64,000 nucleotides of DNA from Streptomyces rapamycinicus NRRL 5491 (GTDB taxonomy: Bacteria > Actinomycetota > Actinomycetes > Streptomycetales > Streptomycetaceae): contig NZ_CP085193.1 of assembly GCF_024298965.1 (NCBI RefSeq), positions 10,602,001 to 10,666,000 of the forward strand, in the 5' to 3' direction. This document shows, one piece after another, positions 1 to 64,000 of this stretch (the stretch's first letter is position 1; every line of letters begins with the position of its first letter). The notes below the pieces were generated by a model that worked only from the letters and a program-made list of their open reading frames with translations, was not told the DNA's origin and searched no databases. Both the position numbers and the translations under genes were made by a program.

Positions 1-363
1 CCCATGGTCGCGCCGATGGCCGAGGGTGCGGCGGAGCGCCGCCACGGCCCGCTGCCCGAGCGGGTCCGCGAGCGCGTCCGCTCGTACTCCGCCAGCGCCG
101 ACACGGTCGGGCTGTTCTTCGGCGAGGACTGCTTCCTGGCCATCGGCTCGATCCTGCTGATCACCGGGTTCGTCAACACCACGTACCACACCCACCTGGA
201 GCCCCTGCAGCTGGCGCTGTGGGCCATCCCCACCGCCGTCTGCGCGTTCCTCATCCACGGCTTCCGGCTGCTGCGCCTGGACCGCTCGCTGGACCACGAC
301 CTCGCCGCCTCCGGCGGCCGATCCGCTGCCGAGGGCAGCCGCACCGCGGAGGAAGCCAAGTGA
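1..363 (+). CDS. DUF969 family membrane protein, C-terminal part (5' end outside window)
   Basis: The reading frame is open from the first base, so the gene starts upstream and only about 120 C-terminal residues are present. It contains a hydrophobic segment (ALWAIPTAVCAFLIHGF) and the stretch VGLFFGEDCFLAIGSILLI, which I associate with DUF969 membrane proteins. Its TGA overlaps the GTG start of the next gene (GTGA). DUF969 and DUF979 proteins commonly occur as a pair and are thought to form a two-part permease; substrate unknown. Pairing with a pyroglutamyl peptidase gene suggests transport of pyroglutamyl peptides or of 5-oxoproline, which is inference. The Met at position 4 is internal to the protein, not a start. 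Confidence 0.75.
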   Translation, partial: PMVAPMAEGAAERRHGPLPERVRERVRSYSASADTVGLFFGEDCFLAIGSILLITGFVNTTYHTHLEPLQLALWAIPTAVCAFLIHGFRLLRLDRSLDHDLAASGGRSAAEGSRTAEEAK

Positions 364-1327
364 TCAAGGCGGAGTGGTTCTACTGGCTCGTCGGCGCCGT
401 CTTCCTCGCCATGGCCGCCCAGATGGTCGTCGACCGCACCAACCCCAAGCGCCTCGGCTCGGCCGCGTTCTGGGGGCTGCTCGGCGGCTGCTTCTTCTAC
501 AGCAGCTGGGTGGTGGAGAAGAAGGCCCCGGCCGAACCGCTGGGCGTCGCCGTCCTCGCCATGGTCTGCCTGGGCGGCTTCCCGCTCACCGGGCGCGGTG
601 TGCCGCGCACCACCACGCCCGAGCAGCGCGCCGCCTCGGCCGCCCGGCTCGGCAGCAGGCTGTTCGTCCCGGCGCTCACCATTCCGCTGGTCGCCGTCGT
701 GTGCGCCTCGGCCGTCAAGCACTGGCACATCGGGGGCGAACCGGTCCTGGAGGCGGGCAGCGAGACCATCCTGGGCCTCGGCTTCGGGGCGATCGTCGGG
801 CTGCTGGTCGGCATGGTCGTGGTGCGCGAGCGGCGGCCCGCGGTGCCGCTGCACGCGGGCCGGAGCCTGCTGGAGTCCATGGGCTGGGCGCTGCTGCTGC
901 CGCAGCTGCTCGCCGTGCTCGGCTCCATCTTCCAGGAGGCCGGGTGGGCACCCAGGTCGGCAAGATCACCGAACAGGTGCTGCCGGAGGGCCAGAAGTAC
1001 GTGGCCGTGGCCGTCTACTGCGTGGGAATGGCCCTGTTCACCGTCATCATGGGCAACGCCTTCGCCGCCTTCCCGGTGATGACCGCCGCCATCGGCTGGC
1101 CCGTGCTCATCCAGCAGATGCACGGGGACGCGCCCGTCGTCCTCGCCGTCGGCATGCTGGCCGGATTCTGCGGCACGCTCGTGACACCCATGGCCGCCAA
1201 CTTCAATCTGGTGCCCGCCGCCCTGCTGGAACTCAAGGACCAGTACGGGCCCATCAAGGCGCAGATCCCCACCGCCGGAGCGCTGCTGGTCTGCAACATC
1301 GCCATCATCTCGCTGTTCGCCTTCTGA
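360..1327 (+). CDS. DUF979 family membrane protein (one apparent frameshift)
   Basis: It starts at GTG 360, overlapping the DUF969 stop by 4 bp. It is a polytopic membrane protein of about 322 residues once corrected, with hydrophobic segments at [53 protein letters not shown] and [14 protein letters not shown]. As printed, the frame breaks at the GGG run at 942-944: upstream reads LGSIFQEAG and the next frame continues [11 protein letters not shown]. Adding one G gives a seamless protein to the TGA at 1325. It is probably the second half of a permease with DUF969. The break is more likely a sequencing deletion than a real mutation, because neighbouring genes show the same kind of lesion. Confidence 0.75.
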
Positions 1328-1340
1328 AGGGGCCGCTGCT

Positions 1341-1994
1341 GTGACCCGCGTGCTTCTCACCGGCTTCGAACCCTTCGCGGGCTCGGCCGTCAACCCGTCG
1401 TGGCAGGCCGTATCCCTGGTGGCCGCCGATCCGCCGCCCGGCACCGAGGTCACGGCCGTACAACTCGCCTGCGTCTTCGGCACCGCCCTCGAGGAGCTTT
1501 CCGCCGCCGTGGCGGAGGCCGACCCCGACCTGGTGCTGTGCGTGGGCCAGGCGGGCGGCCGTCCCGGTGTCACCGTCGAGCGAGTGGCGATCAACGTGGA
1601 CGACGCCCGCATACCCGACAACGCCGGTCGTCAGCCCATCGACGAACCGGTGGTCGAGGGCGGTCCCGCCGCCTACTTCGCGTCCCTGCCCGTCAAGGCG
1701 TGTGTCGCGGCCGTCCGCGAGGCCGGGATTCCGGCCGCCGTCTCACAGACCGCCGGAACGTTTGTGTGCAACCACGTCTTCTACGGTCTGGCCCATCTCA
1801 TCGCCACCGAGCGGCCCGCCCTGCGCGGCGGCTTCGTCCACCTCCCGTACGTGCCCGAACAGGTCGTGGACGGCGCCGAACCCGCACTGCCCGCCGCCCT
1901 GGCCGCCGACGCGCTGCGGGCGATCGTCGGGCGGCCGTGCACACCCGGACCGATCTGCGCGTCGCCGAGGGGGCAACGCATTGAACGCCTATGA
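1341..1994 (+). CDS. pcp: Pyroglutamyl-peptidase I (pyrrolidone-carboxylate peptidase, C15 family)
   Basis: Removes N-terminal pyroglutamate from peptides in the cytoplasm; a cysteine peptidase. The 217 residues match the family's usual length of about 200-220. Family hallmarks are present: N-terminal [11 protein letters not shown], the [17 protein letters not shown] region carrying the catalytic Glu, the nucleophile Cys in [16 protein letters not shown], and the catalytic His in [12 protein letters not shown]. The GTG start is 13 bp after the DUF979 stop, so it is cotranscribed with the putative permease. The last 14 bases overlap the DUF2891 gene. The operon context suggests uptake and salvage of pyroglutamyl peptides. 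Confidence 0.95.
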
Positions 1995-3074
1995 GCCGGA
2001 CGAGCCGAACGCTGCGAACGAGCCGGACGAGATGAACGAGCCGGACGGGACGAGGGGCGAACTCGGCCGGTACGCGGCCCGGTTCGCCGCCCTCGCCACC
2101 GCCAACGTCACCCGGGCCTACCCCAACGCCCCCGCGCATCTGCTGCGCGGTCCCGAGGACCTGGTCGAGCCGCGCCGGCACCACCCCGCCTTCTACGGCT
2201 CCTACGACTGGCACTCCGCGGTCCATATGCACTGGCTGCTGGTCCGGCTGCTGCGCCGCTGCCCCGACCGGATCCGCGCCGACGAGGTCACCGCCGTACT
2301 GGACGGGCACCTTACGGCCGGCGCCCTCGCCGCCGAGGCGGACTATCTGCGCGCCCATCCCTCCTTCGAGCGCCCTTACGGATGGGCCTGGCTGCTCGCG
2401 CTGACGGCCGAGTGCCGGAGCCTGCCGGGGCCCGCGGGCGAGCGCTGGGCGGAGGCCCTGGAACCGGCCGCCGACGCCGTGTGCGCACTGCTGAGCGAAT
2501 GGCTGGAACGCGCCACCTACCCGGTGCGGCACGGCGTCCACACCAACAGCGCCTTCGCCCTCGGCCTGGTCCTGGACAGCGCGGCCGCCGCGGGCGTCAA
2601 GGGATCGTCGAACCGGTCACCGAGGCCGTCCTCGACTGGTTCGCCGACGACCGTGACGCCCCCGTCCACTGGGAGCCCTCCGGACAGGACTTCCTCTCGC
2701 CCGCGCTCACCGAGGCCGAGACGGTCTGCCGGGTGCTGCCGGAAGAGGAGTTCGCGCGCTGGCTGGAACGTTTCCTCCCCGGCGTCGAATGGGGCGCGCC
2801 CGTCACCGTGCTCACCCCGCCCATCGTCTCCGACCCCGCCGATCCGCAGATCGGTCACCTCCTCGGCCTCATCCTCAGCCGGGCCGCCGCGCTCCGCCGC
2901 CTGGCCGCCGCCCTGCCGCACGGCGATCCGCGCGCGGACGTGCTGCGGACGGCGGCCCGTGACCATCTGGCCGCCGGGCTCCCGGCCACCGTCTCCGGGG
3001 ACTTCACCGGCGACCACTGGCTCGCCACCTTCGCGGCGCTCGCCCTGGACGGACCACCGGCCGGTGAGCCGTAG
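1981..3074 (+). CDS. DUF2891 family protein (one apparent frameshift)
   Basis: About 364 residues after correction. The TTG at 1981 is chosen because a GAGGGGG ribosome binding site lies 7 bases upstream; ATG 2032 is an alternative that skips an acidic Glu-Pro-Asp-rich leader. The core carries the His/Trp-rich stretch [18 protein letters not shown] and [16 protein letters not shown], typical of DUF2891 and reminiscent of helical-barrel sugar-processing folds. No biochemical role is known to me. As printed the frame shifts at the GGG run 2601-2603; one added G joins AAAAGVKG to [16 protein letters not shown] and the protein runs to the TAG at 3072. It overlaps pcp by 14 bp, so translation is probably coupled, and a link to peptide or oxoproline metabolism is inferred only from position. 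Confidence 0.7.
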
Positions 3075-3189
3075 ACTGACGGATCGGTGAGGTGCGGGGG
3101 CGCGCCGGTGTACACGCGTGCACGCGCGGGGACCTGGTGTGCCATAGCGGGATCTCCGTGCCGTTTCGTACGTTGTCGGTGCGACCGCC

Positions 3190-3205
3190 TACTCTGTGCG
3201 ACGTG
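3190..3205 (+). promoter_or_regulatory. Possible leaderless promoter for the SMC-like operon
   Basis: A TACTCT hexamer at 3190-3195 fits a -10 element (TANNNT) and lies 7 bases before the GTG start at 3203. No ribosome binding site precedes that GTG. This spacing is expected for a leaderless mRNA beginning at the start codon, which is common in Streptomyces. No convincing -35 element was found. Confidence 0.35.
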
Positions 3206-4733
3206 ACATCTCCACCCCCGGGGGCCGCCGCGCCCCAGCTCAACACCGCTGAAGGGGCCGCCCGGCCGGCCCCGGGCCCGGCCGCCGACGAGGGCCTGGC
3301 CCGGCGGTTGCGCGCGCTCGCCTGCACCGCGCCGCTGCACGACCTCGACGCGCGCAAGGCCAACCTCGCGGGGGAGTACGGGGTGTACGCGATGGCGGAG
3401 GTCGCCCTCGCCGCCATCGATCTCGTCACGCTCCACATGGACTTCGACACCGGCGCCGACCACGAGCAGATAGTGGTCAGGCTGCTGCCCCGGGTGGCGG
3501 CCCAGGCCCCCGGGCGCCCCGCCGCAGAGCACGACCGGGTCGCCCGCTGGGTGCTGGAGAACCTGATCAACGTCGGCAGCGTGGACCGCGGCTTCCGCGC
3601 CGTTTACGGCACCTTCGGACCCGATGGGGTGTATGTCCGCAGGGACTACGACTTCAAGCTGATCGAGGAGGTGCCGGGCCCCGGCGGCAGCGTCTATCTG
3701 CGCACCACCGACGAGGCGGTCAACGTCCTGGTCGGCGCCCTCGACACGGATGTCACCAGCGCCCAGATCGCCGCCGAGGTCAAGCTGGAGGTCCTGATCA
3801 GCCGGGGCCGCCTCGCCGATGCCCAACTCGCGGCCGAGCAGGCCCGCTACCGCACCGTGCAGTACTCGGAGACGCTGCGCCGCACCCTCGACGCCACCCG
3901 GCGCAACGTCCGCGCCGTCGACTGGCTGAGCACCGTCCCCGAGCTGATCAGCGAGGCGCTCGACCACGTAGCCGACCGCTACCGCCACGAGAACGCGATC
4001 CTCACCAACATCCGCAAGGCGCGCGACGAGGCCGAGAGCGCCGAGCACAAGCGGCGCGCCGCCGAGCTCGTCGACATCGTCAAGGACTGCATCCGGCGCC
4101 ACACCCAGCTGCAGTCCCGGCTGCTGGAGGCCGGTCCGCTGTTCCGCGCCGAGCAGGACCGCCAGGCCTTCGCGCCCCCGGCCCCGCGCTCCGGATACGA
4201 CCTGTACGGACAGCTACTGGCCCCCGTCCTCCCGCTGCCCGTCGAGCGTGCGGGCCGGGTCACCGACGCGTTCTTCGCCCGCGGCACGGGGCTGCGCACC
4301 CCGACCTCGGTGCGGATGAGCGACTTGGTCGAGATGCTGCTCACCCCGCCGTGGAGCGGGAGCACCTCGGCGCCGAGATGCCCGAGCCCGACCTCATCGC
4401 CACCCCCGACGACAGCCGCTTCAGCGAGGAGCAGCTGGCGGTGGCCATGGAGCTGCTCGAACTGCCCGCGGACGCCCCGCGACGGCTGTCCGGGCTGCTC
4501 GCCGACGCCCGCCGCCGCGACCCCGATCTGCCCTATCTGATCGCCCTCCTCACCGTCCACGCCGCGAGCCCCCGGTCGGCACCGCCTACCGCCAGGGCGA
4601 GCAGCGGCTGCTCTTCGCCGTGGACGACGGCACCGAGCTGGACGACCCCGAATTCGGCGGTGCCGACCTGATAGTGGGCACCGCCCTGCTGGACGCGGCC
4701 GGTATGGCGGCCGACCGCGCGGAGGTGGCGTGA
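3203..4733 (+). CDS. Kleisin-like subunit of an SMC-type complex (JetA/MksF/MukF-like; two apparent frameshifts)
   Basis: About 510 residues once two breaks are repaired (CCCC run 4344-4347; near CCCCC 4569-4573). The protein is cytosolic, with no signal or membrane segment. After a short Pro/Ala-rich start, residues about 30-160 look like a helical/winged-helix domain with the motif RRDYDFKLIEE. Next come TDEAVNVLVGALDTD and AAEVKLEVLISRGRLADAQ, then long charged helices rich in RRAAELVDIVKDCIRRH, as in the kleisin region that contacts the SMC neck. The order kleisin-KITE-SMC matches jetABC and mksFEB operons. I assign the role by architecture and neighbours, not a database match. The stop TGA overlaps an ATG (ATGA), and the KITE-like gene starts 43 bp later. 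Confidence 0.6.
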
Positions 4734-4780
4734 TGACCGCGACCCATGAGTACGCCCCGCGCGAGGAGGTTCAGCCGTGA
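4733..4780 (+). other. Possible 15-codon coupling ORF between the kleisin-like and KITE-like genes
   Basis: The ATG at 4733 overlaps the upstream stop (ATGA). The ORF reads MTATHEYAPREEVQP and its TGA (4778-4780) overlaps the GTG start of the next gene (GTGA). Ribosomes could pass through in two re-initiation steps. Alternatively, given the nearby one-base deletions, this is the true N-terminus of the KITE-like protein with one base missing. The GAGGAGGT ribosome binding site at 4762-4769, 7 bases before GTG 4777, argues that GTG 4777 is itself a start. Confidence 0.3.
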
Positions 4781-5660
4781 CCGAGTACGACATCGACGAG
4801 ATGACACCGCCGGACGCGGCGCCCGCCCCGGCGCCCGCCGGGCTGACGCCCGCCGACGCGGCCGACGCCGCGCGGCTGGTGGCCTTCGGGCTCCAGCCCA
4901 AGCTGCTGCCCGCGCGGGACGTCGAATACGCCGAACTGCTGCGCCGCCACCGCGACGAACCGGCGTTCGCGCGCCTCACCGACGCCATCGCCGCCGGTCT
5001 CGGGCTCATCGTGCTGGAGGTGTCGACCCGCGCCGGAATGGCGGTGACCGCCGCCGAGGACTCCGTCTTCGCCGTCCGCATGGGCGACTACGCCCGGCGC
5101 GCCGCCACCGACTCCGCCGACCGCTTTCTGCACGGCCTCGCCCATCTCGCCGTCGCCGCCCTGGCGTTCCCCCGCCCCGAGGACCTCGCCGACGACGGCT
5201 ATATCGGCCGCGTCACCGTCAACGGGGTCGACGCCTTCGTCCGCCAGGCGTGCCGGCGGCTGGAGGAGCGCGCCGAGGAGCAGGGGGAGAACACCGACCC
5301 CGCCACCGGTGCGCCCGGACTGGAGTCCGCCTGGCGGGTCTACGCCCGGCGCAGCGCGACCGGCGCCACCAAGGACGCGCGCAGGCTCGCCGGTTCCACC
5401 ACCGGCATCGTCGGCAAGGCCGTCGCCTTCCTGGTCGACTCCGGCTTCCTCCAGCGCACCGGCGACGAATCCGGCGGCACCTACCGCACGACCGCCCGCT
5501 ATCAGCTCCAGGTGCGCGACATGGCGGCCTCCGCCGCCATGGCCGAGCTGCTGGAGCTCGGCGTCGTCCCCGTCGGAGACGGCGGCGCCACCCTGCTGCC
5601 CCCGACCAGGGCGACGACCTCGACCTGGTGGCCGACGCCGGTCTCCCCTTCCACTCCTGA
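4777..5660 (+). CDS. KITE-like winged-helix subunit of an SMC-type complex (JetB/MksE-like; one apparent frameshift)
   Basis: About 294 residues after correction. GTG 4777 has an excellent ribosome binding site (GAGGAGGT, 7-base spacing). Two regions look like consecutive winged-helix domains: residues about 25-110, including LLRRHRDEPAFARLTDAI, and about 170-260, including GTYRTTARYQLQVRD. This arrangement fits the MukE/MksE/JetB class. As printed the frame breaks at the CCCCC run 5599-5603; adding one C restores ...LLPPDQGDDLDLVADAGLPF and a TGA at 5658-5660, just before the SMC-like gene. An acidic C-terminus follows. Assignment rests on operon order and predicted fold; with no family match confirmed it could be an unrelated wHTH protein. 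Confidence 0.55.
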
Positions 5661-5723
5661 ACCCCGACGCCCGGCCCCCCGCCAGCCCGACACCACCACA
5701 CCTTCCGACAACGAGAGTCCGCC

Positions 5724-8700
5724 ATGTACGAGCTGTCCCGGATCCGCCTCTACTCCATCGGGCCGGCCGGTGCGCGTTACGCCGACACCGTGCTGGACCT
5801 GCGCGGAGTCGGCGAGCCGGTGCCCAGCCCCGCGCCCACCCAGGCGGAGTTCTTCGAGGAGGAGCCGGTCGGCCCGCCGCGCCGCCCCGCCCCCGCCGGG
5901 GTGCTCTTCCTGGAGAACGGCGGCGGCAAGTCCGTCCTGCTCAAGTTGATCTTCTCGGTGATGCTGCCCGGCCATCGCAACACCCTGGGCGGCGCCAGCT
6001 CCGGTGTGCTGCGCAAGTTCCTGCTCGCCGACGACTGCGGGCATGTCGCGCTGGAGTGGCAGCACACCGTCACCGGTGAGACCGTCGTCGTCGGCAAGGT
6101 CAGCGAATGGCGCGGCCGTCAGGTCTCCAACGACCCGCGGAAGTTCGCCGAGGCGTGGTACTCCTTCCGGCCCGGCCCCGGAATGAGCCTGGACTCGCTG
6201 CCGGTCGCCGAGTCCGCCGCGGTGCGGCCCGTCGTCGAGGGCGCCTCCACCGCCCGCGGCCGCCGCCGCACCATGAAGGGGTTCCGTGACGCCCTTACGG
6301 AGGCCGCCAAGGCGTACCCGCATCTGGACGTGGTCTGGGTGGAGATCCACGAGCGCTGGAACGAACACCTCGGCGAACTCGGCCTCGACCCCGAACTCTT
6401 CCGCTACCAGCGGGAGATGAACGCCGACGAGGGCGAGGCCGCCGGGCTCTTCGCGGTCAAGAACGACTCCGACTTCACCGACCTCCTGCTGCGCGCCGTC
6501 ACCGACACCCGCGACACCGACGGGCTCGCCGACCTCGTCCACGGCTTCGCCCACAAGCTGGGCCGCCGCGCCGAGCTGACCGCCGAGCGTGAATTCACCG
6601 CCGGTTCGCTCGATCTGCTCCAGCGCATCGCGGACGCCGCGGAGCGGCGTGAGCAGGCGCGCGGTGTGCACGCGGGCGCCGAGCGCCGCACCCGTACGCT
6701 GGCCCGGCGGCTGTCCGCGCGCGGCGCCGAGGAGCGGGCGCGTGCCGCCGAGCTCGCCGAACGGGTCGCCTCCGCCGCCGAGGCCGTCACCGCCGCCGAG
6801 GGCGCGCGCGGCCGCAGCGACCTCGTCGCCGCCGAACTCGCCTTCCGGCACGCCTCCTTGGCGCTCGCCGCCGCCGAGAAGGGCGCCGCCGCGCAGCGCC
6901 GCGAGCTCAACGACGCCCGCACCCTGCACTCCGCCTGGCAGGCCGCCGAGACGGTGCTGCGCCACCGCGCCGCCGCCGACCGGTCCGCGCGCGTGGCCGC
7001 CGCCATCCGCGAGGCCGAGCGGGACGCGGCCCCCGCGCTCGCCGCCCGCGCCAAGGCCGCCGCCGACCTCGTCCGCGCCCTGCACGCGGCCGCGGAGGAC
7101 GGCGAGCGGGTCGCCAACGAGGAGGAGGAGCGCTCCGCCGGCCTCCAGGAGGCGGGCGAGGCCGCCCACCGCGACGCCACCTCCGCCGCCACGGCGGCCC
7201 AGCGCGCCCGCAGTGACGCCGAGCATCTGCGCCAGCGGCTCGCAGAGGTCGAGCAGGAGACTGCCGAGGCCGTCCGCGCCGGATGGCTCGACGACTCCGC
7301 CCCCGACGCCGACCCGGCCCGCGCCGCACTCGCCGCCAGCGACGCCGAGAAGACCACGGTCGCCGCCTTCGACGAGGCCCGCGAGACCGCCCGGCGCACC
7401 GCCGACCACGCGAAGTCGGCCGCCGCCGAGGAGGCCCGCACCGAACTGGCCGCGGCGCGAGCGGTGGACGCGGCCCGGGCCGCGCAGTCCGCGTACGACG
7501 CGGAGCGGCGCGCCGCTGAGGCGCTGGGCGCGGAGCAGCGCCTGGTCGAACTGCTGGGTCTGCCGCAGCCGTCCGCCGCCGTCCCCGCCCCGCGCGGCGC
7601 CGAGACCCGCCCGTCACCGGCGGACGCGCGCGCGGCGCGCGGGGTGACGGTACGCATTCCGGACGCGGACGGCGTGGGCCGCCGAGGCGCCCGGGCCCTG
7701 CCGACCGACTCCGACCGGGCCGGGTGGATCACGGTCCACGTGGACGAGGAGGACGGGGACGACGTCGGCCTCTCGCAACTCCCCGCCGCCTTCCGCGCGG
7801 ACCCCGCCGCCCACACGATCCCCGTGGACGGCGAGCCCGCGCCCCACGACCACGCCTACGCCCCCGAGGAGCCCCCACCGACACCCGCGCCCGCCTCGCG
7901 ACAGAGGACGCCACCGGACCGGGCGCCGCCCCGGGTTCCGGAGCCTGGTCGACGGATGCCGTCGCCGACGCGGAGGGCGCCCCGCCGTTGCGGGGGACAG
8001 CCTCTCGGCCGCTGGACCGGTGGGCGGGGCAGATCGGGCGGAGCGCGACGCCGCCTCCGTCGGCGACCGGTGGCTGGGCACCGGCCGGGGTGACGGGGCG
8101 GGGGACACCGCGCTCGTCGGTGGTGAGGCGGAAGGGACGCGGCCCGCTCGGCATGGGGCGGCCTGCGCCGAGGACGCGGAGGCGAGTCCGGGGGAGGCTC
8201 ACCGGCGTCGTCCGCTCGCCGCGGAGTCGCGGCCCGCGGGGCGGGTGACGGTGCGGCTCGACGACGCCGAGGGCGCCCCCTCGGGCGATGACGGCCCGCG
8301 CCCGGAGGACCCGCGCGGCGGCGCCCCGGCCGTGGCGGACGGTCACCGGCCGTCCGGGGGCGTGTTGGCTCCGGTCGGGGACGGTGACGGGGGTCAGTGC
8401 GGGACGGGGGTCGCCACCGGCACCGCCGTCATTACCGACGCGGCGCCGTCGGGCCGCCCGCGCGGCGGCGCCCGGGTGGTGGCGGCCGGCTCCCGGCCGC
8501 CCGGGGAGGTGTCGGCCCGGGTCGGGGGCCACGACGACGGTGAGGGCGCATCAGAGGCTGCCGCCGACGCCACCGACGGCGGTCAGGCTGAGGCGGAGGC
8601 CGTTACCGGTAACGCCGACAACCACGCCGCCGATACCGACTCCGTCACCGGCACCGCCGACAACCACGCCGCCGCCGACGCCGGTTCCGGCTCCACCGCC

Positions 8701-11541
8701 GACGACTCCGACTGCTGGAGCCCCGAGCCCGGCGGCGAGCCGGACCGCGACCGCGGTCGCCGCCCCAAGACCGCCCCGCGGACCCTCGTGGACGGGCCGC
8801 TCACCGCCGAGGAGTTGGACCGGAACGCCGAGGCGTTGCGGGAGCTGCTCGAGGAGAGCGTGGGCTCCGCCGAGCGGCAGTTGTTCGAGCTGCGGACCGC
8901 TGCCGCCGAGGACGCGCGGATCCTGGGGGCGCTCGGTGACGGAGGGCTGTTGCCGCCCAGCGCCGATGTGCTGGCGGCCGTCGAGTTCCTCGGCGAGCAC
9001 GGCATCCCCGCGCTCCCGGGCTGGCGCTATCTCGCCCAGGCCGTGGACCCCGTCGACCACGCCGCCGTGCTCGCGGCCCGGCCCGAGCTGGTGGACGGCG
9101 TCGTCATCACCGACCCCGGCACCCACGCCCGCGCCCGTGAGGTGCTCGGCCAGGCGTCGCTGCTGCCGCGGTCCGCCGTGGCCGTCGGGACGTCGGCCGC
9201 GCTGCTCGCGCCGACGCCCGCGCCCGACGCCGAGGACAGCGGGGTCTTCCTCGTGCCGCCGAACCCGGCGATGCACGACGAGCGCGCCGCCGACGACGAG
9301 CGGCGCGAGCTGCGGGCCCGTGCCACCGCGCGGGACGAGGAGATCAGGGCACTCGCCGCCCGGCTGGCCGGGGACCGGGCGCTGTCCGCGCGGCTCGCCT
9401 CCTGGCGCACCGGCTGCCCGGCCGGGCGGCTCGCGGAGCTCGCGGCCGCGGCCGAGACCGCACGGGAGGCCGCCGACACCGCGCAGAGCGACCTCGTGGA
9501 GGCGCGCACGGCACGGGCCGAGGCCGACGAGGCCGCCACCGAGGCCGCCCGGGTCCGGGACGAGCGCCAGGAGGCGGCGCAGCGGGCCCGCCGGGTGGCG
9601 GACGCGCTGGCGGGTCTGGCGTACCGGCTGCGGGAGCGCGCCACCTGGCAGACCCGGCTGCGCGAACTGGCCGAGGAGGCCGTCGAGTACGAGGAGCGCG
9701 CCGCGGGCTGTGTGGACCGGGCCCGCGCCGCCGACGAGGACCGGCGCGCCGCCCAGCGCGCGGCCGACGACGCGCGCCGTACCGCCCGCGCCCTGCGCGC
9801 CGAGCGCGCGGAGATCGCGGGTGCCCCCGACGACCTCGGCGAGGCCACCGGGCCGCCCTCCGCCTCGCTGCCCGCGCTCCGCGAGGCGTACCGCGCCGCC
9901 TCCCAGGTCTACGAGAAGGTCGGCGTCGGCGCCGACCTCCGCGCCGAACAGGCCCGCGCCGAGAGCGACGAGAGCGCGGCCCTCGCCACCCTCGACCGAC
10001 TCACCAACAAGGTCCGCACCCGCGCCGCCCAGCTCCTGGAGGGCACCGACGGCGCCGACGGCCCCTCCCGGCAGGCCGCCGCCGCCCGCGCCGAATCGCT
10101 GGTCCAGATGCTGGAGAGCCGAGCGTCGACGGCGAGCGAGCAGCTGGGCCGGCTGCGCGGCGAGGCCGAGCGGCTCGCCCCCGCCGACGGCGACGCCCAC
10201 ACCGAGCTGCCGGAGGAGACCGTCCCGGCCGACGCCGAGCAGGCGAAGGAGCTGCTGCGCAGCGCCAACGGCGAACTGGCCGCCCGTACGGACGCCCTGG
10301 AGAGCGCCCGCACCGCCCACGCCGACCTGGTGCGCGCCCACCGCGCCGCCGAGGACGCCGCGGGCGGCTTCGACGAGACCGCCGCCCTGCTGCGGGATCT
10401 GCTGCGGGACGGCCCCGGCGCGGAGGACGACGGCGAGCGGCCCGAGCCGTACGCCGGGGATCTCGCCGAGGCCCGTCAGGCCGCCGCCGAGACCCGCCGC
10501 TCACTGCGCGGCTGCGCCGCCGACCTGTCGGCGGCCGAGTCCTCGCTGCGGGAGGCGAGCGACGTCCTCGTACGGCACGCCAACTCCACCCGCTACGAGC
10601 AGGTGCGCACCCCCGCCCGCCAGCAGATCCGCGAACTCCCCGCGGCCGCGCTGCCCGAGCACGCCGCGGCCTGGGCCGAGGCGTTCGCGCCCCGGCTGCG
10701 CGTGCTCACCGACGAGTTGGAGCAGCTGGAGCGCAACCGCGACTCGATCGTGGACCGGCTGCGCGGCCTCGTCGAGTCCTGCCTGGCCACCCTGCGTTCG
10801 GCGCAGCGGCTCTCCCGGCTCCCGGAGGGGCTCGGCGAGTGGTCGGGCCAGGAGTTCCTGCGGATCCGCTTCGAGGACCCCGATCAGGCCTCGCTCACCG
10901 AGCGGCTCGGCGAGGTCATCGACGAGGCCACCCGCTCCGCCGTCCGGAAGAACTCCGATCTGCGCCGGGACGGCATGTCGCTGCTGCTGCGCGGGGTCCA
11001 TGCCGCGCTCCAGCCGCGCGGGGTGGCCGTGGAGATCCTCAAGCCGGACGCGGTGCTGCGGGCCGAGCGGGTGCCGGTGGGGCAGATGGGCGATGTTTTC
11101 TCCGGCGGCCAGCTGCTGACCGCCGCCATCGCGCTGTACTGCACGATGGCGGCCCTGCGCAGCAACGACCGGGGCCGGGACAAGCACCGCCACGCGGGCA
11201 CGCTCTTCCTCGACAACCCCATCGGCCGCGCCAACGCCACCTATCTGCTGGAGCTCCAGCGGGCGGTGGCGGACGCGTTGGGGGTGCAGCTGCTCTATAC
11301 GACGGGGCTGTTCGACACCACGGCGCTGGCCGAGTTCCCGCTGGTGATCCGGTTGCGCAATGACGCGGATCTGCGGGCCGGGCTGAAGTACATCAGCGTC
11401 GAGGAGCATCTGCGGCCGGGGCTGCCGGTCCGCGAGCCGGAGGAGGAGCAGCAGGTCCACGGCCAGATCACCGCCACCCGGATGTACCGCCGCCCCGAGG
11501 CGGACGCGGAGGCGCCGGACGGGGCGGCGGACCGGGCATGA
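5724..11541 (+). CDS. Giant SMC-like coiled-coil ATPase (JetC/MksB/MukB-like; two apparent frameshifts)
   Basis: About 1,939 residues after repair at CCCCC 7872-7876 and GGGGG 7992-7996. Head, N-terminal half: Walker A-like ENGGGKS (residues 64-70), with Leu in place of the usual first Gly. Then a long Ala/Glu/Arg-rich coiled coil (about 250-620). A disordered acidic, Gly/Ala/Asp-rich stretch of about 300 residues follows (7840-8780). Next is a hinge-like region (HGIPALPGWRYLAQAVDP, then LVDGVVITDP), then a second coiled coil. Head, C-terminal half: ABC signature FSGGQLLTAAIAL and Walker B TLFLDN, where the usual catalytic Glu after Asp is Asn. Probable DNA-loop-extruding or chromosome/plasmid-organising ATPase acting with the two upstream genes. 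No toprim nuclease (JetD) gene follows. It converges with the Ig-repeat gene 10 bp away, with no terminator hairpin between. Confidence 0.7.
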
Positions 11542-11551
11542 GCCCGGTGGG

Positions 11552-14500
11552 TCATCCCGAACCGGTGTTCACCGTCTGGGTGACGGATGCCGAGGAGGCC
11601 GCGTAGTTGACGTCCCCGTTGTAGTTGGCGGTGACGGTGTGCGTCCCCTTCTGCAGCGGGTTGAACGTCGCGGAGGCGGTGCCGTTCACCAGCGTCACCA
11701 CCTGGGGCGTCCGGTCGGTGATGGCCAGGGTGACGGTTCCGGTGGGCGTCCCCGTACCGGGGGCGACGGAGGAGACGGTCGCGGTGACCGTCACCGGATC
11801 GCTCACCAACGAGGGGTTCGGGGAGGAGACCACGGCCGTGGTGGTGGCCGCCTTGTTCACGGTCTGGGTGTCGGTGCCACTGGACGTGGCGAAGTTCTCG
11901 GTCCCGTTGTAGGTGGCCGTGATGGTGAACGGGCTCCCGGTGGTGGTCGTGTAGGTGTGGGTGACGGTCGCGATGCCGCCGGAGAGGATGCCCACGGCGG
12001 TGTTGGTGCCGTCGCCGAACGAGAAGGTGACCGCTCCGACCGGGGTGCCGGACGCGGACGAGACCGTCGCCCTGATGGTCACCGGCTGGCCCACCACCGA
12101 GGGGTCGGGGATCGAGGTCACGGTGGTGGTGGTCGCGGCCTTGGCGTTGATGGTCTGGGTGTCGGTGCCGCTTGACGCGTTGAAGTTGATGTCCCCGTTG
12201 TAGGTGGCCGTGATGGGGAAGGGGCTGCCGGTCCTGGTGGTGTAGGTGTGGTTGACGGTCGCGACGCCGCCGGAGAGGGTCACGGTGCTGTTGCCCGTAC
12301 CGTCTCCGAAGCTGAAGGTCACGGTGCCGGTGGGGGTTCCGGCGCCGGGGGAGAGAGATCCCACGGTGGCGGTGAGGGTCACCGACTGCCCGGTCGCCGA
12401 GGGGTCCGGCGCGGAGACCACGGCCGTGGTGGTGGCCGCCCGGCCCACGGTCTGGCTGTCGGAGCCGGTGGAGGTCGTGTAGTTGGTGTCGCCGTTGTAG
12501 GTGGCGGTGACCGTGTAGGGGCTGCCGGTCCTGATGGTGTACGGGTGGGTGGTGGTGGCCGTGCCGCCGGACAGGGGCGCGGTGACGGTGGGTGCGCCGT
12601 CCCCGAAGGAGAAGGTGACCGTCCCCGTCGGGATTCCGGCGCCGGGGAGGACCGATGCCACGGTGGCGGTGAGGGTCACGGTCTGGCCGGTGACGCTGGG
12701 GTCGGGCGCGGAGGCGACGGTGGTCGTCGTGGCCGCCTTGTTGACCGTCTGGCTGTCGGTACCGGTGGACGAGGTGTAGCCGTTGTCCCCGTTGTAGGTG
12801 GCGGTGACGGTGTACGGGCTGCCCGAGGTCCCCGCGTAGGCGTGGGTCACGGTGGCCACGCCCCCTGCGACCGGCGCCGTGGCGGCCGGTGTGCCGTCCC
12901 GAAGGAGAAGGTGACCGTCCCCGTCGGGGTTCCGGCGCCCGGCCCGACCGCGGTGACGGTGGCGGTGAGGGTCACGGTCTGGCCGCTGACGGTGGGGTCG
13001 GGCGCGGAGGCGACGGTCGTGGTGGTGGCCGCCTTGTTGACGGTCTGGGTGTCGGTGCCGGTGGAGGGCGCGAAGCCGGTGTCGCCGTTGTAGGTGGCGG
13101 TGACGGTGAAGGGGCTGCCGGTGGCTCCGGCGTACGCGTGGGTGGCGGTGGCCGTGCCACCGGACAGGGGCGCGGTGACGGCCGGGGTGCCGTCCCCGAA
13201 GGAGAAGGTGACGGTGCCGGTGGGCGTCCCGGTGCCCGGGGCGAACGCGGTGACGGTGGCGGTGAGGGTCACGGTCTGCCCGGTGACGCCGGGGTCGGGC
13301 GAGGAGGACACCGCCGTCGTGGTGGCCGCCCTGTTGACCGTGTGCACATCGGTGCCGGTGGACGCCGCGTAGTCGGTGTCCCCGTTGTAGGTGGCCGTCA
13401 CGGTGTACGGGCTGCCGGAGGTCCCCGCGTAGGTGTGGGCGACGGACGTGAGGCCGTCGGCGAGCGGCGCGGTGGCGGTCGGCGTGCCGTCGCCGAAGTC
13501 GAAGGTGACCGTCCCGGTCGGCACCCCGGCCCCCGGGGCGACCGGCACCACCGTCGCGGTGAGGGTGGTGGGCTGACCGCTGACCGTGGGATCCGGCGAG
13601 GAAACCACCGCCGTCGTGGTGGCCGCCTGGTGCACGGTCCGGGCGTCGGTGCCGCTGGACGGGAGGAAGCTGGGGGCGCCGTCGTAGGTGGCGGTCACCG
13701 TGAAACCGTCGGCGCTCGTATAGGTGTGGCTGATGGTGGCCACCCCGCCGGTCAGCGGCGCCGACGCGGCCGGGGCGCCGTCGCCGAAGTCGAAGGTGAC
13801 GGTGCCGGTCGGCACCCCCGCCCCCGGGGCGACGGGGGCCACGGTCGCCGTGACGGCCACCGGCTGCCCGACCACGGAGGGATCGGGCGCGGAGGTCACC
13901 GCCGTGGTCGTGGACGCCGGGGCGACCGTCTGGGTGTCGGTGCCCGCGGATGAGCTGAAGTTGACGTCCCCGCTGTAGGAGGCGATGACCGTGTACGGGC
14001 TGCCCACCGCGGTCGTGTAGGGGTGGACCACGGTCGCCACCCCGGCGGAGAGCGAAGCGGTGGCGGTCGCTGTGCCGTCGCCGAAGCCGAAGGTCACCGT
14101 GCCGGTGGGCACCCCGGCACCGGGCGGGGTCGGTGCCACGGTCGCGGTGAAGGCCACCGCCCGGCCGGTCACCGAGGGGTCCGGCGACGAGGTCACGGTG
14201 GTCGATGTGGTGGCGGCGCTCACCAGCACCGTATGCGTCGCGGTGGCGGTGGACGGCGCGAAGTCGGCGTCGCCGCTGTAGGCGGCGGTGGCCGTGAAGG
14301 GGCTGCCGACCGAGGTCGCGTAGGGGTGGGCCACGGTGGCCACCCCGCCGCTGACCGGTGCGGTGGCGGTCGGCGAACCGTCGCCGAAGTCGAAGGTGAC
14401 CGTGCCGGTCGGGCTGCCCGCCCCCGGGGCCGCGGCGGAGACCCTGGCGGTGAAGGTGACCTGCTCGCCCGCCACGGACGGGTCCGGCGAGCTGACCAGG

Positions 14501-17500
14501 GAGGTGGCGGAGTCCGCCTGACCGACCGTCTGGGTGTCGGTTCCGGTGGAGGCGGTGAAGTCGGCGTCGCCGCTGTAGGAGACGGTGATGGTGTACGGGC
14601 TGCCGGAGGTGCTCGCGTAGGTGTGGGTGATGCTCGCCGCCCCCTGGGCCAGCGGCGCGGTGACGGCCGGGGTGCCGTCGCCGGGGTCGAAGGTGACGGT
14701 GCCGGTGGGGATTCCGTCCCCCGGTACGGCCGGTGCGACGGTGGCGCCGATGGTCACCGCCTGACCGGCCACCGAGGGGTCGGGGGCCGAGGTCACCGTG
14801 GTGAAGGTCGCGGCCGGGTTCACGGTGTGGGTGGCGGTGCCGGTGGACGCGGTGAAGTCGGCGTCGCCGCCGTAGTCCGCCGTGATGGTGTACGGACTGT
14901 CGAAGGCGATCGGATAGGCGTGGGTGATGGTCGCCGCCCCGCCGACGACCGGCGCCGTGACGGTCCCCGTGCCGTCGCCGAAGTCGAAGGTGACCGTGCC
15001 GGTGGGGGCTCCGGCTCCGGGCGCGACGGCCGTGATGGTGGCGGTGACCGTCACCGGCTGGCCGGTGACCGACGGATTCGGCGACGAGTCCACCGTCGTC
15101 GTCGACAACGCCCGCTCGACGAGGTGCGTCTCCGTGTTCACCGAGCCGATGAAGCGGGCGTCCCCACCGTAGGCGGCGGTGACCGTGTACGGGCTGCCCG
15201 CCGCCGTCGCGTACGTGTGCGCGGCCGTCGCCACACCGTCCGCCACCGGGACGTCGACCGGCGCGGTGCCGTCGCCGAAGTCGTAGGTCACCGTGCCCGT
15301 GGGCGCGCCCGCGCCCGGGGCGACCGGCGCCACCCTCGCGAGGAACGTCACCGGCTGGCCCGTGACCGACGGCTCCGGCAGATCGCTGATGGCGACGGTG
15401 GTCGAGGCGCGGCCCACGGTCTGGGTGCCGGTGCCGGGGGACGTGAGGAAGTCCGCGTCGCCGTCGTAGGTGGCGGTGATGGTGTACGGGCTGCCGGAGG
15501 CGTCGGTGTAGGCGTGGCTGACGGTGGCCACGCCCCCCGCCATGGGCGCGGTGACCGGGGCCGTGCCGTCGCCGGGGTCGAAGGTGACGGTTCCGGTGGG
15601 GGTTCCGGCTCCCGGTGCGACGGCGGAGACGGTGGCGGTGAGGGTCACCGGCTCACCCGTCACCGAGGGATCGGGCGAGGAGGCCACATCGGTGTGGGTG
15701 GCGGCTTGGGCGACGGTGTGGGTGTCGGTGCCGGTGGAGGCGGTGAAGTCGGCGTCGCCGCCGTAGTCCGCCGCGATGGTGTACGGGCTGCCCGAGGTGT
15801 CGGCCCAGGCGTGGGTGACCGTGGCCACCCCGGCCGTGACCGGCGCGGTGGCGGGGGCGGTGCCGTCCCCGAAGTCGATGGTGACGGTTCCGGTGGGGGT
15901 TCCGGCTCCCGGTGCGACGGCCGAGACGGTCGCGGTGACGGTCACCGGCTGGCCCGCCACCGACGGATCCGGTGCCGAGACCACCGCCGTGGTGGTCAGG
16001 GCCCGGCCCACGGAGTGGGTGACGAGGTCGCCGGAGCCGGTGAAGTCGGGGCTGCCGCCGTATGTGACGGTGACGGGGTACGGGCTGCCCGCCGCGGTCG
16101 TATAGGCGTGCACGGCCGTTGCCAGGCCGTCGACGACCGGGGCCGCGGCCGGGGTGCCGCCGTCGCCGAAGTCGAACGTCACCGTGCCCGTGGGCGAGCC
16201 CCCGCCCGGTGCCACCGGCGCCACGGTCGCCGTGAAGGTGACCGGCTGGCCCACGACGGACGGCTCCGGCGCGGAGCTCACCGTGGTGGTCGTCGCGGAC
16301 TGCAGGACGGTTTGCGGCTCGGTGGCCACCGAGGACCGGAAGTCGTCGCTGCCGCCGTACGTCGCGGTGATCGTGTACGGGCTGCCGAGGCTGCTCGCGT
16401 ACGTGTGCGAAAGGATGGCGGCCGCACCGGTCAGGGGCACGTCGACCGGCGGAGTGCCGCCGCCGAAGTCGAAGGTGACCGTGCCCGTCGGCGTTCCCGC
16501 CCCCGGGGAGACCGCCGTGACCGTGGCGGTGACGGTCATCTCCTCGCCCACCACCGACGGATCGGGATCGGCGGTCACCGTGATGGTGGTCGAGGACGGC
16601 TGCACGGTGTGCACGTCGGCGCCGGTGGAGGGCGCGAAGTCGCCGTCGTCGCCGTAGGTGGCGCTGATGGTGTACGGGCTGCCGGACGTCCCCGTGTAGG
16701 CATGGGTCACCGCCGCCACACCGGCCACGCTGGGCGCGGTGACCGTCGGCGTGCCGTCGCCGAAGTCGAAGGTGACGGTGCCGTTGGTGGTGCCCGAACC
16801 AGGGGCGACGACCGCCACGTTGGCGGTGACGGTCACGGGCTGGCCGACCTCGGTCGGGTCCGGCGAGGAGAAGACGGTGGTGGAGGTGGCCCCCGGGTTC
16901 ACGGTCTGGGTGAGGGTGTCCGCGGATCCGGTGAAGCTCACGTCCCCGTCGTAGGTGGCGGTGACGGTGTAGGGGCTGCCCGCGGTGTCCGGGTAGGCGT
17001 GGACGGCGATCGCCGTCCCGTCGGTGAGGGGCGCCCGGACGGTCGGAGTGCCGTCGCCGAAGTCGAAGGTGACCGTGGAGGACGGGGTCCCCGCGCCCGC
17101 CTGTCCCGATGCCACGGTCGCGGTGAAGGTGACCGGCTGGCCGGTCACGGACGGGTTCGGCGCGGAGGTCAGCGTCGTGGACGACGGGGCCGGGGTCACG
17201 GTCTGGATGTCCAACCCGGCCGACCCGGTGAAGTCGCCGTCCCCGCTGTAGACCGCGCTGATGGTGTACGGACTGCCCGCAGTCGAGGCGTAGGCATGGC
17301 TGGTCGTCGCCGTGTCGCCGGTCAGTGGGACGGTGACGGTCGGCGTGCCGTCGCCGAAGTCGAACGTCACGGTCCCGGTGGCGGTGCCCACGGCGGGCGG
17401 CAGGACCGTCACCGTCGCGGAGACGGCCACCGCCTCGCCGACGACGGACGGGTCCGGGGTGGTGCTCACCGTCGTCGCGGTGGCGGAGACGCTCATCGCC

Positions 17501-20500
17501 ACCGGCTGGACGGCGGTGCCGGTGGAGGTGGCGAAGTTGTCGTCACCGCTGTAGGTGGCGGTGATGGTGTACGGGCTGCCGGTGGTGGAGGTGTAGGCGT
17601 GCGTCGTCGTGGCCACACCGTTCGCGACCGGCACGGTGGCGGTCGTGGTGCCGTCGCCGAAGTCGAAGGTCACGGTGCCGGTGGCCGCGCCCGCGCCCGG
17701 CGGCACCGGCGCCACCCGCGCGATCAGCGTCACGGTCTGGCCCACCGCCGACGGAGTCGGTGACGAGGTCACGACGGTGGTGGTCGCGGCCGGTTCGACG
17801 GCGTGGACGAGGGTGTTCTCGGACGGGGCGAAGTCGCCGTCGCCGCCGTACTCGGCCGCGATGGTGTACGGGCTGCCCGCCGTGCTGGCGTAAGCATGGG
17901 TGACCGTGGCCGAGCCGCTCACCAACTCGGCGGTGACCGCCGGGGTGCCGTCCCCGAAGCCGATGGTGACCGGCCCGGTCGGGGTGCCCGCGCCGGGCCC
18001 GGTGGGGACCACGGTGACCGTGACCAGCTCCCCCGTGACGGTCGGGTCGGGCGTGGCGGTGATCGTGGTGGCGGTTCCGGCCGGGTCGACGGTGTGGAGG
18101 CGGGTGCCGACGGATGCCACGAAGTTGGCGTCGCCGTCGTAGTCGGCGGTGACCGTGTACGGACTGCCGACCGCGGTGGTGTAGGCGTGGTCGGTGGTCG
18201 CCGAACCGCCGGTGAGGGGGAGGGCCACGGGCGCGGTGCCGTCGCCGAAGTCGAAGGTCACCGTGCCGGTCGGGGTGCCGGAGGCGGGGGGCACGGCCGC
18301 GACGGCCGCGGTGAAGGTCACCGTCTGGCCGGTCACCGAGGGGGACGGCGAGGTGGTCAGCACCGTGGTCGACACGCCCTGGACGACCTGATGGGTGCCC
18401 GCCGCCGAGGACGTCAGGAAGTTCGGGTCGCCGCTGTAGCTGGCCGCGACCGTGTACGGGGTCGCCGACTCCGGGTTGGTGTGGGCGACCGTGGCCGTGC
18501 CGCCGGTCACGGGCGCCGTGACGGGTGGCGTGCTGTCGCCGAACTCGAACGTCACCGTGCCCGTGGGCGAACCGGCCCCCGGGGTGCCGGGGGTGACCTT
18601 CGCGATGAACGTCGTGGACTGCCCCACGCTGGACGGGTCGGGCACGGAGCTGAGGGCGGTGGCGGTGGCGGCCGGTTCGACGGTCTGGGTGTCGGTGCCG
18701 CTGGACGCGGTGAAGTCCACGTCGCCGTTGTAGGTGGCGGTGACCGTGTAGGGGCTGCCCGTGGTGTCGGGGTAGGCGTACGTGGCGGTCGCGGTGTCGC
18801 CTGAGAGGGAGGCGGTGAGGGGCGGGGTGCCGTCCCCGGGGTCGAAGGTGACCGTCCCGGTCGGGGTGCCCGCGCCGGGCGGCACCGCCGTGACCGTGGC
18901 GGTGAAGGTCACGGGGTCGCCCACCGCCGAGGGGTCGGGCGCGGTGGTCACGGCGGTGGCGGTGGCGGCCGGCTGGACGGTCTGCGAGTCGGTGCCGAGG
19001 GACGTCAGGAAGTTCGCGTCACCGTTGTAGGTGGCCGTGATGGCGTACGGGCTGCCGGAGGCGCCGGTGTAGGTGTGCGTGGCCGCCGCCTGGCTCGCGG
19101 ACACGGGCTGGGTGACGGTCGGGGTGCCGTCGCCGAAGTCGAACGTCACCGTGCCCGTCGGCGTGCCCGCCCCCGGGGCGACCGCCGTGACCGTGGCGGT
19201 GACGGTCACCGGCTCGCCCACCGCCGAAGGATCGGGCGCGGAGGACACGGCGGTCGCGGTCGAGGACTGCCCCACCGACTGGAGGTCCGTCCCCGTGGAG
19301 GCGGTGAAGTTCGTGTCGCCGTTGTAGGTGGCGGTGATGGTGTAGGGGCTGCCGGCGGTGTCGGTGTAGGTGTGGCCGGTGGTCGCCGTGCCGCCGGCGA
19401 GGGGCGCCGTGACGGTCGGGGCGCCGTCCCCGAAGTCGAAGGTGACCGTCCCGGTGGGGGTGCCCATACCGGGTGGTACGGCCGTGACCGTGGCGGTGAT
19501 GGTCACCGGCCGGCCGACGACGGACGGACCCGGTGCGGAGCTCACCGCGGTGGCCGTCCCCGCCTGCTCGACGATCTGGGCGTCCGTGCCCGTGGAGGCG
19601 GTGAAGTTCGTGTCGCCGTTGTAGGTGGCGGTGACCGGGTACGGGCTGCCGGAGACGTCCGCGTACGCGTGGGTCACCGTGGCCGCACGGTTCGTCAGCG
19701 GCTGGGTGACGGCCGTGGTGCCGTCGCCGAAGTCGAACGTCACCGTGCCGGTGGGCGCACCGGCCCCGGGCGGCGCGGGGGCCACCTGGGCGATGAAGGT
19801 GACGGTCTGTCCGGGCACGGACGGATCGGGGGCGGAGTTCACCGTGGTGGTGGTCGAGGCCTGGCCCACGGTCTGGGTGTCCGTGCCCGTCGAGGCCGTG
19901 AAGTACAGATCGCCGCCGTACTCGGCGGTGACGGTGTACGGGGCGGCCGACGGCGCGGCGTAGACGTGGCCCACCGTGGCCGTGCCACCGGTGAGGGAGA
20001 CGGCCACGGTCGGGCTTCCGTCGCCGAAGTCGAAGGTGACGTTGGAGGTGGGGGTGCCCGCCGTGGGCGGAACGCCCGCCACCACGGCGGTGAAGGTCAC
20101 CGGCTGGCCGACGACGGAGGGGTCGGGCGCGGAGGTGAGGGTCGTGGTGGACGGCGCCACGTAGTTGAAGCCGTCCGGAACCGTCACGCTGCCCCCGGCG
20201 GTGGTGACGGTGATGTCGGCGGGGCCGGGCACGTTCGGGGGCGTCACCACGACGAGCAGGGTGTCGGAGATCGACCCGAAGGACGTGGCGGGGACGCCGC
20301 CGAAGGTGACGGCGGTGACATGCCCGAGCCCGGTGCCGGTCAGGACGACGGGCTCGCCGCCCGCGGTGGACCCCGTGGCCGGGCTGACGTCGGTGACGAC
20401 CGGCACGGCGGCATAGGTGTAGAGCAGCCGGTTGCTCACCCCGCCCACCGTGATGACGTACACCGGAACGGTGCCGGGCCCCGAGGCCGGGGGAGCGGTC

Positions 20501-21198
20501 ACGAGGAGGTGCTGGTCGGAGACGGCCGTGGGGTGGGCGACGGAGTCGCCGAAGTGCACCAGCCCCGCGGTGCTCAGATTGACGCCGGTGAGCTCGACGA
20601 TGTCGCCCCCGCCGAGCGGTCCGGCGACGGGCGTGATGCCGGTCAGGGTGGGCCAGGGGAGGTAGAAGAACGAGCCGATGGGGGCCGTGCCGCCCGGGGT
20701 GGTGACATACACCGGGACCGAGCCCGTCCCCGAGGGGCTCACCGCGACGATGGTCTGGTCGTCGAGGACGGAGAAGCTCGCCGCCCGACGGGTGCTGAAG
20801 AACACGTCCGTGGCGCCCGAGAAGTGGCTGCCGATGACGGTCACCAGCGTCCCGCCGCTGTACGGGCCCTGGTCGGGGAAGATCCCGGCGAACTGGTTGA
20901 AGAGCTCGTACGCGCCCAGCGGGCGAACGGCATCGAGGCCCGACCGCGCCCCGGGGAGCACCGGCCGGTCCGGATCGCCGGGGAGGGGGCCCATCAGGGT
21001 GCCGCGGCGGAGAGCGGCCAGCGCGTCGAGGCGGTCGAGCGCGGTGCGCACCACCAGCCGGTCGGGCATGCTCCGCGCCGGGAGCGGGATCGGCGCGCTG
21101 AGCGTCGGAACGAGCCTGTGGGATTCCGGATCCACGACGGCGATGCAGTTCTCACCGGGATCGGTGACGAGGACGAGTCCCAACGGGCGACAGGGCAT
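11552..21198 (-). CDS. Giant IPT/TIG and Ig-like repeat protein (one apparent frameshift)
   Basis: About 3,215 residues. ATG 21198 is preferred, with CGGAG 6 bases upstream; an upstream GTG at 21255 lacks a ribosome binding site. The N-terminal 60 residues resemble one beta-propeller blade (LVLVTDPGENCIAVVD). Residues about 75-350 form three IPT/TIG domains with the pattern SGGTLVTVIGSHFSGATDVFF. Then come 29 tandem repeats of about 93 residues. Each opens with a variant of SAPDPSVVGQPVTFTA, includes GTVTFDFGDG, and ends TATYNGDTNFTASTGTDTQTV. They combine bacterial Ig-like group 3 and PKD-like features. The frame breaks at 12898-12900, where one repeat has GTCCCGAAGG and the others GTCCCCGAAGG. 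No signal peptide, sortase motif or C-terminal membrane anchor is visible, so the export route is unclear. Probable adhesive, structural or cell-surface role. Confidence 0.75.
11560..20150 (-). repeat. 29 tandem copies of a ~280-bp Ig-like module
   Basis: I counted 29 openings of the SxPDPSVxGQxVTxTA type, 25 before and 4 after the frameshift. Units are diverged at the nucleotide level but keep fixed phase, so the array is protein-level selected rather than a recent amplification. Such an array is prone to recombination and to assembly collapse, so the true copy number may differ. Confidence 0.9.
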
Positions 21199-21421
21199 GA
21201 CGGCTCCGATCTGGCAAGGCGTCTTCCACTCCGCCGGAAAGGATGGGCAGCCCACCGGAATCGGACGGATTCAGTAACCCATTCCAGTGGGACCCGGGCA
21301 ATATCCTCGGCCGTGGCTCACCCGAATGGCGCAGCGCGCACCGCACCGTCCCGCCCCGCCCTGTCGTCCCGCCCCGCCCCGCCGTCCCGGACCCGGAGCC
21401 GGAGCCGGACGGACTCCCCGG

Positions 21422-22888
21422 TCAGGCGAACCAGCCCTGCGGACGCGGCCGCGTATTGCGCCAGATGTGCTTGGCCTCCCGGTACTCCGCGAGCCCGCTG
21501 GGCCCCAACTCCCGCCCGGTCCCGGACTGTTTGAACCCGCCCCACTCCGCCTGCGGGAGACAGGGGTGGTAGTCGTTGATCCAGACGGTGCCCAGCCGCA
21601 GCCGCGAGGCCACCCGCTGCGCCCGCCCCTCGTCACCGGACCATACGGCCCCGGCGAGCCCGTACACGGTGTCGTTGGCCAGCCGCACCGCCTCGTCCTC
21701 ACCGGCGAAACGTTCCACCGTGAGCACCGGCCCGAAGGACTCGTCGGCCAGTACCGACATCCCGCTGTGGCAGCGGTCGAGGACGGTCGGCAGGAAGTAG
21801 TAGCCGTCGGCCAGGGCCGGATCGTCGGGGCGGGTGCCACCGCAGCGCAGCCGGGCCCCCTCCGCGAGCCCGGCCGCCACATACGCCTCGACCTTGGCCC
21901 GGTGCGCGGCCGAGATCAGCGGGCCGGTCTGGGCCCGCTCGTCGAACGGCCCGCCGAGCCGGATGCCGCGGGCCCGGCGCACGACCTCCTCGACGAAGGC
22001 GTCGTGCACCGGCTCCTCCACCAGCAGTCGGGCCCCGGCCGAGCAGACCTGCCCGGAGTGGAGGAAGACCGCGGTGAGCGCGTAGTCCACGGCCGTGTCG
22101 AAGTCCGCGTCGGCGAAGACCACATTGGGGTTCTTGCCGCCCAGCTCCAGCGAGGTCCGCTTGACCGTGCCCGAGGCCGCGGCCATGATCCGGCGCCCGG
22201 TCCGCAGGCCCCCGGTGAAGGACACCATGTCCACATCGGGGTTGTCGGTGAGAGGGGCCCCGGCCTCGGCGCCCGGGCCGAGCACCAGATTGGCCACCCC
22301 GTCCGGCAGTCCGGCCTCCGCCAGCAGCCGCATCAGGGCGATCGCGGTGCTGGGGGTCAGCTCACTGGGTTTCAGTACGAAGGTGTTGCCCGCGGCGAGC
22401 GCGGGCGCCACCTTCCACGCGGTCTGCAGCAGCGGATAGTTCCACGGGGTGATCAGTGCGCAGACCCCGACCGGTTCGTAGACCACCCGGCTGACGGCGT
22501 ACTCGCTGCCGGTGTCCACGACCCGGTCCGCCTCGGTGCGCACCAGCTGTCCGTAGTAGCGGAAGCACGCCACCACACCGTCGATGTCGGCGTCGCTCTC
22601 GGCCAGGCGCTTCCCGGTGTCCAGGGACTCGGCGCGGGCGAGCGCGGCCTTGTCGCGCTCGACCAGAGCGGCGACGCGCAGCAGCAGATCGCCGCGCGCC
22701 CCGACCGGGGTACGGGGCCAGGGCCCCTGGTCGAATGCCTGGCGGGCGGCGGCCACCGCTTCGGCCGCGTCCTTGCCGCCGCCCTCGTCGACGACCGCCA
22801 CCAGCGATCCGTCGGCCGGGCAGCGGATCTCCCGGGTGCGCTCGTCGATCGCGCCGGTCCACTGGCCACCGATGAAGAGGTCCGTCAC
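21422..22888 (-). CDS. NAD(P)-dependent aldehyde dehydrogenase, betaine-aldehyde-dehydrogenase-like
   Basis: Oxidises an aldehyde to the acid; the context points to betaine aldehyde to glycine betaine. About 488 residues, normal for the superfamily. Visible hallmarks: LITPWNYPL, coenzyme-site SFTGG, general-base Glu in LELGGKNPN, nucleophile Cys in HSGQVCSAGARL, and ESFGPVL. The ribosome binding site decides the start: GGAGGA abuts ATG 22894, which is too close, but sits 6 bases from GTG 22888. That GTG overlaps the stop of the Rieske gene (GTGA), so the two are translationally coupled. It is the last gene of the four-gene minus-strand operon. Substrate is inferred; the malic semialdehyde left by carnitine cleavage is a conceivable alternative. 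Confidence 0.88.
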   Translation of the reverse strand: MTDLFIGGQWTGAIDERTREIRCPADGSLVAVVDEGGGKDAAEAVAAARQAFDQGPWPRTPVGARGDLLLRVAALVERDKAALARAESLDTGKRLAESDADIDGVVACFRYYGQLVRTEADRVVDTGSEYAVSRVVYEPVGVCALITPWNYPLLQTAWKVAPALAAGNTFVLKPSELTPSTAIALMRLLAEAGLPDGVANLVLGPGAEAGAPLTDNPDVDMVSFTGGLRTGRRIMAAASGTVKRTSLELGGKNPNVVFADADFDTAVDYALTAVFLHSGQVCSAGARLLVEEPVHDAFVEEVVRRARGIRLGGPFDERAQTGPLISAAHRAKVEAYVAAGLAEGARLRCGGTRPDDPALADGYYFLPTVLDRCHSGMSVLADESFGPVLTVERFAGEDEAVRLANDTVYGLAGAVWSGDEGRAQRVASRLRLGTVWINDYHPCLPQAEWGGFKQSGTGRELGPSGLAEYREAKHIWRNTRPRPQGWFA

Positions 22889-24042
22889 GGGCATTCCTCC
22901 GCTTCCGGGGTCGGGACATGGTCGGTCACCCATCGGTGGAAGGCGCCGATGTGGTGTTCGCTGGGGACGAGCACCCCGCCGTCGCGGTAGGCGCGGGAGT
23001 CCATGGCGGGCTGGGTGCGCTCACAGGCGTCGAAGTCCTGGGTGTTGACCCGGTGGAACAGCTCCACCGACTTCGACAGATCCCGATCGGACGCCACCAC
23101 TTCGGGTGCGTAGAGCCAATCGCATTCGACCAGCGTGCGATCGGGAGCGAGCGGGAACATCCGGTGCATGATCACGTGGTCGGGAACCAGATTGAGGAAG
23201 ACCTGCGGCCGTACCGTGATCGCGTAGTAGCGGCGGTCCTGTTCGTCGGCGATCCCCGCGAACCGGTCGAACCCCTCGCTGCCGTCCACCGTGAACCCCT
23301 GGGCCTCCTCGGCGAACTCCGCGCCGTGCCCGACGAAGTACTGCGCCGCCAGCCCGTCGGCGAACTCCGGGAGCACCTCGGTCAGTTCGGGGTGGATCGT
23401 CGCGCAGTGGTAGCACTCCATGAAGTTCTCGACGATCAGCTTCCAGTTGGCCTTGACGTCGTAGGAGATCCGGCGGCCCAGCGCCAGCCCCGCCACTCCG
23501 TAGCGCTCCACGGAGTCCGCGTCGCCGAGCCGCTCGGCCACCTCCCCGATCACCGTCTCCTCGAACGACGGTGGCTCCTCGGCCAGGCAGACCCAGACAT
23601 AGCCGAGCCATTCGCGAAGCCGTACCGGCACCAGTCCGCGCTCGCCCCGGTCGACATCGGGCATCTTCGACAGGTTGGGGGCGGCGGTGAGCCGGCCGTC
23701 CAGATCGTAGGTCCAGGCGTGGTACGGGCATTGCAGCGAGCGCCGCACCGTACCGGACTCCTCGGTGCACAGCCGGGCGCCGCGGTGGCGGCAGATATTG
23801 AGGAACGCCCGCGCCTCACCCCGCCGGTTGCGGGTGATCAGCACGCTCTCCCGGCCGACCTGCACGGTGCGGAAGGCACCCGGCCGGTCCAGGTCGGCCC
23901 CGCGCACCGCGCAGAACCACATGGCCTCGAACAGGTGCTCCTGCTCCCGGCGGAAGACCCCGGGAGCGGTGTACCAGTGGCCGGGGAGAGTGGCGAGCAG
24001 ACTGGGGGGCGTGATGGCGGGGGACTCGGGAGCCACAGTCAT
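22885..24042 (-). CDS. Rieske non-heme iron oxygenase alpha subunit, glycine-betaine/carnitine-type
   Basis: 385 residues. ATG 24042 follows a GAGGAG ribosome binding site. The Rieske 2Fe-2S ligands are C84-x-H86 and C105-x-x-H108 (CRHRGARLC, QCPYHAW). The mononuclear iron site is E209/H212/H217 in ENFMECYHCATIHPEL, plus an Asp near 336. A Glu at 209, where ring-hydroxylating dioxygenases usually have Asp, is the pattern I associate with quaternary-ammonium oxygenases such as carnitine oxygenase CntA and betaine monooxygenase GbcA. Expected reaction: O2-dependent demethylation of betaine to dimethylglycine plus formaldehyde. Electrons would come from the ferredoxin and reductase encoded at 28977-30538. 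Stachydrine or carnitine are alternative substrates; the dimethylglycine-oxidase-like and formaldehyde genes upstream favour betaine. Confidence 0.85.
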   Translation of the reverse strand: MTVAPESPAITPPSLLATLPGHWYTAPGVFRREQEHLFEAMWFCAVRGADLDRPGAFRTVQVGRESVLITRNRRGEARAFLNICRHRGARLCTEESGTVRRSLQCPYHAWTYDLDGRLTAAPNLSKMPDVDRGERGLVPVRLREWLGYVWVCLAEEPPSFEETVIGEVAERLGDADSVERYGVAGLALGRRISYDVKANWKLIVENFMECYHCATIHPELTEVLPEFADGLAAQYFVGHGAEFAEEAQGFTVDGSEGFDRFAGIADEQDRRYYAITVRPQVFLNLVPDHVIMHRMFPLAPDRTLVECDWLYAPEVVASDRDLSKSVELFHRVNTQDFDACERTQPAMDSRAYRDGGVLVPSEHHIGAFHRWVTDHVPTPEAEECP

Positions 24043-24051
24043 GGGTTCTCC

Positions 24052-24126
24052 TCAGGCGGTCGCGGCGGTCAGCCGGCGGGGGTCGAAGAGCTCGATGGGG
24101 TGGGCGGTGTCGCCGGTGAGTGCCAA
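24052..24126 (-). pseudogene. 24-codon remnant resembling the C-terminus of an FAD amine oxidase
   Basis: The frame reads L-A-L-T-G-D-T-A-H-P-I-E-L-F-D-P-R-R-L then TAATA and TGA. The pattern (L)TGxxxHPIxLFDPxR is what I associate with the extreme C-terminus of monomeric sarcosine-oxidase-type flavoproteins. A GGAGG ribosome binding site lies 6 bases before the TTG, so the start signal and the tail both survive while the gene body is gone, as an internal deletion would leave. Its stop overlaps the ribosome binding site of the Rieske gene, so translating it could help load ribosomes there. It could be a chance match. Confidence 0.4.
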
Positions 24127-24171
24127 GGGGGGCCTCCAAGCGGCCGTTTCCCGCTCGCGCGGCGCTCGGTG

Positions 24172-27704
<3,533 letters not shown>

Positions 27705-28027
27705 GGCTCACTCCTCTGTTCTCCTGCGATCGCAGGGACCGGTGCACGGGAGCTGGCATGACTGCCTCGAAGGAGGGTGAGACCGGGGCCGTTCAACGGC
27801 CGCCGGTTACCCCCCAGTTGCGTATGGCGCGGCGTGTTGCGCGATGGGAGACATCCTGAAAGTCGCCGCCCCGTGCGGTCAAGGGGTGCGCGTAAACCGT
27901 CTGTGAACCGGCGCTGACGGGGGAATTCGCGTAGATCGCACGCCTCACGGAACGCCTGGGCACAGACGCGACGAGGGGGCCGGAGTCGTCCGGCCCCCTC
28001 GTCGGATGGGTGGGGTGGTGGGTTGGC
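27705..28027. promoter_or_regulatory. Spacer with predicted promoter of the demethylation operon and GTTGCG motifs
   Basis: 323 bp without a gene. On the minus strand, a TTGACC -35 (27877-27882) and a CAGGAT -10 (27853-27858) are 18 bp apart and would give a leader of about 140 nt before mscR. Two copies of a GTTGCG(T/C)..AT motif lie at 27817-27825 and 27836-27845, just downstream of the -10. A third occurs in the ferredoxin promoter at 28911-28919. They are candidate binding sites for the IclR regulator encoded next door. The terminator of the iclR gene is at the right edge. Confidence 0.4.
27970..28003 (-). terminator. Strong hairpin terminator of the iclR gene
   Basis: Perfect 14-bp G+C-rich stem (27970-27983 with 27990-28003) and a 6-base loop, 24 bp after the iclR stop. 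It would insulate the downstream mscR operon from iclR read-through. Confidence 0.8.
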
Positions 28028-28825
28028 TCAGCCGGGGAAGCCCATCCGCCGGGACAGCTCCTCGGCGGTCTTCACGGCGTACTCGGCAAGATCGGGCAAC
28101 CGGCTCTGCGCCATCCGGTACGCCGGTCCGGAGACGCCGATCGCCCCCAGAACCGCGCCGTCGTGGCCGCGCACCGGCGCCGCCACCGCGTTCAGCCCGA
28201 TCTCCAGCTCCTCGCAGGAGTAGGCGAACCCGCGCTCGGCCGCCGTCTCCAGCTGCTGCCGCAGCTCGGCGGAGGTGGTGATGGTGTGCTCGGTGAACCG
28301 CGGCAGCTTCCGCGTCACCAGCCGCTCCCGGCGCTCGCCCGACAGATGCGCGAGCAGCACCTTGCCGCTCGCCGTCGCGTGCAGCGCGGTGCGCCGGCCC
28401 AGCCAGTTGAAGGCGGTCACCGCGGCGGCGCCGCGCGCCTGCATGATGTTGACCGCCGCGTCCCCGTCCAGGACGGCGATATTGGCCGTCTCGCCGGTCT
28501 CGTCGGCCAGCGCCCGGCATACCGGGGCGCCCTCCTGCGAGATGTCCAGGCGGATGGCGGCGGCGCCCGCGAGTCTCAGCACCCCGGCGCCCAGGTAGTA
28601 CTTCCCCCGGTCCCGCTCCTGCCCGACGAGTCCGCGGTTCTCCAGAACACCGAGCAGCCGGAAGGCGGTCGACTTGTGGACCCCCAGCTCATCGGCGATC
28701 TCGGTCACTCCGGCCTCGCCGAGTCTGGCAAGGATCTCCAGGACGCTGACCGCCCTGTCCACCGACTGCACTGCCCCGGAGGTCCCCCGCTTCTCCTCGG
28801 CCCGATCCTCGGTCGTGTTCGTCAT
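28028..28825 (-). CDS. IclR family transcriptional regulator
   Basis: 265 residues. N-terminal winged helix-turn-helix (about 18-80) with AVSVLEILARLGEAGVTEIADELGVHKSTAFRLLGVLENRGLV. The C-terminal IclR effector-binding domain includes TALHATASGKVLLAHL and RGFAYSCEELEIGLNAVAAPV. It lies between the two arms of the betaine-type regulon, the minus-strand operon downstream and the divergent ferredoxin/reductase pair. It is therefore the likely local regulator of both; effector unknown. It is separated from the divergent operon by 151 bp. Confidence 0.92.
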   Translation of the reverse strand: MTNTTEDRAEEKRGTSGAVQSVDRAVSVLEILARLGEAGVTEIADELGVHKSTAFRLLGVLENRGLVGQERDRGKYYLGAGVLRLAGAAAIRLDISQEGAPVCRALADETGETANIAVLDGDAAVNIMQARGAAAVTAFNWLGRRTALHATASGKVLLAHLSGERRERLVTRKLPRFTEHTITTSAELRQQLETAAERGFAYSCEELEIGLNAVAAPVRGHDGAVLGAIGVSGPAYRMAQSRLPDLAEYAVKTAEELSRRMGFPG

Positions 28826-28881
28826 GGTTCTGATCTCACCATCCGGCGGCTCTGCGTGGGGCCCCTCGGGGCGGGGAACTC

Positions 28882-28919
28882 TTGACGGCTGCCTTCCCGA
28901 TCTGGATTCTGTTGCGCAT
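28882..28919 (+). promoter_or_regulatory. Predicted promoter and operator of the ferredoxin-reductase operon
   Basis: TTGACG (28882-28887) and GATTCT (28905-28910) are 17 bp apart, a plausible vegetative promoter with a weak -10. GTTGCGCAT begins at 28911, directly after the -10, and matches motifs near the mscR promoter. A protein bound there would block transcription initiation. Confidence 0.4.
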
Positions 28920-28976
28920 CGCGCTTTTCAGTGCACTATCCACAACGCATGATACCGATCAACGTGAGGGGGGCCA

Positions 28977-29339
28977 ATGATTCCCGTCTGCCGTATCGAG
29001 GACCTGCCGGAGGGTGAGTCGGTGCGTATCGAGGCCGGCGATGCCACCGCGCCGATCGCGGTGTTCCACACCGACGGTGCGTTCTACGCCATCGACGACA
29101 CCTGCAGCCACCAGGACGCCTCCCTCTCCGACGGGTGGCTGGAAGGCTGCTACGTGGAATGCCCGCTGCACGCCGCGCTGTTCGATCTGCGATCCGGCGA
29201 GCCGACCTGTCTGCCCGCCCGTAAGCCCGTACGGACCCACGCTGTCACGGTCGTGGACGGAATGCTGTATGTCCACCCCGCGGTGCAGACCGTTCCCGGC
29301 CGGCCCGTGCACGCGGCGCCGGAAGAAGCCGTGGCATGA
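28977..29339 (+). CDS. Rieske-type [2Fe-2S] ferredoxin
   Basis: 120 residues. Cluster ligands are CxH and CxxH in CSHQDASLSDG and ECPLHAALFDL. The size and the motif TxGxxP-like path to LPARKPVRTHAVTV fit dioxygenase-system ferredoxins such as HcaC. A purine-rich GAGGGGGG precedes ATG 28977. It overlaps the reductase gene by 4 bp (ATGA). Role: small electron carrier between the FAD reductase and a Rieske oxygenase, most likely the one at 22885-24042, the only Rieske oxygenase seen in this window. Confidence 0.92.
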   Translation: MIPVCRIEDLPEGESVRIEAGDATAPIAVFHTDGAFYAIDDTCSHQDASLSDGWLEGCYVECPLHAALFDLRSGEPTCLPARKPVRTHAVTVVDGMLYVHPAVQTVPGRPVHAAPEEAVA

Positions 29340-30538
29340 CGGCGGTCAGGACGGTCACCGTGGTCGGGGCCTCGCTCGCGGGTCTGCACGCGGCGCGGGG
29401 CCTGCGTTCCCAGGGGTACGACGGGCGGCTGGTCGTCGTCGGCGAGGAGCACCACCGCCCCTACGACCGCCCACCGCTGTCCAAGGAGTTCCTGACCGGG
29501 GACGGCGACCCGGGCGAGGGTCTGGGGCCCCTGGCCCTCACCGACCCCGAGGACGAGGCCGAACTGGACGCCGAATGGCTGCTCGGCGTCCGGGCCGAGG
29601 CGCTGGACACCGCGGCCGGGGAGCTCCGTCTCGCCGGCGGCCGCGCCCTGCGCACCGACGGCGTCGTCATCGCCACCGGCGCCACGCCCAGAACGCTGCC
29701 CCTCCCGCCGCTGGACGGGGTGCACACTCTGCGCACCCTCGACGACGCGCTCCGGCTCCGCGCCGAACTGCGCGCGGGCGCCGAGCGGGCGGTGGTGATC
29801 GGCGCGGGCTTCATCGGCGCCGAGGTGGCCTCCTCCTGCGCCGCCCTCGGGCTCGACGTCACCGTCGTGGAGGCCGCGCCGCTGCCGCTGGTGCCCCAAC
29901 TGGGCGAGGAGATGGCCCGGGTGTGCGCCGGGCTGCACGCGCGGGGCGGGGCCACCCTGCTGTGCGGCACCGGTGTGGCCGGTCTGCGCGGGGCCGGCCG
30001 GGTCACCGGTGTGGAGCTCACCGACGGGCGGGCGCTGCCCGCCGATGTGGTGGTCGTCGGCGTCGGGGTGCGTCCCGTCACCGGGTGGCTGGAAGGCTCC
30101 GGTCTGGCCCTGGACGACGGGGTGCGGTGCGACGAGGGCTGTGTCACCGCGCTGCCCAACGTCGTGGCCGTCGGGGACGTGGCCCGGCTGGACCGGCCTG
30201 GCACCGCCCGCACCGTCCGGGCCGAGCACTGGACCAGCGGCATGCTCCAGGGCGACGTGGCCGCCCGCAATCTGCTCGCCGGGTCCACCGTCGAACGCTT
30301 CGACGCGCTCCCCTACTTCTGGTCCGACCAGTATGGCGCGCGCATCCAGTACGCCGGGCGCCGCGAACCCGGGGACACGGTCCGGATCCTCGATGGGGAC
30401 CCGGCCGACGGCGGCGGCTTCCTCGCCGTCTACGAACGTGACGCGATTCCCACCGCCGCCCTCGGCGTGGACCGGCCCCGGCCCTTCATGCGGCTGCGCC
30501 GCGAGCTGGCCCGCGCTCCGCAGCCGGCCGGGAGGTGA
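29336..30538 (+). CDS. FAD-dependent NAD(P)H:ferredoxin reductase
   Basis: 400 residues. Two dinucleotide-binding sites: VTVVGASLAGLHAARGL near the N-terminus for FAD, and AVVIGAGFIGAEVASSCAALG near residue 155 for NAD(P)H. The RPYDRPPLSKEFL motif and C-terminal LPYFWSDQYGARIQYAG match the HcaD/ferredoxin-reductase class of oxygenase systems. ATG 29336 overlaps the ferredoxin stop, giving a stoichiometric pair. It would pass electrons from NAD(P)H to the ferredoxin. Its 3' end overlaps the convergent small membrane protein gene by 53 bp. Confidence 0.92.
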   Translation: MTAVRTVTVVGASLAGLHAARGLRSQGYDGRLVVVGEEHHRPYDRPPLSKEFLTGDGDPGEGLGPLALTDPEDEAELDAEWLLGVRAEALDTAAGELRLAGGRALRTDGVVIATGATPRTLPLPPLDGVHTLRTLDDALRLRAELRAGAERAVVIGAGFIGAEVASSCAALGLDVTVVEAAPLPLVPQLGEEMARVCAGLHARGGATLLCGTGVAGLRGAGRVTGVELTDGRALPADVVVVGVGVRPVTGWLEGSGLALDDGVRCDEGCVTALPNVVAVGDVARLDRPGTARTVRAEHWTSGMLQGDVAARNLLAGSTVERFDALPYFWSDQYGARIQYAGRREPGDTVRILDGDPADGGGFLAVYERDAIPTAALGVDRPRPFMRLRRELARAPQPAGR

Positions 30539-30914
30539 CCGTCGGGTCCGCCTCACGGGCCCGTTCCCGGCGGCGCTGGCGGCGCATCTCGCGGGCCGTG
30601 CTGCTGGGCCGGGACACCACCCCGTAGCGCTGGCGCCAGACCTGACGGGTCACCCACACGTCCAGCACCCCCCAGGTCGCCACCACCGTGCTCGCCACCG
30701 TGGCGAGCACGACGGGGAAGGCGGACCACGAGCCCGCCAGGGTGCACAGCAGGGCGACCATCACCTCCACCAGGGTCACGGCGATGATGATGACCGCCCG
30801 CACCGCCGCCGTACGGACGGGATCGGGCAGCCGCCGCCTCCGGGCCGGCTCCTCGGTCCACAACGGCCGGACCCCGTGCGCCGGGATGTCGCGATCCTTG
30901 TCCATCGCGTCCAT
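30486..30914 (-). CDS. Small two-helix membrane protein of unknown function
   Basis: 142 residues from ATG 30914, which has GGGAG 4 bases upstream; longer upstream extensions read as low-complexity sequence. The N-terminal third is charged (WTEEPARRRRLPDP). Two hydrophobic helices follow, around residues 40-65 (AVIIIAVTLVEVMVALLCTL) and 68-90 (AFPVVLATVASTVVATWGVL). The C-terminal tail is very basic (REMRRQRRRERAREAD). I recognise no family. It is divergent from the conservon, about 366 bp away, and convergent with the reductase gene with a 53-bp tail overlap, so antisense interference is possible. Confidence 0.65.
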   Translation of the reverse strand: MDAMDKDRDIPAHGVRPLWTEEPARRRRLPDPVRTAAVRAVIIIAVTLVEVMVALLCTLAGSWSAFPVVLATVASTVVATWGVLDVWVTRQVWRQRYGVVSRPSSTAREMRRQRRRERAREADPTVTSRPAAERGPARGAAA

Positions 30915-31280
30915 GACGCTCCCACCCCTTTCCATGCTCTGCCCCGATGCGGCCGAGTCAGATAGCGGGACTTGGGTCGTATGCCCCCCTAGTGTGCCCC
31001 GTTGGATCACGAATGGCACCGACCACGGGTTCCCCTGGGGAGGGGAAAACAAGCCAAGCGCGGCCGAATGGCCGCATGCGGCGGCCGGGGGAGGGGTGCC
31101 GAGCGGCGGGGGGTAAGTCGGGGAATCACCCGACAACTCCCGATCACGGGCTGTAAGGGACTCCCTGCATCAAGTGGACACGCCTTCGAACTGTCCAACC
31201 GGCAGTAGTAGGCTCGCGCCCGCTCGATGTCGGAACTCGGAACCCCGCCCCTGGAATTCGGGGTAGACGTTAGGGAGGCC
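30915..31280. promoter_or_regulatory. Divergent intergenic region upstream of the conservon
   Basis: 366 bp with no convincing gene. Toward cvnA, a possible TTCGAA (31185-31190) and TAGGCT (31209-31214) are 18 bp apart. A G-rich run with several hairpin-prone GCGGCC stretches lies at 31058-31120. An in-frame ATG at 31227 would extend cvnA by 18 residues, but no ribosome binding site supports it. Confidence 0.35.
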
Positions 31281-33965
31281 ATGCGCTTTCGCGGTAAGTC
31301 CATCCGCAGGAAGATCGTGGCGCTGTTGCTGGTGCCGCTCGTGTCACTGACGGCGATATGGGCGTTCGCCACGGTGATCACCGGTCGCGAGGCAATGCAA
31401 CTGCTGGACGCGTCCGACATCATCGACAAAGCGGGCCAGCCGGCCGAGGACGCGGTGCACGCCGTCCAGAAGGAGCGCCGGCAGACGCTCATCCTGCTGG
31501 CCGATCCGCGGCAGTCGGACGCCCTGCCCGTGCTCCACTCCCTGCAGCGCAAGACCGACCAGGCGATCGACATGCTGCGGGCCGCCGAGTCGGACGGCGA
31601 TGTGCACGGCAAGATGAACGACGACTCCGAGGAACAGCTCGACAACATCCTCAAGGCCGCGGACGGACTGGACAGTCTGCGCCGCAAGGTCGAGGACGAC
31701 GGCATCTCCTCGACCCAGGCGTATGAGTATTACAACAAGCTCGTCGACCTCTGCTACACCTTCCGCAGCTCGCTCCACGCGGTGCCCGACACCGACCTCG
31801 ACAAACAGGGCCGCGCGCTGGTCGCCATGATCCGCGCCCGGGAGGCGCTCTCCCGCGAAGACGCGCTGTTCGTCTCGGCGCTGACGGCGCGCAAGATGAC
31901 GCTGGCGGACCTCCAGGCGATGTCCGACCTCATCGCCGAGCGCACCCTGCTCTACGAGATCAACCTGCCGATCCTCCCCGACTCCGAGCAGAAGGTCTTC
32001 GCCGACTACCGGCGCACCAACGCCGCCCCCGCCGCCCTGCGCGTGGCCGAGGGCAAGATCCTCTCCTCGATGGACCCCGCCACCGCCATCAAGTCGCTGG
32101 ACCAGGAGCACTGGGAGGCCGCGGCCCAGCCCGTCCTCAACGACTACGACCGGCTGGGCGAGGAGGCCACCGACCGGCTCCAGAAGCGCATCGACCCGGT
32201 GGCCAGCAGCGTGATGCTCAAGGCGGGCATCGCCGGCATCCTCGGCCTGGTCGCCCTCATCGTCTCCGTCTTCGTCTCGTTCCGGATCGGCCGCAGCCTG
32301 GTCCGCGATCTGTCCCGGCTGCGCAGGGACGCCCAGGAGGTCGCCAGCGTCCGGCTGCCGAGCGTGATGCGCCGCCTCGGCTCGGGCGAGCAGATCGACG
32401 TGGAGACCGAGGCGCCCCGGCTGGACTACGGCCCCGATGAGATGGGCCAGGTCGGCCAGGCCCTCAACACCCTGCAGCGGGCCGCCGTCGAGGCCGCCGT
32501 CAAACAGGCCGAACTCCGCCAGGGCGTCTCCGAGGTCTTCGTCAACCTCGCCCGCCGCAGCCAGGTCCTGCTGCACCGTCAGCTCACCCTCCTGGACACC
32601 ATGGAGCGGCGCACCGAGGACACCGACGAGCTGTCCGACCTGTTCCGCCTGGACCATATGACCACCCGTATGCGGCGCCACGCCGAGGGTCTGGTCATCC
32701 TCTCCGGCGCGGCCCCCTCCCGGCAGTGGCGCAAGCCGATCCAGCTGATGGACGTCGTGCGCGCCGCCGTCGCCGAGGTGGAGGACTACGAGCGGATCGA
32801 GATCCGCCGGCTGCCCAGGATCGCGGTCGTCGGGCCGGCCGTCGGCGACCTCACCCACCTCGTCGCCGAACTCCTGGAGAACGCCACCGTCTTCTCGCCG
32901 CCGCACACCGCCGTCCAGGTGCACGGCGAGCGGGTCGCCAAGGGCTTCACCCTGGAGATCCACGACCGCGGTCTCGGCATGACGCCCGACGCGCTGCTGG
33001 AGGCCAACCTCCGGCTGGCCGAGACCCCCGAGTTCGAGCTGTCCGACACCGACCGGCTCGGGCTGTTCGTGGTCAGCCGGCTCGCCCAGCGGCAGGGGGT
33101 GCGGGTCTCGCTCCAGCCCTCCCCGTACGGCGGCACCACGGCCATCGTGCTCATCCCCTCCAACCTGCTCACCGACGAGGGCACCCGGGGGGACACCGAC
33201 GACCGCGACACCGGCGGCCGTTACACCGACACCGCGCGGCGTGGCGTGGGCGACGTCCGGCTCGGGCCCGCCGACGAGGCCGAGCAGACCTCCCAGCTCG
33301 CCTCCCTGGCCGCGGCCCTGGCGCACGAGGCCCACCACGACGACGCCGACGAGGACGACGAAGTGGGCGGCATCTTCCGCGCCCGCGGCCTCAAGACGCG
33401 CCAGTCCGTGCGCACCGGACCCGTTCCGTCCACCGTGGAGCAGCACCAGCAGGCTCCGGACGGCCCGGACCCCGAACCGGGCGGCGGCCCCGCGCCGCTG
33501 CCCCGCCGTGTCCCGCCGGTCCTGGTCGCCGACCACGGCCGGCCGGTCGAGGGCACGGCCGGCGGACGGCACAGCCGCAACCAGGGCCCGGGGCAGCCGT
33601 CCTGGGCCGAGCGCTCCGAACGCCAGGGCCAGGACCAGGCCCAGGGCCGTGACCAGGGCCCGCGGCGCACGGGGCCGGAGCGCCGGGGACCGGAGGAGAG
33701 TCCGGTGCCCACCCAGCGGGCGGCCTCCGGCCTCCCCAAGCGGGTACGGCAGGCCAGCCTGGCCCCGCAGCTGAAGAACGACCCCGCGCCCCCGACCGAC
33801 GACCGAACCCCTGCCGAGAACGATCCCGAACGCGAAGCCGAGCAGGCGAGGGCCACCATGGCCTCGCTCCAACGGGGTTGGCAGCGCGGTCGGCGGCAGT
33901 CGGCCACCGGATCCGGAGGCGCGGACGCAAGTCCGGGAACGACACATGAGGGGGACGGTCGATGA
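31281..33965 (+). CDS. cvnA: Conservon sensor histidine-kinase-like protein CvnA
   Basis: 894 residues from ATG 31281, with GGGAGG just upstream, a little close. A first membrane helix (RRKIVALLLVPLVSLTAIWAF) is followed by an extracytoplasmic nitrate-sensor-like helical domain, then a second helix (AGIAGILGLVALIVSVFVSF) and a linker of HAMP type. The HATPase domain has the N-box VAELLENATVFSPPHT and the G-box HDRGLGMTPDA. About 230 disordered Pro/Gln/Arg-rich residues follow. No clear phospho-acceptor H-box is visible, and no response regulator gene follows. In conservons CvnA forms a membrane complex with CvnB-D, likened to G-protein-coupled signalling; ligand unknown. Its stop overlaps cvnB (ATGA). 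Confidence 0.88.
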   Translation: MRFRGKSIRRKIVALLLVPLVSLTAIWAFATVITGREAMQLLDASDIIDKAGQPAEDAVHAVQKERRQTLILLADPRQSDALPVLHSLQRKTDQAIDMLRAAESDGDVHGKMNDDSEEQLDNILKAADGLDSLRRKVEDDGISSTQAYEYYNKLVDLCYTFRSSLHAVPDTDLDKQGRALVAMIRAREALSREDALFVSALTARKMTLADLQAMSDLIAERTLLYEINLPILPDSEQKVFADYRRTNAAPAALRVAEGKILSSMDPATAIKSLDQEHWEAAAQPVLNDYDRLGEEATDRLQKRIDPVASSVMLKAGIAGILGLVALIVSVFVSFRIGRSLVRDLSRLRRDAQEVASVRLPSVMRRLGSGEQIDVETEAPRLDYGPDEMGQVGQALNTLQRAAVEAAVKQAELRQGVSEVFVNLARRSQVLLHRQLTLLDTMERRTEDTDELSDLFRLDHMTTRMRRHAEGLVILSGAAPSRQWRKPIQLMDVVRAAVAEVEDYERIEIRRLPRIAVVGPAVGDLTHLVAELLENATVFSPPHTAVQVHGERVAKGFTLEIHDRGLGMTPDALLEANLRLAETPEFELSDTDRLGLFVVSRLAQRQGVRVSLQPSPYGGTTAIVLIPSNLLTDEGTRGDTDDRDTGGRYTDTARRGVGDVRLGPADEAEQTSQLASLAAALAHEAHHDDADEDDEVGGIFRARGLKTRQSVRTGPVPSTVEQHQQAPDGPDPEPGGGPAPLPRRVPPVLVADHGRPVEGTAGGRHSRNQGPGQPSWAERSERQGQDQAQGRDQGPRRTGPERRGPEESPVPTQRAASGLPKRVRQASLAPQLKNDPAPPTDDRTPAENDPEREAEQARATMASLQRGWQRGRRQSATGSGGADASPGTTHEGDGR

Positions 33966-34390
33966 CCGCATCGAACGCCGCAGCGCCCAACGGATCACCC
34001 AACGCGTCGGGCGAGCTGAACTGGCTGCTGGACGAACTGGTAGGAAGAGTGGGCAGCATCCGCAAGGCGCTGGTGCTGTCCGGGGACGGACTCCTCACCG
34101 GCGGCTCACGCGATCTGTCCCGGGAGGACGGTGAACACCTGGCCGCCGTGGCCTCGGGCTTCCACAGCCTCGCCAAGGGCGTCGGCCGTCACTTCGACGT
34201 CGGCCGGGTCCGGCAGACCATCGTCGAGCTCGACGACGCCTTCCTGTTCGTCACCGCGGCCGGCGACGGCAGCTGTCTCGCCGTCCTGGCCGACGCCGAC
34301 TCCGATGTGGGCCAGATAGCGTACGAGATGACGCTGCTGGTCAAGCGGGTGGGCGTGCATCTGGGCTCGGCCCCGCGCTCCACCGGGTGA
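33962..34390 (+). CDS. cvnB: Roadblock/LC7 domain protein CvnB
   Basis: 142 residues. After about 17 flexible residues comes a single roadblock/LC7 fold: LNWLLDELVGRVGSIRKALVLSGDG through CLAVLADADSDVGQIAYEM. Roadblock proteins act as scaffolds or GTPase activators for small GTPases, and here the partner would be CvnD. It overlaps cvnA by 4 bp and is followed after 15 bp by cvnC, so the conservon is transcribed as a unit. Confidence 0.93.
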   Translation: MTASNAAAPNGSPNASGELNWLLDELVGRVGSIRKALVLSGDGLLTGGSRDLSREDGEHLAAVASGFHSLAKGVGRHFDVGRVRQTIVELDDAFLFVTAAGDGSCLAVLADADSDVGQIAYEMTLLVKRVGVHLGSAPRSTG

Positions 34391-34405
34391 CGGAGGCCGG
34401 GGGAA

Positions 34406-34801
34406 ATGAGCGGAGACCCGGAGCGCGCCGCCCGGTGGTTCGACGACGCGGCGGGACCGGTGGTCAGGCCCTACGCGATGACGCGGGGACGCACCCGCAG
34501 CGCCGCCGAGGAGAAACTGGATCTGATCGCCGTCGTCGTCGCCGACAGCGCGACCCACCGGACCGTCGCCGACCAGACGCTGTCCCCGGAACACATCGAC
34601 ATCGTCGAACTGAGCCGGGACAGTCCGCAGTCCGTCGCCGAGCTGGCGGCCGAGCTCGACCTACCGATCGGCGTGATCCGTGTGCTCATCGGCGATCTGC
34701 TCCACGCCGCACTCGTCCGAGTGTCCCGGCCCGTACCTCCGGCGGAACTGCCGGACGAGAGGATTCTGCGCGAGGTGATCAATGGGCTACGGGCACTCTG
34801 A
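34406..34801 (+). CDS. cvnC: DUF742 protein CvnC
   Basis: 131 residues with the family opening WFDDAAGPVVRPYAMTRGRT. A winged-helix-like C-terminal half follows, with SPQSVAELAAELDLPIGVIRVLIGDLL and a terminal LREVINGLRAL. Third conservon component; biochemical role unknown, presumed adaptor. The cvnD start lies inside its last 20 bases, a tight coupling. Confidence 0.93.
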   Translation: MSGDPERAARWFDDAAGPVVRPYAMTRGRTRSAAEEKLDLIAVVVADSATHRTVADQTLSPEHIDIVELSRDSPQSVAELAAELDLPIGVIRVLIGDLLHAALVRVSRPVPPAELPDERILREVINGLRAL

Positions 34802-35372
34802 CCTGGGCCGCCCACATATCGTCGAACCGGTCACGCTGAAGATACTGGTGGCCGGCGGCTTCGGGGTGGGCAAGACGACCCTGGTGGGCGCGGTCAGCGA
34901 GATCAGACCGCTGCGCACCGAGGAGATCCTCACCGAGGCGGGCCGGCCGGTCGACGACATCGCGGGGGTGGAGTCCAAGACGACCACCACCGTCGCCATG
35001 GACTTCGGGCGCATCACGCTCCGCGAGGACCTGGTGCTCTATCTCTTCGGCACCCCGGGCCAGGACCGGTTCTGGTTCCTGTGGGACGAGCTGGCCACCG
35101 GCGCGCTGGGCGCGGTGGTGCTGGCCGACACCCGCCGGCTCGAGGACTGCTTCGCCGCCATCGACTACTTCGAGCGGCGGGACATCGCCTTCACCGTGGC
35201 CGTCAACTGCTTCGAGGGGGCCGACCGCTACCCGGAGGACTCGGTGCGGGACGCCCTGGACCTCGACCCGGGCACCCCGGTCGTCCTGTGCGACGCCCGG
35301 GAGCGCGACTCGGCCAAGCATGTGCTGATCTCGGTGGTGGAGCACGCGATGCTGGCCTCCGCGCGGGGCTGA
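34782..35372 (+). CDS. cvnD: Conservon small GTPase CvnD
   Basis: 196 residues. The P-loop is GGFGVGKTT (about 26-34). The switch II motif is GTPGQDRFWFLW, with Pro-Gly-Gln where classic GTPases have a DxxG box. The usual NKxD specificity motif is degenerate (VNCF), typical of this bacterial group. It acts as the GTP-binding switch of the conservon with CvnA-C. Some conservons carry a fifth gene for a cytochrome P450; none is present here and a terminator follows at once. Confidence 0.93.
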   Translation: MGYGHSDLGRPHIVEPVTLKILVAGGFGVGKTTLVGAVSEIRPLRTEEILTEAGRPVDDIAGVESKTTTTVAMDFGRITLREDLVLYLFGTPGQDRFWFLWDELATGALGAVVLADTRRLEDCFAAIDYFERRDIAFTVAVNCFEGADRYPEDSVRDALDLDPGTPVVLCDARERDSAKHVLISVVEHAMLASARG

Positions 35373-35379
35373 ACGGCAC

Positions 35380-35410
35380 GGCCCGCACCCCGCCGTCCGG
35401 GGTGCGGGCC
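35380..35410. terminator. Hairpin between convergent cvnD and glpK
   Basis: Perfect 13-bp stem (35380-35392 with 35398-35410) and a 5-base loop, 8 bp after the cvnD stop. It is symmetrical and has no U-run, so it may serve the conservon and, 51 bp beyond its stop, glpK. Confidence 0.75.
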
Positions 35411-35461
35411 GCCGTTCGCGCCGGCCGTACGAGGCGGCCGTTCGCCGGTGCCGGGTGCGGC

Positions 35462-36994
<1,533 letters not shown>

Positions 36995-37008
36995 GGCGTC
37001 TCCTTCGG

Positions 37009-37773
37009 TCAGAAGGCTGCGTTGAAGACGAGACCCGCCAGCACGGCCCCGATCAGCGGGCCCACCACCGGTATCCAGGCGTAACCCCAGTCCGAGGTGC
37101 CCTTGTTGGGGATGGGCAGCAGGGCGTGGGCGACGCGCGGCCCGAGGTCGCGCGCCGGGTTGATGGCGTAGCCGGTGGGCCCGCCCAGGGAGAGGCCGAT
37201 GCCGACCACCAGGAAGGCGACGAGCAGGACGGAGATGCCCGAGCCGAGGACCACGGTGCCGCCGCCCTCGGTGACCGGGCCGATCCCGATGCCGTCGACC
37301 TGGCCGAACGCGAGCAGCGGCAGCACCAGCGCGGCCGTCGCGATGATCTCGGTCACGAGGTTGGCCACCGGGTTCCGGATCTCCGGAACGGTGGAGAAGA
37401 CCCCGAGCGTGGGCAGGGCGGTCTTCTCATCGGCGTTGGCGGCGAACTGCGCGTAGTACAGCGCCCAGGTCAGCACCGCGCCGATCACGGCGCCCACCAG
37501 CTGCGCGAGAATGTAGAGCGGCACCTTGTCCCAGTCGCCGGTGTCCACGGCGACGCCCACGGTCACCGCCGGGTTGAGATGGGCGCCGGACAGCGGGGCC
37601 GCGGTGTACGCGCCGGCCATGACGCCGAAGCCCCAGCCGAAGGCGACCACGATCCACCCGGCCGACTTGGCCTTGGAGTGGTTCAGAGTGACGGCGGCGC
37701 ACACACCGGCGCCGAAGAGAATCAGTATCGCGGTGCCGATGACCTCACCGGTGAAGATGTCCCCATTGCTCAT
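37009..37773 (-). CDS. glpF: Glycerol uptake facilitator (aquaglyceroporin, MIP family)
   Basis: 254 residues with six membrane helices and the two half-pore NPA motifs in HLNPAVTVG and [11 protein letters not shown]. The residue after the second NPA is Arg (selectivity filter), followed by Asp, as in glycerol-conducting members. It lets glycerol diffuse across the membrane to be trapped by GlpK. The ribosome binding site AGGAG precedes ATG 37773. First gene of the glpFK operon. Confidence 0.95.
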
Positions 37774-38106
37774 GGCGGCTCCTAGGACCTCGCCCGGGGC
37801 GGGTGGCCCCGGTCCTCCGTGCTGGGTCGTTTCGAGCGTGCGGGTGCATCGGAATCGCCCATGGGGGTGACCGTGGAGAGAGCCTGCGCGCGGCGACGCC
37901 GACTGACACCGCAGCAGTGTTCACCGGGGGTCAGGGGGCGTCAAGGTGATGGACGGCAACGGTGTTCGTGACAACCGTAAGGGCGTTGCCCTGGTATCGC
38001 CGCGCACCCGGGCACCACTTGGGCACCGGGCAGCCGCTGAACGGTCACCCGGCGGCCACCGGGCGGTTGCCGGGCGGCCACCGGGCGGTTGCCGCTCGGG
38101 CGCCGC
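37774..38106. promoter_or_regulatory. glpF upstream region
   Basis: 333 bp without a gene. It must hold the glpFK promoter (read on minus). A TTGACG at 37949-37954 (minus) could be a -35, but no good -10 follows at standard distance. No IclR/GylR-type regulator gene adjoins this copy. The right end is a 22-bp tandem duplication next to the stop of the thiolase-like gene. Confidence 0.35.
38051..38094. repeat. Two perfect tandem copies of a 22-bp sequence
   Basis: Units at 38051-38072 and 38073-38094 are identical and lie between the glpF promoter region and the thiolase stop. The sequence is non-coding, and the duplication is probably slippage-derived. Confidence 0.85.
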
Positions 38107-39297
38107 TCAGCGGACCGCGACGACCGACGAACCGTGTCCGAACAGCCCCTGGTTGACGGTGATTCCGGCCCGCGCGCCCGGCACCTGCCGCTCGCCCGCC
38201 TGCTCGCGCAGCTGCCAGGTCAGCTCGCACACCTGGGCGATGGCCTGCGCCGGAACCGCCTCCCCGAAGGACGCGAGACCCCCGCTCGGATTGACCGGAA
38301 TCCGCCCGCCCGGCGCCGTCGCCCCCTCGCGGAGCAGCTTCGCGCCCTCCCCGGGCGCGCACAGCCCCAAGTCCTCGTACCACTCCAGCTCCAGGGCCGT
38401 GGACAGGTCGTACACCTCGGCCAGTGACAGATCCTCCGGTCCGAGACCCGCCTCCTCGTACGCCGCCCGCGCGATGGAGGGCCGGAACGGATCGGGCACG
38501 GGGGAGCCCGGCGGGGCGGAGTCGGTGGCGATGTCCGGCAGGTCCAGCGCGGTGCGCGGATGGGTGGGGGAGACCGACGAGACGGCGCGGATGCGGACCG
38601 GGCGCGCCATCCCGAGCCGCCGCGCCGTCGCCACGCTGCCGAGCACCAGCGCCGCCGCCCCGTCGGAGGTCGCGCAGATGTCCAACAGCCGCAGCGGATC
38701 GGCGACCACCGGCGACGCGGCGACCTCCTCGGCGGTGACGGGGGAGCGGTAGCGGGCGTACGGATTCGCGGCGCCCGCGGCCGCGTTCTTCACCTTCACC
38801 CGCGCGAAGTCCTCGGCCGTGTCGCCGTACAGCGCCATCCGGCGGCGGGCCCAGAGCGCGAAATAGGCGGGGTTGGTGGCACCGAGCACCCGGAAGCGCA
38901 GCCAGTCCGGATCGTCCGGCCGCTCACCGCCCGCGGGGGCGAAGAACCCCTTGGGCGCCGCGTCGGAGCCCACCACCAACACGGTGTCCGCCAGGCCCGA
39001 CAGGATCTGGGCGCGGGCGGTGTCGATGGCCCGCGCGCCGGACGCGCAGGCCGCGTACACGCTGGTGACACGGGCGCCCTGCCAGCCCAGCGCCTTGGCG
39101 AAGGTCGCGCCCGCGACCTGCCCCGGATAGCCGCAGCGCACGGTGTTGGCGCCGACCACGGACTGGATCGCGGACCACTCGAGCCCGGCGTCCGCGAGCG
39201 CGGCCCGCGCCGCCTTCGTGCCGTACTCCACGAAGCCGCGGCCCCACTTCCCCCAGGGGTGCATCCCGGCGCCGAGCACTGCCACCTCACCGGTCAT
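38107..39297 (-). CDS. Thiolase-like lipid-transfer protein (possible retro-aldolase, Ltp2-like)
   Basis: 396 residues of SCP-x/thiolase type. Cys84 in YAACASGARA matches the thiolase nucleophile site; NPSGGL and GLFGHGS (H388) are also conserved. The HDCF motif of true SCP-x thiolases is replaced by VYDL, with Tyr296 where His is expected. That change is the one I associate with Ltp2-type aldolases, which cleave steroid side chains together with a DUF35 protein. A DUF35 gene lies directly upstream with a 4-bp overlap. So acyl-CoA retro-aldol cleavage or thiolysis is likely; substrate unknown, and no other steroid genes are nearby. Confidence 0.8.
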   Translation of the reverse strand: MTGEVAVLGAGMHPWGKWGRGFVEYGTKAARAALADAGLEWSAIQSVVGANTVRCGYPGQVAGATFAKALGWQGARVTSVYAACASGARAIDTARAQILSGLADTVLVVGSDAAPKGFFAPAGGERPDDPDWLRFRVLGATNPAYFALWARRRMALYGDTAEDFARVKVKNAAAGAANPYARYRSPVTAEEVAASPVVADPLRLLDICATSDGAAALVLGSVATARRLGMARPVRIRAVSSVSPTHPRTALDLPDIATDSAPPGSPVPDPFRPSIARAAYEEAGLGPEDLSLAEVYDLSTALELEWYEDLGLCAPGEGAKLLREGATAPGGRIPVNPSGGLASFGEAVPAQAIAQVCELTWQLREQAGERQVPGARAGITVNQGLFGHGSSVVAVR

Positions 39298-39797
39298 GAC
39301 GCCTCCCCGGGAACGGGCCGCCCGCCGGGAACGGGCCGCTCCCCGGTATCAGGCTCCTCTTCGGCAACGGGCCGCCAGTGCCAGGTGGTGAGGGTGCGCC
39401 CGCCCTCCTCGGCCAGCACCCCCGGCACCACCTCGACCTCCATGCCGATGGCCAGATCGGCCAGGGTCACCCCGGGGGCGCCCTGCCCCAGCACCACCAT
39501 CCGCTCGGCGGTCAGCTCCACGGCGATCAGTGTGTAGGGCCGCCATGTGAGCTCGGGGTCGGACGGGTAGGGGGCGGGTGGCCGGTAGCGGCCGTCGGTG
39601 TAGGACCACACCCGCCCGCGGCGGGACAGCGGAACCTCCGCCAACTCGGTGCCGGAGCAGCCCGGGACACGGCAGAAGGCGTCCTCCCGGGGGAAGTACA
39701 CCGCCCCGCAGTCCCGGCAGCACGTCCCCAGCAGCCGGAACTCCCCGCCCTCGGCGGTGAACCACCCGTCGACCACGGGCACACGCGTGGGGGGCAC
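39294..39797 (-). CDS. DUF35 OB-fold/zinc-ribbon protein, partner of the thiolase-like enzyme
   Basis: 167 residues. The N-terminal rubredoxin-like zinc ribbon has four Cys (GTCCRDCGAVYFP and FCRVPGCSG). An OB-fold follows (GRVWSYTDGRYRPP, then YTLIAVELTAERMVVLGQG). The C-terminal tail is Pro/Glu-rich. DUF35 proteins bind acyl-CoA and pair with thiolase-like partners in lipid and steroid breakdown. ATGA overlap with the next gene implies a 1:1 complex. Confidence 0.88.
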   Translation of the reverse strand: MPPTRVPVVDGWFTAEGGEFRLLGTCCRDCGAVYFPREDAFCRVPGCSGTELAEVPLSRRGRVWSYTDGRYRPPAPYPSDPELTWRPYTLIAVELTAERMVVLGQGAPGVTLADLAIGMEVEVVPGVLAEEGGRTLTTWHWRPVAEEEPDTGERPVPGGRPVPGEAS

Positions 39798-39819
39798 GGT
39801 CCCTCCCGATACCTCGTAA

Positions 39820-39834
39820 CTGACGATGTGTCAG
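39820..39834. promoter_or_regulatory. Palindrome CTGACGATGTGTCAG, candidate TetR-type operator
   Basis: Inverted repeat CTGAC-N5-GTCAG, 22 bp upstream of the DUF35 start and 103 bp before potA on the other strand. It resembles TetR-family operators that control acyl-CoA metabolism genes in actinobacteria. No regulator gene adjoins it. Confidence 0.45.
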
Positions 39835-39937
39835 AAGTGTGGCACGGGGACCGTAGCGCGCGTAACCCCGGTACAGTGACCGCGATCACGGGCCGCGATC
39901 ACGGGCCTGATCAGCCGAAGGGTGAGGGGAGCGGTCG

Positions 39938-41017
39938 GTGGCGGAGACGGAGACCAGGACGCGGACCGGGACCACGACGACGCGCACGGCCGTCCGGCTC
40001 GAGGCCGTCACCAAGGACTTCGGGACGGTGCGCGCGGTGGACGCCGTCGATCTCACCGTCCACGAGGGCGAGTTCTTCTCGCTGCTCGGCCCCTCGGGTT
40101 CGGGGAAGACCACCCTGCTACGGCTCGTCGCGGGGTTCGAACAGCCCACCTCGGGGCGTATCGAACTGGCCGGGGACGACGTCACCACGACGCCTCCCAA
40201 CCGCCGCGACGCACACACCGTCTTCCAGGACTACGCGCTCTTCCCGCATATGAGCGTCGAGCAGAACGTGGCCTATGCCCTGACCGTGCGCGGCGTCCGC
40301 AAGGCCGAGCGGCTCGCCCGCGCCCGCGAGGCGCTGACCACCGTACGGCTGGACGGCTTCGCCGGCCGCCGCCCCGCCGAGCTCTCCGGCGGCCAGCGCC
40401 AGCGCGTCGCCCTCGCCCGCGCCCTCGTCGACCGGCCCGCCGTGCTGCTGCTCGACGAACCGCTCGGCGCGCTCGACCTGGCGCTGCGGCAGGAGATGCA
40501 GACCGAGCTCAAGGAGTTGCAGCGCACCACCGGCATCACCTTCCTCCTGGTCACCCACGACCAGGACGAGGCGCTGACCATGAGCGACCGGATCGCCGTG
40601 GTCCGCGACGGCCGCATCGAGCAGACCGGCCCGCCGGTCGAGGTGTACGAACGCCCCGCCACCGCCTTCGTCGCGGGCTTCGTCGGCACCACCAACCTGC
40701 TGCGCGGCGAGGCGGCGGTGCGTGTCGTGGGCCGCCCCGGAACGTACTCCATCCGGCCCGAGCGGATCCTGCTCACCGAGCCCGTGGCGCCGCCCGCCGT
40801 AGCCGCGGCATCCGCTGACGGCCGACGGACCGTCACGGGGCGCATCACCGACATCGTGCACGCCGGGGCGCACACCCGCTTCACCATCGCGCTTCCGCAC
40901 GGCGACCGGCTCACCGTGCTCCGCCAGAACCTCACCGGACTCCCTCAATCCGCCCGCCCGGACGGCGAGATCGGGCTGTCCTGGGACGAGAAGGACGCCT
41001 TCCCGGTCCCGAGTTGA
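39938..41017 (+). CDS. potA: Spermidine/putrescine-type ABC transporter ATP-binding protein
   Basis: 359 residues. Walker A GPSGSGKTT, Q-loop VFQDYALFPHM, signature LSGGQRQRV, Walker B VLLLDEP and H-loop THD are all intact. The C-terminal TOBE-type domain (from about 250) contains YSIRPERILL. A Thr/Arg-rich leader of about 19 residues precedes the core. GTG 39938 has GAGGGGAG upstream. It energises the permeases encoded downstream, and the four genes lie in the order ATPase, binding protein, permease, permease. Polyamine is the best guess; related transporters carry other small cations. Confidence 0.9.
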   Translation: MAETETRTRTGTTTTRTAVRLEAVTKDFGTVRAVDAVDLTVHEGEFFSLLGPSGSGKTTLLRLVAGFEQPTSGRIELAGDDVTTTPPNRRDAHTVFQDYALFPHMSVEQNVAYALTVRGVRKAERLARAREALTTVRLDGFAGRRPAELSGGQRQRVALARALVDRPAVLLLDEPLGALDLALRQEMQTELKELQRTTGITFLLVTHDQDEALTMSDRIAVVRDGRIEQTGPPVEVYERPATAFVAGFVGTTNLLRGEAAVRVVGRPGTYSIRPERILLTEPVAPPAVAAASADGRRTVTGRITDIVHAGAHTRFTIALPHGDRLTVLRQNLTGLPQSARPDGEIGLSWDEKDAFPVPS

Positions 41018-41108
41018 CCTTGTCATTGCCGACGGCACCCTGGCGAGGGCCCACCGCCGGCCCGATACTGGCCGGGCCTCAAGTGCCTAGTGGGACGAGG
41101 AGGACCGG

Positions 41109-42290
41109 ATGCGGAAACGGAAGACGTCTGCGTGGAGGTCCGCGGCCGCCGTCTGCGCGCTGCTGCTGACCGCGGCCGGGTGCGGCTCGGGCGCCGATGA
41201 CGACAAGGGCGGTCACGCACCCGACAAGCTCGGCAAGGGCGAGGGCAAGGTCAACATCATCGCCTGGGCCGGCTACGCCGAGGACGGCTCCAACGACCCC
41301 AAGGTGGACTGGGTTCACCCGTTCGAGAAGAAGACCGGCTGCCAGGTGAACACCAAGACGGCCGGCACCTCCGACGAGATGGTCTCGCTGATGAAGACCG
41401 GGCAGTACGACACGGTCTCCGCGTCCGGCGACGCCACCCTACGGCTCATCGCCTCCGGCGACGCGGCCCCCGTCAACACCAAGCTGGTCCCCAACTACAA
41501 GGACATCTTCCCGGCCCTCAAGAACCAGCCGTTCAACTCCAAGGACGGCCGGATGTACGGCATTCCGCACGGCCGGGGCGCCAACCTCCTCATGTACCGG
41601 ACCGACAAGGTGAAGCCCGCGCCCGACTCCTGGCGCGCCGTCTTCGACGACTCCGCGCGGTACGGGGGGCACGTCACCGCCTACGACTCGCCCATCTACA
41701 TCGCCGACGCCGCGCTCTATCTGATGCGTGCCAAGCCCTCGCTCGGCATCAAGAACCCCTACGCGCTCGACCAGAAGCAGCTCGACGCGGCCGTGTCCCT
41801 GCTGAAGAAGCAGCACAAGGCGGTGGGGGAGTACTGGAGCGACTACCAGAAGGAGATCACCGCCTTCAAGGGCGGCGACAGCGTCATCGGCACCACCTGG
41901 CAGGTCATCGCCAACCTGACCAAGGCCGAGAAGGCCCCGGTCAAGGCGGTGCTCCCCAAGGAGGGCGCCACCGGCTGGTCCGACACCTGGATGGTGTCCG
42001 CCAAGGCCGAGCACCCCAACTGCGCCTACAAGTGGCTCGACTGGATCGTTTCGCCCAAGGTCAACGCCCAGGTCGCGGAGTACTTCGGCGAGGCTCCGTC
42101 CAACCGTAAGGCGTGCGCCGAGACCTCCGACCCGAACCACTGCGCGATCTTCCACGCGGACGACGAGAAGTACTTCCAGCGCGTCCACTTCTGGACCACG
42201 CCCATCAAGGAGTGCCTCGACGGCCGTAAGGACGCCAGCTGCACCGACTACGCCCAGTGGACCAGGGCCTGGACGGAGGTCAAGGGCTGA
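41109..42290 (+). CDS. potD: PotD-like extracellular solute-binding lipoprotein
   Basis: 393 residues. Signal peptide with basic start RKRK, hydrophobic core and lipobox LTAAGC, so anchored by a lipidated Cys at about residue 25 on the outer face of the membrane. The mature domain begins VNIIAWAGYAEDGS and contains GRMYGIPHGRGANLLMY and DSVIGTTWQVI, as in the PotD/PotF family. It captures the substrate for the PotB/PotC channel. The last gene junction is tight: one base separates its stop from potB. Confidence 0.9.
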   Translation: MRKRKTSAWRSAAAVCALLLTAAGCGSGADDDKGGHAPDKLGKGEGKVNIIAWAGYAEDGSNDPKVDWVHPFEKKTGCQVNTKTAGTSDEMVSLMKTGQYDTVSASGDATLRLIASGDAAPVNTKLVPNYKDIFPALKNQPFNSKDGRMYGIPHGRGANLLMYRTDKVKPAPDSWRAVFDDSARYGGHVTAYDSPIYIADAALYLMRAKPSLGIKNPYALDQKQLDAAVSLLKKQHKAVGEYWSDYQKEITAFKGGDSVIGTTWQVIANLTKAEKAPVKAVLPKEGATGWSDTWMVSAKAEHPNCAYKWLDWIVSPKVNAQVAEYFGEAPSNRKACAETSDPNHCAIFHADDEKYFQRVHFWTTPIKECLDGRKDASCTDYAQWTRAWTEVKG

Positions 42291-42291
42291 G

Positions 42292-43137
42292 ATGCCCGCC
42301 GCGCCCACCCCAGGCTCGCGGCTGCGCCTCACCGCGCTCCTCGCCCCGCCCCTGCTCTGGCTGACCCTGGCCTATCTGGGCTCGCTCGGCATCCTGCTGC
42401 TGTCGGCCTTCTGGGCCACCGACTCCTTCACCTCCGACGTCGTCCACACCTGGAACACCGACAACTTCCACGAGCTGCTGACCACCCCCGTCTACCGCAC
42501 CATCGCCCTGCGCACCCTGTCCATCGCGGTCGCGGTCACCGTCATCGACGCGCTCCTCGCCCTGCCCATGGCGTTCTGCATGGCGCGGGTCGCGGGGCGG
42601 CGGTGGCGGCGGCCGCTGCTGGTCGCCGTGCTCACCCCGCTGTGGGCCGGCTATCTGGTCAAGGCGTACGCCTGGCGGGTCATGCTCGGCGAGGACGGCG
42701 TCGTGGGCGCCGCCCTCGCCCCGTTCGGGCTGCACGGGCCCGGCTACGGCACCACCGCCGTCATCATCGTGCTCGCCTACCTCTGGCTGCCGTACATGAT
42801 CCTTCCGGTGTACGCGGCCCTCGAACGGCTCCCCGAGCGGATGCTGGAGGCCTCGGCCGACCTCGGCGCCGGCGCCTGGCGGACCCTGCGCTCCGTCGTC
42901 CTGCCCGCCGTACGCCCCGCCGTGTTCGCCGGATCCGTCTTCACCTTCTCGCTCAGCCTGGGCGACTACCTCACCGTGCAGATCGTCGGCGGCAAGACCC
43001 AGCTGCTGGGCAATGTCATCGCCTCACAGGTCACCCTGGACCTGCCGATGGCCGCCGCGCTCTCCGCCGTACCCGTGGTCCTCATCGTCTGCTACCTGGC
43101 CGCCGTACGCCGTGCGGGCGCCCTCGACTCGCTCTAG
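42292..43137 (+). CDS. potB: Polyamine-type ABC transporter permease
   Basis: 281 residues with six predicted membrane helices, the first at LLAPPLLWLTLAYLGSLGILLL. The cytoplasmic EAA loop reads RMLEASADLGAGAWRTL and docks to the ATPase. ATG 42292 follows the potD stop by one base, so translation is coupled. Confidence 0.9.
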   Translation: MPAAPTPGSRLRLTALLAPPLLWLTLAYLGSLGILLLSAFWATDSFTSDVVHTWNTDNFHELLTTPVYRTIALRTLSIAVAVTVIDALLALPMAFCMARVAGRRWRRPLLVAVLTPLWAGYLVKAYAWRVMLGEDGVVGAALAPFGLHGPGYGTTAVIIVLAYLWLPYMILPVYAALERLPERMLEASADLGAGAWRTLRSVVLPAVRPAVFAGSVFTFSLSLGDYLTVQIVGGKTQLLGNVIASQVTLDLPMAAALSAVPVVLIVCYLAAVRRAGALDSL

Positions 43138-43185
43138 CCGTTCCAGTCCGCCCAGTCCGCTCCAGTCGCCCCAGGAGGTGGGCCC

Positions 43186-43998
43186 ATGCGCCTCTCGCGC
43201 ACCGCCCGAGTGGTCCTCGGCTGTGTCACCGCGGCCGGCCTCGCGATCGTCTACGTCCCCCTGCTGCTGGTGCTGCTCAACTCCTTCAACGCCGACCGCT
43301 CCTTCGGCTGGCCGCCCAGCGGCCTCACCGGCCGCTGGTGGCGGGCCGCCCTGCACAGCGACGGCGCCCGCGAGGCCCTGCTCACCTCGCTCAAGGCCGG
43401 ACTCGCCGCCACCGCGATCGCCCTGGTACTCGGCACCCTGGCCGCGTACGCCGTCCACCGGCACCGCTTCTTCGGGCGGCGGACCGTGTCCTTCCTGCTC
43501 GTCCTGCCGATCGCGCTGCCCGGCATCGTCAGCGGCATCGCCCTCAACGCCGCCTTCCGCACCGTCCTCGACCCGATCGGCATCGGCTTCGGCCTGTTCA
43601 CGGTGGTCGTCGGGCATGCCACGTTCTGCGTCGTCATCGTCTTCAACAACATCGGCGCCCGGCTGCGCCGTATCGCGCCCTCCCTGGCCGAGGCCTCCGC
43701 CGACCTCGGGGCGCGCTCCTGGCAGACCTTCCGGTACGTCACCTTCCCCGCCATGCGCTCGGCCCTCTTCGCGGGCGGGCTGCTGGCCTTCGCGCTCTCC
43801 TTCGACGAGATCGTCGTCACGACCTTCACCGCCGGGCCCGGCACCCGCACCCTGCCCATCTGGATCTACGAGAACCTGGCCCGCCCCCACCAGGCACCCG
43901 TCGTCAACGTCGTCGCCGCGCTGCTCATCCTGGTGTCCGTGGTGCCCGTGTACATCGCCCAGCGGCTGTCCTCGGACACGGCGGGCGGCCGGCTGTGA
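43186..43998 (+). CDS. potC: Polyamine-type ABC transporter permease
   Basis: 270 residues and six membrane helices; EAA loop LAEASADLGARSWQTFRYVTFP. AGGAGG lies 8 bases upstream of ATG 43186. Fourth and last gene of the transporter operon. Its stop is 7 bp from the stop of the convergent dipeptidase gene with no hairpin between, so transcripts probably overlap. Confidence 0.9.
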   Translation: MRLSRTARVVLGCVTAAGLAIVYVPLLLVLLNSFNADRSFGWPPSGLTGRWWRAALHSDGAREALLTSLKAGLAATAIALVLGTLAAYAVHRHRFFGRRTVSFLLVLPIALPGIVSGIALNAAFRTVLDPIGIGFGLFTVVVGHATFCVVIVFNNIGARLRRIAPSLAEASADLGARSWQTFRYVTFPAMRSALFAGGLLAFALSFDEIVVTTFTAGPGTRTLPIWIYENLARPHQAPVVNVVAALLILVSVVPVYIAQRLSSDTAGGRL

Positions 43999-44005
43999 CG
44001 CCCGC

Positions 44006-44812
44006 TCAGCCGGTCAGCGAGCGGCGCGAGACGGGAAAGTCGAAGTAGGTGTCCGGGAACAGCTCCGGCTTGAAGGTGTAGTGCCACCACTCCTCGGCCA
44101 GATTGACGAACCCGAGCTTCTCCAACGTGCCCTTGAGCAGCAGCCGGTTGGCCCGCTGCACACCCTTGATCCGCGGATCGAGCGTATGCGAGCGCGTGTC
44201 GAAGCAGTCGTAACCGGTGCCCATGTCCACGGAGTTGTCCGGGAAGCGGTCCTTCTTCGCCGCGTAGCACGGCACCAGCTTCTCGCCCGGCACATAGGGG
44301 CGCGTGGGCAGCGCGGGCAGCCGCGCGATCGTCAGATCCACCGTGCTGCCCCGGCTGTGCCCCGACTTCTCGGCGATATAGCCGTCCTCGAACAGCCGCG
44401 TCTTGTCGACCTCCGGATAGAACTCGCCCTTCATCCGCTGATCGCCCAGATCCTTGGCCCACTCCACGAAGTCGTTCACCGCGCGCTGCGGCCGATAGCA
44501 GTCGTACACCTTCAAGGTGTAGCCGCGCAGCAGCAGTTGACGCTGCGCCTGGTGCAGCGCCTCGGCGGCCGGGCGGGTCAGGACGCACATCGGCCGGCGG
44601 TAGCCGTCCACCGGATCGCCGGTGAAGTTGTGCGGCGTGAAGTACCGGATCTCCTGCCGGATCGTCGGATCGACGTCCCGTAGAGCCACGAACTCCTTCG
44701 GAGCCTTGGATTCCGCCTTCGCCTGCGCCGGGGTGTACGGCGCGACGGCCAGCAGAGCGGCAACGGGCAGAGCGAGCGCACGCAGCGCGACGGCGAGTCT
44801 TGGCATGCCCAT
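44006..44812 (-). CDS. vanX: Secreted D-alanyl-D-alanine dipeptidase, VanX-type (M15)
   Basis: 268 residues. Signal peptide with a hydrophobic core (LALPVAALLAVAPYTPAQA) cut near residue 32. Zinc and catalytic residues: GHSRGSTVDLT (SxHxxGxxxD), Glu and His in EEWWHYTF, and Arg in YDCYRPQRAV. It cleaves D-Ala-D-Ala or related dipeptides. Classic resistance VanX is cytoplasmic and clusters with vanHA; here there is a signal peptide and no vanHA, so cell-wall turnover is more likely than glycopeptide resistance. The start is uncertain among GTG 44815, ATG 44812 and ATG 44806. Confidence 0.8.
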   Translation of the reverse strand: MGMPRLAVALRALALPVAALLAVAPYTPAQAKAESKAPKEFVALRDVDPTIRQEIRYFTPHNFTGDPVDGYRRPMCVLTRPAAEALHQAQRQLLLRGYTLKVYDCYRPQRAVNDFVEWAKDLGDQRMKGEFYPEVDKTRLFEDGYIAEKSGHSRGSTVDLTIARLPALPTRPYVPGEKLVPCYAAKKDRFPDNSVDMGTGYDCFDTRSHTLDPRIKGVQRANRLLLKGTLEKLGFVNLAEEWWHYTFKPELFPDTYFDFPVSRRSLTG

Positions 44813-45441
44813 CACTTATCCCACCCCGAGAAGCGAAAACAAGCCCGCGTGCGTGAGCCCGCGTTCGCTGGGTCGCGGGTATCCCTCGGCGCCGCTGCCG
44901 CCGGGGCTTCCGCGCGGCGGTCGGCTTCCTGCGGGGGCCTTGGCGCGCCGTGCCGCGACCGGGTGTCGGCCTGGTGCACCCTGCCGCGTCCGCGGGGCGC
45001 GCTGCGGTCGGTGCTCGCGTTCGCGAGTCCGCACCGCGGGGTGTCCTTGGCGCCGTTGCGGCGGGCTCCCGGCATGGCTTTCGGCTTCTTGCGGGCTGGT
45101 CATGGCTTGCCGTATCGCGACCGGCCCCGGCGTTCCGGCGTCCCGGCGCCCTGGCGTCCCGGCCGTACGGGCGTGGCTTGCCGCCTCCGCCGCGATCTGC
45201 CTCCGTCGGCGGCCCCGCCGCCGAGCCGTCAGGGCTCCCGCTGCCGGCCATCGCACGGTGGTCCAGGGCGGACGGCTTCGGCCGGGGCCGTTTCCGTGCC
45301 GTTTCCGCAGGGCCAGCTTCGGCCCTCGCCCGTATCCGCCGGGCTGCGGCCCCACTCCGGCGGGCCCGGGGGAGCCCCCAACGGCGGCGGCCTGCCCGAG
45401 CGGCGCCCGGAGCGGCGCGCTGGGCAGGCCGCGCGCCGCGG
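44813..45441. other. 629-bp gene-free, extremely G+C-rich spacer
   Basis: All six frames are open for long distances, but their products are Arg/Ala/Pro/Gly-rich with no domain, membrane helix or believable start. I treat the region as non-coding. The many reading frames here look like hypothetical proteins often over-predicted in Streptomyces, and it may be an interspersed extragenic sequence, an impression from memory only. It must include the vanX promoter. A hairpin with an 11-bp outer stem (45387-45397 with 45422-45432) lies just beyond the GH31 stop and may end that transcript. Confidence 0.5.
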
Positions 45442-48207
45442 TCAGCTCGTCCGGGGGCCGCGGCGGTCCTCGGCGGGCGGGGCCTCGCCTCGTACCCGTA
45501 TCGGGTAGCCCACCTCGCCGCCGCCCTCGCGCTCGATCGTCACCTCGCCGTCCCGCAGCCGGGTGGTGAAGCGCAGCAGTTCCGGCTTCTCCCAGCCGTC
45601 GCCCGTGTCCACGGCCAGCGAGCCCGTGCCCGCGCCCTTGCGGCCCTGGCTCGGGGTCCACACCTCCAGCTCCACCCCGCCGTCCGGCGCCGCCACCGGC
45701 ACCACCGAACCGGCCCGGGCCAGGACCGGGATGCCCGACAGGGGAGCGTCCAGCACCACCTGTCGGGGGCCGTGGTACGCCCGGCCCGTCACCGTGTCGT
45801 ACCAGCGGCCGCGCGGCAGCCGGACCGGACGGCGGCGGGCGCCCTCCTCCAGAACCGGCGCCACCAGCAGCGCGTCCCCCAGCAGAAAGGCGTCCTCGCA
45901 GTCGCGCAGCGCCCGGTCCTTGGGCGTCCGCCACCACACGGGCCGCACATACGGGGCGCCGGTGCGCGCGGCCAGCTGTGCCAGCGTGGTGAAGTACGGC
46001 AGCAGCCGCTGCCGCTCGCGCAGCGCCGCCGCCGCGTGCTCCAGCACCCGCGACCCGAACTCCCACGGCTCCCGCCGCCCCGCCGAGATCGCCGAATGGG
46101 TGCGGAACAGCGGCAGATACGCGCCCAGCTGGAACCACCGCAGATACAGCTCCGGCGAGGGAAACCCCGTGAAGCCACCGATGTCGGGCCCCGAATACGG
46201 CACCCCGGACAGGCCCAGCCCGATCACCAGCGACAGCGAGGCCCGCAGCCCCGCCCAGCCCGTGGCCACATCGCCGGACCAGCTGCCCCCGTACCGCTGC
46301 AGCCCCGCCCACCCCGAGCGGGAGAACAGAAACGGCCGCTCGTCGGGGCGCAGCTCGCACAGCCCCTCGTAGCCCGCCCGCGCCATCGCCAGCCCGTAGA
46401 CGTTGTGCGCCTCGCGGTGGTCGCCGCCCCGGCCCTCCAGGGCGTGCCGGGCCGAGCGCGGCAGCGTGGTCTCGCCGAAGGCGGCGAACGACACCGGCTC
46501 GTTCATGTCGTGCCACACCCCGGAGAAGCCCTGCGCCAGCCGCTCCGCGTACAGCCCGCCCCACCACTTGCGCACCCGCGGATCGGTGAAGTCGGGGAAC
46601 GCCGACTCACCCGCCCACACCACTCCGCGCACCTCACGCCCCCGGGCGTCGCGGACGAAGACGTCGTCCGCCGCCCCGCTCTCGTACACCTCGTTGCCCG
46701 GCTCCGCCTTCACCGCGGGGTCGACGATCGACACCAGCCGCACCCCCTCCTCGAGCAGCTCGGCGGCGAGCCCCGGCAGATCGGGGAAGCGCGTGCCGTC
46801 CACCGTGAACACCCGGTGGCCGATGAGGTGGTCGATGTCCAGATGCAGCGCGGACAGCGGCAGATCCCGCTCCCGGTAGCCCGCCACCACCCGCCGGACC
46901 TCCTCCGCGTCGCGGAACCCCCAGCGCGCGTGGTGATGGCCGAGCGCCCACCGCGGCGGCACCGCCGGGGCGCCGGTCAGCGCCGTCCAGCCGTGCAGCA
47001 CCCGCGCCGGGGTGGTGCCCACGATCACCCAGTAGCGCAGCGGGCCGCCCTCCATCCGCGTCCGGCAGCTGCCGGGCCGGTCATGGCCGGAGCCCGCGCC
47101 CTCCTCGCCCTCCCGCAGGGTGACCGCGCCGTCCCAGGAGTTGTCGTGGAACACCAGATGGGTGCCCGCGTCGGCCACCACGAGCTGCACCGGCATGGTC
47201 AGATACAGCGGATCGTCCCCCGGCTCGAAGCTGCCGCCGGGATCGGTGTTCCACAGCCGGTACACCCCGTCCCGCAGCCGGGGCCCGGAGGCCCGTCCAC
47301 CGAGCCCGAAGAAGCGGGCGTCCGCGGCCACTTCGGACAGCTGGAGCCAGCGAGCACCCTCCCCGCCCAGCCCCGGTCCGAGCCCTGGATCCACGGGCCG
47401 GGGCGCCGCCCCCGGCTCCGCGGATCCAGGCGCCTGCCCCGCCTCCGGCTCCGCGAGCCCTGACTCGGCGGATCCCGCCCCAGCCGCCCCCGGTCCCGGC
47501 TCCGTAAGCCTTGGTTCTGTACCCGGCTCTGCGAGCCGCGGCGCGGGGGATCCAGCCCCCAGCCCCGGTTCCGCGAGCCCCGCCCCCGGCCCCGGCTCCG
47601 CGAGCCCCGCCCCCGGCCCCGGCTCCGCGAGCCCCGCCCCCGGCCCCGGCTCCGCGGACCCCGCCCCGAGCCCTGACTCCGCTCCCGGCCCCACGGGCCC
47701 CACCGGCCCCATCGGCCCCCGCGCCCCGGCAGGCTCCCACCACCGCGGCGGCAGATCCCGCCGCAGCACCACCCCGCCCGGGGTACGCACCTCCACCGTG
47801 CCGGTCCGCCCCACCGTCACCGTGACCCGCTCGGACACCACCCGCCAGCCGCCATCGGTGTCCGGCTCCAGCTCCGCCCGCTCGTCCGCTTCCGGGCAGG
47901 GTCCGTCCAGCGCGTACGAGGGCTCCGGCTCGGCCCCGTCCCAGCCGCAGAACACCGCGCCGCCCGCGGTCACCCGCACCCGCAGCGAGGACCGCGCGAA
48001 CCGCACCAGCCCGCCCCCGGGCTCCGGATCGGCCCCCTGCACCGCACCCGGCACCCGGGCCAGCTCGGTGCCCCGGCGGGGCAGCGCGGCCGCGTCGGAA
48101 CGCCGACGCCGCCACGCCGAGCGCAGTGACCGCAGCCCCTGCGCGGTGCAGAGCACCCTCACCGACCGCACCAGCTTCTCCGACCGCACCAGGTCACGCG
48201 CATCCAT
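45442..48207 (-). CDS. Glycoside hydrolase family 31 (alpha-glucosidase/alpha-xylosidase-like)
   Basis: 921 residues, no signal peptide. An N-terminal beta-sandwich (about 60-155) is interrupted by a Pro/Gly/Ala/Glu-rich low-complexity insert (about 158-284) and resumes at WLQLSEVAADARFFGLGG. The (beta/alpha)8 catalytic domain carries the nucleophile D567 in GVWHDMNEP and the acid/base D646 in WSGDVATGW. The C-terminal beta domains include RPVWWRTPKDRAL. It hydrolyses alpha-linked sugars, probably in the cytoplasm; the exact substrate cannot be set. It stands alone, divergent from the acetoacetyl-CoA synthetase gene. Confidence 0.92.
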   Translation of the reverse strand: MDARDLVRSEKLVRSVRVLCTAQGLRSLRSAWRRRRSDAAALPRRGTELARVPGAVQGADPEPGGGLVRFARSSLRVRVTAGGAVFCGWDGAEPEPSYALDGPCPEADERAELEPDTDGGWRVVSERVTVTVGRTGTVEVRTPGGVVLRRDLPPRWWEPAGARGPMGPVGPVGPGAESGLGAGSAEPGPGAGLAEPGPGAGLAEPGPGAGLAEPGLGAGSPAPRLAEPGTEPRLTEPGPGAAGAGSAESGLAEPEAGQAPGSAEPGAAPRPVDPGLGPGLGGEGARWLQLSEVAADARFFGLGGRASGPRLRDGVYRLWNTDPGGSFEPGDDPLYLTMPVQLVVADAGTHLVFHDNSWDGAVTLREGEEGAGSGHDRPGSCRTRMEGGPLRYWVIVGTTPARVLHGWTALTGAPAVPPRWALGHHHARWGFRDAEEVRRVVAGYRERDLPLSALHLDIDHLIGHRVFTVDGTRFPDLPGLAAELLEEGVRLVSIVDPAVKAEPGNEVYESGAADDVFVRDARGREVRGVVWAGESAFPDFTDPRVRKWWGGLYAERLAQGFSGVWHDMNEPVSFAAFGETTLPRSARHALEGRGGDHREAHNVYGLAMARAGYEGLCELRPDERPFLFSRSGWAGLQRYGGSWSGDVATGWAGLRASLSLVIGLGLSGVPYSGPDIGGFTGFPSPELYLRWFQLGAYLPLFRTHSAISAGRREPWEFGSRVLEHAAAALRERQRLLPYFTTLAQLAARTGAPYVRPVWWRTPKDRALRDCEDAFLLGDALLVAPVLEEGARRRPVRLPRGRWYDTVTGRAYHGPRQVVLDAPLSGIPVLARAGSVVPVAAPDGGVELEVWTPSQGRKGAGTGSLAVDTGDGWEKPELLRFTTRLRDGEVTIEREGGGEVGYPIRVRGEAPPAEDRRGPRTS
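47567..47674 (-). repeat. 27-bp tandem repeat inside the GH31 gene
   Basis: Three near-identical 27-bp units (47567-47593, 47594-47620, 47621-47647) plus one decayed unit encode (AEPGPGAGL)n. The unit length keeps the frame, so copy number can change without destroying the enzyme. Confidence 0.9.
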
Positions 48208-48416
48208 ACTGATCAGCCTGCCATTGCCGACGCCCGGCAGGGATATGGTTCAACTGCCGTTCACCTGTGGTCCTCGCACATGATCCCGCCCTGTGATGTG
48301 GAGTGGCGCCCCTGGTGCGGGAGTCGATCACATGGCATCGTCCTGACCGGACGCATACGAGGCGGATGTGCCACTCACGGACACATCCGACGCGGACAGC
48401 CCGGGAGCCGACACCC

Positions 48417-50435
48417 ATGACCACCGCAGCCCACTCCGACCACCGGCCGCACCCCCTGTGGCAGCCCGGCGCGGACCGGATCGCCCGGTCCCGGCTGACC
48501 GCCTTCCACGCCTGGGCGGCCGAGCGTCACGGTGCCCCCGCGCCCGGCCCCGACGACCCGACCGCGAGCTACGCCGCGCTGCACCGCTGGTCGGTGACGG
48601 AGCTGGAGACCTTCTGGCGGGCGGTCGCCGAATGGTTCGAGGTGCGCTTCACCACCCCGTACGAGCGGGTGCTCGCCGACGCCACCATGCCCGGCGCCCG
48701 CTGGTTCCCCGGAGCCACCCTCAACTACGCCGAGCACGCCCTGCGCGCCGCCGAGGACCCCGCCCGCGCCGACGACCCCGCGCTGCTCCACGTCGACGAG
48801 GTCCAGGACCCGCGCCCGGTGAGCTGGGCCGAGCTGCGCGGCCAGGTCGGCGCGGTCGCCGCCGAGCTGCGCCGCCTCGGCGTCCGCCCGGGCGACCGGG
48901 TCAGCGGCTACGTCCCCAACATCCCCCAGGCCACCGTGGCCCTCCTGGCCGCCGCCGCGGTCGGCGCCGTATGGACCTCCTGCGCCCCCGACTTCGGCGC
49001 CCGCAGCGTCCTGGACCGCTTCCAGCAGGTCGAACCGGTGGTGCTCTTCACCGTCGACGGCTACCGCTACGGCGGAAAGACCCACGACCGCACGGCGACC
49101 GTGACCGAGCTGCGCGCCGAGCTGCCCAGCCTGCGCGCCGTCGTGCACATCCCGCTGCTGGGCACCCCCGCCCCCGAGTCCACGCTGGTGTGGGACGACA
49201 TCGTCCGCGAACCGGCGGAGCCGGTCTTCGAACAGCTCCCCTTCGACCACCCCCTGTGGGTGCTCTACTCCTCCGGCACCACCGGCCTGCCCAAGGCGAT
49301 CGTCCAGTCCCAGGGCGGCATCCTGCTCGAACACCTCAAGCAGCTCGGCCTCCACTGCGACATCGGCCCCGACGACCGCTTCTTCTGGTACACCTCCACC
49401 GGCTGGATGATGTGGAACTTCCTGGTGTCCGGGCTGCTGGTGGGCGCCACCGTCGTCCTCTACGACGGCAGCCCCGGCCACCCGGACACCGCCGCCCAGT
49501 GGCGCGTCGCCGAACGCACCGGCACCACGCTCTACGGCACCTCCGCCGCATACGTCATGGCCTGCCGCAAGGCGGATGTCCACCCGGGCCGCGACTTCGA
49601 CCTCTCCGCCGTGAAATGCGTCGCCACCACTGGCTCCCCCCTGCCGCCGGACGGCTTCCGGTGGATCCACGACGAGGTGGCCGAGGACATGTGGATCGCC
49701 TCCGTCAGCGGCGGCACAGACGTCTGCAGCTGCTTCGCGGGCGCCGTGCCCACCCTCCCCGTCTACATCGGCGAACTCCAGGCCCCAGGCCTGGGCACCG
49801 ACCTCCAGGCGTGGGACCCACAGGGCGAACCGGTGGTCGACGAGGTCGGCGAGCTGATCGTGGCCCGGCCCATGCCGTCGATGCCGGTCCGCTTCTGGAA
49901 CGACCCCGACGGCATCCGCTACCGCGACAGCTACTTCGAGATGTTCCCCGGCGCCTGGCGCCACGGCGACTGGATCACCCTGACCTCCCGAGGCACCGTG
50001 ATCATCCACGGCCGCTCCGACTCCACTCTCAACCGCCAGGGCGTCCGGATGGGCTCCGCCGACATCTACGAGGCGGTGGAACGCCTCCCCGAGATCCGCG
50101 AATCCCTCGTCATCGGCGTCGAACAACCCGACGGCGGCTACTGGATGCCCCTCTTCGTCCACCTGGCCCCCGGCGCCACCCTGAACGAGGAACTCCTGAC
50201 CCGCATCAAAACCACCATCCGCACCCAACTCTCCCCCCGCCACGTCCCCGACGAGGTCATCGAGGTCCCCGGCGTCCCCCACACCCTCACCGGCAAACGC
50301 ATCGAGGTCCCGGTCAAGCGCCTCCTCCAGGGCACGTCCCTCGACAAGGCGGTCAACCCGGGCTCGGTGGACGATGTGGAACTGCTGCGGTACTACGAGC
50401 GCTTGGCCCAGGGGAGGCGCCAGGCGGGCGCGTAA
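48417..50435 (+). CDS. aacS: Acetoacetate-CoA ligase (acetoacetyl-CoA synthetase)
   Basis: 672 residues from ATG 48417, with GGGAG 9 bases upstream. AMP-forming acyl-CoA synthetase: P-loop-like LYSSGTTGLPKAIVQSQGG, the STGWMMWN region, GRSDSTLNRQGVRMGSADIY and catalytic Lys in LTGKRIEVPVK. The RMGSADIY motif and overall length separate it from acetyl-CoA synthetase and fit acetoacetyl-CoA synthetase (EC 6.2.1.16). It activates acetoacetate with ATP and CoA for polyketide, PHB or mevalonate use. Monocistronic by context. Confidence 0.93.
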   Translation: MTTAAHSDHRPHPLWQPGADRIARSRLTAFHAWAAERHGAPAPGPDDPTASYAALHRWSVTELETFWRAVAEWFEVRFTTPYERVLADATMPGARWFPGATLNYAEHALRAAEDPARADDPALLHVDEVQDPRPVSWAELRGQVGAVAAELRRLGVRPGDRVSGYVPNIPQATVALLAAAAVGAVWTSCAPDFGARSVLDRFQQVEPVVLFTVDGYRYGGKTHDRTATVTELRAELPSLRAVVHIPLLGTPAPESTLVWDDIVREPAEPVFEQLPFDHPLWVLYSSGTTGLPKAIVQSQGGILLEHLKQLGLHCDIGPDDRFFWYTSTGWMMWNFLVSGLLVGATVVLYDGSPGHPDTAAQWRVAERTGTTLYGTSAAYVMACRKADVHPGRDFDLSAVKCVATTGSPLPPDGFRWIHDEVAEDMWIASVSGGTDVCSCFAGAVPTLPVYIGELQAPGLGTDLQAWDPQGEPVVDEVGELIVARPMPSMPVRFWNDPDGIRYRDSYFEMFPGAWRHGDWITLTSRGTVIIHGRSDSTLNRQGVRMGSADIYEAVERLPEIRESLVIGVEQPDGGYWMPLFVHLAPGATLNEELLTRIKTTIRTQLSPRHVPDEVIEVPGVPHTLTGKRIEVPVKRLLQGTSLDKAVNPGSVDDVELLRYYERLAQGRRQAGA

Positions 50436-50812
50436 GCCTTGAGTCCGCCCGATACGGGCCCCTCGCCCGATACGGGCCCCTCCGGGCCCTCGGTCCCCTC
50501 TGGCCCGCCGGCTCCTTCCGGCCCCCCGGTTCCCTCTCGCCCCCGGCCCCTTCCGGCCCCGGTCCCCTCTGGCCCCCAGTCTCCTCTGACCCCTCGGCTC
50601 CCTCTGGCTCCCTCCGGCGTTCGAAGGAGCTCTGGTGGAGCCGCACTCCGGGGCTTGGGGGCCCAGGGCGGAGCCGCACATCCAGCCCCTCCGGCGTTTG
50701 AGGAGCGGGGTCCAGGGGCGGAGCCCCCGAAACGGGGTCTGGGGCGGAGCCCCGGCGGGGGCCGGGGCCGCGCCCCGGTTCGGGAAGGGGCGAGGTGGGG
50801 AAGAACCCCCGC
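50436..50812. other. 377-bp gene-free spacer with Streptomyces-type extragenic repeats
   Basis: Its left half is a C-rich run of degenerate CCTC(T)GGCCC units (50458-50610) with no gene. Its right half holds the extragenic repeat described separately. Open frames here are compositional. Confidence 0.6.
50681..50757. repeat. Extragenic repeat of the CCGGCGTTTGAGGA type
   Basis: Contains CCGGCGTTTGAGGAGCGGGG, followed by repeated GGGGCGGAGCCCC palindromes (near 50715 and 50741). I recognise this as the sequence found between many genes in Streptomyces genomes, often able to form hairpins. A weaker copy of the same start (GGCGTTCGAAGGAG) is at about 50620. It may end the aacS and mocR-type transcripts. 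Confidence 0.7.
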
Positions 50813-52177
50813 CTACCCCCCATACGTCGCCTGCGCCTCCCCCAACACCCCCGCCACATCCCCCGCCAACACCCCCGCATCCGCCTCCCCCAACCCCGCC
50901 GTCGTAATCCGCACCCCCGCCCCGGCAGCCAGCCGAAACCTCGCACCGGCCGCCACCCACCACCCCCGCGTCCGCAACCCGTTGACCACCGCCGCCTCGT
51001 CCCGCACCGGCACCCACACATTCATCCCGCTCGCCCCGTGCGCGGCGATCCCCCGGGCCGAGAGCGCGGCCAGCAGCGCCTCACGCCGCCGGGCGTAGGC
51101 GGACCGGGCCGCGGCCACCAGGGCCTGGGTCTCCGGGTCGGTCATCAGCCGGGTGACCGTCTCCTGCAGCACATGGCTGACCCAGCCGGAGGTCAGCAGC
51201 ATCCGGCCGTCATGGCGCGCCAGCGTCGTACGGTCGCAGGCGAGCGCGCCCCACCGCAGGTCGGTCCCCAGGTGCTTGGAGACGGTACGCACATGCGCCC
51301 ACCGCGCCGGACCGGCCTCGCCACCCGCGCTGACCGAGCCACCCCCCCCCCCCCCCCCCCCAGCCAGGCTGTACAACGGCACCCCCGCCACATCCGCCGC
51401 ATGATCATCCTCGATCACCAGCACCTCACCCGGCGCCTCACCCAAAACCCCCAACAGCGCATCCCGGCGTCCCGCCGAGAACCAGCCACCGTAAGGGTTC
51501 TGCCCACGCGGGCTGCAGATCAGCGCACGCGCCCCGGCCCGCAGCGCGGTCCGCAGCGCGTCCGGCCGGATCCCCTCGTCGTCCACGGCCACCGGCACGG
51601 TCCGCAGCCCCAGCGCCGGGACGAGGTCCAGCAGATGGTGGTAGCCGGGGTCTTCCATCGCCACCGCGTCGCCCGGCCTGAGCTCGACGGACAGCAGCCG
51701 GGCCACGCAGTCCAGTGCGCCATGGGCGAAGGTCAGGTGCTCGGCGGGCACGCCGTCGCGCTCGTACCAGGCGCGGGTCAGCTCCTCCAAACCGGCCAGC
51801 CGGGGCTGGGCGCGGTGCGACCGCACTCCGGGGGAGAGCCGGGCGGTCGGCAGCAGAGCGGGCAGGAAGGCGGGATCGGGGTGACCGCCCGCCAGATCGC
51901 GCACCCCCTCCGGCACCGGCGGCGGGCGACGCGAGGCGACGGCGGGCATCGGCGCGACCACCGTGCCGCCCCGTCCCTGGGTCACCACGATCCCGCGCCG
52001 CCGCAGCTCCTTGTAGGCGGTCGCGACGGTGCCGGGACTGATGCCCAGCCGCTCCGCCAGCCGGCGCACCGGAGGCAGCGCGGTACCGGGCGCCAGCGCC
52101 CCTTCCACCACGCCCTGTTCGACGGATGCGGCAATTCCCTTGGCCGACGCACCGGTGATCTCATATTGTGTCGCCAC
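50813..52177 (-). CDS. MocR/PdxR-type GntR regulator with aminotransferase domain
   Basis: About 454 residues. N-terminal GntR winged helix (about 5-70), including LPPVRRLAERLGISPGTVATAYKELRRRGIV. C-terminal fold-type I aminotransferase domain with the PLP Lys in TVSKHLGTDLRWG and IEDDHAADV just before it. GTG 52177 is chosen over GTG 52186 by similarity to family starts; neither has a clear ribosome binding site. The loop between IEDDHAAD and the PLP Lys contains a run of eight Gly encoded by 20 consecutive G, an unstable homopolymer. It is divergent from an MFS gene by 48 bp and is the likely regulator of that gene. Confidence 0.88.
   Translation of the reverse strand: MATQYEITGASAKGIAASVEQGVVEGALAPGTALPPVRRLAERLGISPGTVATAYKELRRRGIVVTQGRGGTVVAPMPAVASRRPPPVPEGVRDLAGGHPDPAFLPALLPTARLSPGVRSHRAQPRLAGLEELTRAWYERDGVPAEHLTFAHGALDCVARLLSVELRPGDAVAMEDPGYHHLLDLVPALGLRTVPVAVDDEGIRPDALRTALRAGARALICSPRGQNPYGGWFSAGRRDALLGVLGEAPGEVLVIEDDHAADVAGVPLYSLAGGGGGGGGSVSAGGEAGPARWAHVRTVSKHLGTDLRWGALACDRTTLARHDGRMLLTSGWVSHVLQETVTRLMTDPETQALVAAARSAYARRREALLAALSARGIAAHGASGMNVWVPVRDEAAVVNGLRTRGWWVAAGARFRLAAGAGVRITTAGLGEADAGVLAGDVAGVLGEAQATYGG
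51342..51361. repeat. 20-base poly-C tract (poly-G in the coding strand) inside the regulator gene
   Basis: An uninterrupted run of 20 C (51342-51361) encodes the polyglycine loop. At this printed length the frame is open. A change of one or two bases would stop the protein in the middle of the aminotransferase domain. Length may also be misread by sequencing. Confidence 0.9.
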
Positions 52178-52188
52178 AGAAAGCACTC

Positions 52189-52200
52189 TGTATCAATACA
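52189..52200. promoter_or_regulatory. Palindrome TGTATCAATACA between regulator and MFS gene
   Basis: Inverted repeat TGTAT-CA-ATACA, AT-rich in very GC-rich surroundings, 11 bp from the regulator start and 25 bp from the MFS start. It is either an operator for the MocR-type protein or overlapping -10 regions of the divergent promoters. Confidence 0.45.
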
Positions 52201-52225
52201 AAAGAGAATGTCAAGGGGGACCAGG

Positions 52226-53635
52226 GTGGGCAAGCCAACGCGCCGCACCGCGCTCAGCGACCGCATCCCCGGCGGCCGGGACGGCCGACGCATGCTGATC
52301 GTCACCTTCGTCGACCGGATAGGCTCCGGCCTGTGGGGCGCGACCGCGACGCTCTACTTCACCTTCGCCGCCGGGCTGAGCACCGCCGAAATCGGCGTAC
52401 TGCTCGCGGTATCCGGAGCCATCGGCATCGCGGGCCCGCCCCTGGGCGGCCTCCTCGCCGACCGCGTCCGGCTGCGCCCGCTCCTGATCTCCGTCCAACT
52501 GGTGCGCGCCGCCGCCTCATTGGCCCTCCTCACCACCACCGACCTCCGGCTTCTGCTCGCCATCGCCTCGGTGGGCAGCCTCGGCGACCGCGGGGCCGCC
52601 GTCCTGACGAAGCTGTACGCCACCCGGGTCGCGGGCTCCGAGCGCGTCCGCTACCAGGCCATCAGCCGCACCGCCATGAACGTCGGCTGGGCCGTCGGCG
52701 GCCTCGCGGCGGCCGCGGCGCTCACCGGCGGCACGGTCACCGTCTACCGCTGGCTGCTGATCGGTGACGCGCTCTCCTTCGTCGCCTCCGCGTTGTTCAC
52801 GCTCGGCTGCGCCGAACCGCCCTCGGCCTCCCGAATCGCGGCAAAATCCGCATCCACATCCGCATCCGCATCCGCATCCGCATCCGCATCCACATCCGCA
52901 TCCGCATCCGCTTCCGCGGAACCCGGCGAATCAACCCCCGCGGAATGCGCACCCGCCCCCGCCGAACCCGAACCCGAACCCGCATCCGCATCCGTATCAG
53001 AGAAGACCACCGCCCCCAACCCCTGGCGCGACCGCCGCTATCTCGCCTACACCGCCAGCGAGGCCGTCCTCTTCCTCGACGACTCGGTCTTCAAGGTCGG
53101 CCTGCCGCTGTGGGCCGTGACGGCCACCAGCACACCGCATCAACTCGTCCCCCTGCTGCTCGTCCTCAACAACCTGCTTGTGGTGCTCTTCCAGGTCCCG
53201 CTCGCCCGCTTCGGCGCCACCTCGCACACCGCACGCACCTCGCTGTGGCCACTGGCCGGTGCCTTCCTCGCCGGCGGGGCCGCGCTGGCCGCCTCGACCG
53301 TCGGCGCGCCCTGGTTCGCGGCCGTCACGCTGGTGCTGGCCGCCACCGCCTTCACCGTGGCGGAGATGCTGCACGCCACGATCTCCTGGGAGCTGTCCGT
53401 GGTCCTCGCCCCGCCCACCGCACAGGGCGCCTACCTCGGCGTGCACGGTCTGGCCCAGGCCGTCCAGCGCAGCGCGGGACCCCTCGCGGTGACGGCGGCG
53501 ATCGCGGCGGGCCCCCTCGGCTGGCTCGGCCTCGGCGCGGGGCTCGCCGCGGTGTGCGGCGCCCAGCGCCACCTGGTACGGGACCGTGGTGACGGAGCGT
53601 TGTCAGTGGTCCCGGTTACGGTGAGTGAGCACTGA
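52226..53635 (+). CDS. Major facilitator superfamily transporter
   Basis: 469 residues. GTG 52226 is preferred because AAGGGGGA (52213-52220) lies 5 bases upstream; ATG 52208 is the alternative. Two halves of about six helices each: first half VDRIGSGLWGATATLYFTFA to WLLIGDALSFVASALFTLG, second half from AYTASEAVLFLDDSVFKVGL. The family A-loop-like motif GGLLADRVRLRP follows helix 2. The central cytoplasmic loop is expanded by a Ser-Ala/Ser-Thr run and an acidic Pro-Glu run. Substrate unknown; exporter is likely given the adjoining regulator. Confidence 0.9.
   Translation: MGKPTRRTALSDRIPGGRDGRRMLIVTFVDRIGSGLWGATATLYFTFAAGLSTAEIGVLLAVSGAIGIAGPPLGGLLADRVRLRPLLISVQLVRAAASLALLTTTDLRLLLAIASVGSLGDRGAAVLTKLYATRVAGSERVRYQAISRTAMNVGWAVGGLAAAAALTGGTVTVYRWLLIGDALSFVASALFTLGCAEPPSASRIAAKSASTSASASASASASTSASASASAEPGESTPAECAPAPAEPEPEPASASVSEKTTAPNPWRDRRYLAYTASEAVLFLDDSVFKVGLPLWAVTATSTPHQLVPLLLVLNNLLVVLFQVPLARFGATSHTARTSLWPLAGAFLAGGAALAASTVGAPWFAAVTLVLAATAFTVAEMLHATISWELSVVLAPPTAQGAYLGVHGLAQAVQRSAGPLAVTAAIAAGPLGWLGLGAGLAAVCGAQRHLVRDRGDGALSVVPVTVSEH
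52847..52918 (+). repeat. 12 tandem TCCGCA hexamers inside the MFS gene
   Basis: Twelve in-frame hexamers (variants TCCACA twice, TCCGCT, TCCGCG) encode (Ser-Ala/Thr)12 in the central loop. Units of six keep the frame, so only loop length would vary. Confidence 0.92.
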
Positions 53636-53657
53636 ACATCCGCGCTGAGGGGGAGTC

Positions 53658-54611
53658 ATGGCGCACACCGGACGCAGGAGCCACCGGAACCGCCCGGGCG
53701 GGCACAGGAAGCCGAAGACACAGAAGCCGCGCACACGGCAGGGTACGAGGAGGCAGACCACCCGGCGCGCCCTCCGCAGAGAGGTGCCCAGCACCGTGGC
53801 CCTGCTCGCCGACGAGCGGGACTTCGCCGCCATGCGGCACTACGCGTCGTTCGCCTTCGATGACCACGGAGCGTATCTACGGGAGATGGAGGGGCTGCTG
53901 AAGGCGCTCGCCGCCAAGGGCGTCCACACCACCGTCGCCCTCTTCGATCCCGTCGCCTACGAGGAGTTCTGCGCGGACACCCGGCTCGACCCGGACGCCG
54001 CCGCGAGCCGCACGCGCTATACGGCCGAGCTGGCCGTCGCGGGCGGCACCGTCACCTACGAGGGCCAGCCGATCGCCCGCCTGGTGCCACGGCTCATCGG
54101 CGTGGCCGAGGAGCAGGCCACCTGGGAGTACGCCACGGCGCTGCTCTCCCGCGCCGGCCACCACGGGGAGTGCCGCGACGACACCACCGCCCGCGCCGCG
54201 TTCGACCGCGCCGGGGCCGCGCTGCGCGCGGTTGTCGAGGCGGTCGGGCCGGGCGTCCACCATCTGGTCTGCAGCGTCCCGGCCGATGGCACCTCACTGG
54301 TCGCCGTGCTCCACGCCGACGCACGGGAAGCGGGCCCGCCGAAGCTGGCCGAGCCCTCGGGGCTGATCTTCCGCACCGTCCTGGCCTGCGGTTTCGCCCT
54401 GCGTAGCCCCGGCGGCCTGGTGCTGCGCACCATCGTGGCGGACTCCCCGGAGACGGTCCGTGGCTGGGCGCTGCAGGACGGCTGGCTGCGCCCGCTGAGC
54501 GAGGCGGAGGTGTTCACCGCGTACTGCACCGACGCCGAGACCGGTGAACCCATCCCTCCGGAGCATGGCGTCGAATACCGGGCGGGCATCCCGCTCAGCC
54601 GCCCGGAATGA
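53658..54611 (+). CDS. Conserved protein of unknown function with highly basic N-terminus
   Basis: 317 residues. ATG 53658 has GAGGGGGAG just upstream, 23 bp after the MFS stop, so possibly cotranscribed with it. The first 45 residues are extremely Arg/Lys-rich (RRSHRNRPGGHRKPKTQKPR), suggesting nucleic-acid or ribosome binding. The rest is globular, with no membrane helix or signal. It has two similar halves of alternating strands and helices: ADERDFAAMRHYASFAFDD to FDPVAYEEFC, and VHHLVCSVPADGTSLVAVLHAD to VLRTIVADSPETV. I recognise no family. A terminator follows immediately. Confidence 0.7.
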   Translation: MAHTGRRSHRNRPGGHRKPKTQKPRTRQGTRRQTTRRALRREVPSTVALLADERDFAAMRHYASFAFDDHGAYLREMEGLLKALAAKGVHTTVALFDPVAYEEFCADTRLDPDAAASRTRYTAELAVAGGTVTYEGQPIARLVPRLIGVAEEQATWEYATALLSRAGHHGECRDDTTARAAFDRAGAALRAVVEAVGPGVHHLVCSVPADGTSLVAVLHADAREAGPPKLAEPSGLIFRTVLACGFALRSPGGLVLRTIVADSPETVRGWALQDGWLRPLSEAEVFTAYCTDAETGEPIPPEHGVEYRAGIPLSRPE

Positions 54612-54613
54612 CC

Positions 54614-54645
54614 GAAGGCGTCCCGCCACCCGACGGGACGCCTTC
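54614..54645. terminator. Hairpin between the unknown gene and ptsI
   Basis: Perfect 12-bp stem (54614-54625 with 54634-54645), 8-base loop, 3 bp after the plus-strand stop. It is probably bidirectional for the convergent genes. Confidence 0.8.
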
Positions 54646-54700
54646 ATGCACAGCTCAAAACCCACAGCTCAAAGCTTGCGGATCACAGCGCACACATCTC

Positions 54701-54728
54701 ACAGCACACAGCACACAGCACACAGCAC
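54701..54728. repeat. Four tandem copies of the heptamer ACAGCAC
   Basis: Perfect 4x7-bp array in an unusually A+C-rich, low-G stretch (54650-54735) between convergent genes, ending just before the ptsI stop codon. Confidence 0.85.
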
Positions 54729-54741
54729 ACAACTCACCGGC

Positions 54742-56412
54742 TCATTCGCCGGACAGCACCGCCTGCGCCGCCCGGCGGGCATCCTCCGCGGTGTCCGCCG
54801 CGCGCGCGGCGGAGGCGGCCCGCTCGCACTGCGCCAGCGTGTGCTTGGCCAGCGTCGCGCGCACATACGGAATGGAGGCCGCACCCATGGAGAGGCTGGT
54901 GACACCCAGACCGGCCAGCACGCACGCCAGCAGGGGATCGGAGGCGGCCTCACCGCAGACACCACAGCTCTTGCCCTCGGCCTGCGCGGCCTCCGCCGAC
55001 GCCGCCACCAGGTCGAGCAGCGCGGGCTGCCACGGGTCCTGGAGCCGCGACACGGCACCGACCTGACGGTCGGCCGCGAAGGTGTACTGCGCCAGGTCGT
55101 TGGTGCCCAGTGACAGGAACTCGACCTCCTGGAGGATCGAGCGCGCCCGCAGCGCGGCGGACGGAATCTCCACCATCGCGCCGAACTTGGCCCGCAGCCC
55201 CGCCTCACGGCACGCGTCGGCGAACGCCTTGGCGTCCAGCCGGTCGGCCACCATCGGGGCCATCACCTCGAGATAGACCGGCAGCCCCTCCGACGCCTTG
55301 GCCAGCGCCGTGAGCTGCGTCCGCAGCACCTCGGGGTGGTCCAGCAGGGTGCGCAGACCGCGCACACCCAGCGCCGGGTTGGGCTCATCGGCCGGGGTGA
55401 GGAAGTCCAGCGGCTTGTCCGCGCCCGCGTCCAGGACCCGGACCACGACCCGGCCCTCGGGGAACGCCTCCAGCACCTGCCGGTACGCATCGACCTGCTT
55501 CTCCTCCGACGGCGCCTGACTGCTGTCGTCGAGGAAGAGGAACTCGGTGCGGAACAGCCCCACCCCCTCGGCGCCCGCCTCGACCGCCGCCGGCACATCG
55601 GCCGGTCCGCCGACGTTCGCCAGCAGCGGCACCTTGTGCCCGTCCGACGTCGCACCCGGACCGGAGGCGGCGGCCAGCGCGGCCCGGCGCTCCTCGGCGG
55701 CACGCGTCAACTCGGCCCGCTTCTCCTCGCTCGGGGAAACGAAGATCTCACCGGTGCTGCCGTCGACGGCGATCAGGGTTCCCTCGACCAGGTCCCCGGC
55801 ACCGGGCAGCGCGACCACAGCCGGCACCCCCAGGGCACGGGCGAGGATCGCGCTGTGGCTGGTCGGCCCGCCCTCCTCGGTCACGAACCCCAGCACCAGC
55901 GTCGGGTCGAGCAGCGCGGTGTCGGCGGGGGCGAGGTCTCGCGCGATCAGCACATACGGCTCATCGCTGTCCGGCACACCAGGCATCGGCACACCCAGCA
56001 GCCGCGCCACGATCCGGTTCCGCACATCGTCGAGGTCGGCCACCCGGCCCGCCAGATAGTCACCGGCCCCGGCGAGCAGCGCCCGATAGGCGGCGAAGGC
56101 GTCGTACACCGCGCGCTCGGCGGTGCTGCCCACGGCGATGCGCCGCTCGACATCGGCGATCAGCTCCGGGTCCTGCGCCATCATGGCCTGGGCCTCGAGC
56201 ACGGCCTGGGCCTCGCCGCCCGCCAGATTGCCGCGCGCGACCAGGTCGGCCGCCACGGCCTCCACCGCCTGACGCGCCCGCCCCTGCTCACGCGGCGCCT
56301 CATCGGCCGGAATCTGCTTAGCCGGCGGCTCCAGGACCGCCGTCCCCATATGGCGCACCTCGCCGATGGCCACCCCGTGGCTCACGCCGACGCCTCGCAG
56401 CGTTGTCTCCAT
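54742..56412 (-). CDS. ptsI: Phosphoenolpyruvate-protein phosphotransferase (PTS enzyme I)
   Basis: 556 residues, normal for Streptomyces EI. Phosphohistidine H186 in EEGGPTSHSAILARALG; PEP-site Arg in GLFRTEFLFLDD and GVRGLR; catalytic Cys in CGVCGEAASDP near the C-terminus. It takes phosphate from PEP and passes it to HPr, which is encoded elsewhere. crr lies 105 bp upstream in the same direction, so crr-ptsI is an operon. The ribosome binding site before ATG 56412 is weak. Confidence 0.97.
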   Translation of the reverse strand: METTLRGVGVSHGVAIGEVRHMGTAVLEPPAKQIPADEAPREQGRARQAVEAVAADLVARGNLAGGEAQAVLEAQAMMAQDPELIADVERRIAVGSTAERAVYDAFAAYRALLAGAGDYLAGRVADLDDVRNRIVARLLGVPMPGVPDSDEPYVLIARDLAPADTALLDPTLVLGFVTEEGGPTSHSAILARALGVPAVVALPGAGDLVEGTLIAVDGSTGEIFVSPSEEKRAELTRAAEERRAALAAASGPGATSDGHKVPLLANVGGPADVPAAVEAGAEGVGLFRTEFLFLDDSSQAPSEEKQVDAYRQVLEAFPEGRVVVRVLDAGADKPLDFLTPADEPNPALGVRGLRTLLDHPEVLRTQLTALAKASEGLPVYLEVMAPMVADRLDAKAFADACREAGLRAKFGAMVEIPSAALRARSILQEVEFLSLGTNDLAQYTFAADRQVGAVSRLQDPWQPALLDLVAASAEAAQAEGKSCGVCGEAASDPLLACVLAGLGVTSLSMGAASIPYVRATLAKHTLAQCERAASAARAADTAEDARRAAQAVLSGE

Positions 56413-56517
56413 GTCACCCGTCCCCGGTCGATACGGCGGAACCCCGCCATGGTGGATGTCGTACCCGCAGTGCGCCGCCCGGCCCGGTCCCCATCGGCCG
56501 CCGGGCGTACGCCCGGC

Positions 56518-56964
56518 TCACCAGTTGAAGAGTGTGTCGCCCGTCTTCACATCGACGTCCTCCTTGACGTCGGACAGGGCATCGGCCGTGGCCTCGAGCG
56601 CCACGATCGGGCAGATCGACGACTTGCCCGCGGCCACGGCGGTGGCCGGGTCCCAGCGCACGATCGCGTCACCGCGCTTGACGGTGTCCCCCTTGTTGAT
56701 GAGGACCTCGAATCCCTCACCGTTCAGCTGCACGGTGTCGATGCCGAGGTGGGTGAGCACACCGTGCCCCTCCCCGTCCACGACGACGAACGCGTGCGGG
56801 TGCAGGGAGACGACGATGCCGTCGACCGGGGCCACGGCCACGAAGGGCTCGAGGACTGGGTCGATCGCCGTACCCGGACCGACCATGGCGCCGGAGAACA
56901 CCGGATCGGGTACCGCTTCAAGTCCGATCACGCGGCCGGTGACCGGTGAGGTCACGCTGGTCAT
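56518..56964 (-). CDS. crr: PTS glucose-type EIIA component
   Basis: 148 residues, soluble. Active-site histidines H57 (SLHPHAFVV) and phosphorylated H72 (GVLTHLGIDTV) correspond to H75 and H90 of E. coli EIIA-Glc. It receives phosphate from HPr and gives it to an EIIB domain, and may regulate carbon uptake. GGGAGG lies upstream of ATG 56964. It is divergent from the rRNA operon. Confidence 0.97.
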   Translation of the reverse strand: MTSVTSPVTGRVIGLEAVPDPVFSGAMVGPGTAIDPVLEPFVAVAPVDGIVVSLHPHAFVVVDGEGHGVLTHLGIDTVQLNGEGFEVLINKGDTVKRGDAIVRWDPATAVAAGKSSICPIVALEATADALSDVKEDVDVKTGDTLFNW

Positions 56965-57527
56965 GGGAGCCTCCCGGGGGGTGAAGATTCATCACGCGCC
57001 GTCACCACCTGTCCCGGACAGCGCACTGCCCAGAAGAGTAAGTCATAGGAACTACGGATTCCGCACACGTGGCGCAGGCAGGAGGGGGTGCCCGGGCCAG
57101 GAATCGATTTGCCACGGCCGCGCGGGGCGCTGTACTGTCGTATCCCTGCCCACCGGATGAAGCACTGCGAACATCTGCGTGCACATCGAGGTTCAGGGCG
57201 GCGTCATCAGTTACTTGATCCAAATCTCGGATCCGCTTTCGCATGCCTTGCGAGAGACACGGGTACGGAGAGCCGGAAATAGTCTGATAGCGTGTGAAAC
57301 ACCGAAGGGAAGCGCCCGGAGAAGCCGGTGAAACGGTTTCGAAGGAAGCGTCCGTTCCTTGAGAACTCAACAGCGTGCTAAAAGTCAACGCCAGATATGT
57401 TGATACCCCGTCCATTGTTGGACGAGGTTCCTTTGAAGAAGAACACAGCGAGGACGTTGTGAACCATCGGATTATTCCTCCGGTGGTTCCGCTCTCGTGA
57501 TGTGTTGCCGGGATAGCCCGGAAGCAT
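56965..57527 (+). promoter_or_regulatory. rRNA operon promoter and leader region
   Basis: 563 bp without a gene, holding the crr promoter (minus) and the rRNA promoters (plus). Candidate -10 elements are TACTGT near 57131 and TGATAG near 57285 in AGTCTGATAGCGTG, a sequence conserved before Streptomyces rRNA operons. CTTGAGAACTCAACAGCGTG at 57358-57377 is the leader antitermination/processing box, with its CTTGAGAACT core repeated in the 16S-23S spacer at 59281. An imperfect hairpin around 57461-57488 probably belongs to the 16S processing stem. Confidence 0.6.
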
Positions 57528-62434
<4,907 letters not shown>

Positions 62435-62537
62435 CAGGTGCTCGCGTCCACTGTGTTGGTTCTGAAGCAACGAACCGTCCGACCCCCATACTTCTATGTT
62501 TTTGGGTGTGGGTGGGTCCGGTGGTGTGTTTCATAGT

Positions 62538-62657
62538 GTTTCGGTGGTCATTGCGTTAGGGAAACGCCCGGTTACATTCCGAACCCGGAAGCTAAGCCTT
62601 TCAGCGCCGATGGTACTGCAGGGGGGACCCTGTGGGAGAGTAGGACGCCGCCGAACA
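62538..62657 (+). rRNA. rrf: 5S ribosomal RNA
   Basis: 120 nt from GTTTCGGTGGTCATTGCG to GACGCCGCCGAACA. It has complementary ends and the conserved CCGAACCCGGAAG loop. It lies about 103 bp after 23S. Confidence 0.97.
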
Positions 62658-62664
62658 ATTCTTC

Positions 62665-62708
62665 AAAAGACCTCGATGGGAAAATCATTCCCCTCGGGGT
62701 CTTTTTTA
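62665..62708 (+). terminator. Intrinsic terminator of the rRNA operon
   Basis: A long hairpin (AAAAGACC... pairing with ...GGTCTTTT across a loop near 62681-62686) followed by six T. It is a classic rho-independent terminator, 8 bp after 5S. Confidence 0.92.
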
Positions 62709-62803
62709 TGCCCATGTCCACTACGCCCCGGTGCGGGGCCTGTGCGGGCCTACCGGTAGAGTCATGGAGCATCATCGGCCTGTTTCTCACGGGAGGCTCC
62801 CGG

Positions 62804-63412
62804 GTGGAGGTACAGGAGACACGCGTCCAGACGGACCGTGTGCTCACCATCCCGAACATCCTCAGCGCGGCGCGCCTCGTTGGCGTGCCGCTTTTCCTGT
62901 GGCTGATCCTCCGGCCCGAGTTCGGCGGGCCCAACAGCGACGGCTGGGCGCTGCTGGTACTGGCACTGAGTGGTATCAGCGACTATCTCGACGGGAAGCT
63001 GGCCCGCCGCTGGAACCAGATCAGCAGCCTCGGCCGGCTTCTCGACCCGGCGGCCGACCGTCTCTACATACTGTCGACTCTTGTCGGCCTCACCTGGCGC
63101 GAGATCCTGCCCCTCTGGCTCACCGCGGCCCTTCTCGCGCGAGAGCTGGTCCTGCTGGTGATGGTGGGCATCCTCCGACGCCATGGCTATCCGCCGCCCC
63201 AGGTGAACTTCCTCGGCAAGGCGGCCACCTTCAACCTGATGTATGCCTTCCCGTTGCTCCTTCTGAGTGAGGGAAGTGGCTGGCTTCACACGACCGCCGC
63301 TATTTTCGGATGGGCGTTCGCCGGATGGGGTACAACACTCTATTGGTGGGCAGGAGTCCTCTACGTGGTTCAGGTCCGCCGACTCGTCAGGGTGGACACC
63401 GCGGCCGACTGA
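62804..63412 (+). CDS. CDP-alcohol phosphatidyltransferase, probably eukaryote-type cardiolipin synthase
   Basis: 202 residues. GTG 62804 is chosen because GGGAGG (62791-62796) lies 7 bases upstream; longer frames run back into the rRNA terminator. It has the family motif DG(x)2AR(x)8G(x)3D(x)3D in DYLDGKLARRWNQISSLG and RLLDPAADR, and several membrane helices. It transfers a phosphatidyl group from CDP-diacylglycerol. The S. coelicolor gene at this position (SCO1389) has been reported as a cardiolipin synthase using phosphatidylglycerol as acceptor, so I favour that over PgsA; this rests on remembered synteny. Confidence 0.85.
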   Translation: MEVQETRVQTDRVLTIPNILSAARLVGVPLFLWLILRPEFGGPNSDGWALLVLALSGISDYLDGKLARRWNQISSLGRLLDPAADRLYILSTLVGLTWREILPLWLTAALLARELVLLVMVGILRRHGYPPPQVNFLGKAATFNLMYAFPLLLLSEGSGWLHTTAAIFGWAFAGWGTTLYWWAGVLYVVQVRRLVRVDTAAD

Positions 63413-63526
63413 GCTCGCCGTAGCGGCGTCCATAGAGGCCGGGGCCCGTAGCGACTTCAGGTGTAAGGGCCATCGGGCGTGCGCGGTCGGCATGACCGTC
63501 GTCTCTTCAAGGAGGACGCTTCCGAT

Positions 63527-64000
63527 ATGAAGGCCGTCGTGATGGCAGGGGGCGAGGGGACTCGTCTGCGCCCGATGACCTCGACCATGCCCAAACCGCT
63601 GCTGCCCGTGGCCAACCGGCCGATCATGGAACATGTGCTGCGGCTGCTCAAGCGGCATGGTCTCAGCGAGACCGTGGTGACAGTCCAGTTCCTCGCCTCC
63701 CTCGTCAAGAACTACTTCGGTGACGGCGAGGAGCTCGACATGGAGCTCACGTACGCGAATGAGGAGAAGCCACTCGGCACCGCCGGAAGTGTCAAGAACG
63801 CGGAGGAAGCACTCAAGGACGACACCTTCCTTGTGATCTCGGGCGATGCCCTGACGGATTTCGACCTCACGGATCTGATCAATTTCCATAAGGAAAAGGG
63901 CGCCCTTGTCACCGTCTGCTTGACCCGCGTTCCCAATCCGCTCGAGTTCGGTATCACCATCGTCGACGAGGGCGGAAAGGTCGAGCGCTTCCTGGAGAAG
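63527..64000 (+). CDS. Sugar-1-phosphate nucleotidyltransferase (mannose-1-phosphate guanylyltransferase-like), 3' end outside window
   Basis: 158 N-terminal residues, with no stop before the window ends. AAGGAGGA lies 9 bases before ATG 63527. The nucleotide-binding signature [13 protein letters not shown]...PKPLLPV and metal-binding Asp in [12 protein letters not shown] are intact, as are [12 protein letters not shown] and [11 protein letters not shown]. It makes an activated sugar, probably GDP-mannose; GDP versus dTDP or UDP sugar cannot be settled from this half. Actinobacterial homologues are often longer, fused to a phosphomannomutase-like domain that would lie beyond the window. Confidence 0.88.

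Follow-up and report, generated by a model that had tools for sequence, protein, structure and literature searches.

A nuclease-less JetABC complex related to type III Wadjet systems is conserved in Streptomyces and preceded by a predicted DNA-damage-type promoter

Wadjet is a plasmid-cutting system composed of JetA, JetB, JetC and JetD, the last of which is a toprim-type nuclease. Smc5/6, for its part, silences or sequesters viral circles. In the accessible part of PMC12647877, the JetABC complex of Wadjet acts together with a separate effector; a demonstration of loop extrusion by any type III Wadjet complex was not found in the literature consulted. Regarding promoters of the PafBC (RecA-NDp) type, the accessible text of PMC8151990 gives the consensus TGTC(G/A)G-N10-TA-N3-T, and that of PMC5087735 places a RecA-NDp promoter before recA and the UV-inducible SCO6735 of S. 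coelicolor. Excerpts from PMC11804915 report that ssDNA activates PafBC in mycobacteria, and excerpts from PMC9380542 state that, in a first search, the PafBC motif of M. smegmatis did not turn out to be conserved in S. venezuelae. In the accessible portions of the literature on this regulon, no SMC complex was found named as a member.

The DNA analysed here (the window) is a stretch of 64,000 nucleotides from Streptomyces rapamycinicus NRRL 5491 (NZ_CP085193.1, positions 10,602,001 to 10,666,000). A previous sequence-only reading had proposed a trio of kleisin, KITE-position and SMC genes at 3203..11541 of the window, next to a convergent gene with Ig repeats. The three genes were confirmed, with profile matches to JetA3 and JetC3, and the downstream neighbour of jetC is indeed convergent and carries Big_3_5 domains. 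The features are as follows.

3173..3195, plus strand: promoter motif TTGTCRG-N10-TAnnnT (RecA-NDp / PafBC type), exact pattern match
3203..4733, plus strand: jetA-like kleisin gene (PADLOC JetA3; tblastn against S. iranensis, locus L001; AlphaFold2 fold resembling MukF)
4777..5660, plus strand: jetB-like gene, probable KITE subunit (homology to jetB-position proteins of JetD-bearing Wadjet III operons)
5724..11541, plus strand: jetC-like SMC ATPase gene (PADLOC JetC3; conserved ATPase motif columns)
7600..8790 (approximate), plus strand: variable SMC insert rich in P/G/S/T/D/E/Q/N/A, between the first coiled-coil arm and the hinge-like region

The intact products of S. iranensis comprise 510 (JetA), 294 (JetB) and 1914 residues (JetC). 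Compared with them, the window genes are interrupted: jetA from 3203 is spread over three frames, jetB from 4777 lies in a single frame with its final residues in another, and jetC occupies two frames (5724-7859 and 7996-11535), its break near 7860-7996 falling within the variable insert. It should be noted that five of the eight L001 genes matching the window span at least two frames, including the DUF979, DUF2891 and Ig-repeat genes, and that the best-placed gene pieces are 87-100% identical to intact relatives. Because unrelated neighbours are broken as well and the pieces are nearly identical to intact genes, the frame changes are most likely assembly indels, and the alternative of pseudogenes was rejected as a likely one.

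The assignment of the first protein as a kleisin is backed by JetA3 (PDLC00567), whose score was 524.8 bits for the first of the reading-frame pieces in the window and 623.6 bits for the uninterrupted protein of S. iranensis. MukF headed both lists of structural matches obtained with the AlphaFold2 model of JetA (pLDDT 76.1), and E. coli JetA was matched as well; no Foldseek match reached E <= 0.001, and none was obtained at E 0.001 or below in a viral fold library. Sequence searches of solved structures with JetA, JetB and JetC matched no JetABC or MukBEF chain. The JetB-position protein had no match in Pfam, NCBIfam or PADLOC, and PADLOC likewise misses the JetB of a JetD-bearing operon (L113). 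Its AlphaFold2 model was too poor for a fold search (mean pLDDT 46.7) and gave no confirmation of the tandem winged helices proposed in the earlier reading. Profile-profile comparisons of the type III JetB and JetA with their type I/II counterparts yielded nothing, the type I/II side consisting of four sequences. The protein is 51% identical over 236 residues to the one at the jetB position of a JetD-bearing Wadjet III operon (L118), and is probably the KITE subunit.

For JetC, profile JetC3 (PDLC00588) matched the two parts of the SMC gene in the window at 565.2 and 871.5 bits, and all 13 aligned sequences keep the columns of Walker A (NGGGK), the signature (SGG) and Walker B (LDNP). The insert measures 430 residues between its anchors in S. 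iranensis, against 40-51 residues in the nine JetD-bearing relatives compared, and ranges from 46 to 430 residues in the Streptomyces family and from 42 to 126 in a second family (f18). As these ranges overlap with that of the JetD-bearing forms, the insert was rejected as a general hallmark of the nuclease-less clade.

The absence of JetD, already proposed from the window, was borne out both beside the operon and across the S. rapamycinicus genome, where neither PF09983 nor JetD3 (PDLC00594) found a match. When nine JetD proteins were used as queries, no match arose in the window or in any of the 109 core loci, whereas all 15 JetD-bearing control loci were matched; a loss specific to this strain was accordingly rejected. 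The suggestion of a remote nuclease of the JetD family received no support, since no such protein was found in the genome and JetD3 reaches at least 150 bits in 11 of 150 Streptomyces genomes, as against 147 of 150 for JetC3. In all 11, JetD3 lies far from the core jetC or on another contig; true jetABCD operons are located elsewhere in the genome, in a minority of Streptomyces. No evident nuclease was found among clustered neighbours within 10 kb, a minority of these clusters having been scanned for families. Because JetD is lacking, the complex was not filed as a Wadjet system.

Conservation across Streptomyces, which the earlier reading put forward as a check, proved wide: in addition to JetC3 in the genus, the JetA profile matched 198 of 200 genomes of the Streptomyces family, the sole match in one of them (G445) being weak (E 5.7e-38) and possibly not the core copy. 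This family (f1) was labelled Streptomycetaceae on the grounds that those of its relatives with names belong to Streptomyces. From more than 538 relatives the 80 best Streptomyces loci were kept, hence near ones, with genes called by a simple in-house caller; the A-B-C order was found in all 71 with room for it, the remaining nine being cut by an upstream contig end. Median dN/dS values between close pairs of 0.087 (jetA), 0.120 (jetB) and 0.109 (jetC) demonstrate purifying selection on the three genes. The nuclease-less operons evolve slowly with a fixed order, whereas jetABCD operons are patchy and fast-evolving. Among the 240 best database matches shown, the proteins are annotated, for instance, as hypothetical protein, membrane protein or DUF3375. 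No JetA match was found in 50,697 phage records; viral contigs gave one JetA match and no JetB relative, and five of 72,556 plasmid records contained a JetB match, none above 60% identity.

Family f18 also has the complex without JetD. In the trees, rooted with an outgroup of our choice, the nuclease-less forms are flanked on either side by JetD-bearing ones, so that loss of JetD appears likelier than its original absence. A single loss was not demonstrated: in a quick tree the nuclease-less forms fell on one side of a branch with an SH-aLRT of 86, a careful tree gave 24% of bootstraps and a tree including a Rhodococcus plasmid operon 52%, and the AU test did not reject it (p 0.416). Long branches and skewed composition were flagged in all trees, and two of the loci (L078 and L163) have identical sequences. 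The trees are compatible with one or two losses of JetD.

The motif TTGTCRG-N10-TAnnnT ends 7 nt before the start codon of the window jetA, a gap from which a leaderless transcript is predicted. The window contains two exact matches against 0.02 expected from shuffles. Across the 71 loci drawn from the best 80 of more than 538, the motif precedes jetA in every case (57 exactly), 6-7 nt ahead of an in-frame start; the relaxed pattern was written post hoc, once the 14 loci lacking an exact match had been seen. These loci amount to 1.59 Mb and contain 58 exact matches, 57 of which are at jetA, and none of the reversed pattern. Throughout the S. rapamycinicus genome, 32 sites were counted against one reversed; they also precede recA, ruvC, uvrB, ligA and other repair genes, and 11 of the 25 downstream genes scanned concern DNA repair or replication. 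The motif stands ahead of all four type I/II jetABCD operons and of one of nine type III operons (three of nine with the relaxed pattern), and its presence at some JetD-bearing Wadjets makes it compatible with a defence role too. In f18, none of 14 jetA genes has an exact match and the genomes contain 3-6 sites versus 1-5 reversed, little or no excess. The predicted damage-type promoter of jetA is a new finding of this work.

Taken together, these comparisons establish the kleisin and SMC homologies, the fixed gene order, the absence of JetD and the conservation of the promoter motif. A family-wide complex that lacks its nuclease and carries a damage-type promoter suggests a defence machine turned to genome upkeep. 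We therefore lean, at slightly better than even confidence, towards a Wadjet III derivative that has lost its nuclease and now serves as a DNA-damage-inducible loop extruder in genome maintenance. Its ancestor would have restricted plasmids as a type III Wadjet, and after the loss of JetD the remainder would have been kept vertically as a core complex of the Streptomyces family. JetABC would still load onto DNA and extrude loops using ATP, and without JetD extrusion would stop short of cutting. A RecA-independent response of the PafBC type would switch the operon on, and such induction implies that the complex may act on chromosomes of the cell itself that are damaged or entangled, for example by tethering the ends of breaks, and sister or homologous copies, to one another in hyphae containing several genomes. 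More tentatively, and with somewhat less than even confidence, it could be a bacterial counterpart of Smc5/6, that is, a formerly immune, plasmid-cutting SMC complex that shed its nuclease, was retained almost throughout the Streptomyces family, became a loop extruder dedicated to repair and is turned on through ssDNA-sensing PafBC.

Other explanations have to be weighed against this one. JetABC could still provide immunity without a nuclease, extruding on foreign circular or linear DNA and silencing or sequestering it without cutting, with ssDNA from conjugation inducing the operon through PafBC. Descent from a defence system (JetA3, JetC3 and the trees), the motif common to the four JetD-bearing type I/II operons and the ssDNA response of mycobacterial PafBC (accessible part of PMC11804915) would fit such a role, which we nevertheless consider unlikely, as an operon that is near-universal, slow-evolving and fixed in order differs from the patchy jetABCD operons, and its close relatives were rare on the plasmids searched and absent from the phage records. 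Quite unlikely in our view is that the complex serves as a second, general-purpose condensin comparable to MksBEF, folding chromosome arms or compacting spores, for which the damage promoter would be one of several inputs. The earlier reading placed SMC-ScpAB elsewhere in the genome, and ScpA was indeed found there, making the trio a second SMC complex, either redundant or specialised; together with conservation across the family this favours a condensin, but the damage-type motif is the only conserved regulatory feature observed across the 71 loci, and PMC13121528, on Streptomyces SMC, mentions no second complex in its accessible part. Least probable, and very improbable, is a Wadjet split in trans, in which JetABC would recruit, from another place in the genome, a nuclease unrelated to the JetD family. 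The pairing of JetABC with a separate effector (PMC12647877, in part) would allow it, and the genome nuclease search covered the JetD family; against it stand the lack of any JetD-family protein in the genome, the scarcity of JetD3, always away from the core jetC, and the neighbourhoods within 10 kb, scanned for families in a minority of clusters, which show no evident nuclease.

The nuclease-less derivative favoured here offers a concrete example, open to experiment, of an SMC complex of immune origin becoming a core apparatus of genome maintenance, in a genus for which model strains exist, and adds a second SMC complex to be taken into account in Streptomyces chromosome biology. Its promoter makes the role testable through induction by mitomycin C or UV and dependence on PafBC, and bears on the RecA/LexA-independent damage response of Streptomyces, left undecided in the accessible part of PMC9380542. 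If the comparison with Smc5/6 were true, Wadjet systems and genome repair would come under one regulatory logic. It also follows that JetA and JetC matches on their own do not amount to a Wadjet defence system.

Between the MksBEF-like and Wadjet-derived origins initially envisaged, the JetA3 and JetC3 matches argue for a derivative of Wadjet type III and not for MksBEF proper: no sequence link to MksBEF of Pseudomonas aeruginosa was detectable. With MukBEF, a sequence match is likewise absent, the resemblance being that of the modelled JetA fold to MukF. With Wadjet type III, the complex has in common the JetA and JetC families, the A-B-C order, the ATPase motifs and a hinge-like region, and differs by lacking jetD, by being near-universal in its family and slower-evolving, and by the variable pre-hinge insert of many Streptomyces members. 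With the PafBC / RecA-NDp regulon, it shares a motif of the same type, at the right position and orientation before jetA, from which induction is predicted.

The sequence-only reading had proposed a three-gene kleisin, KITE and SMC layout, and the PADLOC profiles bore out its first and third members, JetA3 (524.8 bits) and JetC3 (565.2 and 871.5 bits) being matched by pieces of the window genes; a JetB-position protein is encoded between them. Pfam and NCBIfam scans of the window gene pieces returned no match. The features of the window are as follows.

3203-11541: genes for the kleisin, the JetB-position protein and the SMC, in that order (basis: PADLOC JetA3 and JetC3)
53600-53622: second exact copy of the damage-type motif found before jetA, TTGTCAGTGGTCCCGGTTACGGT; a 317 aa open reading frame starts at 53658
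57527-62656: complete rRNA operon (16S, 23S, 5S), which accounts for the drop in G+C toward the window's right edge

Five of the eight S. iranensis genes matching this stretch are split over at least two frames in the window, and the terminal part of the window jetB is read in a different frame. The S. iranensis copies are unbroken (510, 294 and 1914 aa). Since other nearby genes are broken too, the frame breaks were taken as assembly indels; the DUF979, DUF2891 and Ig-repeat genes (1-3090 and 11552-21255) are likewise frame-split, and such indels are therefore frequent here. Analyses were run on intact relatives and the window frames were left unrepaired. SMC ATPases usually have a catalytic Glu at the position where the JetC Walker B motif, LDNP in 13/13 aligned sequences from nuclease-less and type III operons, has Asn.

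The claim that the locus lacks JetD held: nine JetD proteins used as tblastn queries matched neither the window nor any of 109 nuclease-less loci, some of them shortened by contig ends, and the same queries matched all 15 JetD-bearing control loci. In f18, the second family with a JetD-less complex, the gene following jetC is visible in 10 of 15 loci. The remote jetD-like nuclease that had also been considered failed to appear, as neither the JetD_C (PF09983) nor the PADLOC JetD3 profile matched the S. rapamycinicus genome. JetD3 was added because PF09983, which matches 18/150 Streptomyces genomes, overlooks some type III JetDs (that of the JetD-bearing operon L120 is unmatched). JetD3 matched 21/150 Streptomyces genomes (11 at 150 bits or more, 10 at 20-32 bits) and 24/200 genomes of the Streptomyces family; in the loci fetched, the strong matches adjoin a second jetC, and the strong matches as a whole are distant from the nuclease-less jetC or on a separate contig. 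In the Streptomyces genome carrying L120, jetABCD lies near each contig end (11 kb and about 11-16 kb away), a placement suggestive of terminal inverted repeats.

In a quick tree built from 41 operons, a single branch (SH-aLRT 86) sets the nuclease-less forms apart from the others. A careful tree left their position relative to the JetD-bearing pair L118/L150 unsettled (24% of bootstraps), and a single nuclease-less clade was not rejected (AU p 0.416). One or two losses of JetD are probable, because in a later tree including a Rhodococcus plasmid operon with annotated JetD, and rooted on an outgroup of our choice, JetD-bearing forms fall both outside and beside the nuclease-less ones. In all three trees the nuclease-less forms have short branches and the JetD-bearing operons long ones.

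Conservation across Streptomyces, proposed as a check in the sequence-only reading, is extensive: a profile search found JetC3 in 147/150 genomes, and A, B and C stand in order in 71 of 80 retained loci, the other nine losing their upstream part to a contig end. The same order recurs in ten more genera of the family (11 loci). The JetA profile matched 198/200 family genomes and all 17 genera, g123 solely through a weak match in G445. In a class-level draw 44/296 genomes matched, namely 28 Streptomyces, 15 from four genera of f18 and one marginal match containing internal stops; in a phylum-level draw 11/246 matched, eight of them Streptomyces. Among the 71 loci, median protein identity is 90%, 87% and 84% and median dN/dS 0.087, 0.120 and 0.109 for A, B and C, respectively. 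An IMG/VR contig of 30,935 bases (L123) encodes a JetA 86% identical to the nuclease-less form, perhaps host flank miscalled as virus. Within eight genes of the Streptomyces loci, a regulator-like gene lies upstream in 62, a gene that we presume to be LamB/YcsF-like lies near 57, and a NIT-domain histidine kinase (by Pfam of one member) lies downstream in 56. Neighbours of the f18 loci differ and include a TerD gene.

The sequence 5' of jetA is conserved and fits the actinobacterial RecA-independent damage promoter, given in the available text of PMC8151990 as TGTCGG or TGTCAG-N10-TA-N3-T. The exact form TTGTCRG-N10-TAnnnT precedes jetA in 57/71 loci and a relaxed form in 71/71, with an in-frame start 7 nt past the motif in 70 loci and 6 nt in one; JetA read from these starts measures 501-514 aa in all 71. 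Of 58 exact matches across these loci 57 are at jetA, and the reversed pattern gave none. The motif was exact in 6/11 and relaxed in 11/11 loci of other family genera, and exact in 0/14 and relaxed in 2/14 at f18 jetA. Among JetD-bearing operons it was exact in 4/4 of type I/II, and exact in 1/9 and relaxed in 3/9 of type III. Its presence at JetD-bearing operons and the lack of exact copies at f18 jetA weigh against a plain repair role and raise the idea that it may be an old Wadjet control trait retained after domestication. In the four Streptomyces type I/II operons (L165-L168) the exact motif is found 78-152 nt upstream of the jetA start as called, which suggests that plasmid-restricting Streptomyces Wadjets may be damage-inducible too. 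The 275 aa gene called in the region of the second window motif had no Pfam match.

These data establish the parts of the complex, their conservation, the missing nuclease and the promoter sequence. In the mechanism that we propose, single-stranded DNA would induce jetABC through PafBC, by analogy with the mycobacterial mechanism outlined in the accessible part of PMC11804915; JetABC would then extrude loops on damaged chromosomes, as portrayed for Wadjet in PMC12647877, and would not cut DNA. A literature search, with subscription journals mostly outside its reach, found no publication describing JetABC without JetD in Streptomyces. The available sections of PMC10482375 locate Wadjet systems toward Streptomyces chromosome ends, in counts that may include JetD-less loci, and those of a paper on Streptomyces SMC (PMC13121528) leave Wadjet unmentioned.

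The S. rapamycinicus genome holds 32 motif sites vs one reversed. At 26 of 30 fetched sites a gene is called directly downstream, one being jetA, and 11 of the other 25 encode proteins with domains of DNA repair or replication: RecA, RuvC, NAD-dependent ligase, MgsA, UvrB, a second UvrB-interaction protein (presumably Mfd), and DnaX-like, DnaE-like, AlkZ-like, UDG and RecD2-like proteins. Eight further family genomes have 25-54 sites vs 0-3 reversed, and four f18 genomes 3-6 vs 1-5. These genes and counts identify the motif as the mark of a damage regulon across the Streptomyces family, of which jetABC is by sequence a member. According to the available text of PMC9380542, Streptomyces has PafBC homologues, but conservation of the M. 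smegmatis motif in S. venezuelae was not detected in a first search. The motif counts obtained here agree with what the accessible part of PMC5087735 reports for S. coelicolor, a RecA-NDp promoter before recA and before the UV-inducible SCO6735.
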